Below, one piece after another: positions 1 through 64,000 of a stretch of 64,000 bases of DNA. Each line of letters begins with the position of its first letter. Within the stretch, counting starts at the first letter, position 1. Where the stretch lies: the NCBI GenBank assembly GCA_964019135.1, contig OZ025258.1, positions 5,909,961 through 5,973,960 of the forward strand, read 5' to 3'. Below the pieces are notes generated by a model. That model did no database searches. It was not told the DNA's origin and saw only the letters and a list, made by a program, of their open reading frames with translations. The position numbers were made by a program, and so were the translations under genes. Source of the stretch: Arenicola marina. Taxonomy: Eukaryota > Annelida > Polychaeta > Arenicolidae.

Positions 1-1690
1 GAAAGAGGTCGCTAGCCGACGTGATATCATTCATGTAAATGATAAAAAGAAGTGGACCCAGTATTAAACCTTGGGGGACTCCTGTTGTTAAATGGGCTAA
101 CTCGGAGCCATAGTTATCAATTTCAACATATTGCTTACGATCGGTTAAATAATTCTTTAGCACTTCTAGAGCCATGTCACGTATGCCATAATGGCTCAAT
201 TTATAAATCAATATTTTGTGATCTATTGTGTCAAAGGCTTTAGATATGTCTAGAAAAAAATTGAAGGGAATTTGTCCATTATCCATATATTGCATAGTTC
301 GATCGATTAGTTCAAGATTAGCTAATTCTGTAAAATGTTTTAATCTAAATCCGTATTGACTATTATTGAAGAGATTATGTTGCTGGAAGTGTTTAAGAAT
401 TTGATTTGCTAATGCCTTTTCAAATACCTTGGATATTGCTGGTAATAATGATATTGGTCTATAGTTGTTGAATGAAGTTACGTCACCAGTTTTATAAACG
501 GGAGTTATCTTTAACTTATCAGGAAAAGTCCCAGTTGTGAGTGTTTGATTAATTATCAGCGATAAGGTTCGAGTTAATTCTGGCTTAATCACTTTGAGAA
601 GTTTAACCGAGATGCCGTCATGACCACAGCTGGGTTTGGGTTTCAGTTTATCAATTATATTTCGTTTGGGTCGGTTAACGTAAATTGCAAGGTATCTGGG
701 CTTGGGTTTTTTAAGTATGCCTTAAACTGGTCACCTGAGTTAAAAAGTTCTTCAGCAAGGTTGGGACCAATATTAACAAAAAAATCATTAAATTTAATGG
801 CTATGTCTTGCTTATCAGCCATTTTCTTTGAATGTTCGAACAAGATTTTCAACAATATCATAATTACTATTTGGATTAGAGCTAACATTTTTATCTAGTC
901 TGTGGTAGATCTCATGTGATTTTATCTCCTCTCTGAATTTCATTACAGAATCATGGTCGTATGTTTTGATTATAATCATTTTCGGAACCATTTGTTTAAC
1001 TTGAGGATGTGGTATACTGATACAGTACGGCAGATTGTCCGAGATTGCTTTTACTAGTAGACCAGCATTGGCTTGAAGCGTGTGTGATGATATTTTACAA
1101 AACAGATTATCAATGAGAGATGCTCTATGTCTTGATATGCGTGTTGGCAGCGTAATTCTTGGGATAAAACTGTGAATTGTTATCATATCAAAAAAATCGC
1201 TAATGCATTGTTTTTCATGGATCTTAAGGAGATCAATATTAAAATCACCGGCTATGACAAACTCTATAATAATATTTGTGTTCCAACAAGAACTAGATAT
1301 TTCTAAAAATAATCCTTCCCATGTTGTTTTATCGACAACTTTTGCCACAATATTATAATTAAGATCTTCACGTATATATATAATAAGGCCCCCATGCGCA
1401 GTGCATGCTTTACCCTGTGATATTGTGGTATAGCCATTGAGCATAAAGCGAGATGTATCACAATCCTCCGACAGCCAGCTCTCTTGAGTACATATAACTG
1501 AAAAATATTTACCTTTACTTTGCATACTTTCTGTAAATATTTTAATTTCCTCAAATTTAGCCGAGATAGAGCAACAATTAAGACTTAGTACAGTGAACCG
1601 TCCCTTACAAAAGTCTATGAGATTATCGTCTGAGCAGTATGGAGAGTGCCTAATGAGATCTGGTCCATCAGAGTCAGAATTCATTTATTT
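1..1690 (-). mobile_element. LINE A, CR1/L2-type retrotransposon, cut by the window edge
   Basis: This is a non-LTR retrotransposon read on the minus strand. Endonuclease lies at 815-1684 and reverse transcriptase runs from about 890 to the left edge. Minus-strand translation shows KLKPKPSCGHDGIS, NYRPISLLPAISKVFEKA, SKAFDTIDHKIL and TGVPQG-LILGPLLF in order, the standard RT blocks; the YADD block lies beyond base 1. It closely resembles LINE D at 51.4-54 kb, for instance in the NPNSNYDI linker and the FNDF--IG block, so both belong to one family. About 110 residues of the linker present in LINE D are missing near 815-890, and the frame shifts near 660. It is a decayed copy with its 5' end near 1690. 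Family assignment is by motif only. Confidence 0.85.
815..1684 (-). pseudogene. LINE A apurinic endonuclease domain (ORF2 N-terminus)
   Basis: A 289-residue open frame shows the exonuclease-endonuclease-phosphatase fold of LINE ORF2: SLNCCSI near residue 35, CTQESWL near 66, HGGLIIYIRED near 98, AGDFNID near 145 and RASLIDNLF near 187. The enzyme would nick target DNA to prime reverse transcription. Two defects are visible. The usual SDH block reads SDNLPYCISI, so the catalytic histidine is asparagine, and the spacing between the GG block and GDFN is about 40 residues short of the family norm. The frame ends just before the RT portion, which is in another frame. The start was taken at the first methionine. 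Confidence 0.8.
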
Positions 1691-1782
1691 GACCAAGAAA
1701 TGTAGTACATATCATACATAACATAAATATACGGATTGGCCAGGAGACTCCCATTAAGACACAGGTACCCAGCCAGCATGGC

Positions 1783-2000
1783 AACCATCTGCCAACCGTG
1801 AAACAACGTTGTCGGCAATGTTGGCGCAATGTTGGCAAAGAACATTGGGCCAACGAGTGGGTGCTCATTGGGGAATGATTGTTTCAACGTTGTCTGCCAA
1901 CAATGGCCCAACCATCTGCCAACCTTGGGCCAACATTGGCTGCCAACGATGGCCCAATCATAGGCCAACAGTGGGCCAATGTGCGCTGCCGACGTTCTAC
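1783..2000. repeat. Subterminal GTTGG/CCAAC-rich zone, left
   Basis: The stretch is built from irregular repeats of GGCCAACNTTGGC-like palindromic words such as TGGGCCAACATTGGC. The same vocabulary recurs at 4238-4370 in the opposite orientation, next to the other terminal inverted repeat. Open frames here are by-products of the repeat. Confidence 0.7.
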
Positions 2001-2192
2001 CGATATTGATCCACTATTGAACCACTGCAAATGTTGTTCACTAATTTATTGACAAAAACCTTATGAAGTGCAATACATGAATTCTTAATAGGTATACATG
2101 ACGCGTAATGTCTGAAAAAATCGCTCGCGACCGCTCATACAGGTGCATGGCCGCTCATAGAGGTGGTCGCTCGTAGATGCGGTCGCTTCCAC

Positions 2193-3372
2193 TCATTCCT
2201 GATTCTTGCGTTTGCCAGCTGTGTCACGCTCTCGTCGCCCGCCATCCCGCTCCCCAGCAAATCGCAGCCACTTCTTCACCACCTCTGAATTTGTGGCGCA
2301 ACTGGTAGTCGGGTTGCTGCGAGTACCCCCTGAATTAAATCAAAGTAGACTCAATGGCAAAGCTGTTTAAAATATCATGCTGGTTCGATAATATGCATGA
2401 ATAACATTTACCTATACTGGTATACTTAACACATGTTTTTTGTTAGCTTAATATTTCTGGAACCCTGTTAAAGGCAATACAGTGGTAGCCACATACAAAG
2501 TAATGATACTGTTCATAATTTGCTGTTCGCAGGATTTTTTGACAGATCTGTCATATCACGTGGAATAGGTAACGCAAATGAGTTAAGTAGACAGTGGGTA
2601 AAGTGGAAATCCTTATCTTATCAGAAGAATACAGCCACACTTACCATACACCACCTGGCGTAAGTTTAGGCGAGGGAATGGCACTTTCCCACTCTTCCAT
2701 TGCCAATGTATTTGCTTTGCCACACTGTTTGACAGCACTTAGTCCATCAAACGCTGCACTGCCTTGTCGACAGTGGATACGCCCATCAAGGTGATGCTGC
2801 TGACCTAATTGGACATATGCAAAATAAAGAGTCAAACTGAAGATAAAATAGACATAAATTAAATTACACAAAGCAATACAAAAACATGGACAAACCTATG
2901 AGAACTGAAAATGCTGGTCTCTTATTCGTGCATACTTGACTAAAATTGGGCCAGTGGAAGCTTTCGGGGCAACAAAATGATGATGAATAAAATATGCCCC
3001 ATATGGGGACCGTCCACTAAACCATGGATGCCTTGATCTCTAGTCCAGTACACTGACCAATAGACTAAGGGGGTTCTCTGAGACTTATATATAGCTGTGT
3101 TTTGTGTGGCCAGGCTTTAACAGCAAAAAACATTAATCGTTAAATATTACAGCATACCGTTTTCCACACGGTCTCGTCATTAGCGAGAACCTCGTCCATT
3201 GTGTGTAGGGCTTCTAAGGTCAGGATGGGGAAGGGCATTCCATCTGGCGGAGGGGTTGGCGTGCAAGTCATGTTGAGATGCTGGCAAATTTTGCCAAGCA
3301 TCACACCATTGTGCTCCTGCTGCTGTTGCACGCGTTCCAAAGCGTGCAGGAGGGCAATATCATACTCTGTCA
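2193..3372 (-). pseudogene. DUF4806-domain gene, last three exons, one in-frame stop
   Basis: Three minus-strand exons join with correct splice sites. Exon 3158-3372 encodes a heptad-like segment (ALERVQQQQEHNGVMLGK) followed by FPILTLEALHTMDEVLAND. Exon 2645-2804 encodes VSSITLMGVSTVDKAVQRLMD, a stop, then VLSNSVAKQIHWQWKSG. Exon 2193-2329 encodes SEVVKKWLRFAGERDGGRR and ends at TGA. This order, with P-x-LxTxExLxxxDE, VxxAVxRxxxxVLxNxVA, W-x-GK and a basic tail, is that of DUF4806, a family of unknown function that is multi-copy in invertebrates. Donors are GTATGC and GTAAGT, and the phases (0, then 1) agree across both introns. The one defect is TAA at 2739-2741, where most relatives have a basic residue. 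Upstream exons were not found. It lies inside the 1767-4386 TIR block. Confidence 0.72.
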
Positions 3373-4229
3373 CTGTCAATGAAATTTAAATAGACTGTAA
3401 AACAAAATGTGAACAGCATATTGTTATAGGTAACACTATAACCACTTGGCTTAACTAAATAAAATGATCTCTTTAATTCCATGAGAAAATAATTCACATC
3501 AACATAGAAGTTCAGAATGCAGATATATGGCTCTGACTACCCACCCAGATACGTGTTCTCTATATTTGTCTGCACCCTTCTTCTTTTGGACCAATAGGAA
3601 TAATCCATTTATATTTTCCATAATTATATGCCTTGTGTAATAAGGGGCGGATGCATGATATAAATTGGCCATTTCCCAATTAAAAGTTATTTAATATTAA
3701 AATTCCCAGTTCACGATTAATGAAAATACTCGATCACAGCTATCGGCTAATATCCCATTCCCAGTTCACGAAGAATTATTTTCCTCATTCCCAGTTCACA
3801 GTGAAAAGAAAAGCCCCTTCCTGAAAAACGGAAATACCCCTTGCCCCATCCCTAATAAGTTTAATGACATTCACCTGCCCATGGCTGAAGGTTTTGCACT
3901 GGTTTGACAGTTTTTGATTTAATAAAAGAGCTCCAAAACAAAAGAGCTAGGCACTCGTGTGAGCGATAATACAGGAAAGGTCAGAAACTGCATGCTCAGT
4001 GACCGTTTTCTTCCGCTGTACCATTATATTACAGTTCTAATTAAGTCAGTGCATAAATTACATAATCCGATACTATAAAGCAGACCGACAAGACAATAAT
4101 AATGTGCCACATGAATAAAAATTTCAAAATTCACGATAACTTACAGTCACTTGGAAAATTGCCACATGGAAGTGTCGCTTCAAAAACTCGCTAGATGGCG
4201 CTGTGTTTTGCGCTAACGGCAGTACGCTG
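3373..4229. other. Gene-poor stretch with a short triplicated motif
   Basis: I see no coding exon here. The 13-base word TTCCCAGTTCAC(G/A) occurs three times at 3703-3715, 3758-3770 and 3788-3800, with AT-rich spacers of about 42 and 17 bases. Upstream exons of the DUF4806 gene could lie here but I could not recognise them. Confidence 0.5.
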
Positions 4230-4370
4230 GTACGTAGGCACAATGTTGGGCCAACATTCCATTGCCAACGGTTGGGTGCAGAGCGCAGATGACGGTCGGT
4301 ATTACGTTGCGCCTATGTATACTAGCAAACGGTTGCGTTGCCTACCTAAAAACAACGTTGGGCCGATAAT
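4230..4370. repeat. Subterminal GTTGG/CCAAC-rich zone, right
   Basis: Degenerate words such as TTGGGCCAACATTCC and AACAACGTTGGGCC lead into the right terminal inverted repeat. They mirror the zone at 1783-2000. Confidence 0.65.
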
Positions 4371-4740
4371 GCCATGCTGGCTGGGTAGGTCGCTATCATG
4401 GGAGCCACGCCTTCTTCATCATTATCAGTCTGGAGAACCGAGCATAAAGAGTTTGGCGTCACGCCGCCAAACTGTCTTAGCATGGACTCATCTAAGGACA
4501 TTTTACCAATACTATTAACTCTTCGTCCAATAATATTGACTCAAGATATGCCATTTGAGAAATACATTTCATACCATGAAGATGAATATAATTGAGTTTA
4601 AACCACCTGCGAATCACAGTCCGTAAACATGCCCGCGCGCCCCAAAAAAACAACGAGCAAACCCTGCGCCACAACACTCTATACGCAGCTTGCACGACCC
4701 AAACGCGTTTAAAGTAGCAATTTAAAATATTCATAAAACG

Positions 4741-5310
4741 GTGTCAGGGAATGTAACTGACAACCGCAAATTGTATTACTTTAGAAACAGAAGATTCAAT
4801 GTATTGCACGCGCGTATTCGCATGAATTGTAGCGCACTGAACTTACACTTGTTTAACATGAATCTGGTAGACAGCCCGTGTTGTCGCTGCGGAGCCGAGA
4901 ACGAGGACTGCGTTCATTTGTTCCTCGGGTGCCCACTCTATTTGAATTTTAGAGATATTTTATTTCGCAAAATCCATGTTCTATCCTCAGTGTCAATTGG
5001 CACCATTCTTTTTGGTAATCCGTCTCTATCAATTGACGATAACCGTTGTATATTTCAAGCAGTTCATTGTCACGACTTCATTGTAGCCTCCAAACGTTTC
5101 CCTTACATATCACGTATTTTAATGTTATGCCTGAATGTATTAGTTATCGAATTTCTACTACATTGTGGTGTACGCAACTGTTATGTATATATGTATGTAT
5201 GGGCAATTGATTCAAGTTCAGCAAGAGGAATTCACATAGGCAGTGTGCCTGTTTTCCAATTGCCAATAAAATATGTTTTTAAACTAACAGGGTTCATGGT
5301 CCCTGCTTAA
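4741..5310 (+). mobile_element. LINE ORF2 C-terminal fragment with Cys/His knuckle
   Basis: A 189-residue frame contains RRFNVLHARIRMNCSALN followed by CCRCGAENEDCVHLFLGCP. This is the Cys-Cys-His-Cys knuckle found after the RT in many LINE ORF2 proteins. No RT core lies upstream, so it is a 5'-truncated remnant. The last 40 or so residues have no family signature and may be read-through into flanking repeat. Confidence 0.75.
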
Positions 5311-5974
5311 AGCGGGTGTCCAACCTAATTTAAACGCGATATGCACCGAAAGTTTACATCTGAAAATTAATTTGGCGAGTGCTAACGCTTCGTTTCAGCC
5401 GAGTGGTAAGGAGAGAAAAATTAAGGCAACCCACCCCCAGCAATGTCAAGCAGAGCGCCATTTTGCCGGTAGCAGTGACGCATATTGTGACTATTCATAT
5501 GGCGCCGCCTTACGTTATAACTCGCGGAGAGAGAGATCAGGGCCGCGATTTACAGATGAACAGCGGCAGTTCTAAGCCGCGCAGTAGCGCAAGATCTTAG
5601 TGTTTCATGGAAAAGTACCCTCCAAACAAATTGATATACGTCTTGCGACGATTTACTCCGCAACAATGCCATGATTGGAGTTAGAATCGCAGCTATTTAT
5701 ATTAGCGATTATCACGCGCTCTTGTTTTGCTCACACAATAGACGCAATTTCCGGTTTAAATAAATTAGAGTATCGCCTCCTGATTGGTCAATCGCGGACA
5801 CGCCTCCAAAAAAGACTACCGCCTGGGTAGGCGGCGAAATCGTGCCTGGCGGTCACTTCTAAATTTTATTGTGAGCTACAGATACAACGAAAAATTCTGT
5901 AATTTGGAGGATAGACAATTGGGTATTATATGAATCGGTAAAGCAACGTTAGAGGCCAGGCTGGCGGTTCCCTT
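5311..5974. other. Non-coding stretch, no gene recognised
   Basis: No coding pattern or RNA gene is visible. It contains an isolated CCAAT-type word (GATTGGTCAATC near 5779-5790). The word GTTCATGGTCCCTGCTTAA at 5291-5309, just before this stretch, is a lone unit of the tandem repeat that follows. Confidence 0.45.
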
Positions 5975-6262
5975 TAACACCATGTAAACCCTAGCTAGGG
6001 TGGGGTCATCAGAGGCATGGTTCATGGTCCCTGCTTAACGCTATGAAAACTCCAGGGCGGGATCTTCAGAGGCAGGCTTCATGGTCCCTGTTAAAACGCT
6101 TTGTAAATGCTAGGGCGGGGTCATCAGAAGCCGTTTTCATGGTCCTTGCTTAACGCTATGTAAACCCTATCGCGGGGTCATCAGAGGCAGGGTTCATGGT
6201 CCCTGCTCAACACTATGTAAACCCTAAGGCGGGGTCATCAGAAGCAGAGTTCATGGTCCCTG
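5975..6262 (+). repeat. About 57-bp tandem repeat, roughly five units
   Basis: Units read GGTTCATGGTCCCTGCTTAA, then CGCTATGTAAACCCTAGG, then GCGGGGTCATCAGAGGCA. The array starts mid-unit near 5980, with successive units near 6020, 6076, 6134, 6192 and 6248. Units differ from each other by several substitutions. A single unit recurs at 56,250-56,290 in front of the same downstream repeat, so the array belongs to a larger dispersed repeat. Confidence 0.85.
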
Positions 6263-6269
6263 CCTAACG

Positions 6270-6590
6270 GGATTATGGTACTTTATAAAACTGTGATACT
6301 TTCTGGATTCAAGGCAATTTTAGTGCCAATTTTCCTGCGCAAATTTTCCTGCCTCGGGATATCTCCTATGAAGTAAGACGACTTTGTTATTTCATGAATC
6401 TGTAGCAAGTTAAAGCCTATAATAGACGAGTATATTGACGTGGCATCGGGCCGTTCGATGCGGGGGTTGCGCAATTGTAACACTCACAGCCAGCAGCATC
6501 CCAACGTCAAACCCCCCTCCCCATGTGACCGAGAGCTGACGGCGTCAGATCTTCACATCTTTGAGGTAAAAACTGTGCTTGTTTTCCGGA
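6270..6590 (+). repeat. Dispersed repeat, copy 1 (partner at 56.4-56.7 kb)
   Basis: From GTGATACTTTCTGGATTCAAG to the GAGGTAAAAACTGT block near 6575, the sequence aligns base for base, with scattered changes, to 56,430-56,720. Shared landmarks include CTATGAAGTAAGA, AGCCTATAATAGACGAGTAT and GTGACCGAGAGCT. No coding capacity is evident. The adjacent 57-bp units are shared too. Confidence 0.85.
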
Positions 6591-7168
6591 TAACAACATA
6601 AATTTAGCTGAAAATGGGCGGGAGCTTCGGATAATTGCAACATTCGAGGTCAAACCCAGGTGTTATTAACGGGCATGTAGAGACAATGCGCTATCAGCTG
6701 ACACTTAACACCTTTCTAGCTTTGTTGTTATCGCCGGATTAACGGGCTGCACCAACAAACACAAGCCACATGCTTTGTTCTTCTTTTGGTCTCTTTGTGT
6801 TCCGGTGATTGGCATTGAGCAAAGTGTGGCATGTTTGAACAAGAAACGTGGTGAGTGCGATCATGTTCATAATGTGGTGAGTGCGATCATGTTCATAATC
6901 AAAGAAGTGTGTCTCATCTCATTGCCCTTCAACCTGTAAACTGTTCGGGTCCTCCCTTGGATTATGGAGGTAATAGAACTTGACATGTTGCTTATGTGAA
7001 ATTCATTGCAACATGAATGAAACTTAGCTGCATGTGCAATCAAATGTGTCTAATCCTTTTGTTCTGGGGTTGTCTGTTCCTCGCTGTGATGATAGACTTA
7101 ATAACATATGAGATGCTGCTGTCCCCTATAAAGTCTTCAGGCACTAAACATGGCTTCATTATACGGTC
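6591..7168. other. Non-coding stretch with a short direct duplication
   Basis: The word GTGGTGAGTGCGATCATGTTCATAAT-like, 25 bases long, is repeated in tandem at about 6848-6899. No gene or RNA is recognised. Confidence 0.5.
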
Positions 7169-7372
7169 ATGGCCAAACGAATGCGGACAGACCTCTCTCT
7201 CGCTGACAAGGTCGAAGTCATCAGGCTCAAAGACCAGAATGTCTCGTAAGTGCAGATATCCCAGCAGTTCGGCTGTTCAAAATCACAGATTTCTCGCATC
7301 ATTGCAGATAGGGACTCAGTTTTACGCCACAAAGATGAAAACAAAAACCCTGATAGCAAGCGTAGGCGCATT
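7169..7372 (+). pseudogene. Pogo/Tigger-type CENP-B N-terminal helix-turn-helix fragment
   Basis: The frame starting MAKRMRTDLSLADKVEVIRL continues as QISQQFGCSKSQISRIIADRD and ends in the basic stretch NPDSKRRRI. This is the CENP-B-type DNA-binding helix-turn-helix at the N-terminus of Pogo/Tigger transposases and their domesticated relatives. An in-frame TAA at 7247-7249 separates the first helix from the second; the same bases create a consensus donor word, GTAAGT. No second DNA-binding domain or DDE catalytic domain follows. It is most likely a transposon relic; an isolated first exon of a domesticated gene is less likely because homology resumes immediately after the stop. Confidence 0.7.
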
Positions 7373-7444
7373 GGCATATGTATTTGGATAATTTCAGAAA
7401 TATCCGTGGAACTAAGTTATGTTTCAAGGAATAATACATAGTTA

Positions 7445-9405
7445 ACTATGATGATCCGTAGATCCGTAATTTCCATATTTGTACGTGACGAATCCCTTCT
7501 CACGTTCCCTGCTAAGTATGAAGGTACCATCTATTGTCATATAGCCTTCCATACATATCCATAGTGGACTGCATAATATGGTAAATATATATCGGAAAGA
7601 GTCGTTTCGTCAGTCTAGAGGGCTCGTTTAGAACAGTAATTAGATTATTTTAATATGATACTTAAATATTTAAAAAATTGTTAACTTTTTACTTAAATTA
7701 TTAATGTTGTTATACACCATAACGGTGAAACGAAACTGAAGTTATACACTGTATGCGACAATTATAAGTTATCGGTTTAATTTTGCCGCGCCTCGGGCGG
7801 CACTAAAATATTCTCATCACTAATTTGATACACCCAAATACACTAGACCCAAATGCAAATGTCCATTTGGCATTGCATTCGCGACATGTTGCCAGCTGCA
7901 TCCCGTTGTGTCGAGACTTTTATCCACGACACGCGCTGTGAGAGCATCAACGTTGTTATTAATGTTTGATGTTAGCCCACCCTTTTCATATTCTTGAGCT
8001 TGTAGGCACATTTATCATTTATGTGTCGCATACCATGCCGAGTAATTGTTTAGCCTCTTAACATATTGCATTGGATAATCCGGTCGTAATGTAATTTCCG
8101 AATTCTTTTCGGACCCACGCCACACCGCCTGCGTCTTAATTCGTATTCTTTTAATTCTTATTCTTAATTCTTAAACCAGATCGAACACAAATAGAATAGT
8201 CTAAAAATCTTCAACGCCGATCTTATCGATCGTGTCGCTTCTTTATAATCCTCAAGTAATATAAATGCATCATCTTCATACCGCCCAATAGTATAGTAGT
8301 GCCTTTTATATTAATACCTTTGACATTTCGAGTCTTTTTCAGTTCTTGCGCAAGTGGCTCAACAGCGTTTGTGTTTTCCTAGTATTAGTCAACATTGCCG
8401 AATTAAAATAAATGTTCATGTTGTTTGGCCACTTTTTGGGCATAATACAATTGTGGATAAATCATCGAGATAACGCTCGTCACGTGATCGGCGTGAGGCC
8501 GAACGAAAAGTTGAACGAAAGCTAGAACCAGGTGTAATGTCCACAGACGGCGCAACGGTCGGCAGAACCGGAAGTGGTATCTCACTCTTCATGACACCAC
8601 CGGACGTGCCGTGTCAGCTCATTGCCGACAGTTGGCCGCGTGACGAGCATATCGCCGTGAACTGTCCGTGAAGACCTTGGGGTGTGGGCATCAGAGGTGA
8701 GCCTGTTTGGTCACCAGCATGCCAAATGAGAATAATATTATAGTAGGAACACACGCAGCATTGCGGGAGGTTTAAGATCACAACAAAATCCAAGGCATAT
8801 ACCGGTGGCAGATCAGATGTTTCCATGGTACAGCGTTCCCCAGGCCAGCCATCGTGCCTCAGTTGGGGGTTCGTGCCCGGTTGGAAGGATAATCCTCAAA
8901 TGTCCTTCTTCGACATAACCCTGAGCATGTGGCTTTAATCTTCATTGTTCCCATGGACGCGATACCACATGCATATCTTAAAGCGCCCTCAAATCAACCA
9001 GTGATAGTCAACCTCCCTTTGAAATGGCTCACACTAAAGTTGTGAAGTACTAGAAACTAACGGATTGAAAAGCGGACAGTACGAGGACTTTAAATGTTAG
9101 GACATTAAGCAGCTGTTGTTACTTTGCTTTCTTCCTTTGCTGTCACCCGCCTGCCAGGTCTCCTTGGCGGACGGCATTATAAAAAAATACGAGATCTCAT
9201 TGGCGGTTGGTATTATATGAAAGATACACGTTATATCAGACGCGCTGGCTGTGCCTGTTGTGCGGAAAGCCGATGCTCACGTCATTGTCTTTTCCTTCCT
9301 CCTTTCACGTAAGCAACATTCGTAATTACTCGACGCTCACCATGGTTACAGCAACATTGTGTGAAATGTCTAGCGAGAAGGCTGGCACAATAACTGCAAC
9401 AGCAG
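7445..9405. other. Two-kilobase stretch without a recognised gene
   Basis: Composition is mixed AT-rich (7660-7800) and average. Short frames exist on both strands but none shows a family signature. A weak B-box-like word, GGTTCGTGCCC, lies near 8867, without a convincing A box. Confidence 0.45.
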
Positions 9406-9410
9406 CACTG

Positions 9411-9758
9411 GGGTCTGTAAGTGACATCACGGACAGCGCGCGCTCACCTCCAGCGAATCCGGTTTTGGGTACATGACGCTTCACCGTCCCATATACAAAG
9501 CATAGGGGGCTCTTTGTAATGGCGTGAAACGCACAGAAAACCAGCCTCTTGCGATTTAAAATGCGTACGAGTATGAAGGTACACCCCCAAACATTTATTC
9601 CATATGGTTTTCAAATCTAACATTGCATTCATATCTCAAACATCAGTGAGTCTAGTTTGAGGCCCATAGTAAAGTATAGGGACCCGCTGACGCGTTGTAC
9701 CCAGAACGGTTGTTTCTAGAGGTGAGCGCGCGCTGTCTGTGACGTCACTTACAGACCC
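9411..9758. mobile_element. Palindromic MITE, 348 bp, long imperfect TIRs
   Basis: The left arm begins GGGTCTGTAAGTGACATCAC and the right arm ends with its complement at 9758. The outer 39 bases match at 37 positions, including the GCGCGCGCTCACCT block. Pairing continues inward: GGGTACATGACGC-TTCACC (from 9467) faces GCTGACGCGTTGTACCC (near 9688), giving arms of about 110 bases. It has no coding capacity. The flanks are CACTG on the left and TATAG on the right, with no clear target duplication, so the superfamily is open. Confidence 0.85.
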
Positions 9759-9763
9759 TATAG

Positions 9764-9994
9764 CGCATGACATTGTCGAACGACGCAGTTCTATAGTCAC
9801 ACTTTATGATCTTTTATTCTTTACATTTATCACCGCAGAAATCGATATGACCGGGGCCAGGATGGAAGATCTCGGACATAAAACTGATTATCTTGCTCAT
9901 ATCAAACGTGAAACACACGTTTTGTTCAACAAAGCCGGATTATGGGTGACACTGCATTCCGTCAGGTTGCGACATAACGATATCAGCTCATTGG
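9764..9994. other. Short unassigned stretch
   Basis: An 87-codon plus-strand frame (9739-10002) begins inside the MITE arm and shows no family signature. I consider it fortuitous. Confidence 0.4.
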
Positions 9995-10150
9995 ACATGT
10001 AATAATTGTAGGTCAGAGAGTAGTATAGAGTGTAATATATGTAATCATTATACGGCAGATATAGTATGATACATGTAATAATTGTAGGTCAGATAGTAGT
10101 ATAGAGTGTAATATATGTAGTTATTATACGGCAGATATAGTATGATACAT
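9995..10150 (+). repeat. 76-bp tandem repeat, two copies plus a stub
   Basis: ACATGTAATAATTGTAGGTC starts at 9995 and again at 10071, and the third copy breaks off after ACAT at 10147. The two full units differ at only a few positions. Confidence 0.9.
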
Positions 10151-10379
10151 TTTTACCAATTGCAAGTTAGATATAGCAGATAACGTATGATATATTTAAT
10201 ATTGGAATGTGTCACGAAGTGAATATTCACAGACAAAGGGGTTGTAACAAAATATAATATTTAGTTACAATAAGTTAACGTATGGGATAATATGCAATGG
10301 CCCGGCGTGAACTATGGTTGGGTATGAGCGGCAGCCACAGGTCTGGAATAGTTAGGCACGAACGGCAGCCCCAGCGGCA

Positions 10380-10700
10380 ATGACTGATGCGATGACCGGC
10401 GGATCCAGCGATGTCCCGGCGATGACCGGCGGATCCAGAGATGTCCCGGGCAAAGACCGGCAGCTCCAGCGATGTCATGGCGATGACCGGCAGCTCCAGC
10501 GACGTCCCCGCGATGAGCGGCAGCCTCAGCAACAACGAGGCATGGACGGCAGCCTCAGCAACAACGAGGCATGGACGGCAGCCTCAGCAACAACGAGGCA
10601 TGGACGGCAGCCTCAGCAACAACGAGGCATGGGCGGCAGCCTCAGCAACAACGAGGCATGGGCGGCAGCCTCAGTAACAACGAGGCATGGACGGCCGCCC
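10380..10700 (+). repeat. 29-30 bp minisatellite (GGCAGCCTCAGCAACAACGA)
   Basis: Six near-identical 29-bp units start at 10519, 10548, 10577, 10606, 10635 and 10664, preceded from 10380 by degenerate 30-bp units built on GATGACCGGC(A/G)G(A/C)TCCAGCGATGTC. Because 29 is not a multiple of three, the array opens long frames in several registers on both strands. I treat those as artefacts. Confidence 0.9.
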
Positions 10701-10799
10701 CAGTGACGTCCCGGCAACAGCCCACAGGTGAAAACAGGGACACCAGGGGACAACACCGGACGATCCGGCCGAGCGGCAGCAGCGCCGCTGGACGCCGCG

Positions 10800-11070
10800 A
10801 TGTGGGTAGTTCCTGAGATGCCGGGTGTCCTGTCACGACCTGTCCCCAAGGTAGTCTAATCTCTTCGGGACTGGCGCCGTATTTATATCGGCGTACTGCC
10901 ACTCCCAGAAGCTGTCACGAGTGACAGGGCTGAGCAGATCACACAAACGTTGACAATCTAAGGAAGGTCCCAGCGCTCAACTCTGCCAGCCATGAAACTG
11001 ACCTCATGGCATATCTGAGAACTAATGCCACAATTTGAGCACATCAAAACATGGACTTCATGACAATACC
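10800..11070 (-). mobile_element. LTR-like segment at the 3' side of the Gypsy fossil
   Basis: On the minus strand, a purine-rich G run (near 11,070) is followed by TGTCATGAAG, and then by a TATAAATA word near 10,880. This is the layout of a 3' polypurine tract and LTR promoter. The distal LTR edge merges with the 29-bp minisatellite and is not defined. No second LTR was found for comparison. Confidence 0.4.
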
Positions 11071-11298
11071 CCCCATCTAAACCTATTTACAGTAGATTAT
11101 ATCTCGTAAGCATAACTACCTAAATTGTTTAACAAATAATAATATATATAGCAATTATTAAACCACATCCCTCGTATTATTTTTACAGAAGTTGAGAGAC
11201 CTTCTGTAACATTCATATTCGTCATACATTTGACATTTCATACAAGTTACAAAATTATATAATTGCGTCTATAGTTAGGGTCTCATCACATCCCGGCC

Positions 11299-11580
11299 TC
11301 AGAGATTGTTTTCCCGGGCTGAGGAAATATGCTCCCACGTCGTCACGACCCTTGATAGACACGAGACGGAACGGAATTCTTGCAAGGTCATGGCCCATCT
11401 CATTGCCCGTTTATTGGCAACCTGCTTAGTGGCAATGTAAGTTAACAGTTTGTGATCAGTATGGACTTCAAATTCGTGTCCAAGCAAATAGAACTCAAAT
11501 TTTTGCACTCCCCTAACGATAGCTTGATATTCTCTGTCAGATATTAATTCTGAACTGATTTTCACAAGACTGACGAACCT
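11299..11580 (-). pseudogene. Gypsy fossil, RNase H-like remnant
   Basis: The frame shows YQAIVRGVQKFEFYLLGHEF and then VHTDHKLLTYI, the pattern of the Ty3/Gypsy RNase H domain that trails the reverse transcriptase. It is a fossil fragment. Confidence 0.75.
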
Positions 11581-12077
11581 GATTGGAAAACTCCATAAAT
11601 TCCCATGAGATGGAGAGAGGGTCTTTGACTGTTCTCCCGTAGAGAACCTCGAACAGATGATAACCCAATACTAGATGATGGCAATTTCCTGGGTACAAAT
11701 AGCAGGACAGGGAAATCGCCGTCCCACGTTCGGGGTGGTTTATGCTGTATTGATAACAATTAGGATACTTCCCTTATTTAGTCAGACACAAATTGGATCC
11801 CCAAATCTGTCATGATTTCACTCTACCGAAAATAAGCATCATTGCTTCAGCTACCTCCCAATATATCTTGGGTAGTTACAGTCTAACCAATTCCCTTTTC
11901 CGGATTGGATAAATCTGGAAGTTTAGTTGTTGCGTCTGAGTTATTTTCCCAAACATTCACCCAAAAAGGAGCCAGAGGAGGATTGGCTTTCTGGGTCGGG
12001 TTCAGTTCAGACGGTTTAACGTCAGGAACGTTTCACACTCTGCAGGGGGTTGCCAGTTGGAATCTGGACAACGTGGA

Positions 12078-12580
12078 TCACGTGCGTAAGGCACATTCCC
12101 TATCACTACATCGCAGATGGGGTTGGGAATGCATAATACAGAAATATGGTGAATCTACCAATACCGAAGCGACAGGGATTTTACTAATTTCATCCATTGA
12201 GGCAACTTGTTCCACCCCAGTGAACTGATCTGGCTGAACAAGGTTTGCTCCTACTGCACATGTGCTGCATTCATTATCTATAAGCTCTGAGACGGGGATG
12301 TTTCCCGCTAAACTACCCAAAACTGATGGTAAGTTCTGTTGCAAAGAGAGTGCATCCTCCGACGCCACTCCTAGGGCGTGTACAAACTTCTCAGGTTGGC
12401 TACAGCTGGTTACTTCTGTAGAACTAGATTTCCGTGACTCCACTTGACCACCGGCACGCACTGAACTAACGCTCGACTCATTGGAGCTAGAGATTCCCTT
12501 ATCAATGTTTGCCCCTTTAGCTTTAGGCCTCGAAACCCATTCTCCATCACTACTCGTTCCTGTTATCGGCGGATACATAG
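12078..12580 (-). pseudogene. Gypsy fossil, gag-pol linker and protease-upstream region
   Basis: A 166-residue acidic, serine-rich frame ends with CAVGANLVQPDQFTGVEQV and PVASVLVDSPYFC. This resembles the segment between the protease and RT of invertebrate Gypsy elements, in which a V-D-(S/T)-P-Y-(F/Y) block follows a linker. The domain call is tentative. Confidence 0.5.
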
Positions 12581-12620
12581 TAGGGACAGACGGCGTACCT
12601 AAAGCCCGCGCCTTATGCGC

Positions 12621-13646
12621 TTAAATTGGGAAACTCTTTGCGAAGTGTTTGAGGTCTCCGCATTGATAGCAACGCCTTGCTCTTGAATTAAGATAGGGAT
12701 GCTTATAATGTTCTATAGCTTTACTAGCACGGTTTACTTTCCGTGGGGCGTTAGGCCTAGTAAAGGCTGCCCGACCGTGTGCGTCCACGTACGTTTCAGC
12801 CCACATGATAACACTCTCAGTTGATTCTGCATCGTTTTCTTTGATGTACGTTAACATTTCCCTGCAACAACATGTCAAAAACTCCTCACGGATCAACAAG
12901 TCTGATAACCCATCGAAAGTTTCAGAGACTTTGGACACTTGTACGCAACGATCCAAATAGTATCGAAGTCTAGACCAAAACTGACTGGAGTCTTCGCCCT
13001 TCTCGGGCCTACTCGACCGCAACTGAATTCGAAACTGTTCTTTTGTTAACGAGAATCTTTTCATCCAGGACTCTTTGACCTTTATGTAATCTACAGAATC
13101 GTTAACATTCATGTAATACATAACATCCAAGGCTTTCCCTTTTAACAGTAAACTGAGGATGGTCGACCACTGATCGAAAGGCCATTTCTAATACTTGGCG
13201 ACTGTCTCGAAGCGAGATATATATGCATGGAAGCTATATCGATTCTCATCAAATTCGGGTAAACTGAATCTTGGGACCATCATTATCGGTGCGGAAAGGT
13301 TGCCTCCCGCCTCTTGATCCTGTTCAGCTTTAACCTGCACAGACTGGGATACTTCCGCCTGCAAGCGAATTACATCTAATTCAAACAATCGCTTTGCCTC
13401 ATTAAACTTAGTCCCGAGCTCTGCGTTGCGTCGCTGTGCCTCGCGTCGCTCAGCCGCTAGCTCAGCCTCGCGTCGCTCAGCTGCTAGCTCAGCCTCGCGT
13501 CGCTCAGCTGCTAGCTCAGCCTCGCGTCGCTCAGCCGCTAGCTCAGCTTTGCGTCGCTCAGCCGCTAGCTCAGCTTTGCGTCGCTCAGCCGCTAGCTCAG
13601 CTTTGCGTCGCTCAGCCGCTAGCTCAGCCTGGCGTCGCTCAGCCAC
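12621..13646 (-). pseudogene. Gypsy fossil, gag with coiled coil and CCHC knuckle
   Basis: Two minus-strand frames carry, in order, a run of the nonapeptide AERREAELA (coiled coil), the block MMVPRFSLPEFDENRYSF, a helical capsid-like segment (FRIQLRSSRPEKGEDSSQFW), and a knuckle beginning CYQCGDLKHFAKSF. That is the usual gag order in this Gypsy group. It is a broken fossil. Confidence 0.75.
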
Positions 13647-14430
13647 TAGCTCAGCCTCGCGTCGCTCAGCCGCTAACTCAGCTTTGCGTCGCTCAGCCGC
13701 TAGCTCAGCCTCGCGTCGTTCAGCCGCTAGCTCAGCCTCGCGTCGCTCAGCCGCTAGCTCAGCTTTGCGTAGCTCAGCCGCTAGCTCAGCCTCGCGTCGC
13801 TCCCGCCTCTTGATCCTGTTCAGCTTTAACCTGCACAGACTGGGATACTTCCGCCTGCAAGCGAATTACATCTAATTCAAACAATCGCTTTGCCTCATTA
13901 AACTTAGTCCCGAGCTCTGCGTTGCGTCGCTGTGCCTCGCGTCGCTCAGCCGCTAGCTCAGCCTCGCGTCGCTCAGCTGCTAGCTCAGCCTCGCGTCGCT
14001 CAGCTGCTAGCTCAGCTTTGCGTCGCTCAGCTGCTAGCTCAGCTTTGCGTCGCTCAGCCGCTAGCTCAGCCTCGCGTCGCTCAGCCGCTAGCTCAGCTTT
14101 GCGTCGCTCAGCCGCTAGCTCAGCTTTGCGTCGCTCAGCCGCTAGCTCAGCCTGGCGTCGCTCAGCCGCTAGCTCAGCCTCGCGTCGCTCAGCCGCTAAC
14201 TCAGCTTTGCGTCGCTCAGCCGCTAGCTCAGCCTCGCGTCGTTCAGCCGCTAGCTCAGCCTCGCGTCGCTCAGCCGCTAGCTCAGCTTTGCGTAGCTCAG
14301 CCGCTAGCTCAGCCTCGCGTCGTTCAGCCGCTAGCTCAGCCTCGCGTCGCTCAGCCGCTAGCTCAGCTTTGCGTCGCTCAGCCGCTAGCTCAGCCTCGCG
14401 TCGCTCAGCCGCTAGCTCAGCTTTGCGTGG
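13440..14430 (-). repeat. 27-bp gag minisatellite with a 496-bp segmental duplication
   Basis: Units such as GCCTCGCGTCGCTCAGCCGC + TAGCTCA (27 bp) repeat about 13 times up to 13,800. The whole block, including unique sequence from TCCCGCCTCTTGATCC at 13,305, is then repeated from 13,801 (offset 496), and a further few units follow to 14,430. On the minus strand each unit is one AERREAELA nonapeptide. On the plus strand the same array gives Ala/Ser/Arg-rich frames that are shadows. Confidence 0.9.
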
Positions 14431-14590
14431 CCCAGCCTCGGCTTCACGCTGAACTTAAGAATTCGCTACACACTCGGAAACAAAATAAATCAAAGCTTCG
14501 CCTTCGAGATTCGTTTCTCGCCCTAAAGCTATGAAAGATTTTCTTTCTTTCACCAAGCTAATACTAGCCATGCTTAATTTCGCACTTGCG

Positions 14591-14735
14591 GCTATCACCG
14601 CTCTGACGAGCTATCACCGCTCTGACGAGCTATAACCGCTCTGAGGAACTATCACCGCTCTGACGAGCTATCACCGCTCTGACGAGCTATCGCCGCTCTG
14701 ACGAGCTATCACCGCTCAGACGAGCTATTAACACT
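14591..14735 (+). repeat. 19-bp tandem repeat GCTATCACCGCTCTGACGA
   Basis: About seven consecutive units, with single-base changes such as TATAACC and CTCAGACG. It lies just 5' of the gag fossil, in minus-strand terms. Confidence 0.9.
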
Positions 14736-14771
14736 CACGAGCTATCCAGGCTCTCGAGAGCTATCACCAGC

Positions 14772-14905
14772 TATTCCGACTCCAACGAGCCGCCACCCTA
14801 ACGGGCTACCACGACCCTAACGAGCCGCCACCCTAACGAGCTACCACGACCCTAACGAGCCGCCACCCTAACGGGCTATCACGACCCTAACGAGCCGCCA
14901 CCCTA
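14772..14905 (+). repeat. 35-bp tandem repeat (GAGCCGCCACCCTAACGGGC...)
   Basis: Units alternate GAGCCGCCACCCTAACGGGC and TACCACGACCCTAAC; just under four copies are present, with a few substitutions. Confidence 0.85.
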
Positions 14906-14934
14906 ACGGGCCGAGACCACCTAATCGAATGTCT

Positions 14935-16386
14935 CAGAGTCTAGACCCTGAGCTATGCAAATTGATCAGAATGAGCACAACTTGCCCTCCCGTCACGGCA
15001 CTCACTACGTGCCAGCGACTCACACTCAATACTGGGGACTTGAAATCGACACTTCGCTCACCTATTTACCCGCCGGTACACACATGATCACAAACAACCC
15101 AACACAGCCACAAATCAGATGACAAGAACTAGGTGATGGTGATGGGATAGTACTTCACGTTCCATTGGAATGCCGGATAGAATGCAGCACACGATGACAA
15201 CTGGTGGGTCTGATGCCGAACTGTAACAGCCATGGTCGATCATCATCCCACTCGAACCGAACGGTGAGTGTCTAAAGGGGGACAGTGCGATATGATTTTA
15301 AATGTGAAGTCGACATTAAACAGCCGTTGTTCCTCGAATGTAAGGAACTAAAGGTCACATCTTGTGACATCATAGCGGAATTTTAAAATAGCACTCATAT
15401 GCAGCATTGCCAGACATAAACAGGCCGGACCTCAGACTTATAACTTTCATGATTGCGTGTTTGGTGATTCCATGGATTGAAAGCCGTAAATTGTCAAGAA
15501 AACGCAGCTTAGTTCATCTTCACTTGACAAAGTTACCTTTGAACTGAAAAATAACGTGGCACCACCACATTACGCCACAAAACTGGTATGGTGACATTCT
15601 ATTCGGCGTCTGTCTATAAAAATGGAGACGTATCAGAATACTTTATCATTAGGCCATGTAATGTTTTTACCTCGTATGGATTTACTGCTTTCACTGGCTA
15701 AAGGTGTATTAATATGGAGATCCGGAGCTGTCACAAAGACAAACCACTGATTTTATTGTTCAAAGACGGGAAATATACCAAGCAGGATTTCACATTTTAT
15801 TGATTTATGATTTGCATAAAACACGCAATTTTTTATGACACACATGTTGTTTGTTTGGTGTTTTCTTGCATTATTCAGAACCCAGGAAGGCAACATTTAT
15901 CGCTGAAATCTCGTGGATGAAACCATAAGGCTAGCAAAGATGCGCAGCGGAGATCGCAAGGCGCATGCGCGAAGTTTGAAAAATGTTGCGGAAAGGCGAG
16001 CGGAGTCCTACGGCATGTCTATATGATTAGCTTATATTCACGAATATTTGCTTATTTATATGAATGAAAGGTATGTATGTATTAATACTATACTGTATAG
16101 AACCTGAAGACGCCCAAATTCGAGCGTGACACCATAACAAAAGGCGAACAGGAGCCTTTATACATTGAAACTTGTTGATGAAATGATAGTCTTGTTAGGC
16201 CTACACGATGTATGCCCACCTGGGCCGCTGGATGTTTCGGCCGCGGGACATTTCGGCCGCTAGGAAGGGGTAGGGTGCGGGGTGGGGGAGGCGGAGGGTT
16301 TTGTGTTGGGGCAGCCACTGGCACAGCAGGAACCATCTACACTACAGGACAGGAACCCCAAACACTGGAGGGAGTGGGGGCTAGCC
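14935..16386. other. Stretch without a recognised gene
   Basis: This may include the 5' portion of the Gypsy fossil, but no LTR match to the other side was seen. A CpG-rich patch with GCGCATGCGCGAAG lies at about 15,960-15,975. Short frames at 16,088-16,394 are proline/glycine-rich by composition and carry no family signature. Confidence 0.4.
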
Positions 16387-16474
16387 TAGCCTGAATGTTC
16401 AGACGTTACAGTTTGACAGTCTGATGCTTACTGTAGTCAGACTGTCAAACTGTAACGTCTGAACATTCAGGCTA
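16387..16474. mobile_element. Hairpin MITE copy 1, 88 bp, 9-bp target duplication
   Basis: The element runs TAGCCTGAATGTTCAGACGT ... ACGTCTGAACATTCAGGCTA, two arms of about 36-40 bases around a short loop (TGATGCTTACTGTAGTCA). It is flanked by GGGCTAGCC at 16,378-16,386 and again at 16,475-16,483, an exact 9-bp target site duplication. A second copy lies at 29,791-29,885. It is non-coding. Nine-base duplications are typical of Mutator-like elements but also occur elsewhere. Confidence 0.92.
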
Positions 16475-16483
16475 GGGCTAGCC

Positions 16484-17277
16484 ATGAACATGGCTATGGT
16501 TGAACAATCATTTCAGCCACACACAGCCTAGGGTTCTGGGCTAGGGCTAGACCCCCCCCCTCCCTCTCTCTGGAGTTTGTGGTTCCTGTACCTACATGCC
16601 CCCCTATGCCATAGCCATAGCCAGGTAGTTCAACAAATTAAACGCGGTCCGCTCCCAACTTGGATATGTCAATTGGCGGCCACACGAAGTCTATGGTGTG
16701 GCTGGACAGCCATAAGCTGTGATACTGCCAGTATGGCACTAGCCTGCAGCCAGTTTTATAAAAATTATTGTCTGTTCTTATGTGTATGAACCTTCGTACA
16801 AAGATTGTGACTCTGTTTAGCAGAGCTGGCCTAGCCTGTGAGTGATGATGTGGCCTGTCATAAGACTCATGTATGTCCTGTGCATTCCTCTCATTAACAT
16901 ATTGTTAAGATACTTTGTTGGTTTCTTTGTACATGTGTCTATGAGTGCCTCAACCCTATGTCACATCCCTCCCCCTAATTATTTGGTGGTGTCGGTATGG
17001 GGGGGTCGGAGGCCACATGCCTTTCTGTTACTCAGGGAAAAATCAGGTAATTGTTTTTGTATTTCATGTCGAACTCTGTACTACAGTATGTTTTCAGGCT
17101 ATTCTGTTTATAACATTCTCTTTGGTATTTATTTTGCTTCCTGCATACTGTAAAAATAAATGTGGTACAAAGTTGTGTAAGATAGCCTTCCAACATATTA
17201 GTACCCATGTCTTACAATGTTAAACAGCATTGGTAAATGATAATTTACTAAGACGATAAGTGTATCCTTTGTTACAG
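16484..17277. other. Stretch upstream of a probable terminal exon
   Basis: Frames at 16,577-17,223 are open but carry no recognisable motif; part may be an intron of the gene whose last exon follows. AATAAA occurs near 17,154. Confidence 0.35.
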
Positions 17278-17369
17278 ATCAAGTTAGGCGAGAATTTCCT
17301 GGCAAAGATGTAAAAGAAATTTGCATGTTAATGCGAAAGAAGTTTAGCAACCCTGTAAAGGCTGGATAA
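17278..17369 (+). CDS. Probable terminal exon of an unidentified spliced gene
   Basis: A pyrimidine-rich acceptor (TGTATCCTTTGTTACAG) precedes a frame, entered in phase 1, that reads QVRREFPGKDVKEICMLMRK, then KFSNPVKAG and TAA at 17,367. The short basic, helical tail ends cleanly, and an AATAAA signal follows at 17,625-17,630. I do not recognise the family, and I found no convincing upstream exon. It could belong to a host gene whose other exons lie far upstream or to a decayed element. The call rests on the splice acceptor plus the coding-like composition. Confidence 0.4.
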
Positions 17370-18200
17370 TAAGAAGAAATTTTGAAAGATCTACTTGTTT
17401 TACAAATTGAAATGAATATATGTGTATAAGGGATTGTTTATATATGTTTTATGCATTGAATAGTAGTTTTTTTAAAGTTGAGTAGTAGTTATGTAGTAGT
17501 TGCGAAGTGCTGCATGGTGGTGCATCTCATTTTGATGTGGAATTTGTATTCATTAGAAAAAAAAAGAATACTCTACCAATTCATTTATAACAGTTGATTC
17601 CTGTATAGTGTACATTATTTGGGTAATAAAGCGAATACAGCTGGTTTTTATGTCATGTATATAGTTTTAGTATGTCTATATTTTATTGCTCATATAATGA
17701 CTAGACAAAATTCCATGATGGGATTTTTTTTCAACTCGCTCAAATGTATAAGCTGTAAAGTGAACAAAATTGATTATAATGTATCAATATATTAATAATT
17801 CAAACACTTTTTAGATGTGAAATTTAAATTTGAAGGTATGTAACTATGATGTTGCTATATGGTGTATATTGATATTATTTGTTGATTTAATTTTATGTCA
17901 ATATGCATATAACGATGAACATTTCTTTACATAATGGTAGCTTGTTTTTCTAATATATCTATGCGGCTAGAATGTGTATATTATATAAATCTTTTGGAAT
18001 TTTTTTCATTTACGTAACAGGTAACCTTGGGTTAATTATGTGTTTATAATGTCATATGTTCACATACTGCACCTTTTTATTGTAATACATAAATATGAAA
18101 GTGGATTGTGAATCTTTCTATTCTTTATTTTTGTATTTTTTAGACTGGCATTATATATATATATCATAGCATTATATTTATATATTGCTATATGTAACGG
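17370..18200. other. AT-rich 3' flank, no gene
   Basis: AT-rich sequence with polyadenylation-like words (AATAAA at 17,625) and a short TA run near 18,155. No coding signal. Confidence 0.5.
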
Positions 18201-18217
18201 TGATTAGTAACATAGTA

Positions 18218-18335
18218 TACCATGGTATTCATGTTTTAAAGTACTATGGTAAATTAGCATACCCTGGTACTTGATATACCATGGTAAATTACCATGCTAC
18301 ACCATGGTAATTTACTATGGTAATTTTCTGACACG
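18218..18335. repeat. Cluster of TACCATGGTA palindromes
   Basis: The word (T)ACCATGGTA or one-base variants (ACTATGGTA, ACCCTGGTA) occurs about six times within 120 bases, separated by AATTTAC/AAATTAC linkers. Because the core is itself a palindrome, the region can pair in many registers. Function unknown. Confidence 0.7.
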
Positions 18336-18379
18336 TCTATCTGTCCTCGTCAAGTTACACGAGTAACACGTGTACGCGA

Positions 18380-20040
18380 GCCGCAGATCGACAGACACAG
18401 GCTTGGGAGGTTGGGGGGGGGGGGAGGGGGGCACCCTGTGGCCTGTGACAGTCGATCTGTGGTTCCAGGTTCAGCGGGGATCCATGCGTGCAACTGCAAG
18501 GCACAAGAGATGAACGGGGATAAACAGACATGAAGCAGCTGGGCCTATCTCACAGGAGGGGCGGATCCAGACTATAGGGGGTGGGGTGGGGGGGGGGGGC
18601 TTGAATTTCGCGATTACAGTGCTTAGGCAGCGGAAGTGGGGGGGGGCGGTTCTGGCCCTTCGTCCGTCCCGGGAGGTTCCTTGGCCCAATTTAGCCTGTA
18701 TGTGCACAAAAGTGGCCTAAAACACCAACATTTCATTTCTGGCCCTTCGTCAGCATCAGGCTGCTGCTCCTGGACATAGGATAGGCTTCTTTATTTCCAA
18801 GGGGGCTTCTGCGGCTTGACCAGGGGGTGGGGCGGGGGGGGGGGGCTTAAGCCACAGTAGCCCCCCACCCACCAGAAAATAAATAAGCCTATCCCATTGT
18901 GTCTAGAATTGGCACTGAAGTAATTGGCTTCGTTCGCCGTGTGGGATTTTGATAGGCAGTTTTTGCTGGAAGGTAGGGACAGGGTAGCAATAATGTGATC
19001 AATTATGTTAGTAACAAATCTTAATAGCAGTCTACATGTCTGTATAATCAGGCTATCTAAGATACCAGTAATGTGTGGGTTATTATGGGGGTCAATAGTA
19101 GGTACCCCTATTATTACTGACCACTTTGTTCTTATGTTTTTTTTGTCGCCCATGCGGGCATGTTAACGAGTACTCCACGGCCAGCGGATTGGAGCGGCCA
19201 TCATTATGGCTTGTACTATTAAAGGGAATTACGTGAAGATATATCTGAAGGACTAACAGTCCTACCGCCGTTCTAATCTGCGTTTTGGATGGAGGGCACC
19301 AATGTTTGTGTTTAGATATTTGGACATTTCCGTGCGTCACGCCATGACGTCACCATGACGTGATGACGTCATAAGTTTATAACCTCTATTACTCGACTAT
19401 TATACCTCATAGCGACTACCGGTTGATTTGACGCTGTACCTTATATCAAGGTACAACTGTTGCGATGCGTATCTTTTTTTGCGGTACGGAAACGTGTGCG
19501 TCAAAACTGACGTGCACCTAGCGTTAAACGGCGTATTGAACTTGAAAGGGCCATAACTCGGTTAATATTTGAGCTAGGGAGCCCAGATTTGGCATGAAGC
19601 GAGAAGTGAAATGGCGATAGAATTGCTCTAGGACGCTTAGTTTGGCCGCTAGAGGGCTCGCAAGAGGTGCACCCCCCTTTGCTGAAGCTCCTATTATGAG
19701 TCAACGGCGATATCGAGCGGCAATGCCTCTGCTTTGCGAGGGCCGCCGTTTGCTTAATAGCGACGCTAGAGAGTCGGGACTGGTTTCGAAGGACGGGCAA
19801 ACGTCGACTTTGGTGAGGAATCCGCATTCGCTTCTAGCCTAGCACGCTTAGTTTTGACGCTGGAGGGCTCCGTAATTTAGCAATGATGAGTCCGAGAACA
19901 GGCATTAGGGCGGGACCAAGCACACGTAGAAAGTCGGGATTTGGCCGAATTCACTCAAAATGGCGCCCTCTATCTGGGAAAATAGCCCGCGTTGAACAGC
20001 AGCCGTTAGATTGTGCTATTTCAGCATCCGCATCGTAGAG
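18380..20040. other. Gene-poor stretch with G tracts and CRE-like words
   Basis: Long G runs lie at about 18,413-18,430, 18,577-18,600 and 18,822-18,846. Three TGACGTCA/TGACGTGA words are clustered at 19,345-19,373, which is the core of cAMP-response-type sites. No exon is recognised; frames at 18,471-19,340 and 19,501-19,842 lack family motifs. Confidence 0.4.
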
Positions 20041-20094
20041 GTCCAATTTGGGCCAAATTGCGCTTTCAGCGAGCTCAATACGGCTTTCAGTGGG

Positions 20095-20250
20095 CAGTGT
20101 GGGCTAGAAGGCCTTATTGAGCCCAAATTGGCCATTGAAGGCCATGTTTAGCCCAAATTGGCCGCTGAAGGCCGTAATTATTCCAATTTGCCACGTGGTT
20201 CCTCCAAGGAGCTATTTTAACCCAATATGCCCACTGAAGGCATCATGTAG
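20095..20250 (+). repeat. Degenerate ~30-bp tandem repeat (GAAGGCC...GCCCAAATTGGCC)
   Basis: Units such as GAAGGCCATGTTTAGCCCAA + ATTGGCCGCT follow each other about four times, with decaying similarity to the right. Confidence 0.7.
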
Positions 20251-20728
20251 CCAGCATGAGGCAAAATCAGCTTATAGTATATGTGTTTCTGCATGTCATC
20301 GCCTGTACCATAGTTTCGGCGCATAAACGGTGAAATGAAGGTGAAGTCACTTCTGTCAGTACCTCAGCCTACGGCTGTCTTGTTTTTATAATTGGTTTGT
20401 TCCCAAGAACAAGAATGATTGAGTTTTGAGTAGTAACAAAAAAGCTTTAACGAAAATAAAGCAATAATGGCAGCTGGTGATAAACGAGCGAGCGTTGATT
20501 TCATTTCCTTCGAGCGGCAATGAATATTGCAATTAACAGGTTGCTATAATGACAGGGTCTCATGTCATTAATTACATCACATGAAAACGATATGTGAGCT
20601 GTCGTATGGGCCAGATGCTTCCATTTCGGTGCTAATATCCTCTATATTATAGCCAATATATAAAGATTGGCGTGTATACGTATGTTGAATGCCTCATATA
20701 TTTTCTTATATTATGTGTGTGCATATAT

Positions 20729-21034
20729 ATTGTTATATAATGACCTACTCGTAATATTCGACTAGTACCCTTGAGATCTTCACTCTTTATTAGCCAATGA
20801 CCACTGCTCTTTATTACCACGTGATCCCCAGATAAGCTGGTATATAAGACGACGCAACCCGTGTGCCGGCTTTCATACTGCTACAACCACGCAAGATACA
20901 AGTGTTACATTTTGACCTGGAATTAATTAACTCTGTTTAGTCTTCGTCTTCAATCACACGGCACAACATATATATATTATGGATTCTATTCCTCGCTCGT
21001 GTCCGACCCAAAGATTTCTTACTGACTTACATCA
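20729..21034 (+). mobile_element. Possible solo LTR fossil
   Basis: The segment opens with TG, has a TATATAAG promoter word near 20,841, and ends TTACATCACA, followed at once by TTGGCTGCAGAAATAACG, which looks like the junction of an LTR with a primer-binding region. No internal coding region or second LTR is attached. Family unknown; it is a fossil fragment if real. Confidence 0.3.
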
Positions 21035-21109
21035 CATTGGCTGCAGAAATAACGCGTTCTGGTAACTCAATCCGCAATGGATCTGCCCTCATTCACAGCA
21101 TAATCTTGA

Positions 21110-21655
21110 CACTCTCCCCGCGTTCAGTGGCAAGGAACCCTGGTTGAAAAAGAGCAGATGATGAAGGTATTCGACTGGACGCGCCTGTCTGACTGACGTT
21201 GCCGTCAAGTTTTACTCTGCTGTGACAAACCTCTTATTTTTTTCAGGTGCATTACATAAATTTCACTTAGGGACCTGGAACACCGCATGTGTCCCTTCGG
21301 TTTAGTTCTGAAGATCTCCAAACTTCCGACTTTTGTTATGCAGGCATGTTTTTTTGTTCTTATATCTTTGCCAGATTAGACTCCGCTTCGCGTAAATATG
21401 TCAGAATTATTAGACGTAAGTGCCTGAAGATTAACAGGGACCGCCGTCGTCTGGTCGCAGGCTTGACGCAGGCCATTAATATAGCCGGGCGGGGGGAGGA
21501 GGGGGGGGGGGTGCAGTGGCACCAACCTGTTATCATGTCATGCCGGTACGACAAGGTACCAGCCTGGTATCCTGTCATGGAGGGACGACAGCGGCACTAG
21601 ACTGGTATGTTGTCATGGAGAGAGGAGAGTGGTACCAGCCTGTTGGCGTGTCATG
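21110..21655 (+). repeat. Composite repeat, expanded copy, piece 1
   Basis: Landmarks GACGCGCCTGTCTGACTGAC, CTTCGCGTAAATAT, and the GGTACCAGCCTG minisatellite match 57,500-57,850 in the same order, with many substitutions. The piece ends where LINE B is inserted. A third, more diverged partial copy lies at 54,600-54,800. Confidence 0.8.
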
Positions 21656-22054
21656 TCGAGAATGAGTCTCAAACTGTGGTTGGGGAGGATTTTAACACCG
21701 TGGATGCCAGTATTGACAAAAATTCTGGTCATCTTGACCATAGCTCATCTGAATTTACTGTCTTTAAGAAAGTGCTAAATCTGGGGGATACTTACCGTTG
21801 TTTGAATCCTTTTAAAATGGAATACACGTAAACAGACCCTTCTCCTAGAGATAATTCCAGTCGAATTGATTACATACTTGTATCCGCAGATCTAATGGAA
21901 AAAGCTAGGGCGGCAGATATTATTCACGCGCCCACACCAGACCATAAGTCGATGCTTTTCAAGATTCGCATCTCGTCTAGCACCCGTGGGAGAGGATACT
22001 GGAAACTCAACATCTCTCTATTAACAAATGAATCTTATAAAACTGGGATTATTA

Positions 22055-23033
22055 TGACGTAAAATCTTCGATTTTACGGCATCTATCACTTCGTTCGTTT
22101 GTCTGTATGTGTGTGTGTGTGTTTGTTCGCTCTGTAGGTCGCAAAACGCAACATTTTGTTCTGTAACTTTACCCATCGATAGGTAATCGACATATCTCGG
22201 TCAAGTTCGTTAGCGGGGTATGTACGTCAAAGATCAAGGTCACAGGATTTTTTTGTTTGTTCCTTAACCATCGGGAAATCGGGAAAGTCGCTATAACGTT
22301 CACAGTGTTCATTTAATGACGCTGTACATTATGTCAGGTATTGAGCCCGTCGTTAACTTGTATTAAGTCTTTGAAGTTTGCAAATCGCCTAATTAGTTTG
22401 TCTGCAAAAAAATTGCTCAACTTTAACATAGGACCCTACGAGAGCTATTAACTATTAAGAACAGCTGGTCCATCTCTATCGCCTGGTGACCTGTCAGGGC
22501 CCCCACGCCACGGCATGCCTTATCGTATAATAACAAAGCGCGACGGCGACCGCGGTGCTACGGTAGGCATACTGTTGTTGGGGGCGGGGCGGGGGAGCGG
22601 GGTGGGGTTCAAGCTGGGGTGGTGGGGTGGTTCAGTTGGTTGCTATGAAACTAATGTGCATGGTAGGGATGTAGAAACTAGAAATGTAGACCGAAAGTGA
22701 ATAAACGGGCAGTTTGGTTTTAGCTGTCCACCGAGTGAGATCGTTGAGCCTGGGAGAAACTAAAGAATGATTTTACTTTTGGGATGGGGCCCACGAAAGG
22801 ATGCTCACTATAGCGACAGTTTTAGTTTTTTTTTTGCCGGATCTGAGGGGTCAATATGGATCTGAGGTATCAATTATGCCAAATATATATCTGAGGGGTC
22901 AATCTCTATCTAAGGTGTTAATCTGGATCTGAGGGGCTCAATGCGTCACAAATAAAGTCAGTCAAGTCAATTATTAAGATCAAGGCCATTGTAGTGGACC
23001 GAAGACATAATCCGGATCTTACATTTTACGTCA
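22055..23033. mobile_element. Probable non-autonomous DNA element inside LINE B
   Basis: The insert begins TGACGTAAAAT at 22,055 and ends ATTTTACGTCA at 23,033, a perfect 11-bp inverted pair, and the LINE reading resumes shortly after. It holds a GT microsatellite (near 22,110), the AAAGATCAAGGTCACAGG stretch common in invertebrate non-autonomous elements, and a glycine-rich frame of no evident meaning at 22,515-22,700. No target duplication could be fixed because a few LINE bases are lost. Confidence 0.55.
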
Positions 23034-23580
23034 TTTTCACCCTACGGGTGAAGCAATCTCGTTGATATTTTAAATGAAACGATAGAAGAGTATCAGGATT
23101 ATTGCTGTGAAAGAGATCTATGGGACTTGTGCAAAATTAAATTTAAAGAGTTTTCCATACATTATGGTATAATCCAAAGTAGAGTACGTAAAAATGCTGT
23201 GGAAAAGGTCGAGGAAGAGTTGAAGGTTGTCGAGAGAGACATAGTCCTTCATAGCTCTACCGACTTGATAGTCAAAAGAACCACACTAAAAGAGAATACG
23301 ATATGTTGATGTGTGATACCGCAAAACGAGCTCAGATACGTGCTAGGGCAGAATGGATAGAGCAAGGGGAGAAAAATACGTCTTATTTTGTTAATTTAGA
23401 AAAGTCTCGTCAAGCCTATAATAGTATAGACATGTTAGAATCATCGGACGGAATCGTATCACAAACAAAGATTGTATCCTGAAGGAATTACATCAATACT
23501 ATGATAGCATCTACAAAAGCAGGTCTCCTGACATTAACCATGTAAACAGTTATATTGACGCCGTAAAGGTTACAAATGTA

Positions 23581-24610
23581 TTGTCAAAGGAAGATCGCGA
23601 TCTCTGTGAAGGATATGTGTCAGTGCAGGAATGTTCAAATGCACTAATGACAATGAAACTAAACAAGTCTCCGGGAAACGACGGGCTTACCGTGGAGTTT
23701 TATCAAGCATTATGGCCATACATAAAAGATTTGTTAGTTGAATCATACAAGGAATGCTACGAGGAGGAAATGTTGTCGGTTTCACAACGCACGTCGCTTT
23801 TAACGCTCATTCACAAAGGCAACTCTCGTGGATTACTTAAAAACTACAGACCAATCACGCTATCTAATGTTCATTATAAGATCATGGCACAAGCACTGGC
23901 CCGGCGTCTTAAATCAGTCATATCTAGTATTATGAGCCCAGATCAAACTGGATATATACCAAAACGGTTTATAGGTTGCAATGTCCGTATGATGCAAGAC
24001 GTTATAGATTATGCAAATCGTCAACATGTCAGTGGTATTCTTCTTTTTGGACTTCGAGAAAACTCTTGACAGTTTAGAACGGGATTTTCTACACCAGTCG
24101 CTGAAAAAAATTGAGTTCGGAAAATCATTCATCCAATGGGTCCGACTGTATAAAGATTGATCTGCGCGGGTCAAACACAACGGCCACTTTTCAAATCCTG
24201 TTAACTTGTCTCGCGGTATTAAGCAGGGCTGTCCACTCTCCGCGATGCTGTTCGTCATAGCTATTGAATTTCTCGCCATTAATTTAAAAAAACAAAACAA
24301 AAAAGGTATAAATGGTTTCAAGGTTCGAATCAGACAGCAAGAGCACGAGCTAAAGGTATCCCAATATGCTGACGACTTGACACTACTCCTACAAAACGCC
24401 GAACAAATTACAGGGGTGCTCGATCAATTAAATGAATTTGAAAAAGTGGCAGGACTAAAACTAAACCTGGCAAAAACCATGTGTATGAATGTCGGTCCCA
24501 GCGGGAATAAAAAAGAGGTAACCCCCCCATGGTATAGCAATATTGAAAGAGCCTGTAAAGTGTCTAGACGTGTATATCGGAAAAAGATAGTGAAGAGTGT
24601 AATAATTTAA
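23581..24610 (+). pseudogene. LINE B reverse transcriptase
   Basis: Frame 23,581-24,069 carries LNKSPGNDGLTVEFYQALW, LKNYRPITLSNVHYKIMAQA and SPDQTGYIPKRFIG. Frame 24,206-24,610 carries SRGIKQGCPLSAMLF and the catalytic QYADDLTLLL, then LNEFEKVAGLKLNLAKT. These are RT blocks 1-2 and 4-6 of L1-type ORF2. The two frames are out of register between 24,069 and 24,206, where the F-x-x-D-A block would be, and an in-frame stop follows DFEKTL-like sequence. The enzyme copied the LINE RNA at its target; this copy is inactive. Confidence 0.85.
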
Positions 24611-25491
24611 ACTGGACTAACAAACTACTATCCATAGAGAAAGTTTTAAGTACCTGGAAAAATAGAAGTTAACACTTCTTGGCAAGCCAACTGTAATAAA
24701 AGCCTTAATTATCCCAAAGATATCGTTTATTGCAACCTGCGTTATAGTGCCACCCGACGTAGTTAAGAAACTTAACAAGGTACTGTATAATTTTATCTGG
24801 AATAGAACGGAACGTATTAAACGTAATGTATTGATGTCACCAAGAGCGTATGGCGGAGTGGCAATGATATTGACTCCCTGAAAGCCAAGTGGCTGATACG
24901 ACTACTTGCAGATGAAAATAATGCAAATTGGGCTGTCCTAGGTAAAGGATATTGCGAGCAGTTTCAAACACCAATCACTGACATGTGCTTCAGTGAAAAA
25001 AAGTTCCTTGCCTGAGTTATCCAAATTGCCCACCTTCTATTCAAATATCATAAGTGCGTACGCGAAAGCAAATGTTCGACCGAAGCCACAAGAGATCGAG
25101 AGTTTACTTACTGAGTCTTTATAGGGAAACCAAAACGTAAGTGTAATGTTAGGTAACAGGAATGTAAAAACATGCCTACTCTTTAATTCGTTTATTAAGG
25201 TTGGTATCACTAAAGTACACCATTTGAAATTCACAAATAGAAGTGTCGATGAAACCTACCTGTACCTAACGATAAATGACCGGAGAGATATACTGGGTCA
25301 AATCAAGTTACTAAAGAAAGCGCTATATCCATATAGAGATATAATGTTAAAACTACGCGATGTCATGACTATTTTACCTTGTGTAACTACAGGCTCTATT
25401 ACATGTTTAAACAATAATATCAAATCTAAAGACATATATAAAGTGTTAGTAAGCTGTAAGTACGAGGTTAAAAAACATCACAGACTCTAAA

Positions 25492-25722
25492 TTGTCAGAA
25501 TTTAACCATAAGATTTTGCACAATATTTTAACATGTAACTACAATCTGAAGAAAATGAAACTAAGAGAAAATGACTATTGTCCTTACTGTCGCGATTCTC
25601 ATACCATACCTCACATGTTATACTGGTGTGATTATATCAAAAACAGTTGGAAAGCTGTTTCATTCGTAATGTGTGGAACTGTTACACCAGCTGACATCGT
25701 AACTAGTTCAACAGCTACATAG
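25492..25722 (+). pseudogene. LINE B C-terminal Cys/His knuckle
   Basis: The frame reads FNHKILHNILTCNYNLKKMK, then CPYCRDSHTIPHMLYWCDYI. This is the L1-type C-terminal zinc-knuckle domain that follows the RT. It belongs with the RT frames upstream and lies out of register with the frame at 25,146-25,490, which holds the preceding linker. Confidence 0.75.
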
Positions 25723-26039
25723 ACAACTTTGGAATAACTGTATGCAGCTATATAATATACAAAATCTACCTGATACTTAACCAAAGAGAAACTAGCTGTA
25801 TTCACTCCGATATCAGTAAATTATTGCTGGCCGAATTAAAACAAAAAATCAACATATTCAGGGTAACCAGGGTAACAACAATTTAAAATATATGTAACTG
25901 GCTTGAGAAACTAAATATTGCATTGACGTAAACAATGTCTTTTCTTTCTCCATCGTGTTTTATTGTTGTTGCGAATAGGTCAATTGGACTTGATGTACCT
26001 ATGTACCGCACTTTTATTTTGAAAAATTGCTGGGAGGAT

Positions 26040-27443
26040 TATAGTGGTACCAGTCTGGTGTCTTGTCCTGGCGAGAGGCAGAAAACTGGTACCAGCCTGA
26101 TGCCCTGTCATGGCGCATTTCTGCATATAGTATATAAGTTCGCTATTGGAGCCTGACGAAGTCACATGGGTAAACAAAATTGAATTATCACACATTAGCC
26201 CTATTTCTCCTGTCCATCGAGCTTAATCATTTAGCATTTAGCCATACTATTACTGCGTGCTAGTCGCCACCACACCACCACTCGTCATTACAAGCTCACT
26301 GCCATGTCACCGTAGCAAAAATGTAATCTACAGGAGCCTATTTTTCGCGCATAATTTTGCAGAAACCCCTAGCCGATTAAGCATGTGTATTTGTCATAAA
26401 GGAAAATAATTGGATTTCTAGCAATGTTCTGTCTTGAATATCGCGACAAAGCAGCTTAATCAACGCGGGGTTCGTGCGATATGTCAGGCGTTAATTATTT
26501 CTGCAATGGTGGGGGATCTAAGTGAGCTGAATTCCATTTGGGAAATGATATATCTTCTTGGCTTAACCTATTTGAGCATCGCAATGGGAACGTGGGAGGG
26601 GCTGGGGGCGTAGTGGGAATGTGCAAATAGGTGTAGACAGTGTTACCTGCCACCCCCAACCACCACCACCGTCCAAACCCACCCCTGTCATCCATGTTTG
26701 ACTGCCTTACTTGAATATTTTTTATTTCTATTGATACCGCATTGATGAAGCAAATGCGACCAAAATCAGTCAAGAGGCTTTCCCCCGTTCTCAGCAAATA
26801 TCCCTCTGCCAAGCACTGTAATCCGTTTCTATCTTCATTTATGTCTCTGTAACCCTGTTAATGATCGACTGAGGGCGTGTGGAGGAGGAGGGCGGAAGGA
26901 GGTGGGGGGATGGGGGGGGATGGGTAGTTGTATCAGGTCCACCACGCCACCATGACCCCGTCAGCACTGGGTAGATTGAAGAGATGCGTGTCGCCTCACC
27001 CCTGAAGAAACGTCCCTGGCATCCATGTCTCAGCCACAATCCCGATAAGGAAGAAAGTCAAAAACTGAAGCCCCCGCCGAGAAGCTTCCCATTAGAGCCA
27101 CAACGGTGGGGACCAATACTACCGTAATGGGTCTTCGGTCTGGGGGTAGGAGACTAGGGGAGGGGGGGGGGGTGGGGGGGGGGGCGGGGAGAGGAGGGGG
27201 GGGGGCATTCCAGGACATGAACACACCCACGTCTTAAGTCCGTCTCCTGCTCCAACGAACGATAAAACGAACGATCGGGTCGTAATCGATAGTCTGTCTT
27301 CCAGAAGGAGGGAAGGACGACTAGGTGCCCTGGCCGAGATTCAAACCCCTGACCTATTGATCTGTGGTCTAGCACTCTAATCACTACACCGGAGTGGCCT
27401 TATAGTAGTAGAAGAGTTACCAGCAGGTCAAGGGGGAGACATT
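26040..27443 (+). repeat. Composite repeat, expanded copy, piece 2
   Basis: It resumes with GGTACCAG(T/C)CTGGTG minisatellite units and then matches 58,090-59,060: ATCAACGCGGGGTTCGT, TTAATTATTTCTGCAATGG, CTATTGATACCGC, TCACAATCCCGATAAGGAAGAAAG, GAGAAGCTTCCCATTA, then a tRNA-like SINE head and TTACCAGCAG-TCAAGGGGGAGACATT. Several lines differ by 10 percent or more, so this is an old duplication or repeat family rather than a recent one. Confidence 0.85.
27319..27402 (-). repeat. tRNA-derived SINE head
   Basis: On the minus strand, GTGTAGTGATTAGAGTGC (A-box-like) is followed about 40 bases later by GGGTTTGAATCTC (B-box-like), in GTGCTAGACCACAGATCAAT context. This spacing is that of a Pol III tRNA-type promoter. 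The stem halves do not close as a tRNA. A relative lies in the same place in the other composite copy (58,942-59,022), and others at 54.2 and 55.2 kb. Confidence 0.65.
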
Positions 27444-27765
27444 AATATGGATAGGTGCTACCTAAAAAATGCGAGCCTATATTTATTAATTCAGATATTC
27501 CGAGGGGACACATCTAGATTAATATTCAAAATTAATCTCGCTTCGGCTTGCCATAAAGAATATCTTTGGCGGGATGACCCATGCCATGCACGTGCTTGTC
27601 ATATCATTCCGTTGCTTATGAACTCCCATTGTGACGTCATGTTTATAACATTTTGACGTCACAACTACTCACTATGACAGCAGCCGATGGGCGGCAAAGA
27701 ACTTGTGTTCTATAAATTCTTTGTGGGCGGTCACCAAGAACGCGCTGCTTGGCAACGGGAGCAAG

Positions 27766-28256
27766 ACAACTCCCCCCCCACCCGGACAGTCCCCCCCGGT
27801 CAGTTCCCCCCAGACAATTCCGCCCCCCCAGACAACCCCCCCCCCCCGATAATCCCCCCCCCCCCTCCCAGACAATCCCCCTAGGAAAATTCTCCGGGAC
27901 AACTCCCACCCAGACAACTCCCCCCCCCCCCCGGGCAATTCTCCCCTTGGACAAGTCCCCCCCGGACAACTTCCCCCGAGACAACTTCCCCCGGGACAAC
28001 TCCCCCCCGGACAACTCCCCCTCCCCCCGACTATTCCCCTCTAAACAATTTCCCCTAGGACAACTCCCCCACGATAATCCCCCCCCCCCACGGTTCCCCA
28101 CGAGTTCCTCCCTCCGGGCAATTGCCGCCCGAAAACCCTCCCCTCCATCCCCACCCCAGACAATTCCCCTCCGAGGCAATTGCCCCCCCGGCACCCGTCC
28201 CCACCCCAGACAATTCCCCTCTGAGCAATTGCCCCCGGACGATAACCCCCCCCCCC
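27766..28256 (+). repeat. C-rich array (CCCCCCGGACAACT-like units)
   Basis: Irregular 14-18 base units, CCCCCC(C)(G/A)GACAA(C/T)T(C/T), with runs of up to ten C. The complementary strand is strongly G-rich and could form G-quadruplexes. Confidence 0.85.
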
Positions 28257-28619
28257 CTGGAAATACATACTCACAAACGTCACCCCCACCCCCACACGAA
28301 AATACCCCCAAGACAGCCTCGATCCCCTGTTGGACAAACCCCCAGTCCGGGCCAATATTTTCAAATGCACCTTTTATTCCATCGAAACTTAACGAGACCT
28401 CAATGTTTTATTATCTTATCTTCCTGTAGTATTTACGCAGCAATCACCCCCTCAGACCTCCCACCCCGTGAGATACGCAGCTGCCATCAGCCTATGATGG
28501 CCCAGGGCTTATTGTGAGCTTGTTGAGACAGCACTTCTCAGTGTATATGAATGAATCTACAATGCAACCTAACTTGTTTTGGGACAGACAGCGCCACGCT
28601 CCTTCACACGATTGACCGG

Positions 28620-28870
28620 TGGGGATTGTCTTGGGGGGTGGGAGGGGGGGCGAGGCTTTTCTGTTTGGAGAGTCGTGGGTGGCAATGTGCCAAAAATGTT
28701 CTCGGGGTGGTTATCTGGGGGGGAATTGTCCGGGAGGGGGAGTAGTCCGGGTGGAAATTGTCGGGGGGGGGTGGGGAGTTGTCCGGGGGGGAAATGTCTG
28801 GGGGGGAATGGTCCGGGGGGGAAATGTCTGGGGGGGAATGGTCCGGGGGGGAAATTTCCGGGGGGGAGTT
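28620..28870 (+). repeat. G-rich array, inverted partner of the C-rich array
   Basis: Units read GGGGGGGAAATGTC(C/T), GGGGGGGAATGGTCC and GGGGGGGAGTTGTCC, the reverse complement of the C-rich words at 27,766-28,256. The spacing is about 15-16 bases. Confidence 0.85.
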
Positions 28871-29076
28871 GTCCTGGAACCTTGGCAACAGACATTGTCA
28901 TTTAGCCCGTCGCTTATAAATTAACTTTAATTTGAAGTATACATCCAGTGTTAACATTGAACAATTTATTCGTTAATTTTGTGGGGCAGCTGATTTAAAT
29001 GAAAGTCCTAAGCCTATGCTTGAAATGGACTTTGAAAACGCATGCATGTTACCTTAGGAGCTCGCTTGCGCTCGCT

Positions 29077-29297
29077 ATAATGTGTCATACATCGTAGAAG
29101 ACTAGATTTAGCATGACGCGAGAGTAAGAATATGACGACGGTCAGTAACGGCCCGCCGCCAGGCACCGCCACCCACTGGACGACCCCGCATGGAACCCTT
29201 CACAAGGAGAGGCGACAAGACGCACCATTGGGAATCTTGTGTGGCATGAGTACTCCAGAACCATTGCACGAGATTCCATTACACTGACCGCCATTGA
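29077..29297 (+). repeat. Composite repeat, expanded copy, piece 3
   Basis: AATGTGTCATACAT through CCATTACACTGACCGCCATTGA matches 59,070-59,303, including CATGACGCGAGAGTAAGAAT, GACGACCCCGCATGGAACCC and TTGGGAATCTTGTGTGGC. It ends at the 9-bp CGCCATTGA (29,289-29,297), the left target duplication of the following element. Confidence 0.9.
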
Positions 29298-29435
29298 CAC
29301 TCTCTGCCTTCGACTCACTCCGCTAGGGCTCCATTATATCTCTGTTGTCGCCTACATTCGGCGCAATCTCCTTGAAGGAGTAGCGCTGGCATCACTATGA
29401 GTCAGTTGACCCCGGGTCAACTGAACTAGGCCAAC

Positions 29436-32400
29436 ATGGCGTCGCCACAGTTGGAAACACCTAAGAAAAGAAGTCAAATCGCCTGTTTTTCATGTTTAGG
29501 AACCAATATCTCCATTACTTTTGCACTAACTGGTAGAAAATGTAAAGAAGAAGACATTAATTCTAAATTATTTGCTTTATTACCTGATGACATTGTCAAA
29601 GACTTGTTGTCTGTCGAATCTGCGTCCTTATGCTGAAGTTGTTACGGAAGGTTAATTAGACAATGTTTATCAGTTTTACAGATCTCTTCGTGTTTCGGCT
29701 ACAAGTTATTTGGAAAAAAACGAGTCGTTGAGGCGATGCCACATGAGACCCGAAACCCCGAAGTCGACGATTGTGCTGCGAGCGCCATCCTAGCCTGAAT
29801 GTTCAGACGGTACAGTCTTGACTCTTCTTGTTCTGTTACAGTAAGCATCAGACTGCCAAACTGTAACGTCTGAACATTCAGGCTAGCGCCATCCAAGAAA
29901 AGTGTGGCAACGTCAATTCCACCTGCAACCCAAACTGGCCCGAAGTGAACATGGTGAACACACATATGGCAAACCTTGGTCAATGATGCCGTTCTGTCCC
30001 CACTGCCAGTGGATCTCATGACCATGGATATACCCTTCACGCAGAAAAGACTGGGAAGAAAGGCAAACAAGAAATCCTGGATCTATGCAATAAAAGAGTG
30101 TGGTCCTACCAACATCAGAAAGAAGGATTGTTGTCAGATTTGTTAGGAGAACTGCAGGTAAATTTGTATAATTACTCCCACTGAATATTAGCTGTAACAA
30201 TAATTTTCATTCTAAAATTCTGATCAATATTATATGATCCTGAAGTTTCTGACCTTCTCTTAAATTGTTGCTAATGTGATGTACGAATAGGCAAGATCGC
30301 CCAAAAGTCTTATTCACTACAGAATTTCTTATAGCTTAATACTGATTATATATTTAGAAATATATTACAAATATATGTTAAAACATTCTATGTCTATTTC
30401 AGGTACAGAGTGCTTTGATGACATCAAGGACAACTCATTTGTCATCAGTACTGATGAAATACAGACCTCTGTCAGAACTGGTGCAACATGCAGATACGAT
30501 AACAGAAGACATTGCCCAAGAAATGATCACTAGGTTTGTTGTTGGCATTTTAAGCTTATATGACTTATTGGAAAATATGTCTTAATTTCTGTATATATAT
30601 TGTGCAGCTTCTAGAGTATTGACAATGTGATGAGTGAAGGAAGGCGTCCTTGTATTAGCCAGAGACCTGCCCTGCCCGCTGAATGGGTGGCCAGTTTCAC
30701 TTTTGGCTGGCCAGTTTTTCAGGCAGGGGCCACTCAGCTGCTGTTTATGTGCTCTCAAAAAAACCTGTACATCAAAATGTCTAAATAAAAATCTTTGCAG
30801 GCACAATTTGATATGACAATGAGAACTACTGTTGTTTATTGAATTGTAAATTGCTACCTCATTGGCTAGTGCCAAGGTTTTTGTATACACTGAAATATGT
30901 TGCAGGCGAAAATTGTACAAATTATGGTTGGTAAACAGAATGCTGGCTAAACCCCGGAAGGTCTTATGAAGAAAGTGAATATCTATATCATGTACTAATA
31001 TAGATCTCTCCATAAAGTGTGTTAGAACCATGCACCAATCAATTGGACTGGCTTACTAGCATATACTCAAAAATGGCACAACTTACTACATACTGGATCA
31101 CATGGGATACAATACTTTCAAATTTTCTTTTGGAGACTTTTGAGGGCATAATTAACCTCTTTGACATATTAAGATCATTTGCAATCACAAGTTTACCAGA
31201 AACTGCATTATTAATATGATATAATGACTGTCATTTTACTAGTAACCAATATACCATATTCAGCAAATTGGTTGCGTAGAGCGTCAGTGTATAATATCAT
31301 TTATTAATGAGATTGCTTGACACTAGCATACAGTGACAATATTTTGCAAAATATGCACAGTAAATACAGTTGTATGTAATAAAATGGTTCCTTGCTATTT
31401 TTTTTGCTAAGGGTACCAGTTCTGTTCGATGTGATGTGTTGTGTAGCTCTACCTATAAGTGGTAAATTTAGTGAAGGACTACTGGCGGCTCTTGCCATGT
31501 GCTATAGCATATTGCTGAAGCAAAAGTATGACAATTTGTCAGCATACCACCGATTGGTTACTGCTGTTGTCACAAGGGGAGGCCTTGATGAAAGGGTACC
31601 ACTGCTTCATTTGCATGACTAAAGTTATCTGATAATATTCAATCAACTTTATTTTAGTACAAAAACAAGATTCCTTTTTACCATTTTTTTTTATGATTCA
31701 GATGATGGGTTGATTCTATTCACTTTTTTACATCTGGTAAATATGAAACAGAAAGTTGATATGTATGCACCTTGCATGAATTGTGACATCAAAATATAAA
31801 ATGATGCATTTCATTGAAATGCAAGGAAAGCTGGTGACACTGTGAATGTCATTATATATCAGCATTTGCCCAGTGAAAACTCCTAAAGTTGAAGATCAGG
31901 GTATGTGCTTATTCAAAGGGTTTCCATAAAATGTACATGCAGACTAAATAAACAATATATATCATGTTCCATAATGTTATTCCACTCTGGGAACCACATT
32001 CTTTTATACATAGCAGAATCACACTTCCCTCGCTAAATAGGGTGAATTTACCCTTTGAAAAAGTGTAGGACCATGTCATCAACATACTGAAATATTTATA
32101 ATCCCTGTCATTGCATGCATTTCTGGTTGACACTAACCATAAATTTTGTTATATGTTGTGTTGTTCCATTTTAAAGGCAAATGTTTTATTTTGCATTAGC
32201 CAAAATCAGTCTTTTGACAGGAAAATAGCATTTCTGTTCTTATGTTTGTCACTCTTCTATGCCAATTTCAATGCATGTATTTACTAATGCAAGGATTATG
32301 TGATATGAAATGTTTTGTCAAGCACCATTCTTTCTGGTTCCTTTTTGACATTGTTTTCAACGCCAGCTAAGGTAGCTTGCATTAGTAATTTTTGAATATA

Positions 32401-35153
32401 TAGCCTCTCTATTGTCTTGTTTAATGTATGCAGATTGATACCACATCTTAAGTCAACCGTATTGCAGATGTAACATACATCATTGTAGGTGCTGAAGAAA
32501 TTTTGGACTGCCTTTTGCATATATTAAATATTTCTTCTGTCTTGCTTTTTTTCACGAGGGTATGTGGTATCTGACACAATTGTGAACAGATTGACTACAA
32601 CATTGCGTTTGACCATATGCTATAAATATTTATGAAATTTCTCTTACAAACCAGGTTGAATCACTTGGGAGTGGCATTATCTACCACTGCGCGGATAAAG
32701 CTACAAGATGCAGCTCGTTGTGGACAATTTAAGGAAGAACCCATTGATAAAAGTGACAGGTAAGTGTTGAGGGACGAGGGGCTGGGCCTGTACAGGGAAT
32801 GTCGTCTCATTTTTTATCTGTCTGTTTTCTACGTGGTTTATCAGTGTTATCAATATAATACATGTATTGCTCGAGAGGAATAAATATTTCATTTTGTCTT
32901 CAGGTGACAACTTGGATGTATATGTGAAAACATCACACCTGACGACGGAACGACGGAATAGAGATCTGCACATGTTTACGTCAAACATAATCTTCAGTCG
33001 CGTCGCAAACATGGATGTGAGCAATGCGACTCCCAAGGTGAATGTTGCCCATCTGAATGCTGTGTCTTGCTGCTTGAAAACAGCGTTGGGCGTGACCGTC
33101 TGTGTACAGCGTACGGAACACTCGTGGGAAGGAGTATGTCGTCAATGCCAGGGTTATCCTTCTGGGAAAAGCTCATCCCATAGCACATACCTCATCAGCA
33201 TGCGGAGCAGATGGCCAGAACATCCACTGTCTTCAATTTGCCGCTCGAGTTCCGCAACGAAGCCAAGCACGAGGATTGCCTTGCAATTATGGATAGCTAT
33301 GACAACCAGTTGATGAAACTGTACAATGCTGCTTTTGGTAAGTATTTTTTAAGCAGCCTTAAATATCTTTCCATGTTCTGATTTATGTTTTTATCTTGTA
33401 GTTGCCAATCGCATAACATGTTAACCACAAGTTTCTCGGTTTGGTCAGTTTCACAGAGAAGGAAAATCGGGCCTAATGTGCCGATTGAAGTGGTCTGATC
33501 CGCGTTGAAAATGAATTTAAAGTACAGTACCATCTTGCTATTATAATATTATTTGTGTATACATGTACTATAGAAAGTAGGAACCCAGGTATGGAGCCAT
33601 GTGGGACCTCATTGCACCATAGACTTTTAGAAACTGTCGTGTGGTTAACAGAAGCTACATTGAGAAATACTTTTACTTAGGAAACATCGAACTGCTTCAC
33701 AAACTCAAGGTCCCGATTGGAGGTGACCAGTTGACACGTGTTCGCCTGCAAGAGGCCAAGAACTTCCGCACCTTGTCCTTGACGCCACAAGCCCGATTCG
33801 ACGACTTGCATCCCATTGTGTGCGAAATGTGGCACCGCAAACGTAAGTAAGTTGTCACTCCATTCTTGGTTAAGAGAAATATATATTTATGTATTCCAGT
33901 CTGTCTTGTATGAGCCTTTTGTCATCATATGATGTCCCAATACGTACAAACCTCATACATTTAATTGTGTTTACGTAACATCCAAGACCAGGAGAGCAAA
34001 TAGTATTGACTGGCACATGATGACTGGTATATAACTTGAAATGACACCAACATTTCATAACAATGACACATAATCTTCTTCTTCTGTATACAGAAATGCT
34101 ACAAGATGTTCTTCACGCCTGTGTTGTCGCAGGGCACTCTTTATGACATGAAGACAATTCAGCATCAAAGCGACGTCAACGGGAAAGTCAAAGGGAGGTT
34201 TCGCCCTCACTATGAGTTCTTGATGGCCATCGGTGAGGGTTTGCTGACGGAGCAAGTAATGGAGTTCTTCGAGATGGAAGACAATGCTGATGAACCCAGA
34301 CATGCGCTGTTTGGAAACTGGCAAGCACTCTCGCCTACTGAACAAGCTGACGCTTTGCAGCGAATTTTGAGTGACTGCCTCGAATACTATGGATATGGAA
34401 GGGTCACCAAGGAAGTGCCAGGGCCCATGACTTCGGCAACGCGGTACGTTGAACGGCAGACTGTCCTGGGGCGTCCCACGGAAGGCTACCTAGTTGTCCA
34501 ATCCGACTGCGAAGTAAATCTACCAGAACCGGATCGCCTGTTCAACTACTGCATGAAACTGTCTCTTCAGTGATGGAAGTGGACGATACCGCGACACTCA
34601 CACTCTCATTTGAGCAAGTACCTGATAGAAAACATTGACTATGTGCTCAAAACTGAACACTTACTGTCACCTCTACAACGACTGCGAGTCCTCGAAGGCT
34701 CGTTTGTCAACTCCAAAGGAGGGCAGGGAAAGAATGTGGAAGCTGATCTTGTCCAAGAGCATTCTGTGGGAAACAGAAAGAAACTGATCAAGCCCCTCGG
34801 TGCCAACAAGAGCGTACGAGCCATGACGCTATCAACGATATATGTGACAGAGTGGATAAAAGCCTGAACATCCGTGCCAAAATTTCCAGACATACGAAGC
34901 CAATCGATGACAAGACCAAGGAGCAACTTTACACAGTATACAGGAGTTTGCGCCCGTTCAGGTACACGCCTGAAAGAAGTACAATGACATTGATGCTTCA
35001 CCAATCCTGCCGCGTGATGTTGAATCCATGAAGCGGAGAATTAATCAGATCATTACGAGACTAACTCAAGGACTGGCCATCCCAGCAGACGACGATGATG
35101 ACACGGATAATGATGGCGAATCTGATGATGACGCTGACTTGCCGCATCTGTGA
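29436..35153 (+). pseudogene. DUF6589 gene, seven exons, decayed
   Basis: Exons: 29,436-30,157 (hairpin MITE inside), 30,403-30,533, 31,412-31,595, 32,655-32,759, 32,904-33,337, 33,681-33,842 and 34,094-35,153; most have GT/AG borders and matching phases. Exon 1 opens with a Cys pair (IACFSCLGT) and a second pair interrupted by TGA at 29,633-29,635, a possible zinc finger. Later blocks are diagnostic: GDNLDVYVKTSH (exon 5), KVPIGGDQLTRVRLQEAKNF (exon 6), GTLYDMKTIQH and EGSFVNSKGGQGKNVEADL (exon 7), and an acidic tail, DDDDDTDNDGESDDDADL. Breaks include an extra G at the exon 3 donor, a frame change near 33,050, TAG in LIP-HIPH near 33,180, TGA at 34,571 and a frame change near 34,815. The family is multi-copy in invertebrates and fungi; function unproven, probably transposase. 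Confidence 0.8.
29791..29885. mobile_element. Hairpin MITE copy 2, 95 bp, inside DUF6589 exon 1
   Basis: The same TAGCCTGAATGTTCAGACG ... CGTCTGAACATTCAGGCTA hairpin as at 16,387, with a longer loop (GACTCTTCTTGTTCTG). It is flanked by GCGCCATCC at 29,782-29,790 and 29,886-29,894, an exact 9-bp duplication. It interrupts the coding exon, so it inserted after the host transposon was in place, or travelled with it. Confidence 0.93.
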
Positions 35154-35232
35154 GGATCCAACGTCACTATCATATCTGTGTACTACACGTATATATGAAT
35201 GTGTACATGTTCACTGTTATGACATTTTCGCG

Positions 35233-35238
35233 AATAAA
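35233..35238 (+). terminator. Polyadenylation signal of the DUF6589 gene
   Basis: AATAAA lies 80 bases after the stop codon at 35,151-35,153, in AT-rich context. Confidence 0.55.
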
Positions 35239-35689
35239 GAAGTGAAAGAACCAAAGCAAGAAAGATTTGATCAAGGTTTGCCTTATTTCATATCGATATG
35301 TAGACGTGGTGAAGATTTTATCTGCTCAGATTTTATGATATTGTATTTGCTATACATTTGCTATACATAGTTATATGGGTATCAAATATAATTAGTAAAA
35401 CCGTTACTTATTTCGTAGGGCTCATTTTATATGCTCCATGTTGTCAAACAGCTTGTATGGAAAGAAGCGAAAGCCGTATCTCTAACCCGGTAACAGGATC
35501 GTGGTGGCGCCGCCAAGCGGTGAGGGTTATTACATCGCTGTAGCCAGGTGTGCACGGGCGTGTCCTGCTGCCTGAACGAAGGCCGCTGGCGAACCCTTCC
35601 GGGTGCGCACCGAATTTTGTTCTGAGCTGCTTGATTCCACAGGTTTGTACCGTAGTATTGCTGCCACCCTGCACTCCCAGGGTGCGCTG

Positions 35690-36320
35690 GGGTTACGCGT
35701 GTGCTGGGCGTGGGGTGTCGTGGGGGGTGGGAGGAACTTATTCTGATCCGATTTTGTTCAAATATTTTTTTAACGATTTATTTTTGCTTGTGGGTTATTT
35801 CAGTCTAAAGGTTCTCAGTCTAAAGGTTCTGGGGGGGAGGGGCGTAGGGGGGGGGGGGCACATTCTGAGGAATTGTTTAGAGTAATTTTTTTTACCGATT
35901 TTTTTGGCTTGTGGGTTATTTTAGTCTACAGGTTCGCTTGCTTGACATCACCCAACCCCTAGGGGGCATGGGAGGAGGGGGGCAGGGGCGTAGGGGAGGG
36001 GTGGGGGCGGGGGGGGGGGGGGTTAGGGGGGTTAGGTTACAGAGGGATTTGTTATTTTATTTTAATAATATATTTTTTTGACGATTTCTTGTTCTATTGT
36101 TTTTTGAGTGTAAAGGTTTGCTTCATTGACACCACCTGACCGCTAAGAGGCGTGAGATGGGGGCGGGTAACGGCGGAGGGGTGGCGGAAGTAGGGACGTA
36201 GAGGGGAGGGGGTATGGCAGGCTGAGTTTTTTTTTCGATTTTTATAAATCAATTTTGTTAACGATTTCTTTTGCTTGCGGGTTACTTTGTTCTTTAAGTT
36301 AGGTTGTGCTAATGTCAAGC
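35690..36320 (+). repeat. G-rich degenerate tandem repeat between the two genes
   Basis: A unit of roughly 130-180 bases, built from CTTGTGGGTTATTTTAGTCT, AAAGGTT, and a G-rich stretch such as GGGGCGTAGGGGGGG, recurs near 35,765, 35,890, 36,090 and 36,270. Longest G runs are at 35,840-35,858 and 36,001-36,022. It lies in the gap between the convergent genes. Confidence 0.65.
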
Positions 36321-37092
36321 CGTAACTTGAATTAAGCTTACATGCGTTTATAGTTCCTCTCATATACATGAACATTGGAGCTACAAACTCATTTCTTTTA
36401 TATTGCTTTTGCTTTGAGACGCTAAAATTACTGTTTGTATAGTAACTGTGCATGGGTACATAATGCTCTGTCCCCTCTTCTAGTACATAATGTTAGACTC
36501 TTCCGTGGGCTTACTTCTTTTAACCAATGAAAACACAGTAATATGACCTTCACCTTACGACGTCATAAAAAAGGCGGCTGTCAACACCCTTTCGTCTGCT
36601 ATACTTTATGCTAGAGACTATCGTGTTGTGCTGTTATTAAACAAGATACACTTTCAAGTAAGTTAAAATCACAAGGGTCTTGTGTAATGGAGCAAGTAAA
36701 TATATAAATCGTGGCTGCTAATGGTGCACAGACAAAAATATTTACGAAATCGAGGCGGCAGATATTAAACGCGCCGACTATAGGATGCATTTTTAGGTTG
36801 CATGCCATAGCCTAGGCTGGAAAAAGAGTGTTAAACGTGGGATGACACAGTTGAACAGTAATTTAACGGAGATACTCTAAGCATTAATGAACATGTCTTT
36901 GGCTACATTTCACATCCATGAGTCTGATCAGACTAACAATGCCTAATTTACAGATCTTCACACACGCAGTTTACACGGGTTGAGCTGTCAAATAGTCAGT
37001 TGGCATTGACAGTTCGCCTGTCAAAACATAAACAAACATGGTTATGGACTAATCTTAATTGTTCGCCGAAACCTCATAGAAAAGACACTTAC

Positions 37093-37226
37093 CTCTCTTT
37101 GTCCCTGGGGAATTGAAAGAAGGAAATATCTCCTCTTGTCCCTTTACAATTGTGGCAATTCCATGCCGCACAATTTGTGCCACGACCGGACTTCCAGCGG
37201 CTACAACATGTACAACCTGCGTCCAT
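37093..37226 (-). CDS. THAP-type zinc-finger first exon
   Basis: From ATG at 37,226 the minus strand reads MDAGCTCCSRWKSGRGT, then NCAAWNCHNCKGTRGDISFF and QFPRDKER, followed directly by the donor GTAAGT. C-x4-C spacing, S-F-x-x-F-P and a basic residue before the splice site match the first half of a THAP domain, the C2CH DNA-binding finger of P-element-type transposases and related proteins. The exon leaves in phase 2. A second exon with the Trp and Cys-x-x-His half was not found down to 36,500, so the gene is partial or its next exon is distant. It lies 330 bases downstream of the helicase gene on the same strand and may be a third gene of the same element. Confidence 0.55.
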
Positions 37227-37560
37227 TTTACCGTCTGCACCGAGTTGACCGAGCGCTGATTAACCCTCCCCGCTAGACGGCGCGCGCGCATGTCTTGTTA
37301 CCGTTTTACGTCGCGCTTTCGCTTCTTGTTCTATTAATTCTTTGATGCTGTGGACCTTATTGACCTGTCTGGCTATGTCGCACACGACTGCACCACCAGT
37401 TATCAAGCCTCTAAAAATACTTATATAAAGATCTCTCAAGCATAAGTGAAGAATATGTTTATATTCATTTCTATTCATACTGTAAACAGCATATGACGAA
37501 TATGGGCAGTCTTATAGCCATAGGCACTGGTGCAATCCCAAAGTAATGCCATTTTCAGTT

Positions 37561-39261
37561 ATTGCAAGGTGGAATGACCCGTAATTACATCAGCTGGCAC
37601 ACAACATGGACAGGTATTCTTACAAAATGCACAACATTTACAACCTATCACGCCGGCATCCTTTACAAAGCCAAAGTTCGACAACATGCTGTTTCGATAA
37701 CATGATGTTGTCATCGTTACTGTAGTAAAGAGTAGCAGAACTTTTCTGCCCTCTTCTTCCGGCACGTCCTATTTCTTTCATATACTGAGAAAAATTCCTT
37801 GGAGGACGGGCATGTATTATCTGTGTAACATTCTCTGGATCAAAGCCTAGACCAGCAATAGAAGTATTAAGAACAAGTCTTATGCGTGGGTTAGGCTTCT
37901 TCAATTCCTTGACAGTGGTTGACATGACATAAGGGTCTTGTCCAGAACAAAGAGCACTGTAACATGCTGAATCTATACCTGGATGGTTAAATAAAGTATT
38001 CCAGTACATGAGAGCTTCACTCATATAGTAGACAGGTAAAAACAAAAGTGTCACCGGATAATCTTGCCTCTTGTTATGAAGTGCATGACATTGTTCTTGA
38101 AAAATATCCTCGTATGCCTTCAGAGCATCTGTTGTTGATGATTTCTCCACCTTGTCCAGATATATGTTTCACTTGTCAGGATTTACTTCAATGACATGAT
38201 GTGACTGTATACCCAATATTTTGGGCAATCTGATTTTCTGATCTATTGTTACTTCCACTAACGGCAACAAAAGGTACCGCTGGAAAGAATGCTTTCAATG
38301 TATCCTACTTCTTGAATGGACTCCTGAAATCTTCTCCCCTGCAATAAAAGATTTTATATACAAATATTTGTTGTTCTTCACATGTACCAGTAACAACATA
38401 AGAGTACTTCTCTAATACTTGGATACATGATAAAACAGCCACATATTTTGATAACTGGCATGTCAACCTGTACAATGAATATACATTATAATATTGAGAG
38501 GCGACGGATGGAGGGATGGGTGACAGGAATGAAGTCCTATGCCAGTAGAGAGGCACCTGCGACAGCTAGTTCCCTCAGACCCTTCGCTTACAGACTGACC
38601 ATTTTATATCGAAGAGCAGGTTCTATTGTTAAATATTTTCCAAATAATAATTGTATTTATGGCCATAATATAAATGTATTAGTCCATACAAAATATTACC
38701 GGGATATATATGAAGAACATTGCACTGCTTCAATAAGAACTGCAATAATTTTTTTCTCATCTATAACTTACACTTGGTAAAAAAAAAGATGCGCCTACCA
38801 GATTGCCCGATTTGTTTTTTTGTGGGGGGTAATGACCTACCTCCTCAAAATCAAACGGTCTTCAATTTAAATATTCAATTACTTATCACTTACCATTGCT
38901 CTATGAGGTGACATTCATCAATGATGACAGCGACAACATGTGAAGTAAATTCTTTGTCATCCAATAGTTGTCTGCCTGCTTCAGTATTTAAGATTGCTTC
39001 TGGGTGGCATAAACCAACTGAGAATTCTCCTTTACAGACACCTTCAAGCGAAGCAGTGGTCACCAATAATTCTGGTAATATATGAAAAAGAAAACTTTTT
39101 CCGTATCCCACTGGAAGATTCACGACCAAGTCGCCTCTTTGGCGGGCCAAATATTCAAGAGCCTCCAGCTGTTTTTCTTTTGAGACAATTTTGTCATCGT
39201 AATATATGAGATTGATCAGTCGACATAATCAACGAACTTGTATTCTGTAACGCAGGACCAT
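37561..39261 (-). pseudogene. RecQ-like superfamily II DNA helicase, two exons, decayed
   Basis: Exon 38,894-39,261 encodes EALEYLARQRGDLVVNLPVG, then YGKS (Walker A), GLCHPEAIL, and VIIDECHLIEQ (DECH box). Exon 37,561-38,338 restores the split Trp codon (W-GEDFRSPFKK) and carries RLVLNTSIAGLGFDPENV (motif V), YMKEIGRAGRRGQ (motif VI) and a C-terminal Cys-rich end, CCAFCKNTCPCC. The intron has GTAAGT and TTGCAG borders. Defects: about 60 residues between Walker A and DECH, including motif Ia, are missing; there are stops at 38,305-38,307 (TAG) and 38,169-38,171 (TGA), a stop just after the start region, and frame changes near 38,250 and 37,690. It would unwind DNA with ATP; in the element it presumably served transposition. 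A cellular RecQ is unlikely given the location and divergence. Confidence 0.8.
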
Positions 39262-39565
39262 GCAGCGGAAGTAAACAAACCGCTTTTCTTGTGGCGGAAT
39301 ATTTGTGACTGCCAAACTACGCACTTATTACGTATGCAAACGAAAGAGTACCGTATGATTAACCCACCATAATATTCTTACAAAGCGCCTGATGATGTGG
39401 ATTTGCTCATCAAAGCTAGGTTATTGCACATTATTGTTCATTTGGTAACCTTTAATATATTCATTTCTGGCTATTTGACCGTTTTTCAAGAATCTTGAAA
39501 TTTGCACCCGGCCGACAGCAGCGGTAAAAGCGGAGCCGGCGTAGCGCCACCGTGCGGGGAGCTTG

Positions 39566-40351
39566 CGCCATTGAGTTTACTTGTGGTACAGACTGTAAAC
39601 TATGTGCAGCGCCATCTATTGCAGTACTGAAGGATTGGATGTGGCCATTATTTCGGTTTTACTTGATCTGTATTAATCTTTTACTTAGTAATACAAATCG
39701 TAAAAACTTGCTCTAGAAAAATTTGTGTTTGACGAGATGAGTTGGCGGTAAGCCTGAAACACCCCAACCCCGCCTCTCTTCGCCACCCACTTCCTCATGC
39801 ATTGCGTGCTGTGGTCTTTCCACCATAACATCGCGAGACCACGAGGCGCATCACGCTGTCGCGTAAAGGGTGACAAGAGCAGTTCAAAGGTCAGTTCGAG
39901 AGACAAAGTCTGAGGTATCTGTAGACTAACGGAAAAAATAATAGCACAAATAGGAATCCTGGTATAAAGGATGTTAACACTGGACAGGTGTCCATAGTAT
40001 TATAAAATAAGGTATCTTCGTGGTTGGTCTGTGTCTTTCGCAAAGTCATCTGGTTCATTTGCCCATTGTGCTTCTGAAATAGCGACCATGAGGGTCAACA
40101 AATCGACCATTATCACCAATTGTAAGCAATATATTAATAATACGTTATACATTATCTCATATTGGACTCTTGACGAAAGCAGCTTGTAGACGAGTGCAAT
40201 CTAATTGCACACCACGACCACTGGCTGATCCTGACCTCTTACATACATATTTACCTGCCGAACAGCCAGCCCCCGCGCCACTCCCTGCTCCCGTCCTCCA
40301 ATCCTTACCCCCACCGCACAGCGAAATATCGCCTGACGACAAACGGAAATA
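39566..40351 (+). repeat. Composite repeat, expanded copy, piece 4
   Basis: It begins with the right 9-bp duplication CGCCATTGA and matches 59,304-60,150: GTACAGACTGTAAA, GGATTGGATGTGGCCATTA, AACCACGAGGCGCATC-type words, GGTATCTTCGTGGTTGG, and TGACCTCTTACATACATATT. From TGCTCCC at 40,286 the match continues in reverse complement relative to the compact copy, until the LINE begins. Confidence 0.85.
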
Positions 40352-40604
40352 GTTTTTTTTCTTTGATACACTCTTTTTCCAAGATGGTGTATGGTACAAG
40401 CGGTACAAGTATATGCATAACAACTATATGACAAAGCCAATACATTTACCTTGTTACTACATATAATTAGTATACCCTTACAAACATACATACGTACATA
40501 CATACATACCGTATATACATACATGCATACGTACACAGAAAGGGAGTTGAACCTGCCAACTGTCTATTGACATATAAACCCCAGGTTACCCAATCCCACC
40601 CGCA

Positions 40605-42375
40605 TTAGCGTAGCGTATACCCGATCTTTGGTATTCCCTTACAGGTCTCCGTACGGGGTAGCTCGATAGTACTGAAGGCTTCGTCTACTTTACAAATAAT
40701 ATTTTGGAACGTCCAGCGCTTCAATAAACTTGATTGCCTCGTTGAATCTTCCTTGGCAAGGTAAAATTCGTCTTTAACACGTACTTTCAATTCAGCCCCA
40801 ACAATCTTAGATATGGGTATTCCTCTACCCGCTAGCGCGCCCTGCCTACTCAACCAGACGGAGTAATTCAGGGAATACAGGACAAAGTTAACAACCTCAA
40901 TGGTTACATCGGTTCGAATAACATTAAAGCCAAAAAATAACCTGAACAGATTTTCTAATCCAGTTAACTTTGCAAAGAAGTTCCGAAATCACATCACAAT
41001 GCAGTTAGTGTAACACTGAATAAGGTTTTCCACTTTTGCTGGACAGCTCACATTCGTCCGAATTTACCATATTCATCAAAAACAACTTTCGTTGACTTAG
41101 AAGTGTCTGGTGTACAAATTGCCACTGATAATCCGACAGTTTTAAGACTAGTGATTTCAAAAATATATTGCAAAATATACCTTAAGGTTCGAAGTCAAAA
41201 GGGATGAATTTTTGCCAGCGCTTTAAAACAGTTGGTGGCGTGTATTTTAAAGAACACATCTTTGCGTATACAATTTTAGTTGTGATCTTGGTGACTGGGA
41301 TGAGGGCATCGTCAACGACAAGTGGTGCGGTGCTTTCATTTGCGGGTCATTGAAATTGCTCATTCAGTATCGATAACAAACTCTCAGGTATAGATCGCTT
41401 AATTTATTCGTACTTACTCTTATTTTCCGGGATCGACAAAATGTTGTAGTTTCAGGTTAATACGTCAAACATCTTAAAACCGTTTATTTACCAGATATCT
41501 GCTATGAATAGAATGCCCGCGTCTATAAATTCCATGCTGAACAGTACAGCTCCCTTGGTACTGGTTTGGATAAGCGGGTTTAAAAACAGACGCTGGCTAA
41601 GAACACCACAGCTGGTAGTTAACGAAGTTAAGATTGAGTTTGGTCCATGCAGATAAATATTCCCTATATACCGGTTCCATGCTGGTCACGTTCCCATGAA
41701 GTAGGTGAAACTTTGAAGACAGTAGGTCAGTGCCGAGGTGAGTGCCTCTATATAAACCAATGAAATGGAATGCTAGTATCGCCCACGAATAATCGTCTAT
41801 CTTTATACTTAAGAGTTGTTTTAACCATGTAACCCGTTGGGCCTCTATCTTGCTTTTGATACAAACAAGGTTTAAACCTCCCTGTAAACATGATTGTTGT
41901 GCCACGTATTTTGCAATGGAGCGTGCTTTGTTCTATTTCTTTGGCGGCCCAATCAGGCATGGGCAAAATATTACTGAAGTACCAACTTCCCGCACTCGCC
42001 AGTGAATTGCCATAAATACGTGCCAGGTGATCCAAAGGATTGCGGTGTTTTATGCAAGAAGTCTACCCTATCGAACGCCTTCGGGCAACAGGCAAATTGT
42101 ATTTATTTACATACTCAATTATATCCCGAAGGAATTCTGTTGTCAGTTCTATGGATCTACCCGCAACAGCACAGGTCTGATCAGGGTGTATGATTGACGG
42201 CATTACGTGCCTTAATCGGTATACTAGTATCTTAGTCATCAATTTTATAGTCCACATTTAAAAGTGAAATGGGCCGCCAATTTTTCACTTCTAATTTGTC
42301 CCCTTTTTTAAATATCAAAATACTATACCTCGTCTTTGCGTTAAAGGAAGTTCACCATGATCAAGACTAGTTTAG
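40605..42375 (-). pseudogene. LINE C ORF2, RT core to C-terminus
   Basis: Minus-strand frames give LPLTQRRGIVF, KKGDKLEVKNWRPISLLN, LMTKILVYRLRHVMPSIIH and PDQTCAVAGRSIEL (RT blocks 1-2). Then, after a gap in which the YADD block should lie but was not found, they give GLNLVCIKSKIEAQRVTWLK, and finally LENLFRLFFGFN ... CKGIPKIGYTLR, ending at 40,605. The missing middle indicates an internal deletion near 42,040. Several frame shifts are present. Confidence 0.75.
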
Positions 42376-43078
42376 TACCTCTGCAGGCGATTCTAGACAA
42401 AGTGACCGGTCTGTCTGCTGGTATGACTGACCTACAAAATGCAGTATTGGACCTCAAAAAAGAAGTTCAGGAGCTCAAACTCTCAGCCGACTTCAACAAC
42501 GCAAAGATGCTTGAACTGGAACAAGACAATCGGGAGATGAAACTCAAGATAAAAGAGTTAGAGAAAAGGGATCCCGGTCTAAGACTGTCGAACATTGAAA
42601 AGCTAGCCGGCGAGATGAGGAATGATCTAACGACCCTAGAAAGTCACAGCAGAAGGGTGAATCTGGTCTTCTATGGAGTTACCGAACCGGATTCTGGACA
42701 AGAAGACTGTGTCGCTCTGATACAAGATATCATCAAAAACAAGATTCAGAGGTGCCACAGGCTGGGTCCCAGGCAACCGCCGATGCAGGACGCAAAAGGC
42801 AGCGGCCTGTCATTGTGCGTTTTGCGTACTTCCCCGACCGTGAGAGGATATGGAAGCACAAACAACGGCTGCGAGGGAGTAGGATTTTCGTCGAGGAGGA
42901 TTACCCCAGGGATATTCAAGCTCGACGTAGAATCCTGATACCAGTCACGAGGGCGGCCAGGCAAGATGCAAGGAGAGTCGCGGTGTACGGCGATAGACTG
43001 GTTATTGACGGCAAGTCTTTCACAGTCGGCACGATGAACACTCTGCCAGAACAATGGTTAAAAAGCATGCAGGCGTGA
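42357..43078 (+). pseudogene. LINE C ORF1, L1-ORF1p-like coiled coil and RRM
   Basis: Residues 10-80 form a heptad-rich coiled coil (LQNAVLDLKKEVQELKLSAD, LEQDNREMKLKIKELEKRD). Then comes the RRM start SHSRRVNLVFYGVTEPD, with an RNA-binding block in the next frame: RCHRLG, RPVIVRFAYFPDRERIWKHK, and the C-terminal FVEEDYPRDIQARRRILIPV, ending TAG-free at 43,076. One frame change near 42,760 separates the two parts. The family binds LINE RNA as a trimer. The N-terminus is lost at the inversion junction. Confidence 0.8.
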
Positions 43079-43339
43079 GTAGAACGGATATGTCTATATA
43101 TAAGTGTGTAACACAGTGCCTACGTCTGTAATATTATCTAAGATATCAGAGGAGAGGTGGCCGGTGTTGGAAGGCTTCCAAGAGACACTGTATATACTGG
43201 TTATTTCCTTTTGTCGGCCTGTGAGATTGCCCCTTTAGCCGTAAGTTATCCGCGACAACTGTGTTCAGATATCTGTAAACTACAAGCACGGACGGGCAGA
43301 GAGAAAGGCCAGTATGAGCTGATCCTGGTAGTCGTAACC

Positions 43340-44031
43340 TAGCCCTGTTGCATGCCCCTCCCTGGCTTATCCGCTCTGGGGAGCGGGCCGGAGGGCCATG
43401 AAGCCAGTGTCGGTTGCGATTGTTGATTTAAAAATCAGCGCCCTTCGGCCGTCGATTGCAGAAAGTACAGAAACAAACGGTCCTTATTAATTTGTCAAGT
43501 TGTTCTTCATACCTTTATAGTTCCAAAGGCAATGAGATTGAAAACAAACAAAATCCACCACTTTTTGTACTGGTGAAAATTTTCAACAACAATTTTCAAC
43601 AACTCTCCCCGCCGCCGTGTCGCTGTTACGTCACAGTTCTCGTCGATCTCCCGGCAGAGGGCGTTACGCTTACGCCATAGTCCTAGGAAAAATTGTGATG
43701 CGAGGAACGAGCTCCGTCTGCCGGGAGATCGACGAGAACTGTGACGTAACAGCGACATGGCGGCGGGGAGAGTTGTTGAAAATTGTTGTTGAAAACTTTC
43801 ACCAGTACAAAACGTGGTGGATTTTGTTTGTTTTCAATCTCATTGCCCTTGGAACTATAAAGGTATGAAGAACAACTTGACAAATTGATAATCGACCGTT
43901 TATTTCTGTACTTTCTGCAATCGACGGCCGAAGGGCGCTGATTTTTAAATCAACGCTCACAACCGAAACTGGCTTCATGGCTCTCTCTCGTCTCCTTTAG
44001 GTGCGAGGTCAAGAGAGCCATGTGTCAAGGC
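43340..44031. mobile_element. Long foldback element between LINE C ORF1 and ORF2
   Basis: Arms at about 43,396-43,672 and 43,714-43,982 are inverted copies of each other at roughly 95 percent, with a 45-50 base loop. Landmarks GCGCCCTTCGGCCGTCGATT and CTTCATACCTTTATAGTTCC appear in both orientations. Weaker pairing reaches out to 43,341 and 44,031 (AGCCCTGTTGCATG against its counterpart). The block is flanked by TAGTCGTAACC at 43,329-43,339 and 44,032-44,042, an 11-bp direct repeat. High arm identity points to a recent insertion or to gene conversion between arms. Confidence 0.75.
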
Positions 44032-44042
44032 TAGTCGTAACC

Positions 44043-44835
44043 CAGTGCCATGTCCATGGGGAACAGAGCTATGAGTAAATTTATTACAGTGTGTTGTCGC
44101 GCACATAACCACCCCCCAGTTTAGAATTTTGAATGGTGAGTAGTACCTGAGCTTCGGAGGCTTAAAGACAGAGCTGAGCAATACGTGGGTGGATGCGCCG
44201 TGTCCTGTCCATGCAGGTGCTATACCCCGAGTCAGTTCTTCGAAGAGCAGGAATAGTAACTCTGGAGACCTGGCGACGCGCTTGGCGTCACGCCCAATGT
44301 AGACGCAAAACGAGTCGGACTCTTAAAGTTAAAATCGATCGTGCGAATAACATATACATGTGTGTACTATATATTTATATATACTTTGATATATTGTTCT
44401 GAATTGCTGGTCGTTTTTTTTTAAGTAAGGTAAAACTTCTTCGGACTCGTGTTTGCCATGTAAACATGACGCGCGGAGGTTTGTTTTGTTTTGTGTGCTT
44501 TCTTTTGTAACTGCTTTGCCAGGACGCCTACTGTATGTACTGTGCTGCCACGCGTAATAATGTGCACTTACACATAGATAAGTTGGTGAGAAGGATAATG
44601 GTTAAGGTGAGGTGGAATGTTGCACAAACATCGCCCAGAGGCACCGTCAAATGCTTTTCTCGTGCACATTGTAAATAATTGCTTTTTCCCAAAAAAAATT
44701 GTTTGTATGCCCCGCCTACAATTTTCTCGATAATGACCACAGCTCAAAATTGGACCTTTTCCCTCCACAAACTCCACTATATGCAAGGTGATCTATATGC
44801 AGGAAGAGCTTTAGAGTGCCCGATTAACCGAATAA
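44043..44835. other. Unassigned stretch before LINE C ORF2
   Basis: Probably LINE inter-ORF sequence plus other insertions. It contains AT-rich sequence near 44,350 and short frames without family motifs. Confidence 0.35.
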
Positions 44836-46272
44836 ATGAGTCAATTTTCAATCTGTAGTATGAATGTAAGAGGACTAGGCTCCACACTAAAAAGGACAGA
44901 CGTTTTGAATTGGGTGCAAAGTCAAACTGCGTCAGTGATCTGTTTCCAAGCTGTTCACTTCCATGCAGACGTGCAAAGTACTCCATCTGAGATTTTTAAT
45001 GGAGCAATATTTGTTAACTCGCCGTCGACACAGGCACGTGGGGTAGCTGTACTTATCAGAGACAACTTTGAGTACAAGGTTCACAGAGTTGAAAAGAACG
45101 AAACGGGGAATTTATTCATTTTAGATATTACAATATGTGGCAATAGATTAATACTTACGGACCGAATAGAGACAATCCAGCATTTTATAAGGAAGTTTGG
45201 AATCGAGTTGACGAGTTAGATAACGCAAGTATAATTATGTGTGTGGATTGGAATTTGGTCTTGGACTTTGAAATGGATACTTTGGGTTATAAACATGAGA
45301 ATAATGTCGGTGCAAGGAAGGAAGTGCTAAATTTCATGGAAAAACTTGAGCTAATCGATTGTTGGAGAGTAAACAATTCAAAAACAAAACGTTACACCTG
45401 GACAAACCAGCAACGTACATCTCAGGGAATCAGACTCGATTTCTTTTTAATCACTCAAGATATCCACGCAATGATGAGAAAATCACGTATATCGGCCCGT
45501 TACAGAACTGACCACGCACTTATCTCCATTGACGTCGACTTCTATTCGGTACCAAGGGGTAGGGGGTTTGGGAAATTAAATACTTCATTGCTGAAAGATA
45601 AAGAATACGTTAAGCTAATTAAAGAAACGATAACAACTACCGTTTATATGTATAGAAACCCTAACACCCCGATGGACGATGCAGGCAACATACCCTTCGT
45701 AATAGATGACCAGATGTTTTTTGAAATGCTTAAATTAGAGATAAGATTAGCTAAAGCAGCTTTAAGAAGAGGGAGAATTTAAAGGAAGAATAACAGCTGC
45801 AGCTGGAAATGACGCAATGGACTCGTCAGCTAACGACAATTCAAAAGAACTTAATTGCCTTAAAATGCAACTAGAGCAGCTAAAACTTCCTATGATACAA
45901 GGTATCTTCATAAGATCTAGGTCCCTCTACTACGAAGGAGAGAAGCCTACTAACTTTTTTTGCAACTTGGAAAAAAGAAATTATGTTAGTAAATTGATAA
46001 ATAGATTAAATGTGGATGGAAAAGAGGTGGTGGATCCAAGACGAATTTTAAAAGAGCAGATGAACTACCACAAAACATTGTACTCCAATAGAGACGACCC
46101 GGCGGCTTCCACCAACCTAACGTACTTTTTGAATGTCAGACATATTAAGCCACTCAACATCGAACAAACTGGTATCTGTGAGAAGGACATTGATAGCCAC
46201 GAAGCGGGGACTATATTATAGAACATGAAAAATAACAAGTCACCAGGCAGTGACGGTATACCAGTAGAATTA
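44836..46272 (+). pseudogene. LINE C ORF2, endonuclease and RT start
   Basis: Three frames read SICSMNVRGLGS, ARGVAVLIRDNFEYKV (endonuclease start), DWNLVLDFEMDTLG (the usual GDFN block has lost its G-D-F here), QGIRLDFFLIT and YRTDHALISIDV (R-x-D-x-x and S-D-H equivalents; here T-D-H). Then come SLYYEGEKPTNFFCNLEKRN and MKNNKSPGSDGIPVELL. The frames change near 45,220, 45,780 and 46,220. The segment ends abruptly after the first RT block. Confidence 0.82.
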
Positions 46273-46824
46273 TTAGGCCAGCTGATTGAGATGTCCGGCC
46301 GCGAGAATCACGGGACAATGCGAGGACAAAAGGAGAGAAAACTGTTCAGTTTCAGATAGGCACATTGAGAGAAAATGTTTCTGCTCCGGTGAAAGAGAGA
46401 AACATGCGAAAAACAAATAATTTCGGCGACACAAATATGTATATCTGCCCCCTAGTGCTCCCTGCCCCCCTCTCCCCAGCCGCCCGCCGCTCGCCGACCC
46501 ACGCTCGGGCCCGGACTCCATTAGAAGCCACAGGCTTGAGTCGCAACTTGTACGGGATCGGGAACTTTGTACCCCGATAGCGATAACTTGTGCGCGTAAC
46601 GAGCATAGATCGTGCTAACCGGATAAACTACTTCATCTGACACATTTGATTCTTTAACCTTCTAGCTCTAGCTATGTTATTTTGTTCGATAATCGAGATT
46701 TTAGCTGCTCGGTCCTATGATTCCCATGTTAAAGAGCCTGAGGTTTACATTTTTCTGCCCTACGCACGCACGCGCATGCGCGACCTACTTCGATTTGTTG
46801 CCAAACATCGCAGCCCCGAATTGA
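46273..46824. other. Unassigned stretch between LINE C and the satellite
   Basis: It does not match the compact composite copy and has no coding signature. It may be a further insertion. Confidence 0.35.
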
Positions 46825-47722
46825 ATTTGATACAATCTTGTCGAATGTAGACTCCATTACCATAGTCATGTCAGCGGCGTCCCCAGTCCGCCGCGCAGTC
46901 TGACCCAGCATCATAGGCCAGTAACTGTGGGATTGGACTACACCCCCTCCCACCCCCGCTGATCCAACACCATCGGCCAGTAACTGTGGGATTGGACTAC
47001 ACCCCCTCCTACCCCCGCTGATCCAACACCAGAGGCCAGTAACTGTGGGATTGGACTACACCCCCTCCCACCCCCGCTGATCCAACACCAGAGGCCAGTA
47101 ACTGTGGGATTGGACTACACCCCCTCCCACCCCCGCTGATCCAACACCAGAGGCCAGTAACTGTGGGATTGGACTACACCCCCTCCCACCCCCGCTGATC
47201 CAACACCAGAGGCCAGTAACTGTGGGATTATACTACACCCCCTCCCACCCCCGCTGATCCAACACCAGAGGCCAGTAACTGTGGGATAGGACCACACCCC
47301 CTCCCACCCCCGCTGATCCAACACCAGTGGCCAGTAACTGTGGGATTGGACTACACCCCCTCCCACCCCCGCTGATCCAACACCAGAGGCCAGTAACTGT
47401 GGGATAGGACTACACCCCCAACCCTTCGCCCCCACGCCCCCATCCCCCGACCCCACGCCCACCCAGCGACACGGTCATTTATCTGGCGGCCATCGCTTGG
47501 TTGGAGAACGTGATGTCAGGGGTAAAATACAATCATTACTATCATATGGTTATCTGAATTGAGGAGTGTTTTATCGGGGTCTGGTCTTGTCCAGTAGAAC
47601 TGTGTGTGTGTCCAAGCCTTGGAATGTCTGTCGCCACTCACAGCAACAAGATATGGGTGTGGCAAAGTCCCGAATGTCTGATGTCATCCGAAGTTATATT
47701 GCAGGGTATAGTTGTCTAGTAT
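46825..47722 (+). repeat. Composite repeat, expanded copy, piece 5 (with satellite)
   Basis: AATTGAATTTGATACAATCTTG, GTCCCCAGTCCGCCGCGCAG, the 59-bp satellite and then GACCCCACGCCCACCCAGCG, TATCTGGCGGCCATCGCTTGG through GCAGGGTATAGTTGTCT match 60,160-61,540 in order. Confidence 0.88.
46903..47416 (+). repeat. 59-bp satellite array, about 8-9 units
   Basis: The unit is CCAACACCAGAGGCCAGTAA, CTGTGGGATTGGACTACACC, CCCTCCCACCCCCGCTGAT. Adjacent units are nearly identical, with a recurrent GATTGG/GATAGG variant. The same array in the compact copy has about 16 units. Confidence 0.95.
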
Positions 47723-48059
47723 AAGCTCAGAATTAGCCTTAGTCGTTCAAGCAACTTGATGCACGGCAGTGGAGTGGATCAGGCGAGGGAAGGGGGTGAT
47801 AGTGAGTGAACATGAGACGAGCGTCAAATAGATGACGTTTTACCTGTGAAGTGCTCATGGCTGCACATTAGTATAAGTGGAATGTAACGATCGGGCGGTG
47901 AGGGGGAGGGGTGATAGTGACTGAACAAATGAGATAAAGTGCAATGGCAATGTGTGGTTCTTCTCATCTTGGTTTTAACGGAAAATAATATGCAATTTCA
48001 ACAGCGTAAAACCTGAAATGGTATATGCCTAAGGTTGTGAATTACGCCTTGTAGTTAAC
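47723..48059. other. Interval replaced by a LINE in the compact copy
   Basis: No gene is visible. In the other copy the corresponding position (61,545-63,575) is occupied by LINE E. Confidence 0.5.
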
Positions 48060-48230
48060 ATGTGGGCCAATATTTTGAAGTGACGTTATTAAAAAGGCCA
48101 AACAGAACCCAAGTAAAAATTGACATGTATTGTATCGAGGTACCATCATACATTTATGAGTTTAGCTTGAAATAAATTGTAATGCTTGTCCATTTAATTA
48201 CGTCACTGATATCATGTACGACTTTGATGC
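48060..48230 (+). repeat. Composite repeat, expanded copy, piece 6 (right end)
   Basis: CCAATATTTTGA, TTAAAAAGGCCAA, GAGTTTAGCTTGAAATAAAT and TTACGTCACTGATATCATGT match 63,580-63,745. Similarity stops after GTACGACTTTGAT in both copies, which marks the right edge. Confidence 0.85.
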
Positions 48231-50745
48231 TGGTCCTAATAAACACATCGAAAAGTAAGATCTGAGCCTTGAGTACACTACTGACACCATCCATGGTACT
48301 TTGTAGTCCATTCAGCTTAGCCTCCTACTACCGAATCGGTCCTCCCTCATTTCACAGTCCTCACACGGGAAGGTTTACAGCACGTCTGCCCCCGGGATTT
48401 GGCGGGAAATCGCCACGTAAACTACGACGGGATAAACTGGCTGTGGCTGCGCAACGGAATGGACGTCACTTGTGACATTCGCCAAACACACTCAGCGCCA
48501 GAATACGTTGCTGGAATGAGTGCCCTTCGAGTGTCTACAGACCGGATCCCACGTCAAAATATAACTGCCGGAAGGCGGGTTTTTACACCCGCATGTATGG
48601 CTGACCTGTGCTGGTGGCGTTGCCTAGCGGCGGGCCGCTGAGATCTGAGGGAAGGTGTCAGAAGTCGGGGCTCCAGAGAGCTATCGCCGTCTTAGAAGGT
48701 AGATACTGAGAGGCCCGACAGACATGTGCTTATTGGATCCGTCAGGAGCGCCGCCCGTTTTGCCATTCACTCCTCTTCCGCTGATATGGCATTCATGTTT
48801 TTATTTACTACCGTATCACCAGAGTTTGATTGCAGACGAAAATGATGCCAAGCAGGTGAGCCTAAACATTGAACTTTTATCCTGAAAAAAGATCCAACTA
48901 AGAGTTTTAAGATATAGTTGACATCAATGAAGTTTTATGCCACGACTCTTGTGCCACCAAATTCTACTTCAAAAGCGTGATTTTTGTTTTCTCATGTGTA
49001 AAACTGTAGTTGTTGCCACTGTGGACAGGCCCCAGAGGGAACTCCGCATGACCCCTTGAACACTTTCAATTTTCATTTCCATGTGTCCACAATAAACTCA
49101 GACTAGAGCCATTGCATGTATCCGTCTCCTTTAGGAGCAGCGTTAACCCACTCCATTCGTTTTTCTTTAACTTAAAGAATAGTTTACGAATTACCACGTT
49201 GACGCAGTTGTCGATTGTGCTCTGCTACATTACACCAACCAGCCGGTACATGGTCTCCCTGATACGTTGTTCATGTTGGTGTATGGCACAAATCCTATGG
49301 GCAATTATTATGGGGTTACTCCCCGAGACATGGCTCCTTCATACATTGAACCTTTCCATAGTCGCGATATTGTATACGGAGGATATGATATTCAACATTT
49401 TCTTTGACATGATAACTATTTTTCTTCGATACATGCAGAGTAAAAGGTACGTAAAGATGAGTTCTGGCGACCATTGCATTTAAAGGGGCCACGACGAGAT
49501 TCTCTTATTTCTCTCAGTGTTTGTCTTATTCGGCATATGAAGATTCACGTGATATTACATCGGGTACAGGTCCCAACAGAGACGACCTGCTGCGAATCTC
49601 ACCCACACAGTCAACGTGGTGTATCCGCAGAGCCCGCCATACCCGGCTATCAACGGCTCAAGTCGCGGATAACGACACCCTGGGGGTATCCTTCACTCTT
49701 GTAAAGACGCATCCGGTCAAAGCAGAACAACACTGAGCAATATACGGCTGTACATCACCCAGAGATCATATCGCAGAGCAGTTCACTATATTTTGTCTCG
49801 GCAGGATAAATATGGATCCGGTTGAGTTTCACTATTGGAAATGTTCACCGATAGGCTGTACATCACAGCATCTGAAAACGTCTGTATTGCGAATCACATA
49901 TTAACCCCTACTATTTACTTGCGGCATTTGCACACCTGTGATTTGTCTCTCTGACGTTATTGGCTTCCACGTTAATAAACCCTACACTAATAAAGGTAAT
50001 AAATCCAGACGAAGTTGATTTAGTCTAATGATGACGTATTCTGATTCTGCTCGGTTCTTATAGGCAGACGCCGAGTAAAACTCGCCTCGTTTGCAATCGA
50101 TCACGTTCATTTCATCTTGGGCTAGATGCGTTGCCTGCTAAAACACAAGCCAGTCTCTGCGGTGTGTGTTTTCCGGGTGACAAATGTCACGTAGCAGCGT
50201 ATTTTCCCTGTCCTGGACGTTTGTTGCCACACAAGATAAGATTTGTGGCACTTTTTTTAATGCACTTTCAAATTTCGTTATTCTCTTTCCCTCTCTGGCT
50301 TAGTGTAGTAGATGTCTTGATTCCCTGATGCCATCTTAGGGTGTTACTTAAAACCACTCATTCGGTCGGTACTCGCAGACATCTTATGAGTAGCAAAGGA
50401 ATCCGTCAGACAGTTGAGTGGGCACTAAGTATTTCCAAGAAACACACCCACTGTGAGGAAACATGTAACAGTGAGCCACACGGCATCCCAAACGGCACTC
50501 CAGTAGGAATATAACGGAAGGGAAAGGTGAAAGGACATGCAACTTGATGGCGATCGGCTATGGCTGTTCAAGCCGAGCTTCTAACCCGTCATGTTTCAAT
50601 TTGGTTGGTTGGTTGTATATTCAAGACGCTTTAGGCACGTTCGGGATATCGCGTCAGGGGAAGCAGGAAGGGAGAGCGGAGCCATGTCTCCAGGGGTAAC
50701 CCATTACTCTTTGCAAACAAAGACATGCGATTTTTCTCCTGCGAC
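48231..50745. other. 2.5 kb without a recognised gene
   Basis: Open frames at 48,269-48,641 and 49,112-49,483 look mildly coding-like (the latter is rich in hydrophobic residues) but match no family I know. A short segment at 48,834-48,857 is bounded by TTGCAG and GTGAGC and could be a micro-exon. Nothing here can be called with confidence. Confidence 0.35.
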
Positions 50746-50749
50746 CACA

Positions 50750-50860
50750 CAGCCATGGCCACGGCGGGGCTCGAATAACCGATCCACGTGCCGTAGGCTC
50801 TCAGGTGCCCAGAGCACTCAAGGCTAGCGCTATAAACTACTGAGTGACAATGTGACTTCG
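50750..50860 (-). repeat. Degenerate tRNA-like SINE head
   Basis: On the minus strand, AGTAGTTTATAGCGCTAGCC is followed by GGTTATTCGAGCCCCG, an A-box/B-box arrangement with the usual spacing. The cloverleaf does not close, so it is not a functional tRNA gene. Confidence 0.45.
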
Positions 50861-50989
50861 ATGTTGTGAACGTTAAATTGTTAGAGCGCATGTCAAGTGA
50901 GTGGAAGGGTCATATATCAGAAAAGCCTGAACTAAGATCTTAAAGTTATTAGTAAAGTTAAAGTTTATTAAAGTTATTAGTATATCGAA

Positions 50990-51400
50990 AAAAGACCGAT
51001 CGTTATTTGCTCAACTTAGAACTGGAATCCTACAATTACGAATTGAAACGGGTCGTTATAGACCAATTAAAGACCCGGTGTCAAACCAGCTTAGATCTTT
51101 GTTGCCTTCTGAACGTCTATGTCAGGTCTGTAATATTGATGAGATCGAAGATGAATGCCATTTCGTTTGTGTATGCCCGGAGTATTCTGCCCAAAGATTC
51201 ATTTTGTTTAGTGCGGCAGAAACTTGCTCTTCCAGTTTTCCATCATTGACATGTATTGATAAAGTTTGTTATATTATGAAGTATTTATGGAAACAGCTTA
51301 TTGTCTTTGTTAAAAAAGCATGGTTACGACGCAAAAGCATTCTTTACAATAGAAATCGACACCTGTCCGACTTTTGGTAAATGTATTTGTAAATATACTC
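50990..51400 (+). mobile_element. LINE ORF2 C-terminal fragment (different copy)
   Basis: The frame reads LFAQLRTGILQLRIETGRY, then CQVCNIDEIEDECHFVCVCP, a Cys-x2-Cys ... His-x4-Cys knuckle as in 4741-5310. It ends just upstream of LINE D in the same orientation; it is either the tail of an older LINE or a tandem neighbour. Confidence 0.7.
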
Positions 51401-51429
51401 ACGCTTATGAAACACGCTCAAAACACAAA

Positions 51430-54055
51430 TTGTCAACGCAGACGTATTAGGTAAACTAGACAGAGACCTATGTGCCGATCCTAACAGTAACTATGAGATC
51501 CTTGAGGATATATTTACACATGCTAGGGATATATATTTACCAAGCAAGACAGTACAATTTAATAAGAGAAAACACAAAAAGGCAAACTGGATCACCACTG
51601 GTATTATTAAGTCAATAGCATTTAAGGACAAACTTTATAAAAAACTTAAAATGACAGCGCCAGCCTCCTGTCAATACGATACTCTCAAAACCAATTTTAA
51701 GACGTATGAAACCCTACTAAACATAGCATTCGGTTGGCCAAAAGATCGTATTATCATCATGCTTTCGAAAAATGTAAAGGGGATATCAAGGCAACTTGGA
51801 AAGCAATAAGATCCGTTATTAATAGGTCAAACCGAAAGGACAAATTCCCTGAACTCTTTAATATTAATGGAAAGCCAACATCTGACCGTTCGGCTATAGC
51901 AAATGGCTTTAATGATTTTCTTAGCACCATTGGTACTAAGCTTGCCAGTAAAATCAATCAGGACCCAAACCAAAGTTATACTAGCTATTTAGGCGATCCC
52001 TGTAAAAACAAAGTGGTGTTTACTTTAATTGACCCTAATGTCACTAATAAAATAATTGATGAGCTGAAACCTAAGGCTAGTTCTGGGCATGATGACATGT
52101 CAATGAAAATGATGGAACTATTAAAAGTAGATTTAAGCAAGCCAATTACCCACATCATTAACCAATCAATTTCTACTGGTATATTTCCGGATAAATTAAA
52201 ACTTGCAAAAGTAGTGCCGGTTTTTAAGAAGGGGGAAATATCTAATATAGATAACTATAGGCCAATTTCAATTTTGCCAGCCATATCTAAGGTTTTTGAA
52301 AAAGTTATCTATGATCAGATATATGGACACCTTGATCACGAAACCCTGTTTAATAGTGGTCAGTATGGTTTCCGGAAAAAACATTCAACCCAATTAGCTA
52401 CACTGGAATTAATTGATAGAACCATACATAAACTAGATAAAGGGGAGATTCCGATAAACATCTATCTTGATTTATCAAAAGCCTTTGACACCATTAATCA
52501 CGACATACTATTAACTAAACTAAAGCATTATGGGGTTTCCGGGCTGGCGCTCAAGCTGCTACAAAATTATCTTCACAATCGCAAACAGTACGTAAGCATA
52601 GACAACGTTCAATCCCAAGAAGTTCTGATATCCCGAGGAGTACCGCAGGGGTCAAAACTTGGCCCTCTTCTATTTATAATATATATAAACGACATATCAA
52701 GAGCGAGTTCAATATTTAGTGCAATTATTTACGCTGACGATACAACCCTTTCTAGCACACTAAGTACACTAGCGCCAAAAAGTAATGTACGCCAAAGTAG
52801 TGAAGTGTTAAACCACGAACTGTCTCTAGTAAGCAATTCGCTTAAACTTAACCAACTATCTCTAAACATTAAAAAGACCAAATTTATGTTATTTTATATG
52901 CCACAAAAGCGGGTAACGATACCGGAACTTTATATTGAAAATACTAAGCTGGAATGCGTTGACGACTTTGATTTTCTCGGATTGACCCTACATAAACATC
53001 TGAAATGGTCCAGTCACTGTGATAAAATTGCTTTTAAAATATCTAAGGTAGTTGGAGTCATGCAACATCTAAAATATACCCTTCCTCGACATATTCTGTG
53101 AACCATTTATAACTCGCTCATTTTGCCTCACTTGCACTACTGCATATTAGCCTGGGGATACAAAAGTGACCGGTTGATCAAAATCCAGAAAAAAGCTATT
53201 CGCATCATCACAAAGAGTCACTATATTGCGCACACTGAACCATTATTTAAGCGTTTGAATCTTCTTAAAATAGTCGACATTCATGAGTTACAGACATTGA
53301 AGTTTTATTATAGGCTGCTGCATGATGATCTCCCTGCATATTTTATTACCTTTTTCCATTTTCCCCGTATATTAGACCAACATGAGTATAACACCAGATG
53401 TAAGCACAATATAATTATACCCAGAACCAGGAACAAATTTGCAGAGCATTGCATCCGCTATTACTTGACTCATTTAATAAACCGAACTTCAGAAAACATT
53501 TTAACGAAGATATTTACCCATTCAATAGCGGGCTACTCTACATATGTAAAAAATAGACTTGTTGACAGGTACTGTGTTGACTGTTTCAAAGTAAATTGTT
53601 ATGTCTGCCGCAAAAAATTATAGAGATATTGCGTTCTATCTAATCCTCCAAATTATTATTTTTATATCATATGTTCTATTGAATTCTAACGGTGTCTATC
53701 GATAATTGTATTGTTTATAAAAGCATTGTATTGTTCCCCGCTTTATTTTTCTTTTTTTTCTTTTTTTTTCCTTTGAGGTGGCCACCATGCCAGCGATTAT
53801 GTCATAATGGTGGTCTCCTCGGCCAGGGATTGTATTTTGTTCGTTTTTGCTGTATGTTATATTGTATTGTTGTTTTCCTGGTCGAAATAAATGATTATTC
53901 TCTCTCTCTTATGTAACAATCAAGTTCATTCTTTAAAAAGTGTCTGATAAGCCCAAAGAGAGCTGGGTACTTTTTTCCTGTTATATTGTTCTTTTCATCT
54001 TGTAACGTACCATGTCACTATAATAAATAAACATCTATCTATCGATCTACCTATC
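51430..54055 (+). mobile_element. LINE D, CR1/L2-type, near-complete RT, 5'-truncated
   Basis: The copy starts in the linker after the endonuclease (DPNSNYEILEDIF near 51,470) and includes the whole RT, the C-terminal domain and a 3' UTR with an ATCTATCT tail (to about 54,055). It is the best-preserved coding element in the window, with one frame shift near 51,735 and one in-frame stop. It is the same family as LINE A at the left edge. Its state suggests it is younger than LINEs B, C and E. Confidence 0.88.
51734..53623 (+). pseudogene. LINE D reverse transcriptase and C-terminal domain
   Basis: RT blocks in order: ELKPKASSGHDDMSMKM, IDNYRPISILPAISKVFEK, QYGFRKKHSTQLATLELI, NIYLDLSKAFDTINHDILL, SRGVPQGSKLGPLLFIIYIN, YADDTTLSSTLS, and LSLNIKKTKFMLF with DFLGLTLHK. 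TGA at 53,099-53,101 interrupts HIL-TIYNSLILPHLHY; CGA to TGA, a CpG-type change, would explain it. The frame continues with the C-terminal domain (LIKIQKKAIRIITKSHY, HEYNTRCKHNIIIPRT) to the stop at 53,621. Upstream frame 51,440-51,730 (WITTGIIKSIAFKDKLYKK) is one base out of register. Confidence 0.92.
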
Positions 54056-54109
54056 TACCGAGCTATCGAGGCGGCCCCTGTGTCAGTCTTGATTGACGTA
54101 GACGTAGAT

Positions 54110-54420
54110 AGTGTATAGTTTCAGATCACATTTAGATTGTTTTGGTCGTTGTGTCTCGCTGAGTGCATAATCATGCATCTTAAATATATGCTGTCTGGGT
54201 TTCTAGAGGCCTCCTTGGAGATAGACCTGGAGATAGACCACAGATCAATAGGTCTTGTGTTCGAGTCCGGGTCCGAGAAACGAATCTGGGGTTCACCCAT
54301 TCATCTTTAGTTGTCCTGGGAGTTTCTTTGGCTCAGTTAGGCCCTTGCTTGTAGGAAAGTACTAAATCATAAAATACCAACTCATGCCAAGAAAACGATA
54401 ATCATCGGGAAAGCAAGGGA
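54110..54420 (+). repeat. tRNA-headed SINE-like repeat, copy 1
   Basis: TTTCAGATCACATTTAGATT, GTGTCTCGCTGA and a B-box GTGTTCGAGTCCGGG (54,257) are shared with 55,110-55,420, together with ATGCCGACCGTGAACA-type words downstream. The A-box region here is rearranged (GAGATAGACCTGGAGATAGACC). Confidence 0.7.
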
Positions 54421-54599
54421 ATGCCGACCGTGAACAAACACTCCCCAGATGACGAGAGCCGTATCTCCTTAACATAAAAATGAAGAAGACTAACGCTTTA
54501 AAAAAAAAAAAAATATGTACCGAGTTTCAGACTAGTTAACCGTCGTTACCACCCTTACGGCAGTCACCAGGAAGCGTATCAGTGACGCAGAAACGTAGC
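54421..54599. other. Short unassigned spacer with a poly-A run
   Basis: An A13 run lies near 54,500. No gene. Confidence 0.5.
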
Positions 54600-54800
54600 G
54601 AAATAACCCCCTAGTGAGAGACAGGTGTGGTGGAGAAGGAGTTGACAACGAATATGTTGGACAAGACGCGCCTGTCTGATACTGGAGTCCGAGCCTTCTC
54701 GCTATTGACTAACCGGTTATTTTGGCAGGAGATGACAGGTAATCTGAATGGAACCATGGAACATCGCATGCGTCAGCCGAGTACATAAGAAGCATGTCTG
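54600..54800 (+). repeat. Third, diverged fragment of the composite repeat left end
   Basis: ACAAGACGCGCCTGTCTGA and GGAACCATGGAACATCGCAT parallel GACGCGCCTGTCTGACTGAC and GGGACCTGGAACACCGCAT at 21,178-21,285 and the matching words at 57,535. The similarity is patchy. Confidence 0.55.
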
Positions 54801-55109
54801 GAAGAACATTTCGATGGAATTATGTAGTTTATTGTTTCCATTTACTTACTTAATTCTCTGTGTATGTGTCGCTCCGTTAATTTAGGCTGGAGCTCAGATT
54901 TATGTTTCTCATTGTTGTCATTTATAAGAAAATGTTCGCAGGAAATTGTCTGCATACCTGGGGGACGGCATCGACTGTCATGAAGTTATAGATCTGCATC
55001 TATATAGTCCATTTCGGTGAGACGAGATTCTCATTCTCATTGATACTGGTACCGCCAGCATGCGCTCTGACCTGTTAAATTATTGATCGAAATATTGGTT
55101 CAGACAAGA

Positions 55110-55420
55110 GCCATAGGTGTATAGTTTTCAGATCACATTTAGATTGTCTTCGTCGTCCGTGTGTCTCGCTGATTGCAGAATCACTCATCCTTAATATATG
55201 TTGTCTGTGTTTTCAGATGCCTTCCCCGAACAGTGGTTAGTGCGTTAGACCGCAGATCAATATATCTTGGGTTCGAATCCGGGCCCGGGCAACTAATCTG
55301 GGGCACGTTTCATCCCAGAATGATTCCTTGTCTTAGTTGAACCCATGTGTGCAGAACAACGGCCTAAATACAAATTAATTGCACAAGAGATAATCGTTGA
55401 ACGTGCCGACCGTGAACACT
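55110..55420 (+). repeat. tRNA-headed SINE-like repeat, copy 2
   Basis: It has a clear A-box-like CAGTGGTTAGTGCGTTAGAC (55,229) and B-box GGGTTCGAATCCGGG (55,269), preceded by the TTTCAGATCACATTTAGATT block of copy 1. It is the better-preserved of the two. Confidence 0.72.
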
Positions 55421-55429
55421 AAGTGAGCC

Positions 55430-56240
55430 ATTTTGTGAAGATGATCTGCGCCAGGCTGGAAGGAAGGACCATTGGAGGGCAGAGGAATGTTTTCCCGCTT
55501 TGTCTCCAAATAACGATCCCATGATGCATTGGGTCGTCTCGCTCAGTCATAATTACTTCTTAACATTACGTCACAATATAGTGAGTAATAATAATCGTGT
55601 CTACAAGCACCCCGTAGTCGCATGGAGAGGGGGCTGTCGCGATGTGCGTTGTGTCTTGTGGCTTGAGACAGGGAACCACACGTTTCGTGGTGTCACTGTC
55701 GGGGGTCAGGGGCAAATGCTGTGACACATTCTCAACCCAAAACATACAATGATAGCTTCTCAGCCCAAACCCGGACACCCGCTCATCCCACATAAATACT
55801 AATCCATCAAATTACATTCAAGCATAAAGAGCGTGCAAACCTCGCTGTTCCCTTGCTTTGCGGAATACACAGACGTAATCCTCGTCGACAGACTTTATGG
55901 ACCAAGAGCTCTTGATGGCGCAAAACCTTCTGAAATTTGGTCTGAGCAATGACGCCATGTTTTTGGTCATAATGAGCTCGTAGAGCCTGTGAAGCCGCCA
56001 TGACACGACTGGTACTCGGTGTGTCTTCTGGCCAAACCATCTTCAGAGGCGTCTTCAGGCGCCTTACCGGGGATTTAGTGCGGATCTGTATTAGAAATGT
56101 TTCTTTTTACACAAACTCTCTGTGCAAGCGATGTAAGGTTGAAGTAATAATTGCAGGCCTTAGTACTACAAATGGCCAACAAATTTGAGGTACTTTGTTC
56201 GTCTCTCTGACGTCCATCCGCTGTCGCACCCGAAACGGGG
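55430..56240. other. Unassigned stretch with one modest minus-strand frame
   Basis: The minus-strand frame 55,807-56,040 (MVWPEDTPSTSRVMAASQAL ... HQELLVHKVCRRGLRLCIPQ) has plausible amino-acid composition and a second in-frame methionine, but I recognise no family and no splice context. It may be a fragment of a small host gene or chance. Confidence 0.3.
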
Positions 56241-56244
56241 TTAT

Positions 56245-56720
56245 CAAAGGCAGGGTTCATGGTCCCTGCTTAACGCTATAAAAACTTGTGACCTATAAGA
56301 GGCGGATTACGATGCCGTCTGCATCCTGAAAAACCCCGAAGAACTCCGCTCATCATGTGCATTTTGAGGGCATGTTAGTACCATCATGTCATTTTACGCT
56401 TCTTGTTACGTCAGGATTATGATACTTTCTAAAATTGTGATACTTTCTGGATTCAAGGCATTTCAAGTGACAATTTTCCTGCGCGAATTTCCCTTCGCCG
56501 GATATCTGCTATGAAGTAAGATGACTTTATTTCATGCATCTGTAACAGTTTAAAGCCTATAATAGACGAGTATATTTACATTGCATCGAACCATCTAATG
56601 TGGGAGATGCGGAATTGTGACACTCACAGCCAGCAGCCCAACGCCAAGCTACCCTGACCCAAGTGACCGAGAGCTCGCGGCACCAGTTCTTCACTGCCTG
56701 GAGGTAAAAACTGTTGTTTT
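56245..56720 (+). repeat. Dispersed repeat, copy 2 (partner at 5.98-6.59 kb)
   Basis: One 57-bp unit (GGTTCATGGTCCCTGCTTAA) is followed by GTGATACTTTCTGGATTCAA and the rest of the block seen at 6290-6590, with scattered changes. About 100 bases between the unit and the block have no counterpart at 6.27 kb. Confidence 0.82.
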
Positions 56721-57499
56721 CCGGAAGTGATAGCTCGCCGTGGGTATCCGTCTTCTAAATGCTCGGGGGTCTCCTCTCGAACAGGTTACGGGCCGATGTC
56801 TACGGCACTCGGCCAACCCACAATTGCCTGCAGCCAGTCCGGTTTATTACCAGCTGCCTTCCCTTCATCGCCAGAGCGCTCGGGGCCTCTCAAATCTATA
56901 ACAGGCCAATCAGTCGTCAGGTTTTTTACCTGTCGCCGGTTTTCAGCAGCATACTTGAGGCAATCTGTATTTTATGTTGACTGAACGAGTGGTGTGGTGG
57001 GCGGCAGGGGTCGGGGGACGGGATTACTAGAGGCATGACTGTTTTTCTCTCGTGGCGTATTTCCGTAGTTACTATGATGGGTTGCCCGATACGATTGCCT
57101 GCCTTGTGGCGATTTCCCCGTGTTGGCAATTGATGTGGAGATATCTTATCTTGCGCAATGTAATGTTATGGTTTTAATGCCATCGGGGAATCTCATTGTG
57201 GATGGGCGTAATTTGTCCCAGCAGATGCCCCTCGCGTGGATAGATATTAGAGGAGCCTTTGATCCAACGAAAATTATTCAGCCTCAGTGCTGTAGACAAG
57301 AGTAGCTCTCGGTGAATCTCTCAGTGGCTGGCAATATATAACACCAATGGCATCACAGAAAATCAGATAAATCTAAGATCTCTTATTCATTGATATTCGA
57401 TTTGATGTGTTGCATTCTATTATTGGGTGCAGATAGTAGGAGTTTCTGGTCACTCAATTAACAATACAATATTGGTGCGCTCAGTGACAGCGAGCGCCG
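56721..57499. other. Stretch without a recognised gene
   Basis: Plus-strand frames at 56,727-56,984 and 57,120-57,305 are open but show no family signature. Confidence 0.4.
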
Positions 57500-57829
57500 G
57501 TTGAAAAGGAACAGACGAGGAAGATATTAGACTAGACGCGTCTGCCTGACTGACACTGGCGTCAAGTCCACTGCAGGGACAAACCGATTTTTGCATGAAA
57601 TGTTCAGGAGACATCTTATCTGGAAGCTTCCTGGAGAATTACGTTCTGTCTTTTTTTTACATTGTTCCACTTTTTGTTAGGCGGCTGTGATTTTGTTCGT
57701 ATATCTACGGCAGATTAGAATGCCCTTCGCGTAAATATCTGTTAGGATTATTAGATGTAAAAGCCTGTAGTTTAACCGCCACCGTCTGGTAGAGGCTTGG
57801 CGCAGGCCATTATATGTCACGGCGGGGGA

Positions 57830-58045
57830 CAGTGGTACCAGCCTGGTGCCCTGTCATGCCGAGAGGGCAGTGGTACCAGCCTGGTGCTCTCATGCCGCCG
57901 GGAGGATAGAGGAAACTGCCTGGTGCTCTCATGCCGCCGGGAGGAGAGTGGAAACTGCCTGGTGCTGTCATCCCGGGAGGACAGTGGAACAGCCTGGTGC
58001 CCTGTCATACCTGGAGGATTGTGGTACCAGCCTGGTGCTCTGTCA
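57830..58045 (+). repeat. GGTACCAGCCTGGTG minisatellite
   Basis: About six units of 30-36 bases read (G/T)GGTACCAGCCTGGTGCCCT + GTCATGCCGAGAGG, with variants GAAACTGCCTGGTGCTCTCA. The same words occur at 21,520-21,655 and 26,040-26,115, where LINE B has split the array. Confidence 0.85.
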
Positions 58046-58941
58046 TGGCGAGTCCCGTTTTTCTCAAAGTTTTTACTGAATGTTCTATGGGCAGAGCCAT
58101 CTTGAATATCGCGACAAAGCAGCTTAATCAACACGGGGTTCGTACTAGTTGTAAAGGGTTAATTATTTCTAGAATGGCGGGGGAATCTAAGTAGGCTGAA
58201 TTAGATTGGCAGCGTTGGGAAGGGATATATTTATATCTAATTGGCTTAACCTAGTTTGAACACCGTGGGCTTGCCTGGCGGGTAGGAGATGCTCGTAGGG
58301 GGAGTTGGTAAATAGACAGTACCCACCCATCCCAACCGTCCCCACCCTACCCCTGTCATTCATGCTATGTCTGCCTTACTTGAGCATGTTTTAATTCTAT
58401 TGATACCGCTGCGATCGAATAAGTTTAAACCAAAATCGGAGTCAAAAGGATTTGCCGTTATCAGCACATATCCCTTGGTTAAGCACCATAATCTGTTTCT
58501 ATCTTTAATTACGTCATGTCTCAGTAACCCTGTTAATGCCCGACTGCAGGTTGTTGGGTAGCTTGAAGAGATGGGTATCGCCACACCCCTGAAGAAACAT
58601 CCCTTGCATCCACGTCTCAGTCACAATCCCGATAAGGAAGAAAGTAAAAGACTGAAGCCGCCGCCGAGAAGCTTCCCATTACAGCCACAACGGTGGGGAC
58701 CAATCCTGCCGTAATGCATCATCGATTTGGGGGTAGGAGGGGTAGGGAAGGGGAAGGGGGGGGGGGGTGGACATTCCAGACATGAGCACACTCACGTCTT
58801 GAATCCGTCTCTAGCCCTACCGAACGAAAAGAGAGAGACAGCAATGGACGGTAAAAAGACACATTATGGCGTTCAGGACGTGTATGGGGTCGTAATTGAT
58901 AGCTTGTCTTCTAGAAGGAGGGAAGGACGGCACATGCCACA

Positions 58942-59022
58942 GACTAGGTGCCCTGGCCGGGATTCAAACCCCTGATCTATTGATATGCGGTCTAGCGTTC
59001 TAATCACTACACCGAAGGGGTC
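58942..59022 (-). repeat. tRNA-derived SINE head (partner of 27.3 kb)
   Basis: The minus strand reads GTGTAGTGATTAGAACGC, then GGGGTTTGAATCCCGG, the A and B boxes of a Pol III tRNA-type promoter. It occupies the same place as the SINE head at 27,319-27,402, so it predates the split of the two composite copies. Confidence 0.65.
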
Positions 59023-60257
59023 ATTTAGTAGTAGAAAAGTTACTAGCAGTTGAAGGGGGAGACATTTTAATGTGTCATACATTGGAGGAGACTAGATTTA
59101 GGATGACGCGAGAGTAAGAATATGACGACGGTCAGTAAATCACAGATCCCAAGGGCCCGCCGCCAGGTATCGCCACCGGCTGGACGACCCCGCATGGAAC
59201 CCTTCACAAGGGGAGGCGACAAAACGTCACCATTGGGAATCTTGTGTGGCGTGAGTTCTCCATACCATTGCACGATATTCCATTACACTCTGACCGCCAT
59301 TGTAGAGTTTACTTGCGGTACAGACTGTAAAGGATGTGCAGCGCCACCTATTGCAGTATGAAGGATTGGATGTGGCCATTATTTCGGTTTTACTTGATCT
59401 GTATTAATCTTTTACTTATTAATACAAATCGTTAAAACGGGCTCTAGAAAAAATTGTGTTGGCTGAGATAAGTTGGCGGAAAGCCTGAAGCACCCCCGCC
59501 CCCCCCCCCCCCACCCCGCTTTTTCTCGCCACCCGCTTCCTCCCGTATAGCGTGCTGTGGTCTTTGCAGGCGAAACCACGAGGCGCATCTCATTGTCACG
59601 TGATCAGTGACAAGAGAAGTTCAAAAGTCAGTTCGAGCGACAAAGTCTGAGTTATCTGTAGACTAACGGGAAAAATAACAGCACAAATAGGAATCCTGTT
59701 AAAAAGGGTGTTAACATTGGTGTCCATGGTATTATAAAATAAGGTATCTTCGTGGTTGGCCTGTGTCCTTAACACAGTCTGCGTCATTTGCCCATTTTGC
59801 TTCTGAAATAGCGATCACAAGCGCCAACAAATCGACCATTATCCCCATATTGGACACTTGACGAAAGCAGCTTGTAGACGAGTGCAATCTAATAGTACAC
59901 CACGATCACTGGCTGATCCTGACCTCTTACATACATATTTACCTGCCGAACAACCAGCCCCCGCGCCACCCCCTGCTCCCGACGTGATGATTAATATCAC
60001 CTGTTATAATGGAGTTTTACGGTCATGTTGCTGAGACAGACGCTGTCGCCATGGAACCAACTCCCACCCTGGCCTTGCCTCTTCTGGCGGAGCTGTTTCC
60101 GTTTGTCGTCAGGCGATATTTCGCTGTGCGATGGGGGTAAGGAATGGAGTATGGGAGCATCACAGCACCGTCAGAATTGAATCTTATACAATCTTGTCGA
60201 ATGCAGACTCCATCACCACAGAGTGTGTCGACGGCGTCCCCAGTCCGCCGCGCAGTC

Positions 60258-61188
60258 TGACCCAACATCATCGGCCAGTAACTGTGGGATTGGACTACAC
60301 CCCCTCCCACCCCCGCTGACCCAACATCATCGGCCAGTAACTGTGGGATTGGACTACACCCCCTCCCACCCCCGCTGATCCAACATCATCGGCCAGTAAC
60401 TGCGTGATAGGACTACACCCTCTCCCACCTCCGCTGATCCAACACCAGAGGCCAGTAACTGTGGGATTGGACTACACCCCTCCCACCCCCGCTGATCCAA
60501 CACCAGAGGCCAGTAACTGTGGGATAGGACTACACCCCCTCCCACCCCCGCTGATCCAACACCAGAGGCCAGTAACTGAGGGATAGGACTACACCCCCTC
60601 CCACCCCCGCTGATCCAACACCAGAGGCCAGTAACTGTGGGATAGGACTACACCCCCTCCCACCCCCGCTGATCCAACACCAGAGGCCAGTAACTGTGGG
60701 ATAGGACTACACCCCCTCCCACCCCCGCTGATCCAACACCAGAGGCCAGTAACTGTGGGATAGGACTACACCCCCTCCCACCCCCGCTGATGCAACACCA
60801 GAAGCCAGTAAATGTGGGATAGGACTACACCCCCTCCCACCCCCGCTGATCCAACACCAGAGGCCAGTAACTGTGGGATAGGACTACACCCCCTCCCACC
60901 CCCGCTGATCCAACACCAGAGGCCAGTAACTGCGTGATAGGACTACACCCCCTCCCACCCCCGCTGATCCAACACCAGAGGCCAGTAACTGTGGGATTGG
61001 ACTACACCCCCTCCCACCCCCGCTGATCCAACACCAGAGGCCAGTAACTGTGGGATAGGACTACACCCCCTCTCACCCCCGCTGATCCAACACCAGAGGC
61101 CAGTAACTGTGGGATAGGACTACACCCCCTCCCACCCCCGCTGATCCAACACCAGAGGCCAGTAACTGTGGCATTGGACTACACCCCC
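60258..61188 (+). repeat. 59-bp satellite array, about 16 units
   Basis: Same unit as 46,903-47,416 (CCAGTAACTGTGGGATTGGA, CTACACCCCCTCCCACCCCC, GCTGATCCAACACCAGAGG). Units with TGCGTGATAGG occur twice. The array is almost twice as long as in the other copy. Confidence 0.95.
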
Positions 61189-61544
61189 AACCCTCCGCCC
61201 CTACGCCCCTATCCCCCGACCCCACGCCCACCCAGCGACACGGTCATTTATCTGGCGGCCATCGCTTGGTTGGAGAAAGTGATGTCAGGGCTAAAATACA
61301 ATCATTACTATCATGTGGTTATCTGAATCCAGGAGTGTTTTATCGGGGTCTGGTCTCTCCCAGTAGAGCTGTGAGTGTGTCCAAGTCTTAAAAGGTCTGA
61401 CGTCACTCACATCAACGAGATATGGTTGTGTACAAGTCTTGGTATGTCTGACGTTACTCACAGCAGCAAGATATAGGTGTAGCAAAGTCCCGAATGCCTG
61501 ATGTCACCCGAAGTTATATTGCAGGGCATAGTTGTCTGTGTAAG

Positions 61545-63575
61545 TTAATGTCGGGATAACAATGGAGTCCACGCTCGAAGCCCGAGGACCCATTGTTATT
61601 CGGTAATGTCGTTTTTCGAGGATATTAACTTATGTAAAATCCACGTCCTTATAACTCCAATCTTGTCTTTGATCAGAGTTGGAAAGAGAAATTACGCTAC
61701 CGAATTCGGTTTCTTGACAAATTTGACTGGTGATCAGAGCTTAAAGCGAGTACATCGATACCTGCTACCATCTCAACTACCACTCGTTCTTGTATATTAG
61801 AGCGAGCCATTGCTTCAAACAGAATAACTCACTTATTAGCTGCGTTTAACATGTTTGTACAATAATCGATTTTATGGGCCACAATATTGGGATAGGTCTT
61901 CGCCCTACTTGAGTAACCTGAGACTCTGTTACATACAATGTTTTACAATATTGGATTAAACTTCGCCTTACGTTAAGGAGAATGCCCATGTAACAATACA
62001 TTCTTGAAAAAGAATGTACAAGGCGCAAGCCGAGTACATATCTTTTTTAAGAATGAACTGTTACACGGGTATTCTCTGACTTAAAGTGCGGTCGGTGAGC
62101 CTCACCTGGTGAATGTAGCGTGAATAAGATGTACATTGCATCTCTCGCTTCCGAAACCAATAAAATAGCTCACTTAGATGCCATTTCTCTAAATGAGTTC
62201 TCTTTGACATCAAACCTCTCTTGGAGCGAAGTCTTTAAGGCACGGAGGAAATTCTTGGGAACACAAAATGAAGATATTAATGTTTTACAATATCCAATTT
62301 GGAATACCTATTTTATGAAAACCCCAAATCTGAATAGCAGAAGAGATGAAATGATCACGCAGGGAGTTGTCCTTATTAATGATATAGTTGATGAACATAG
62401 CGTCATGTTAGGATGGGAAGAATTTAGAAATAAATATCAAATAGATATTAAAATATTCTATAGTCTTGTCTGCTGCATACCGCGAGACTGGAGACACCAA
62501 ATAATGACGTCAGGTAATAAAAATGGGTAACGTAACTCGCAAGTGGGCGAATTTAATAAAAGAACGGCGCGTTTATGCAATTATAGTTATAAGTTACTGG
62601 TCAAGTCTTTAACCTATAGTAAAAAAAACTAAGAACGGTGGTTTCAGTATCTAGATATAGATATAGATTGATATCGAGGAAGCCAATTGGTGCCAGTATT
62701 ATAACTTACCATGGCACTGTACGGTCGAGGAAAATAACTAGAAACTTTCAGTTCCGGTTACTGAATTTAGAAAGAAATATCAAAGAAATATTAAAATATT
62801 CTATAGCCTTGTCTGCTGCATACCGCGAGACTGGAGACACCAAATAATGACGTCAGGTAAAAAAAATTGGTAACGTAACTCGCAAGTGGGCGAATTTAAT
62901 AAAAGAACGGCGCGTTTATGCAATTATAGTTATAAGTTACTGGTCAAGTCTTTAACCTATAGTAAAAAAAAACTAAGAACGGTGGTTTCAGTATCTAGAT
63001 ATAGATATAGATTGATATCGAGGAAGCCAATTGGTGCCAGTATTATAACTTACCATTGCACTGTACAGTCGAGGAAAAAAACTGGAAGTTTTCACTTCCG
63101 GTTACTGAATTTAGTATTGGTCACAAATCAGTTTTTGCATAGATGTAAAAAAATGGACTCAGAGAAATGTTCTTTTTGTGGTGACTGAAACTATTCAGCA
63201 CGTACTTTTTTATAGTATTTATGTAAGGAGTTTATGGTTCAGGGTACCTGATTGGTTAAATGACATATGCTTGACATCTCTGACTCCAACACGTCAATCC
63301 TATTTATTAGGGTTAAAATACTCTTCGTGTGAGCGACTTATTAATCATATCTGTTTAATTACGAAGAGATATGTTTATAAATGTAAATGGCTTAATGAAA
63401 TCCCTAATCTTCAGGGGGTCCCGAACAATATTTTGTATTATTTTAAGATAGAACAGTGCGTCAGCGATAGTGAAAACATGTCATCGTTTACATCTACGTG
63501 GCGCCATTTATGTGATATAATGGTTTCTTTTGATGTGTGACTTTGTTACGGTGAAATAAAAAGAAAAAAATCCCA
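61545..63575 (+). mobile_element. LINE E, L1/Tx1-like ORF2 C-terminal remnant
   Basis: It interrupts the compact composite copy between 61,540 and 63,576. Frame 62,120-62,530 gives PIWNTYFMKTPNLNSRRDEM, GVVLINDIVDEHSVMLGWEE and SLVCCIPRDWRHQI, the linker of L1-type ORF2. Frame 63,100-63,540 gives FRLLNLVLVTNQFLHRCKKM, CSFCGD and ETIQHVLFY, then YLLGLKYSSCERLINHICLI, the knuckle and tail, with an in-frame TGA at 63,186-63,188 in the knuckle. It contains an internal 343-bp tandem duplication. Confidence 0.78.
62430..63115 (+). repeat. 343-bp tandem duplication inside LINE E
   Basis: The block from AATATCAAA-GATATTAAAA through GTTTCAGTATCTAGATATAG to CCGGTTACTGAATTTAG is present twice with an offset of 343 bases (for example, CTATAG at 62,458 and 62,801). 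The copies differ at a few positions only, so the duplication is more recent than the LINE. Confidence 0.88.
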
Positions 63576-63745
63576 TGTGTACCAATATTTTGAGAGAGAC
63601 GTGATTAAAAAGGCCAAGCAAAACGCAAGTAAAAAAAAAAAATTGACATGTATTATTTTTACCACCATACATTTTGAGTTTAGCTTGAAATAAATTGTAA
63701 TGCTTGTACATTTAATTACGTCACTGATATCATGTACGACTTTGA
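63576..63745 (+). repeat. Composite repeat, compact copy, right end
   Basis: ACCAATATTTTGAGAGAGAC, TTAAAAAGGCCAAGC and TTACGTCACTGATATCATGT match 48,066-48,230; similarity ends at GTACGACTTTGAT in both. Confidence 0.85.
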
Positions 63746-64000
63746 TAGGCAAATTCGCAAATTTCAAAGGCACAATTTTGTAAATTTACTGTGCTAACAT
63801 TATCTTTCTAAATTGCTTCAGTTCTGTTACATTCATAGCTGTGATTGGTATTTTGACAAACGGTTTCATGAGAACCACAAAATAGCCAAAAAGAGCAGTA
63901 CTGTCACTTTTCCATTTTCACAGAGTGAGCCAGCTTACATGTACTTAGCGGCTTGGTGGTATAATGCTTTGGATCAGATAGATTGTGTAGCATTTCTAAG
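63746..64000. other. Right edge, nothing recognised
   Basis: No coding or repeat signal that I can identify in the last 255 bases. Confidence 0.5.

Follow-up and report, generated by a model that had tools for sequence, protein, structure and literature searches.

A decayed 10.3-kb insertion in Arenicola marina that pairs a DUF6589 gene with a RecQ-family helicase gene: a probable AcademH-type transposon

Introduction

DUF6589 proteins and RecQ-like helicases are abundant in invertebrates and fungi, and a locus in Arenicola marina at which a gene of each kind lies within a single interruption of a dispersed repeat raises the question of whether the two belong together as parts of one mobile element and, if so, of which class. 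Here we examine that locus within a window of 64,000 nucleotides (64 kb), the whole stretch of DNA analysed, and we conclude that the 10,268-bp segment is very probably an AcademH-type DNA transposon that entered a dispersed repeat long ago and has since lost its activity, with the DUF6589 protein as its transposase.

Results

The host repeat is split at 29,297/39,566 by 10,268 bp, while a relative of it runs on continuously elsewhere in the window (Table 1). On this empty copy the matches of the left and right flanks overlap by 8 bp, as expected from a target duplication, and the joined flanks can be aligned across the junction, where three extra bases in the empty copy form the one indel. 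It should be noted that "empty" denotes another copy of the repeat elsewhere in the window, as distinct from this locus in a different individual. On either side of the break lies a perfect 9-bp duplication, CGCCATTGA, which on the + strand of the window occurs at these two sites only and has no occurrence on the - strand. When 9-mers were compared at the corresponding spacing of 10,277 bp, this pair was the only one shared (1 of 53,714 positions). The sequence-only reading had claimed an insert of 10.27 kb delimited by an empty site and flanked by a 9-bp duplication, and both parts of that claim are borne out by the split repeat with its continuous relative, the rejoining flanks and the single shared 9-mer. 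It had also described two converging genes, each starting near one end of the insert; this too is what we find, with the DUF6589 reading opening at an ATG at 29436 (+), 138 bp from the left end of the insert, and the helicase reading starting at 39228 (-), some 340 bp from its right end; both genes are broken.

Table 1. Features of the insert and its surroundings (window positions)
Feature	Position	Strand	Basis or remark
Inserted element	29298..39565	.	10,268 bp; limits from duplication and split repeat
Left target-site duplication, CGCCATTGA	29289..29297	.	identical to 39566-39574
Right target-site duplication, CGCCATTGA	39566..39574	.	identity to left; alignments of left and right repeat parts overlap on the empty copy
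Host repeat, left part of split copy	29078..29297	+	86% match of 29078-29296 to 59068-59302
Host repeat, right part of split copy	39566..40293	+	81% match of 39566-40293 to 59295-59981
Host repeat, uninterrupted relative (empty site)	59068..59981	+	alignment to both flanks
Left arm of possible decayed terminal inverted repeat, ~53 bp (CACTCTC...TGTTGTCG)	29298..29350	+	global alignment to right arm
Right arm of possible decayed terminal inverted repeat (CAAGCTC...TGCTGTCG on - strand)	39513..39565	-	same alignment
Decayed spliced DUF6589 gene, probable transposase	29436..35153	+	Pfam PF20231, read-through protein
Nested palindromic MITE inside DUF6589 gene	29791..29885	.	own 9-bp duplication, GCGCCATCC
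Exon with GGDQLT motif (candidate second catalytic D)	33680..33843	+	alanine substitution scored by Pfam model
Stretch with DLVQEH motif (candidate catalytic E and strongly weighted D)	34606..34840	+	alanine substitution scored by Pfam model
Possible first exon of THAP zinc-finger gene	37092..37226	-	ends at GT donor; Pfam THAP E 0.009, under cut-off
Decayed RecQ-family SF2 helicase gene	37562..39228	-	GYGKS, DECH, GRAGRRG, Cys-rich end; TIGR00614

The read-through protein of the left-hand gene, with X set at the lesions, matched PF20231 at 68.4 bits (E 6.4e-19) over profile positions 52-376 of 410. When seven pieces of the gene were scanned singly, two matched, namely 34574-34864 (E 4.9e-9) and 33623-33844 (E 3.3e-5, under cut-off). 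Besides the nested MITE, the gene is interrupted by stops at 29634 and 33181, by shifts near 29650 and 33100-33140, and by a stop and shift/deletion at 34571-34606. The N-terminal segment of its protein, CFSC...C(stop)SC, is zinc-finger-like, with a stop in the second half.

Substitution of residues by alanine, scored with the Pfam model, singled out a small set of acids. The D of GGDQLT gave the biggest loss (6.7 bits) among nine changes scored on its exon, and in the DLVQEH stretch the changes of E, D and H cost 8.3, 6.9 and 4.9 bits, compared with 0.5 to 2.6 bits for the other five acidic changes and 0.6 for a single N to A control. Of all acidic residues tested in the two exons, the D of GGDQ and the D and E of DLxxEH thus bear by far the highest Pfam weight; GDN, with the proposed first D, lies outside the Pfam match.

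The right-hand gene matched the NCBIfam model recQ_fam TIGR00614, which by its name we take to be the same family as recQ_fam (CDD:129701), with E 1.5e-30 and 106.5 bits, a score under the curated cut-off of 219.8; PF00270 was matched as well. RecQ helicases were the best PDB matches of the piece 37641-38168 (4tmu, E 4.9e-7), and the Walker-A piece 38893-39228 alone had none among PDB chains at E up to 1. The gene has a stop at 38169, and its DEAD domain lacks about 50 residues.

When the entire insert was scanned against Pfam in six frames, only DUF6589 and Helicase_C came out above cut-off, and the matches listed up to E 1 included no domain of a reverse transcriptase, integrase, nuclease or further transposase, although the weak THAP match was absent from this listing too. 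About 2 kb between the two genes are without a recognised gene. Given this elimination and the strongly weighted acids in the Pfam model, DUF6589 is most likely the transposase of the insert.

The outer ends proved less distinct. A search of the insert ends for a short, perfect inverted repeat found none, 8 of the first 15 bases agreeing, and for the outermost 20 and 40 nt the local scores were no better than those of shuffles (reached by 718/1000 and 543/1000, respectively). Longer gapped alignments of the ends do stand out, at 60 nt (8/1000 shuffles; 28/4978 random window pairs for the local alignment) and at 100 nt (17/1000 shuffles). For arms of 53 bp, identical without gaps at 24 of 53 positions, the global alignment score of 11 was reached by 1/5000 shuffles and 0/4978 random window pairs, odds that are flattering because this length was picked after the tests on 20-100 nt. 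The alignments faintly suggest that the insert ends may bear a decayed inverted repeat of about 53 bp.

Discussion

The AcademH lineage, introduced by Kojima in 2020, reportedly spans animals and fungi, to go by the title as cited. According to a further paper, AcademH elements generate duplications of 9 or 10 bp and encode a helicase (PMC10045372), both of which are also features of our insert; the insert differs in that this copy is inactive, and may differ in that its helicase lies on the opposite strand to the DUF6589 gene. "RecQ Helicase in Academ" is the wording of another study (PMC3627910). Among fungal Academ copies, 1,568 of 1,938 had recognisable domains, with PF00270 and recQ_fam (CDD:129701) as the examples (PMC6416283). 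Copies with such a domain resemble the insert in containing a recQ_fam/PF00270 helicase and differ in coming from fungi. Since the papers give 9-10 bp duplications and RecQ-family helicases for Academ/AcademH, we regard the insert as AcademH-like and probably AcademH, a link made through duplication length and helicase type as described. There is good support for the segment being a separate DNA element of AcademH type that inserted here, in that its 9-bp duplication, empty relative and RecQ-family helicase match the published traits, with the possible decayed inverted ends as weaker support. A point against this is its length, which at 10.3 kb is about twice the mean of 5,565 bp given for 100 curated bivalve Academ elements (PMC10294476).

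Other classes agree less well with the insert. MuDR/MULE elements make duplications of 9-11 bp, and we rejected them on the grounds that no MULE domain was listed in the six frames of the insert. Helitrons insert without target duplication and use a Rep/PIF1 helicase, and were rejected in view of the 9-bp duplication, the RecQ-family helicase and a listing without PIF1 or Helitron_like_N matches. AcademX belongs to the same superfamily as AcademH and is described as having duplications of 3-4 bp and a nuclease (PMC10045372); the duplication of 9 bp and the six-frame Pfam result, in which no nuclease was listed, speak against it. KolobokH and Kolobok-1_CCri resemble the insert as DNA transposons with a RecQ helicase, which in Kolobok-1_CCri is encoded on the complementary strand, but Kolobok duplicates TTAA (PMC9587614), and KolobokH was rejected since the duplication here is CGCCATTGA.

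The same Kolobok lineages with their RecQ helicases indicate that recruitment of such a helicase is not unique to Academ (PMC9587614), and they lend something to the view that the insert is a helicase-bearing transposon outside Academ, with DUF6589 as a transposase superfamily of its own that duplicates 9 bp and has likewise acquired a RecQ helicase, the more so as the Academ link does not involve transposase homology. We consider this unlikely, as the duplication and the helicase both fit the Academ descriptions cited and Kolobok makes a different duplication. The decay of the copy, the 2 kb without a recognised gene and the hint of a further gene in the THAP-like exon would suit a different scheme, in which DUF6589 has an auxiliary part or is simply carried along, the actual transposase having been lost or being supplied in trans. 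This appears very unlikely to us: DUF6589 is the larger gene and begins at one end, the acids expected of a DDE enzyme are strongly weighted in its model, and the six frames list no other transposase domain, even if that scan overlooked the weak THAP match. That the segment should be host DNA with two ordinary genes, the compact repeat having arisen by deletion or rearrangement, is scarcely conceivable despite the window offering just one occupied and one empty copy of the repeat, because a perfect 9-bp duplication and possible inverted ends lie exactly at the break, and the joined flanks restore the repeat, none of which a deletion would leave behind. We therefore favour an AcademH-type element with DUF6589 as its transposase, as the sequence-only reading had proposed; that proposal is supported in part, the element type by the duplication, the empty relative and the RecQ-family helicase, and the role of DUF6589 by elimination and by the Pfam weights.

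If the AcademH-type reading is correct, the DUF6589 protein would be a transposase of the DDE type, holding on to the ends by means of its zinc-finger-like N-terminal segment, with the D of GDN, the D of GGDQLT and the E of DLxxEH as putative first, second and third catalytic acids and a long, probably helical insertion preceding the third. The transposase might introduce cuts or nicks at the ends, which it would then attach to the two target strands with a 9-bp stagger; repair of the gaps would produce the 9-bp duplication. The RecQ-like helicase could unwind the ends or the strand-transfer product ahead of repair or replication, which is the least certain part of the proposal.

Relatives were sought in viruses and prokaryotes, a scope that says nothing on recurrence in animals. 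Queries with one DUF6589 exon and one helicase exon gave no confirmed relative in a viral contig collection, and one exon gave no tblastn match in a plasmid collection. One virus record and 14 control genomes, searched with PF20231, likewise gave no match, which does not demonstrate absence. A DLxxEH-type pattern was found in one viral contig (L001) and four prokaryotic contigs, and a GGDQLT-type pattern in seven viral contigs; all 12 loci were judged chance matches. L001 was rejected on a reading of its frames alone, as a phage structural protein, and the other 11 (L002-L012) reached a best E of 0.015 against six window pieces in tblastn. In the 64-kb window itself, tblastn with seven pieces found no second copy of the element.

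More broadly, we think it likely that Pfam DUF6589 as a whole represents the DDE transposase of AcademH-like transposons. In that case, as the sequence-only reading had suggested for invertebrate genomes, many DUF6589 proteins of invertebrates and fungi, together with neighbouring RecQ-like helicases annotated as host genes, would form a single mobile element lineage, and the RecQ helicase of that lineage would work in transposition. A function would thereby be offered for a family that is named but unexplained, and its elements could be found and bounded through a nearby RecQ-like gene and a duplication of 9-10 bp. Literature searches on DUF6589 and on IPR046496, presumably its InterPro accession, returned nothing, and one on PF20231 nothing relevant; the name of DUF6589 as an Academ-type transposase appeared nowhere in the literature searched. 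What is new is this proposed label, the element class being already described, and the gain hence lies in linking two annotations and does not extend to a new class. Since one survey reports that Academ copies in fungi often carry host-gene annotations (PMC6416283), the label would help to clean up annotation.

Two further features of the insert should be noted. The THAP-like exon, for which no second exon was found on reading three frames by eye, is not accounted for by the AcademH model. The MITE nested in the DUF6589 gene has a second copy in the window, at 16387-16474, with a duplication of its own, GGGCTAGCC.

Results

The insertion is genuine, and both of its boundaries are fixed to the base. 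As the sequence-only reading had claimed, it splits a repeat that has an empty relative elsewhere in the window and is bordered by a 9-bp duplication: the left flank (29078-29296) and the right flank (39566-40293) match the unbroken copy at 59068-59981 with 86% and 81% identity, the two matches sharing 8 bp on that copy, and once the flanks are joined in silico the repeat is continuous again, apart from a 3-bp indel where they meet. The perfect 9-mer CGCCATTGA stands at both edges (29289-29297 and 39566-39574), and only one of 53,714 window positions, the insert edges themselves, shares a 9-mer at the edge-to-edge spacing. The claim of two convergent genes, each starting close to one element end, was likewise confirmed (Table).

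Table. Features of the element and of the surrounding window
Feature	Position	Strand	Description
Inserted element	29298-39565		10,268 bp
DUF6589 gene pieces	29436-35153	+	zinc-finger-like start (CFSC...C-stop-SC), then DUF6589 domain
DUF6589 gene lesions	29634, 33181; near 29650, 33100-33140; 34571-34606	+	stops; shifts; stop + shift/deletion; also nested MITE
Helicase gene	39228 to ~37562	-	best NCBIfam match recQ_fam TIGR00614, E 1.5e-30
Helicase lesions	38169; near 38200-38300	-	stop; frame change; also ~50 residues absent from DEAD domain
Possible THAP zinc-finger first exon	37092-37226	-	between the element's two genes; E 0.009, GT donor, no second exon seen
G-rich stretch	35700-36300		inside element between both genes; contains diverged repeats, of which two lie at a spacing of 121 bp
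Palindromic MITE, two window copies	29791-29885; 16387-16474		TAGCCTGAAT...ATTCAGGCTA; first copy nested in DUF6589 gene
Tandem arrays	46806-47419; 60257-61188		one common unit, spacing ~59 bp
Facing C-rich and G-rich arrays	27700-28870		imperfect inverted pair, unit ~15 bp
LINE reverse transcriptase-like readings (by eye)	51710-53623; 23425-24069		first long, one stop; second similar
Coiled-coil-like reading (by eye)	13188-14454	-	in tandem repeats (AELAAERR...)
Retrotransposon gag-like zinc-knuckle reading (by eye)	12621-13187		adjoins the coiled-coil-like reading

Scanned singly, two of the seven pieces of the DUF6589 gene match the family (Pfam PF20231), with E 4.9e-9 and, under the cut-off, E 3.3e-5, and the read-through protein with X at the lesions reaches 68.4 bits (E 6.4e-19, profile 52-376 of 410). 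The helicase scores 106.5 bits against TIGR00614, whose cut-off is 219.8, a shortfall that a broken copy may well show. Compared with PDB, its piece 37641-38168 has DNA helicases as the top 18 among the best 60 of 129 matches, 17 of them named RecQ, Q1, Q5 or WRN and one (1oyw) just ATP-dependent DNA helicase; the next is the RNA helicase eIF4A, at E 3.9e-6 versus 4.9e-7 for the best. A PDB search with 38893-39228 by itself, listed to E 1, found no chain, and the match of this piece to Pfam DEAD (E 1.4e-5) is slightly under the cut-off; the gap in this domain runs from 50 to 74 in the protein versus 33 to 108 in the profile. The reading shows GYGKS, DECH and GRAGRRG, which we take to be helicase motifs. 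With these lesions, the present copy is unable to encode either protein whole.

A six-frame Pfam scan of the whole insert, listed to E 1 and not fully sensitive (a weak THAP match from a separate scan is absent from it), gave only DUF6589 and Helicase_C above the cut-off, and DEAD and a half-A-TPR repeat below it. By elimination, DUF6589 is the predicted transposase of the element. Residue weights, measured as the bits lost on changing residues, were obtained for two pieces of the protein. When all seven acidic residues of the DLVQEH piece were changed, E cost 8.3 bits, D 6.9 and the remaining five 0.5 to 2.6; H cost 4.9 and a single N control 0.6. In the GGDQLT piece, with five of six acidic residues tested, D was the costliest of nine changes (6.7 bits), followed by W (5.0), G (4.7), Q (3.8) and R (3.2), while the four other acidic positions ranged from 1.9 bits lost to 1.4 gained. 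A heavily weighted D, a long spacer and a heavily weighted D-x3-E would be the pattern expected of a DDE enzyme with an insertion domain, the candidate first catalytic D presumably being that of GDN at ~32903-32911, outside the Pfam match. Elimination and residue weights thus both favour the earlier proposal that DUF6589 is the transposase; its role as an enzyme is one that we infer.

No short perfect inverted repeat was found at the element ends, which are identical at 8 of their outermost 15 positions; alignments of the outermost 20 and 40 bp are at shuffle level (718 and 543 of 1000 shuffles reach the score). Gapped local alignment of 60 bp of each end gave a score reached by 8 of 1000 shuffles and 28 of 4978 random window pairs, and stops at base 53 on both sides. 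Aligned end to end, these 53 bp score 11, matched by 1 of 5000 shuffles and 0 of 4978 random window pairs. Among window sites of matched GC content, 1 of 15,250 does as well when paired with the true right end, and 0 of 3,139 when paired with the true left end. These odds are flattering because the length was picked after the local alignment. CA opens both ends and TGTCG closes both arms. With moderate confidence, we read the ends as a decayed terminal inverted repeat.

Discussion

We hold the element to be probably of AcademH type, an assignment made by duplication length and helicase type from published descriptions. Passages of PMC10045372 give duplications of 9 or 10 bp for AcademH and 3 or 4 for AcademX, and link the difference to helicase versus nuclease; the element here has both AcademH traits. 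A 'RecQ Helicase in Academ' is mentioned in a passage of PMC3627910. A RecQ helicase can be present in Kolobok lineages too, but these, according to part of PMC9587614, duplicate TTAA. For bivalve Academ, an excerpt of PMC10294476 gives a mean of 5,565 bp over 100 curated elements, and the 10,268-bp insert is longer. In fungi, as a section of PMC6416283 states, 1,568 of 1,938 Academ copies have recognisable domains (PF00270 and recQ_fam being examples), and such copies are often annotated as host genes because of these domains. The name DUF6589 was not found in the literature searched. Searches for relatives gave no second copy in the window (tblastn, seven pieces) and none, or chance matches only, in viral and prokaryotic collections.

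The element carries a 9-bp duplication, a DUF6589 gene and a RecQ-like helicase gene; for the proteins we infer the following roles as enzymes. DUF6589 would bind the element ends and transfer strands at points staggered by 9 bp, gap repair would then leave the 9-bp duplication, and the helicase may unwind the ends or the strand-transfer intermediates.

Each of the two MITE copies has its own perfect 9-bp duplication (GCGCCATCC for the copy nested in the DUF6589 gene, GGGCTAGCC for the other). The ends of the MITE are unlike those of the large element, the duplication length is equal, and one MITE target (GCGCCAT) is similar to the sequence that flanks the large element on its right.
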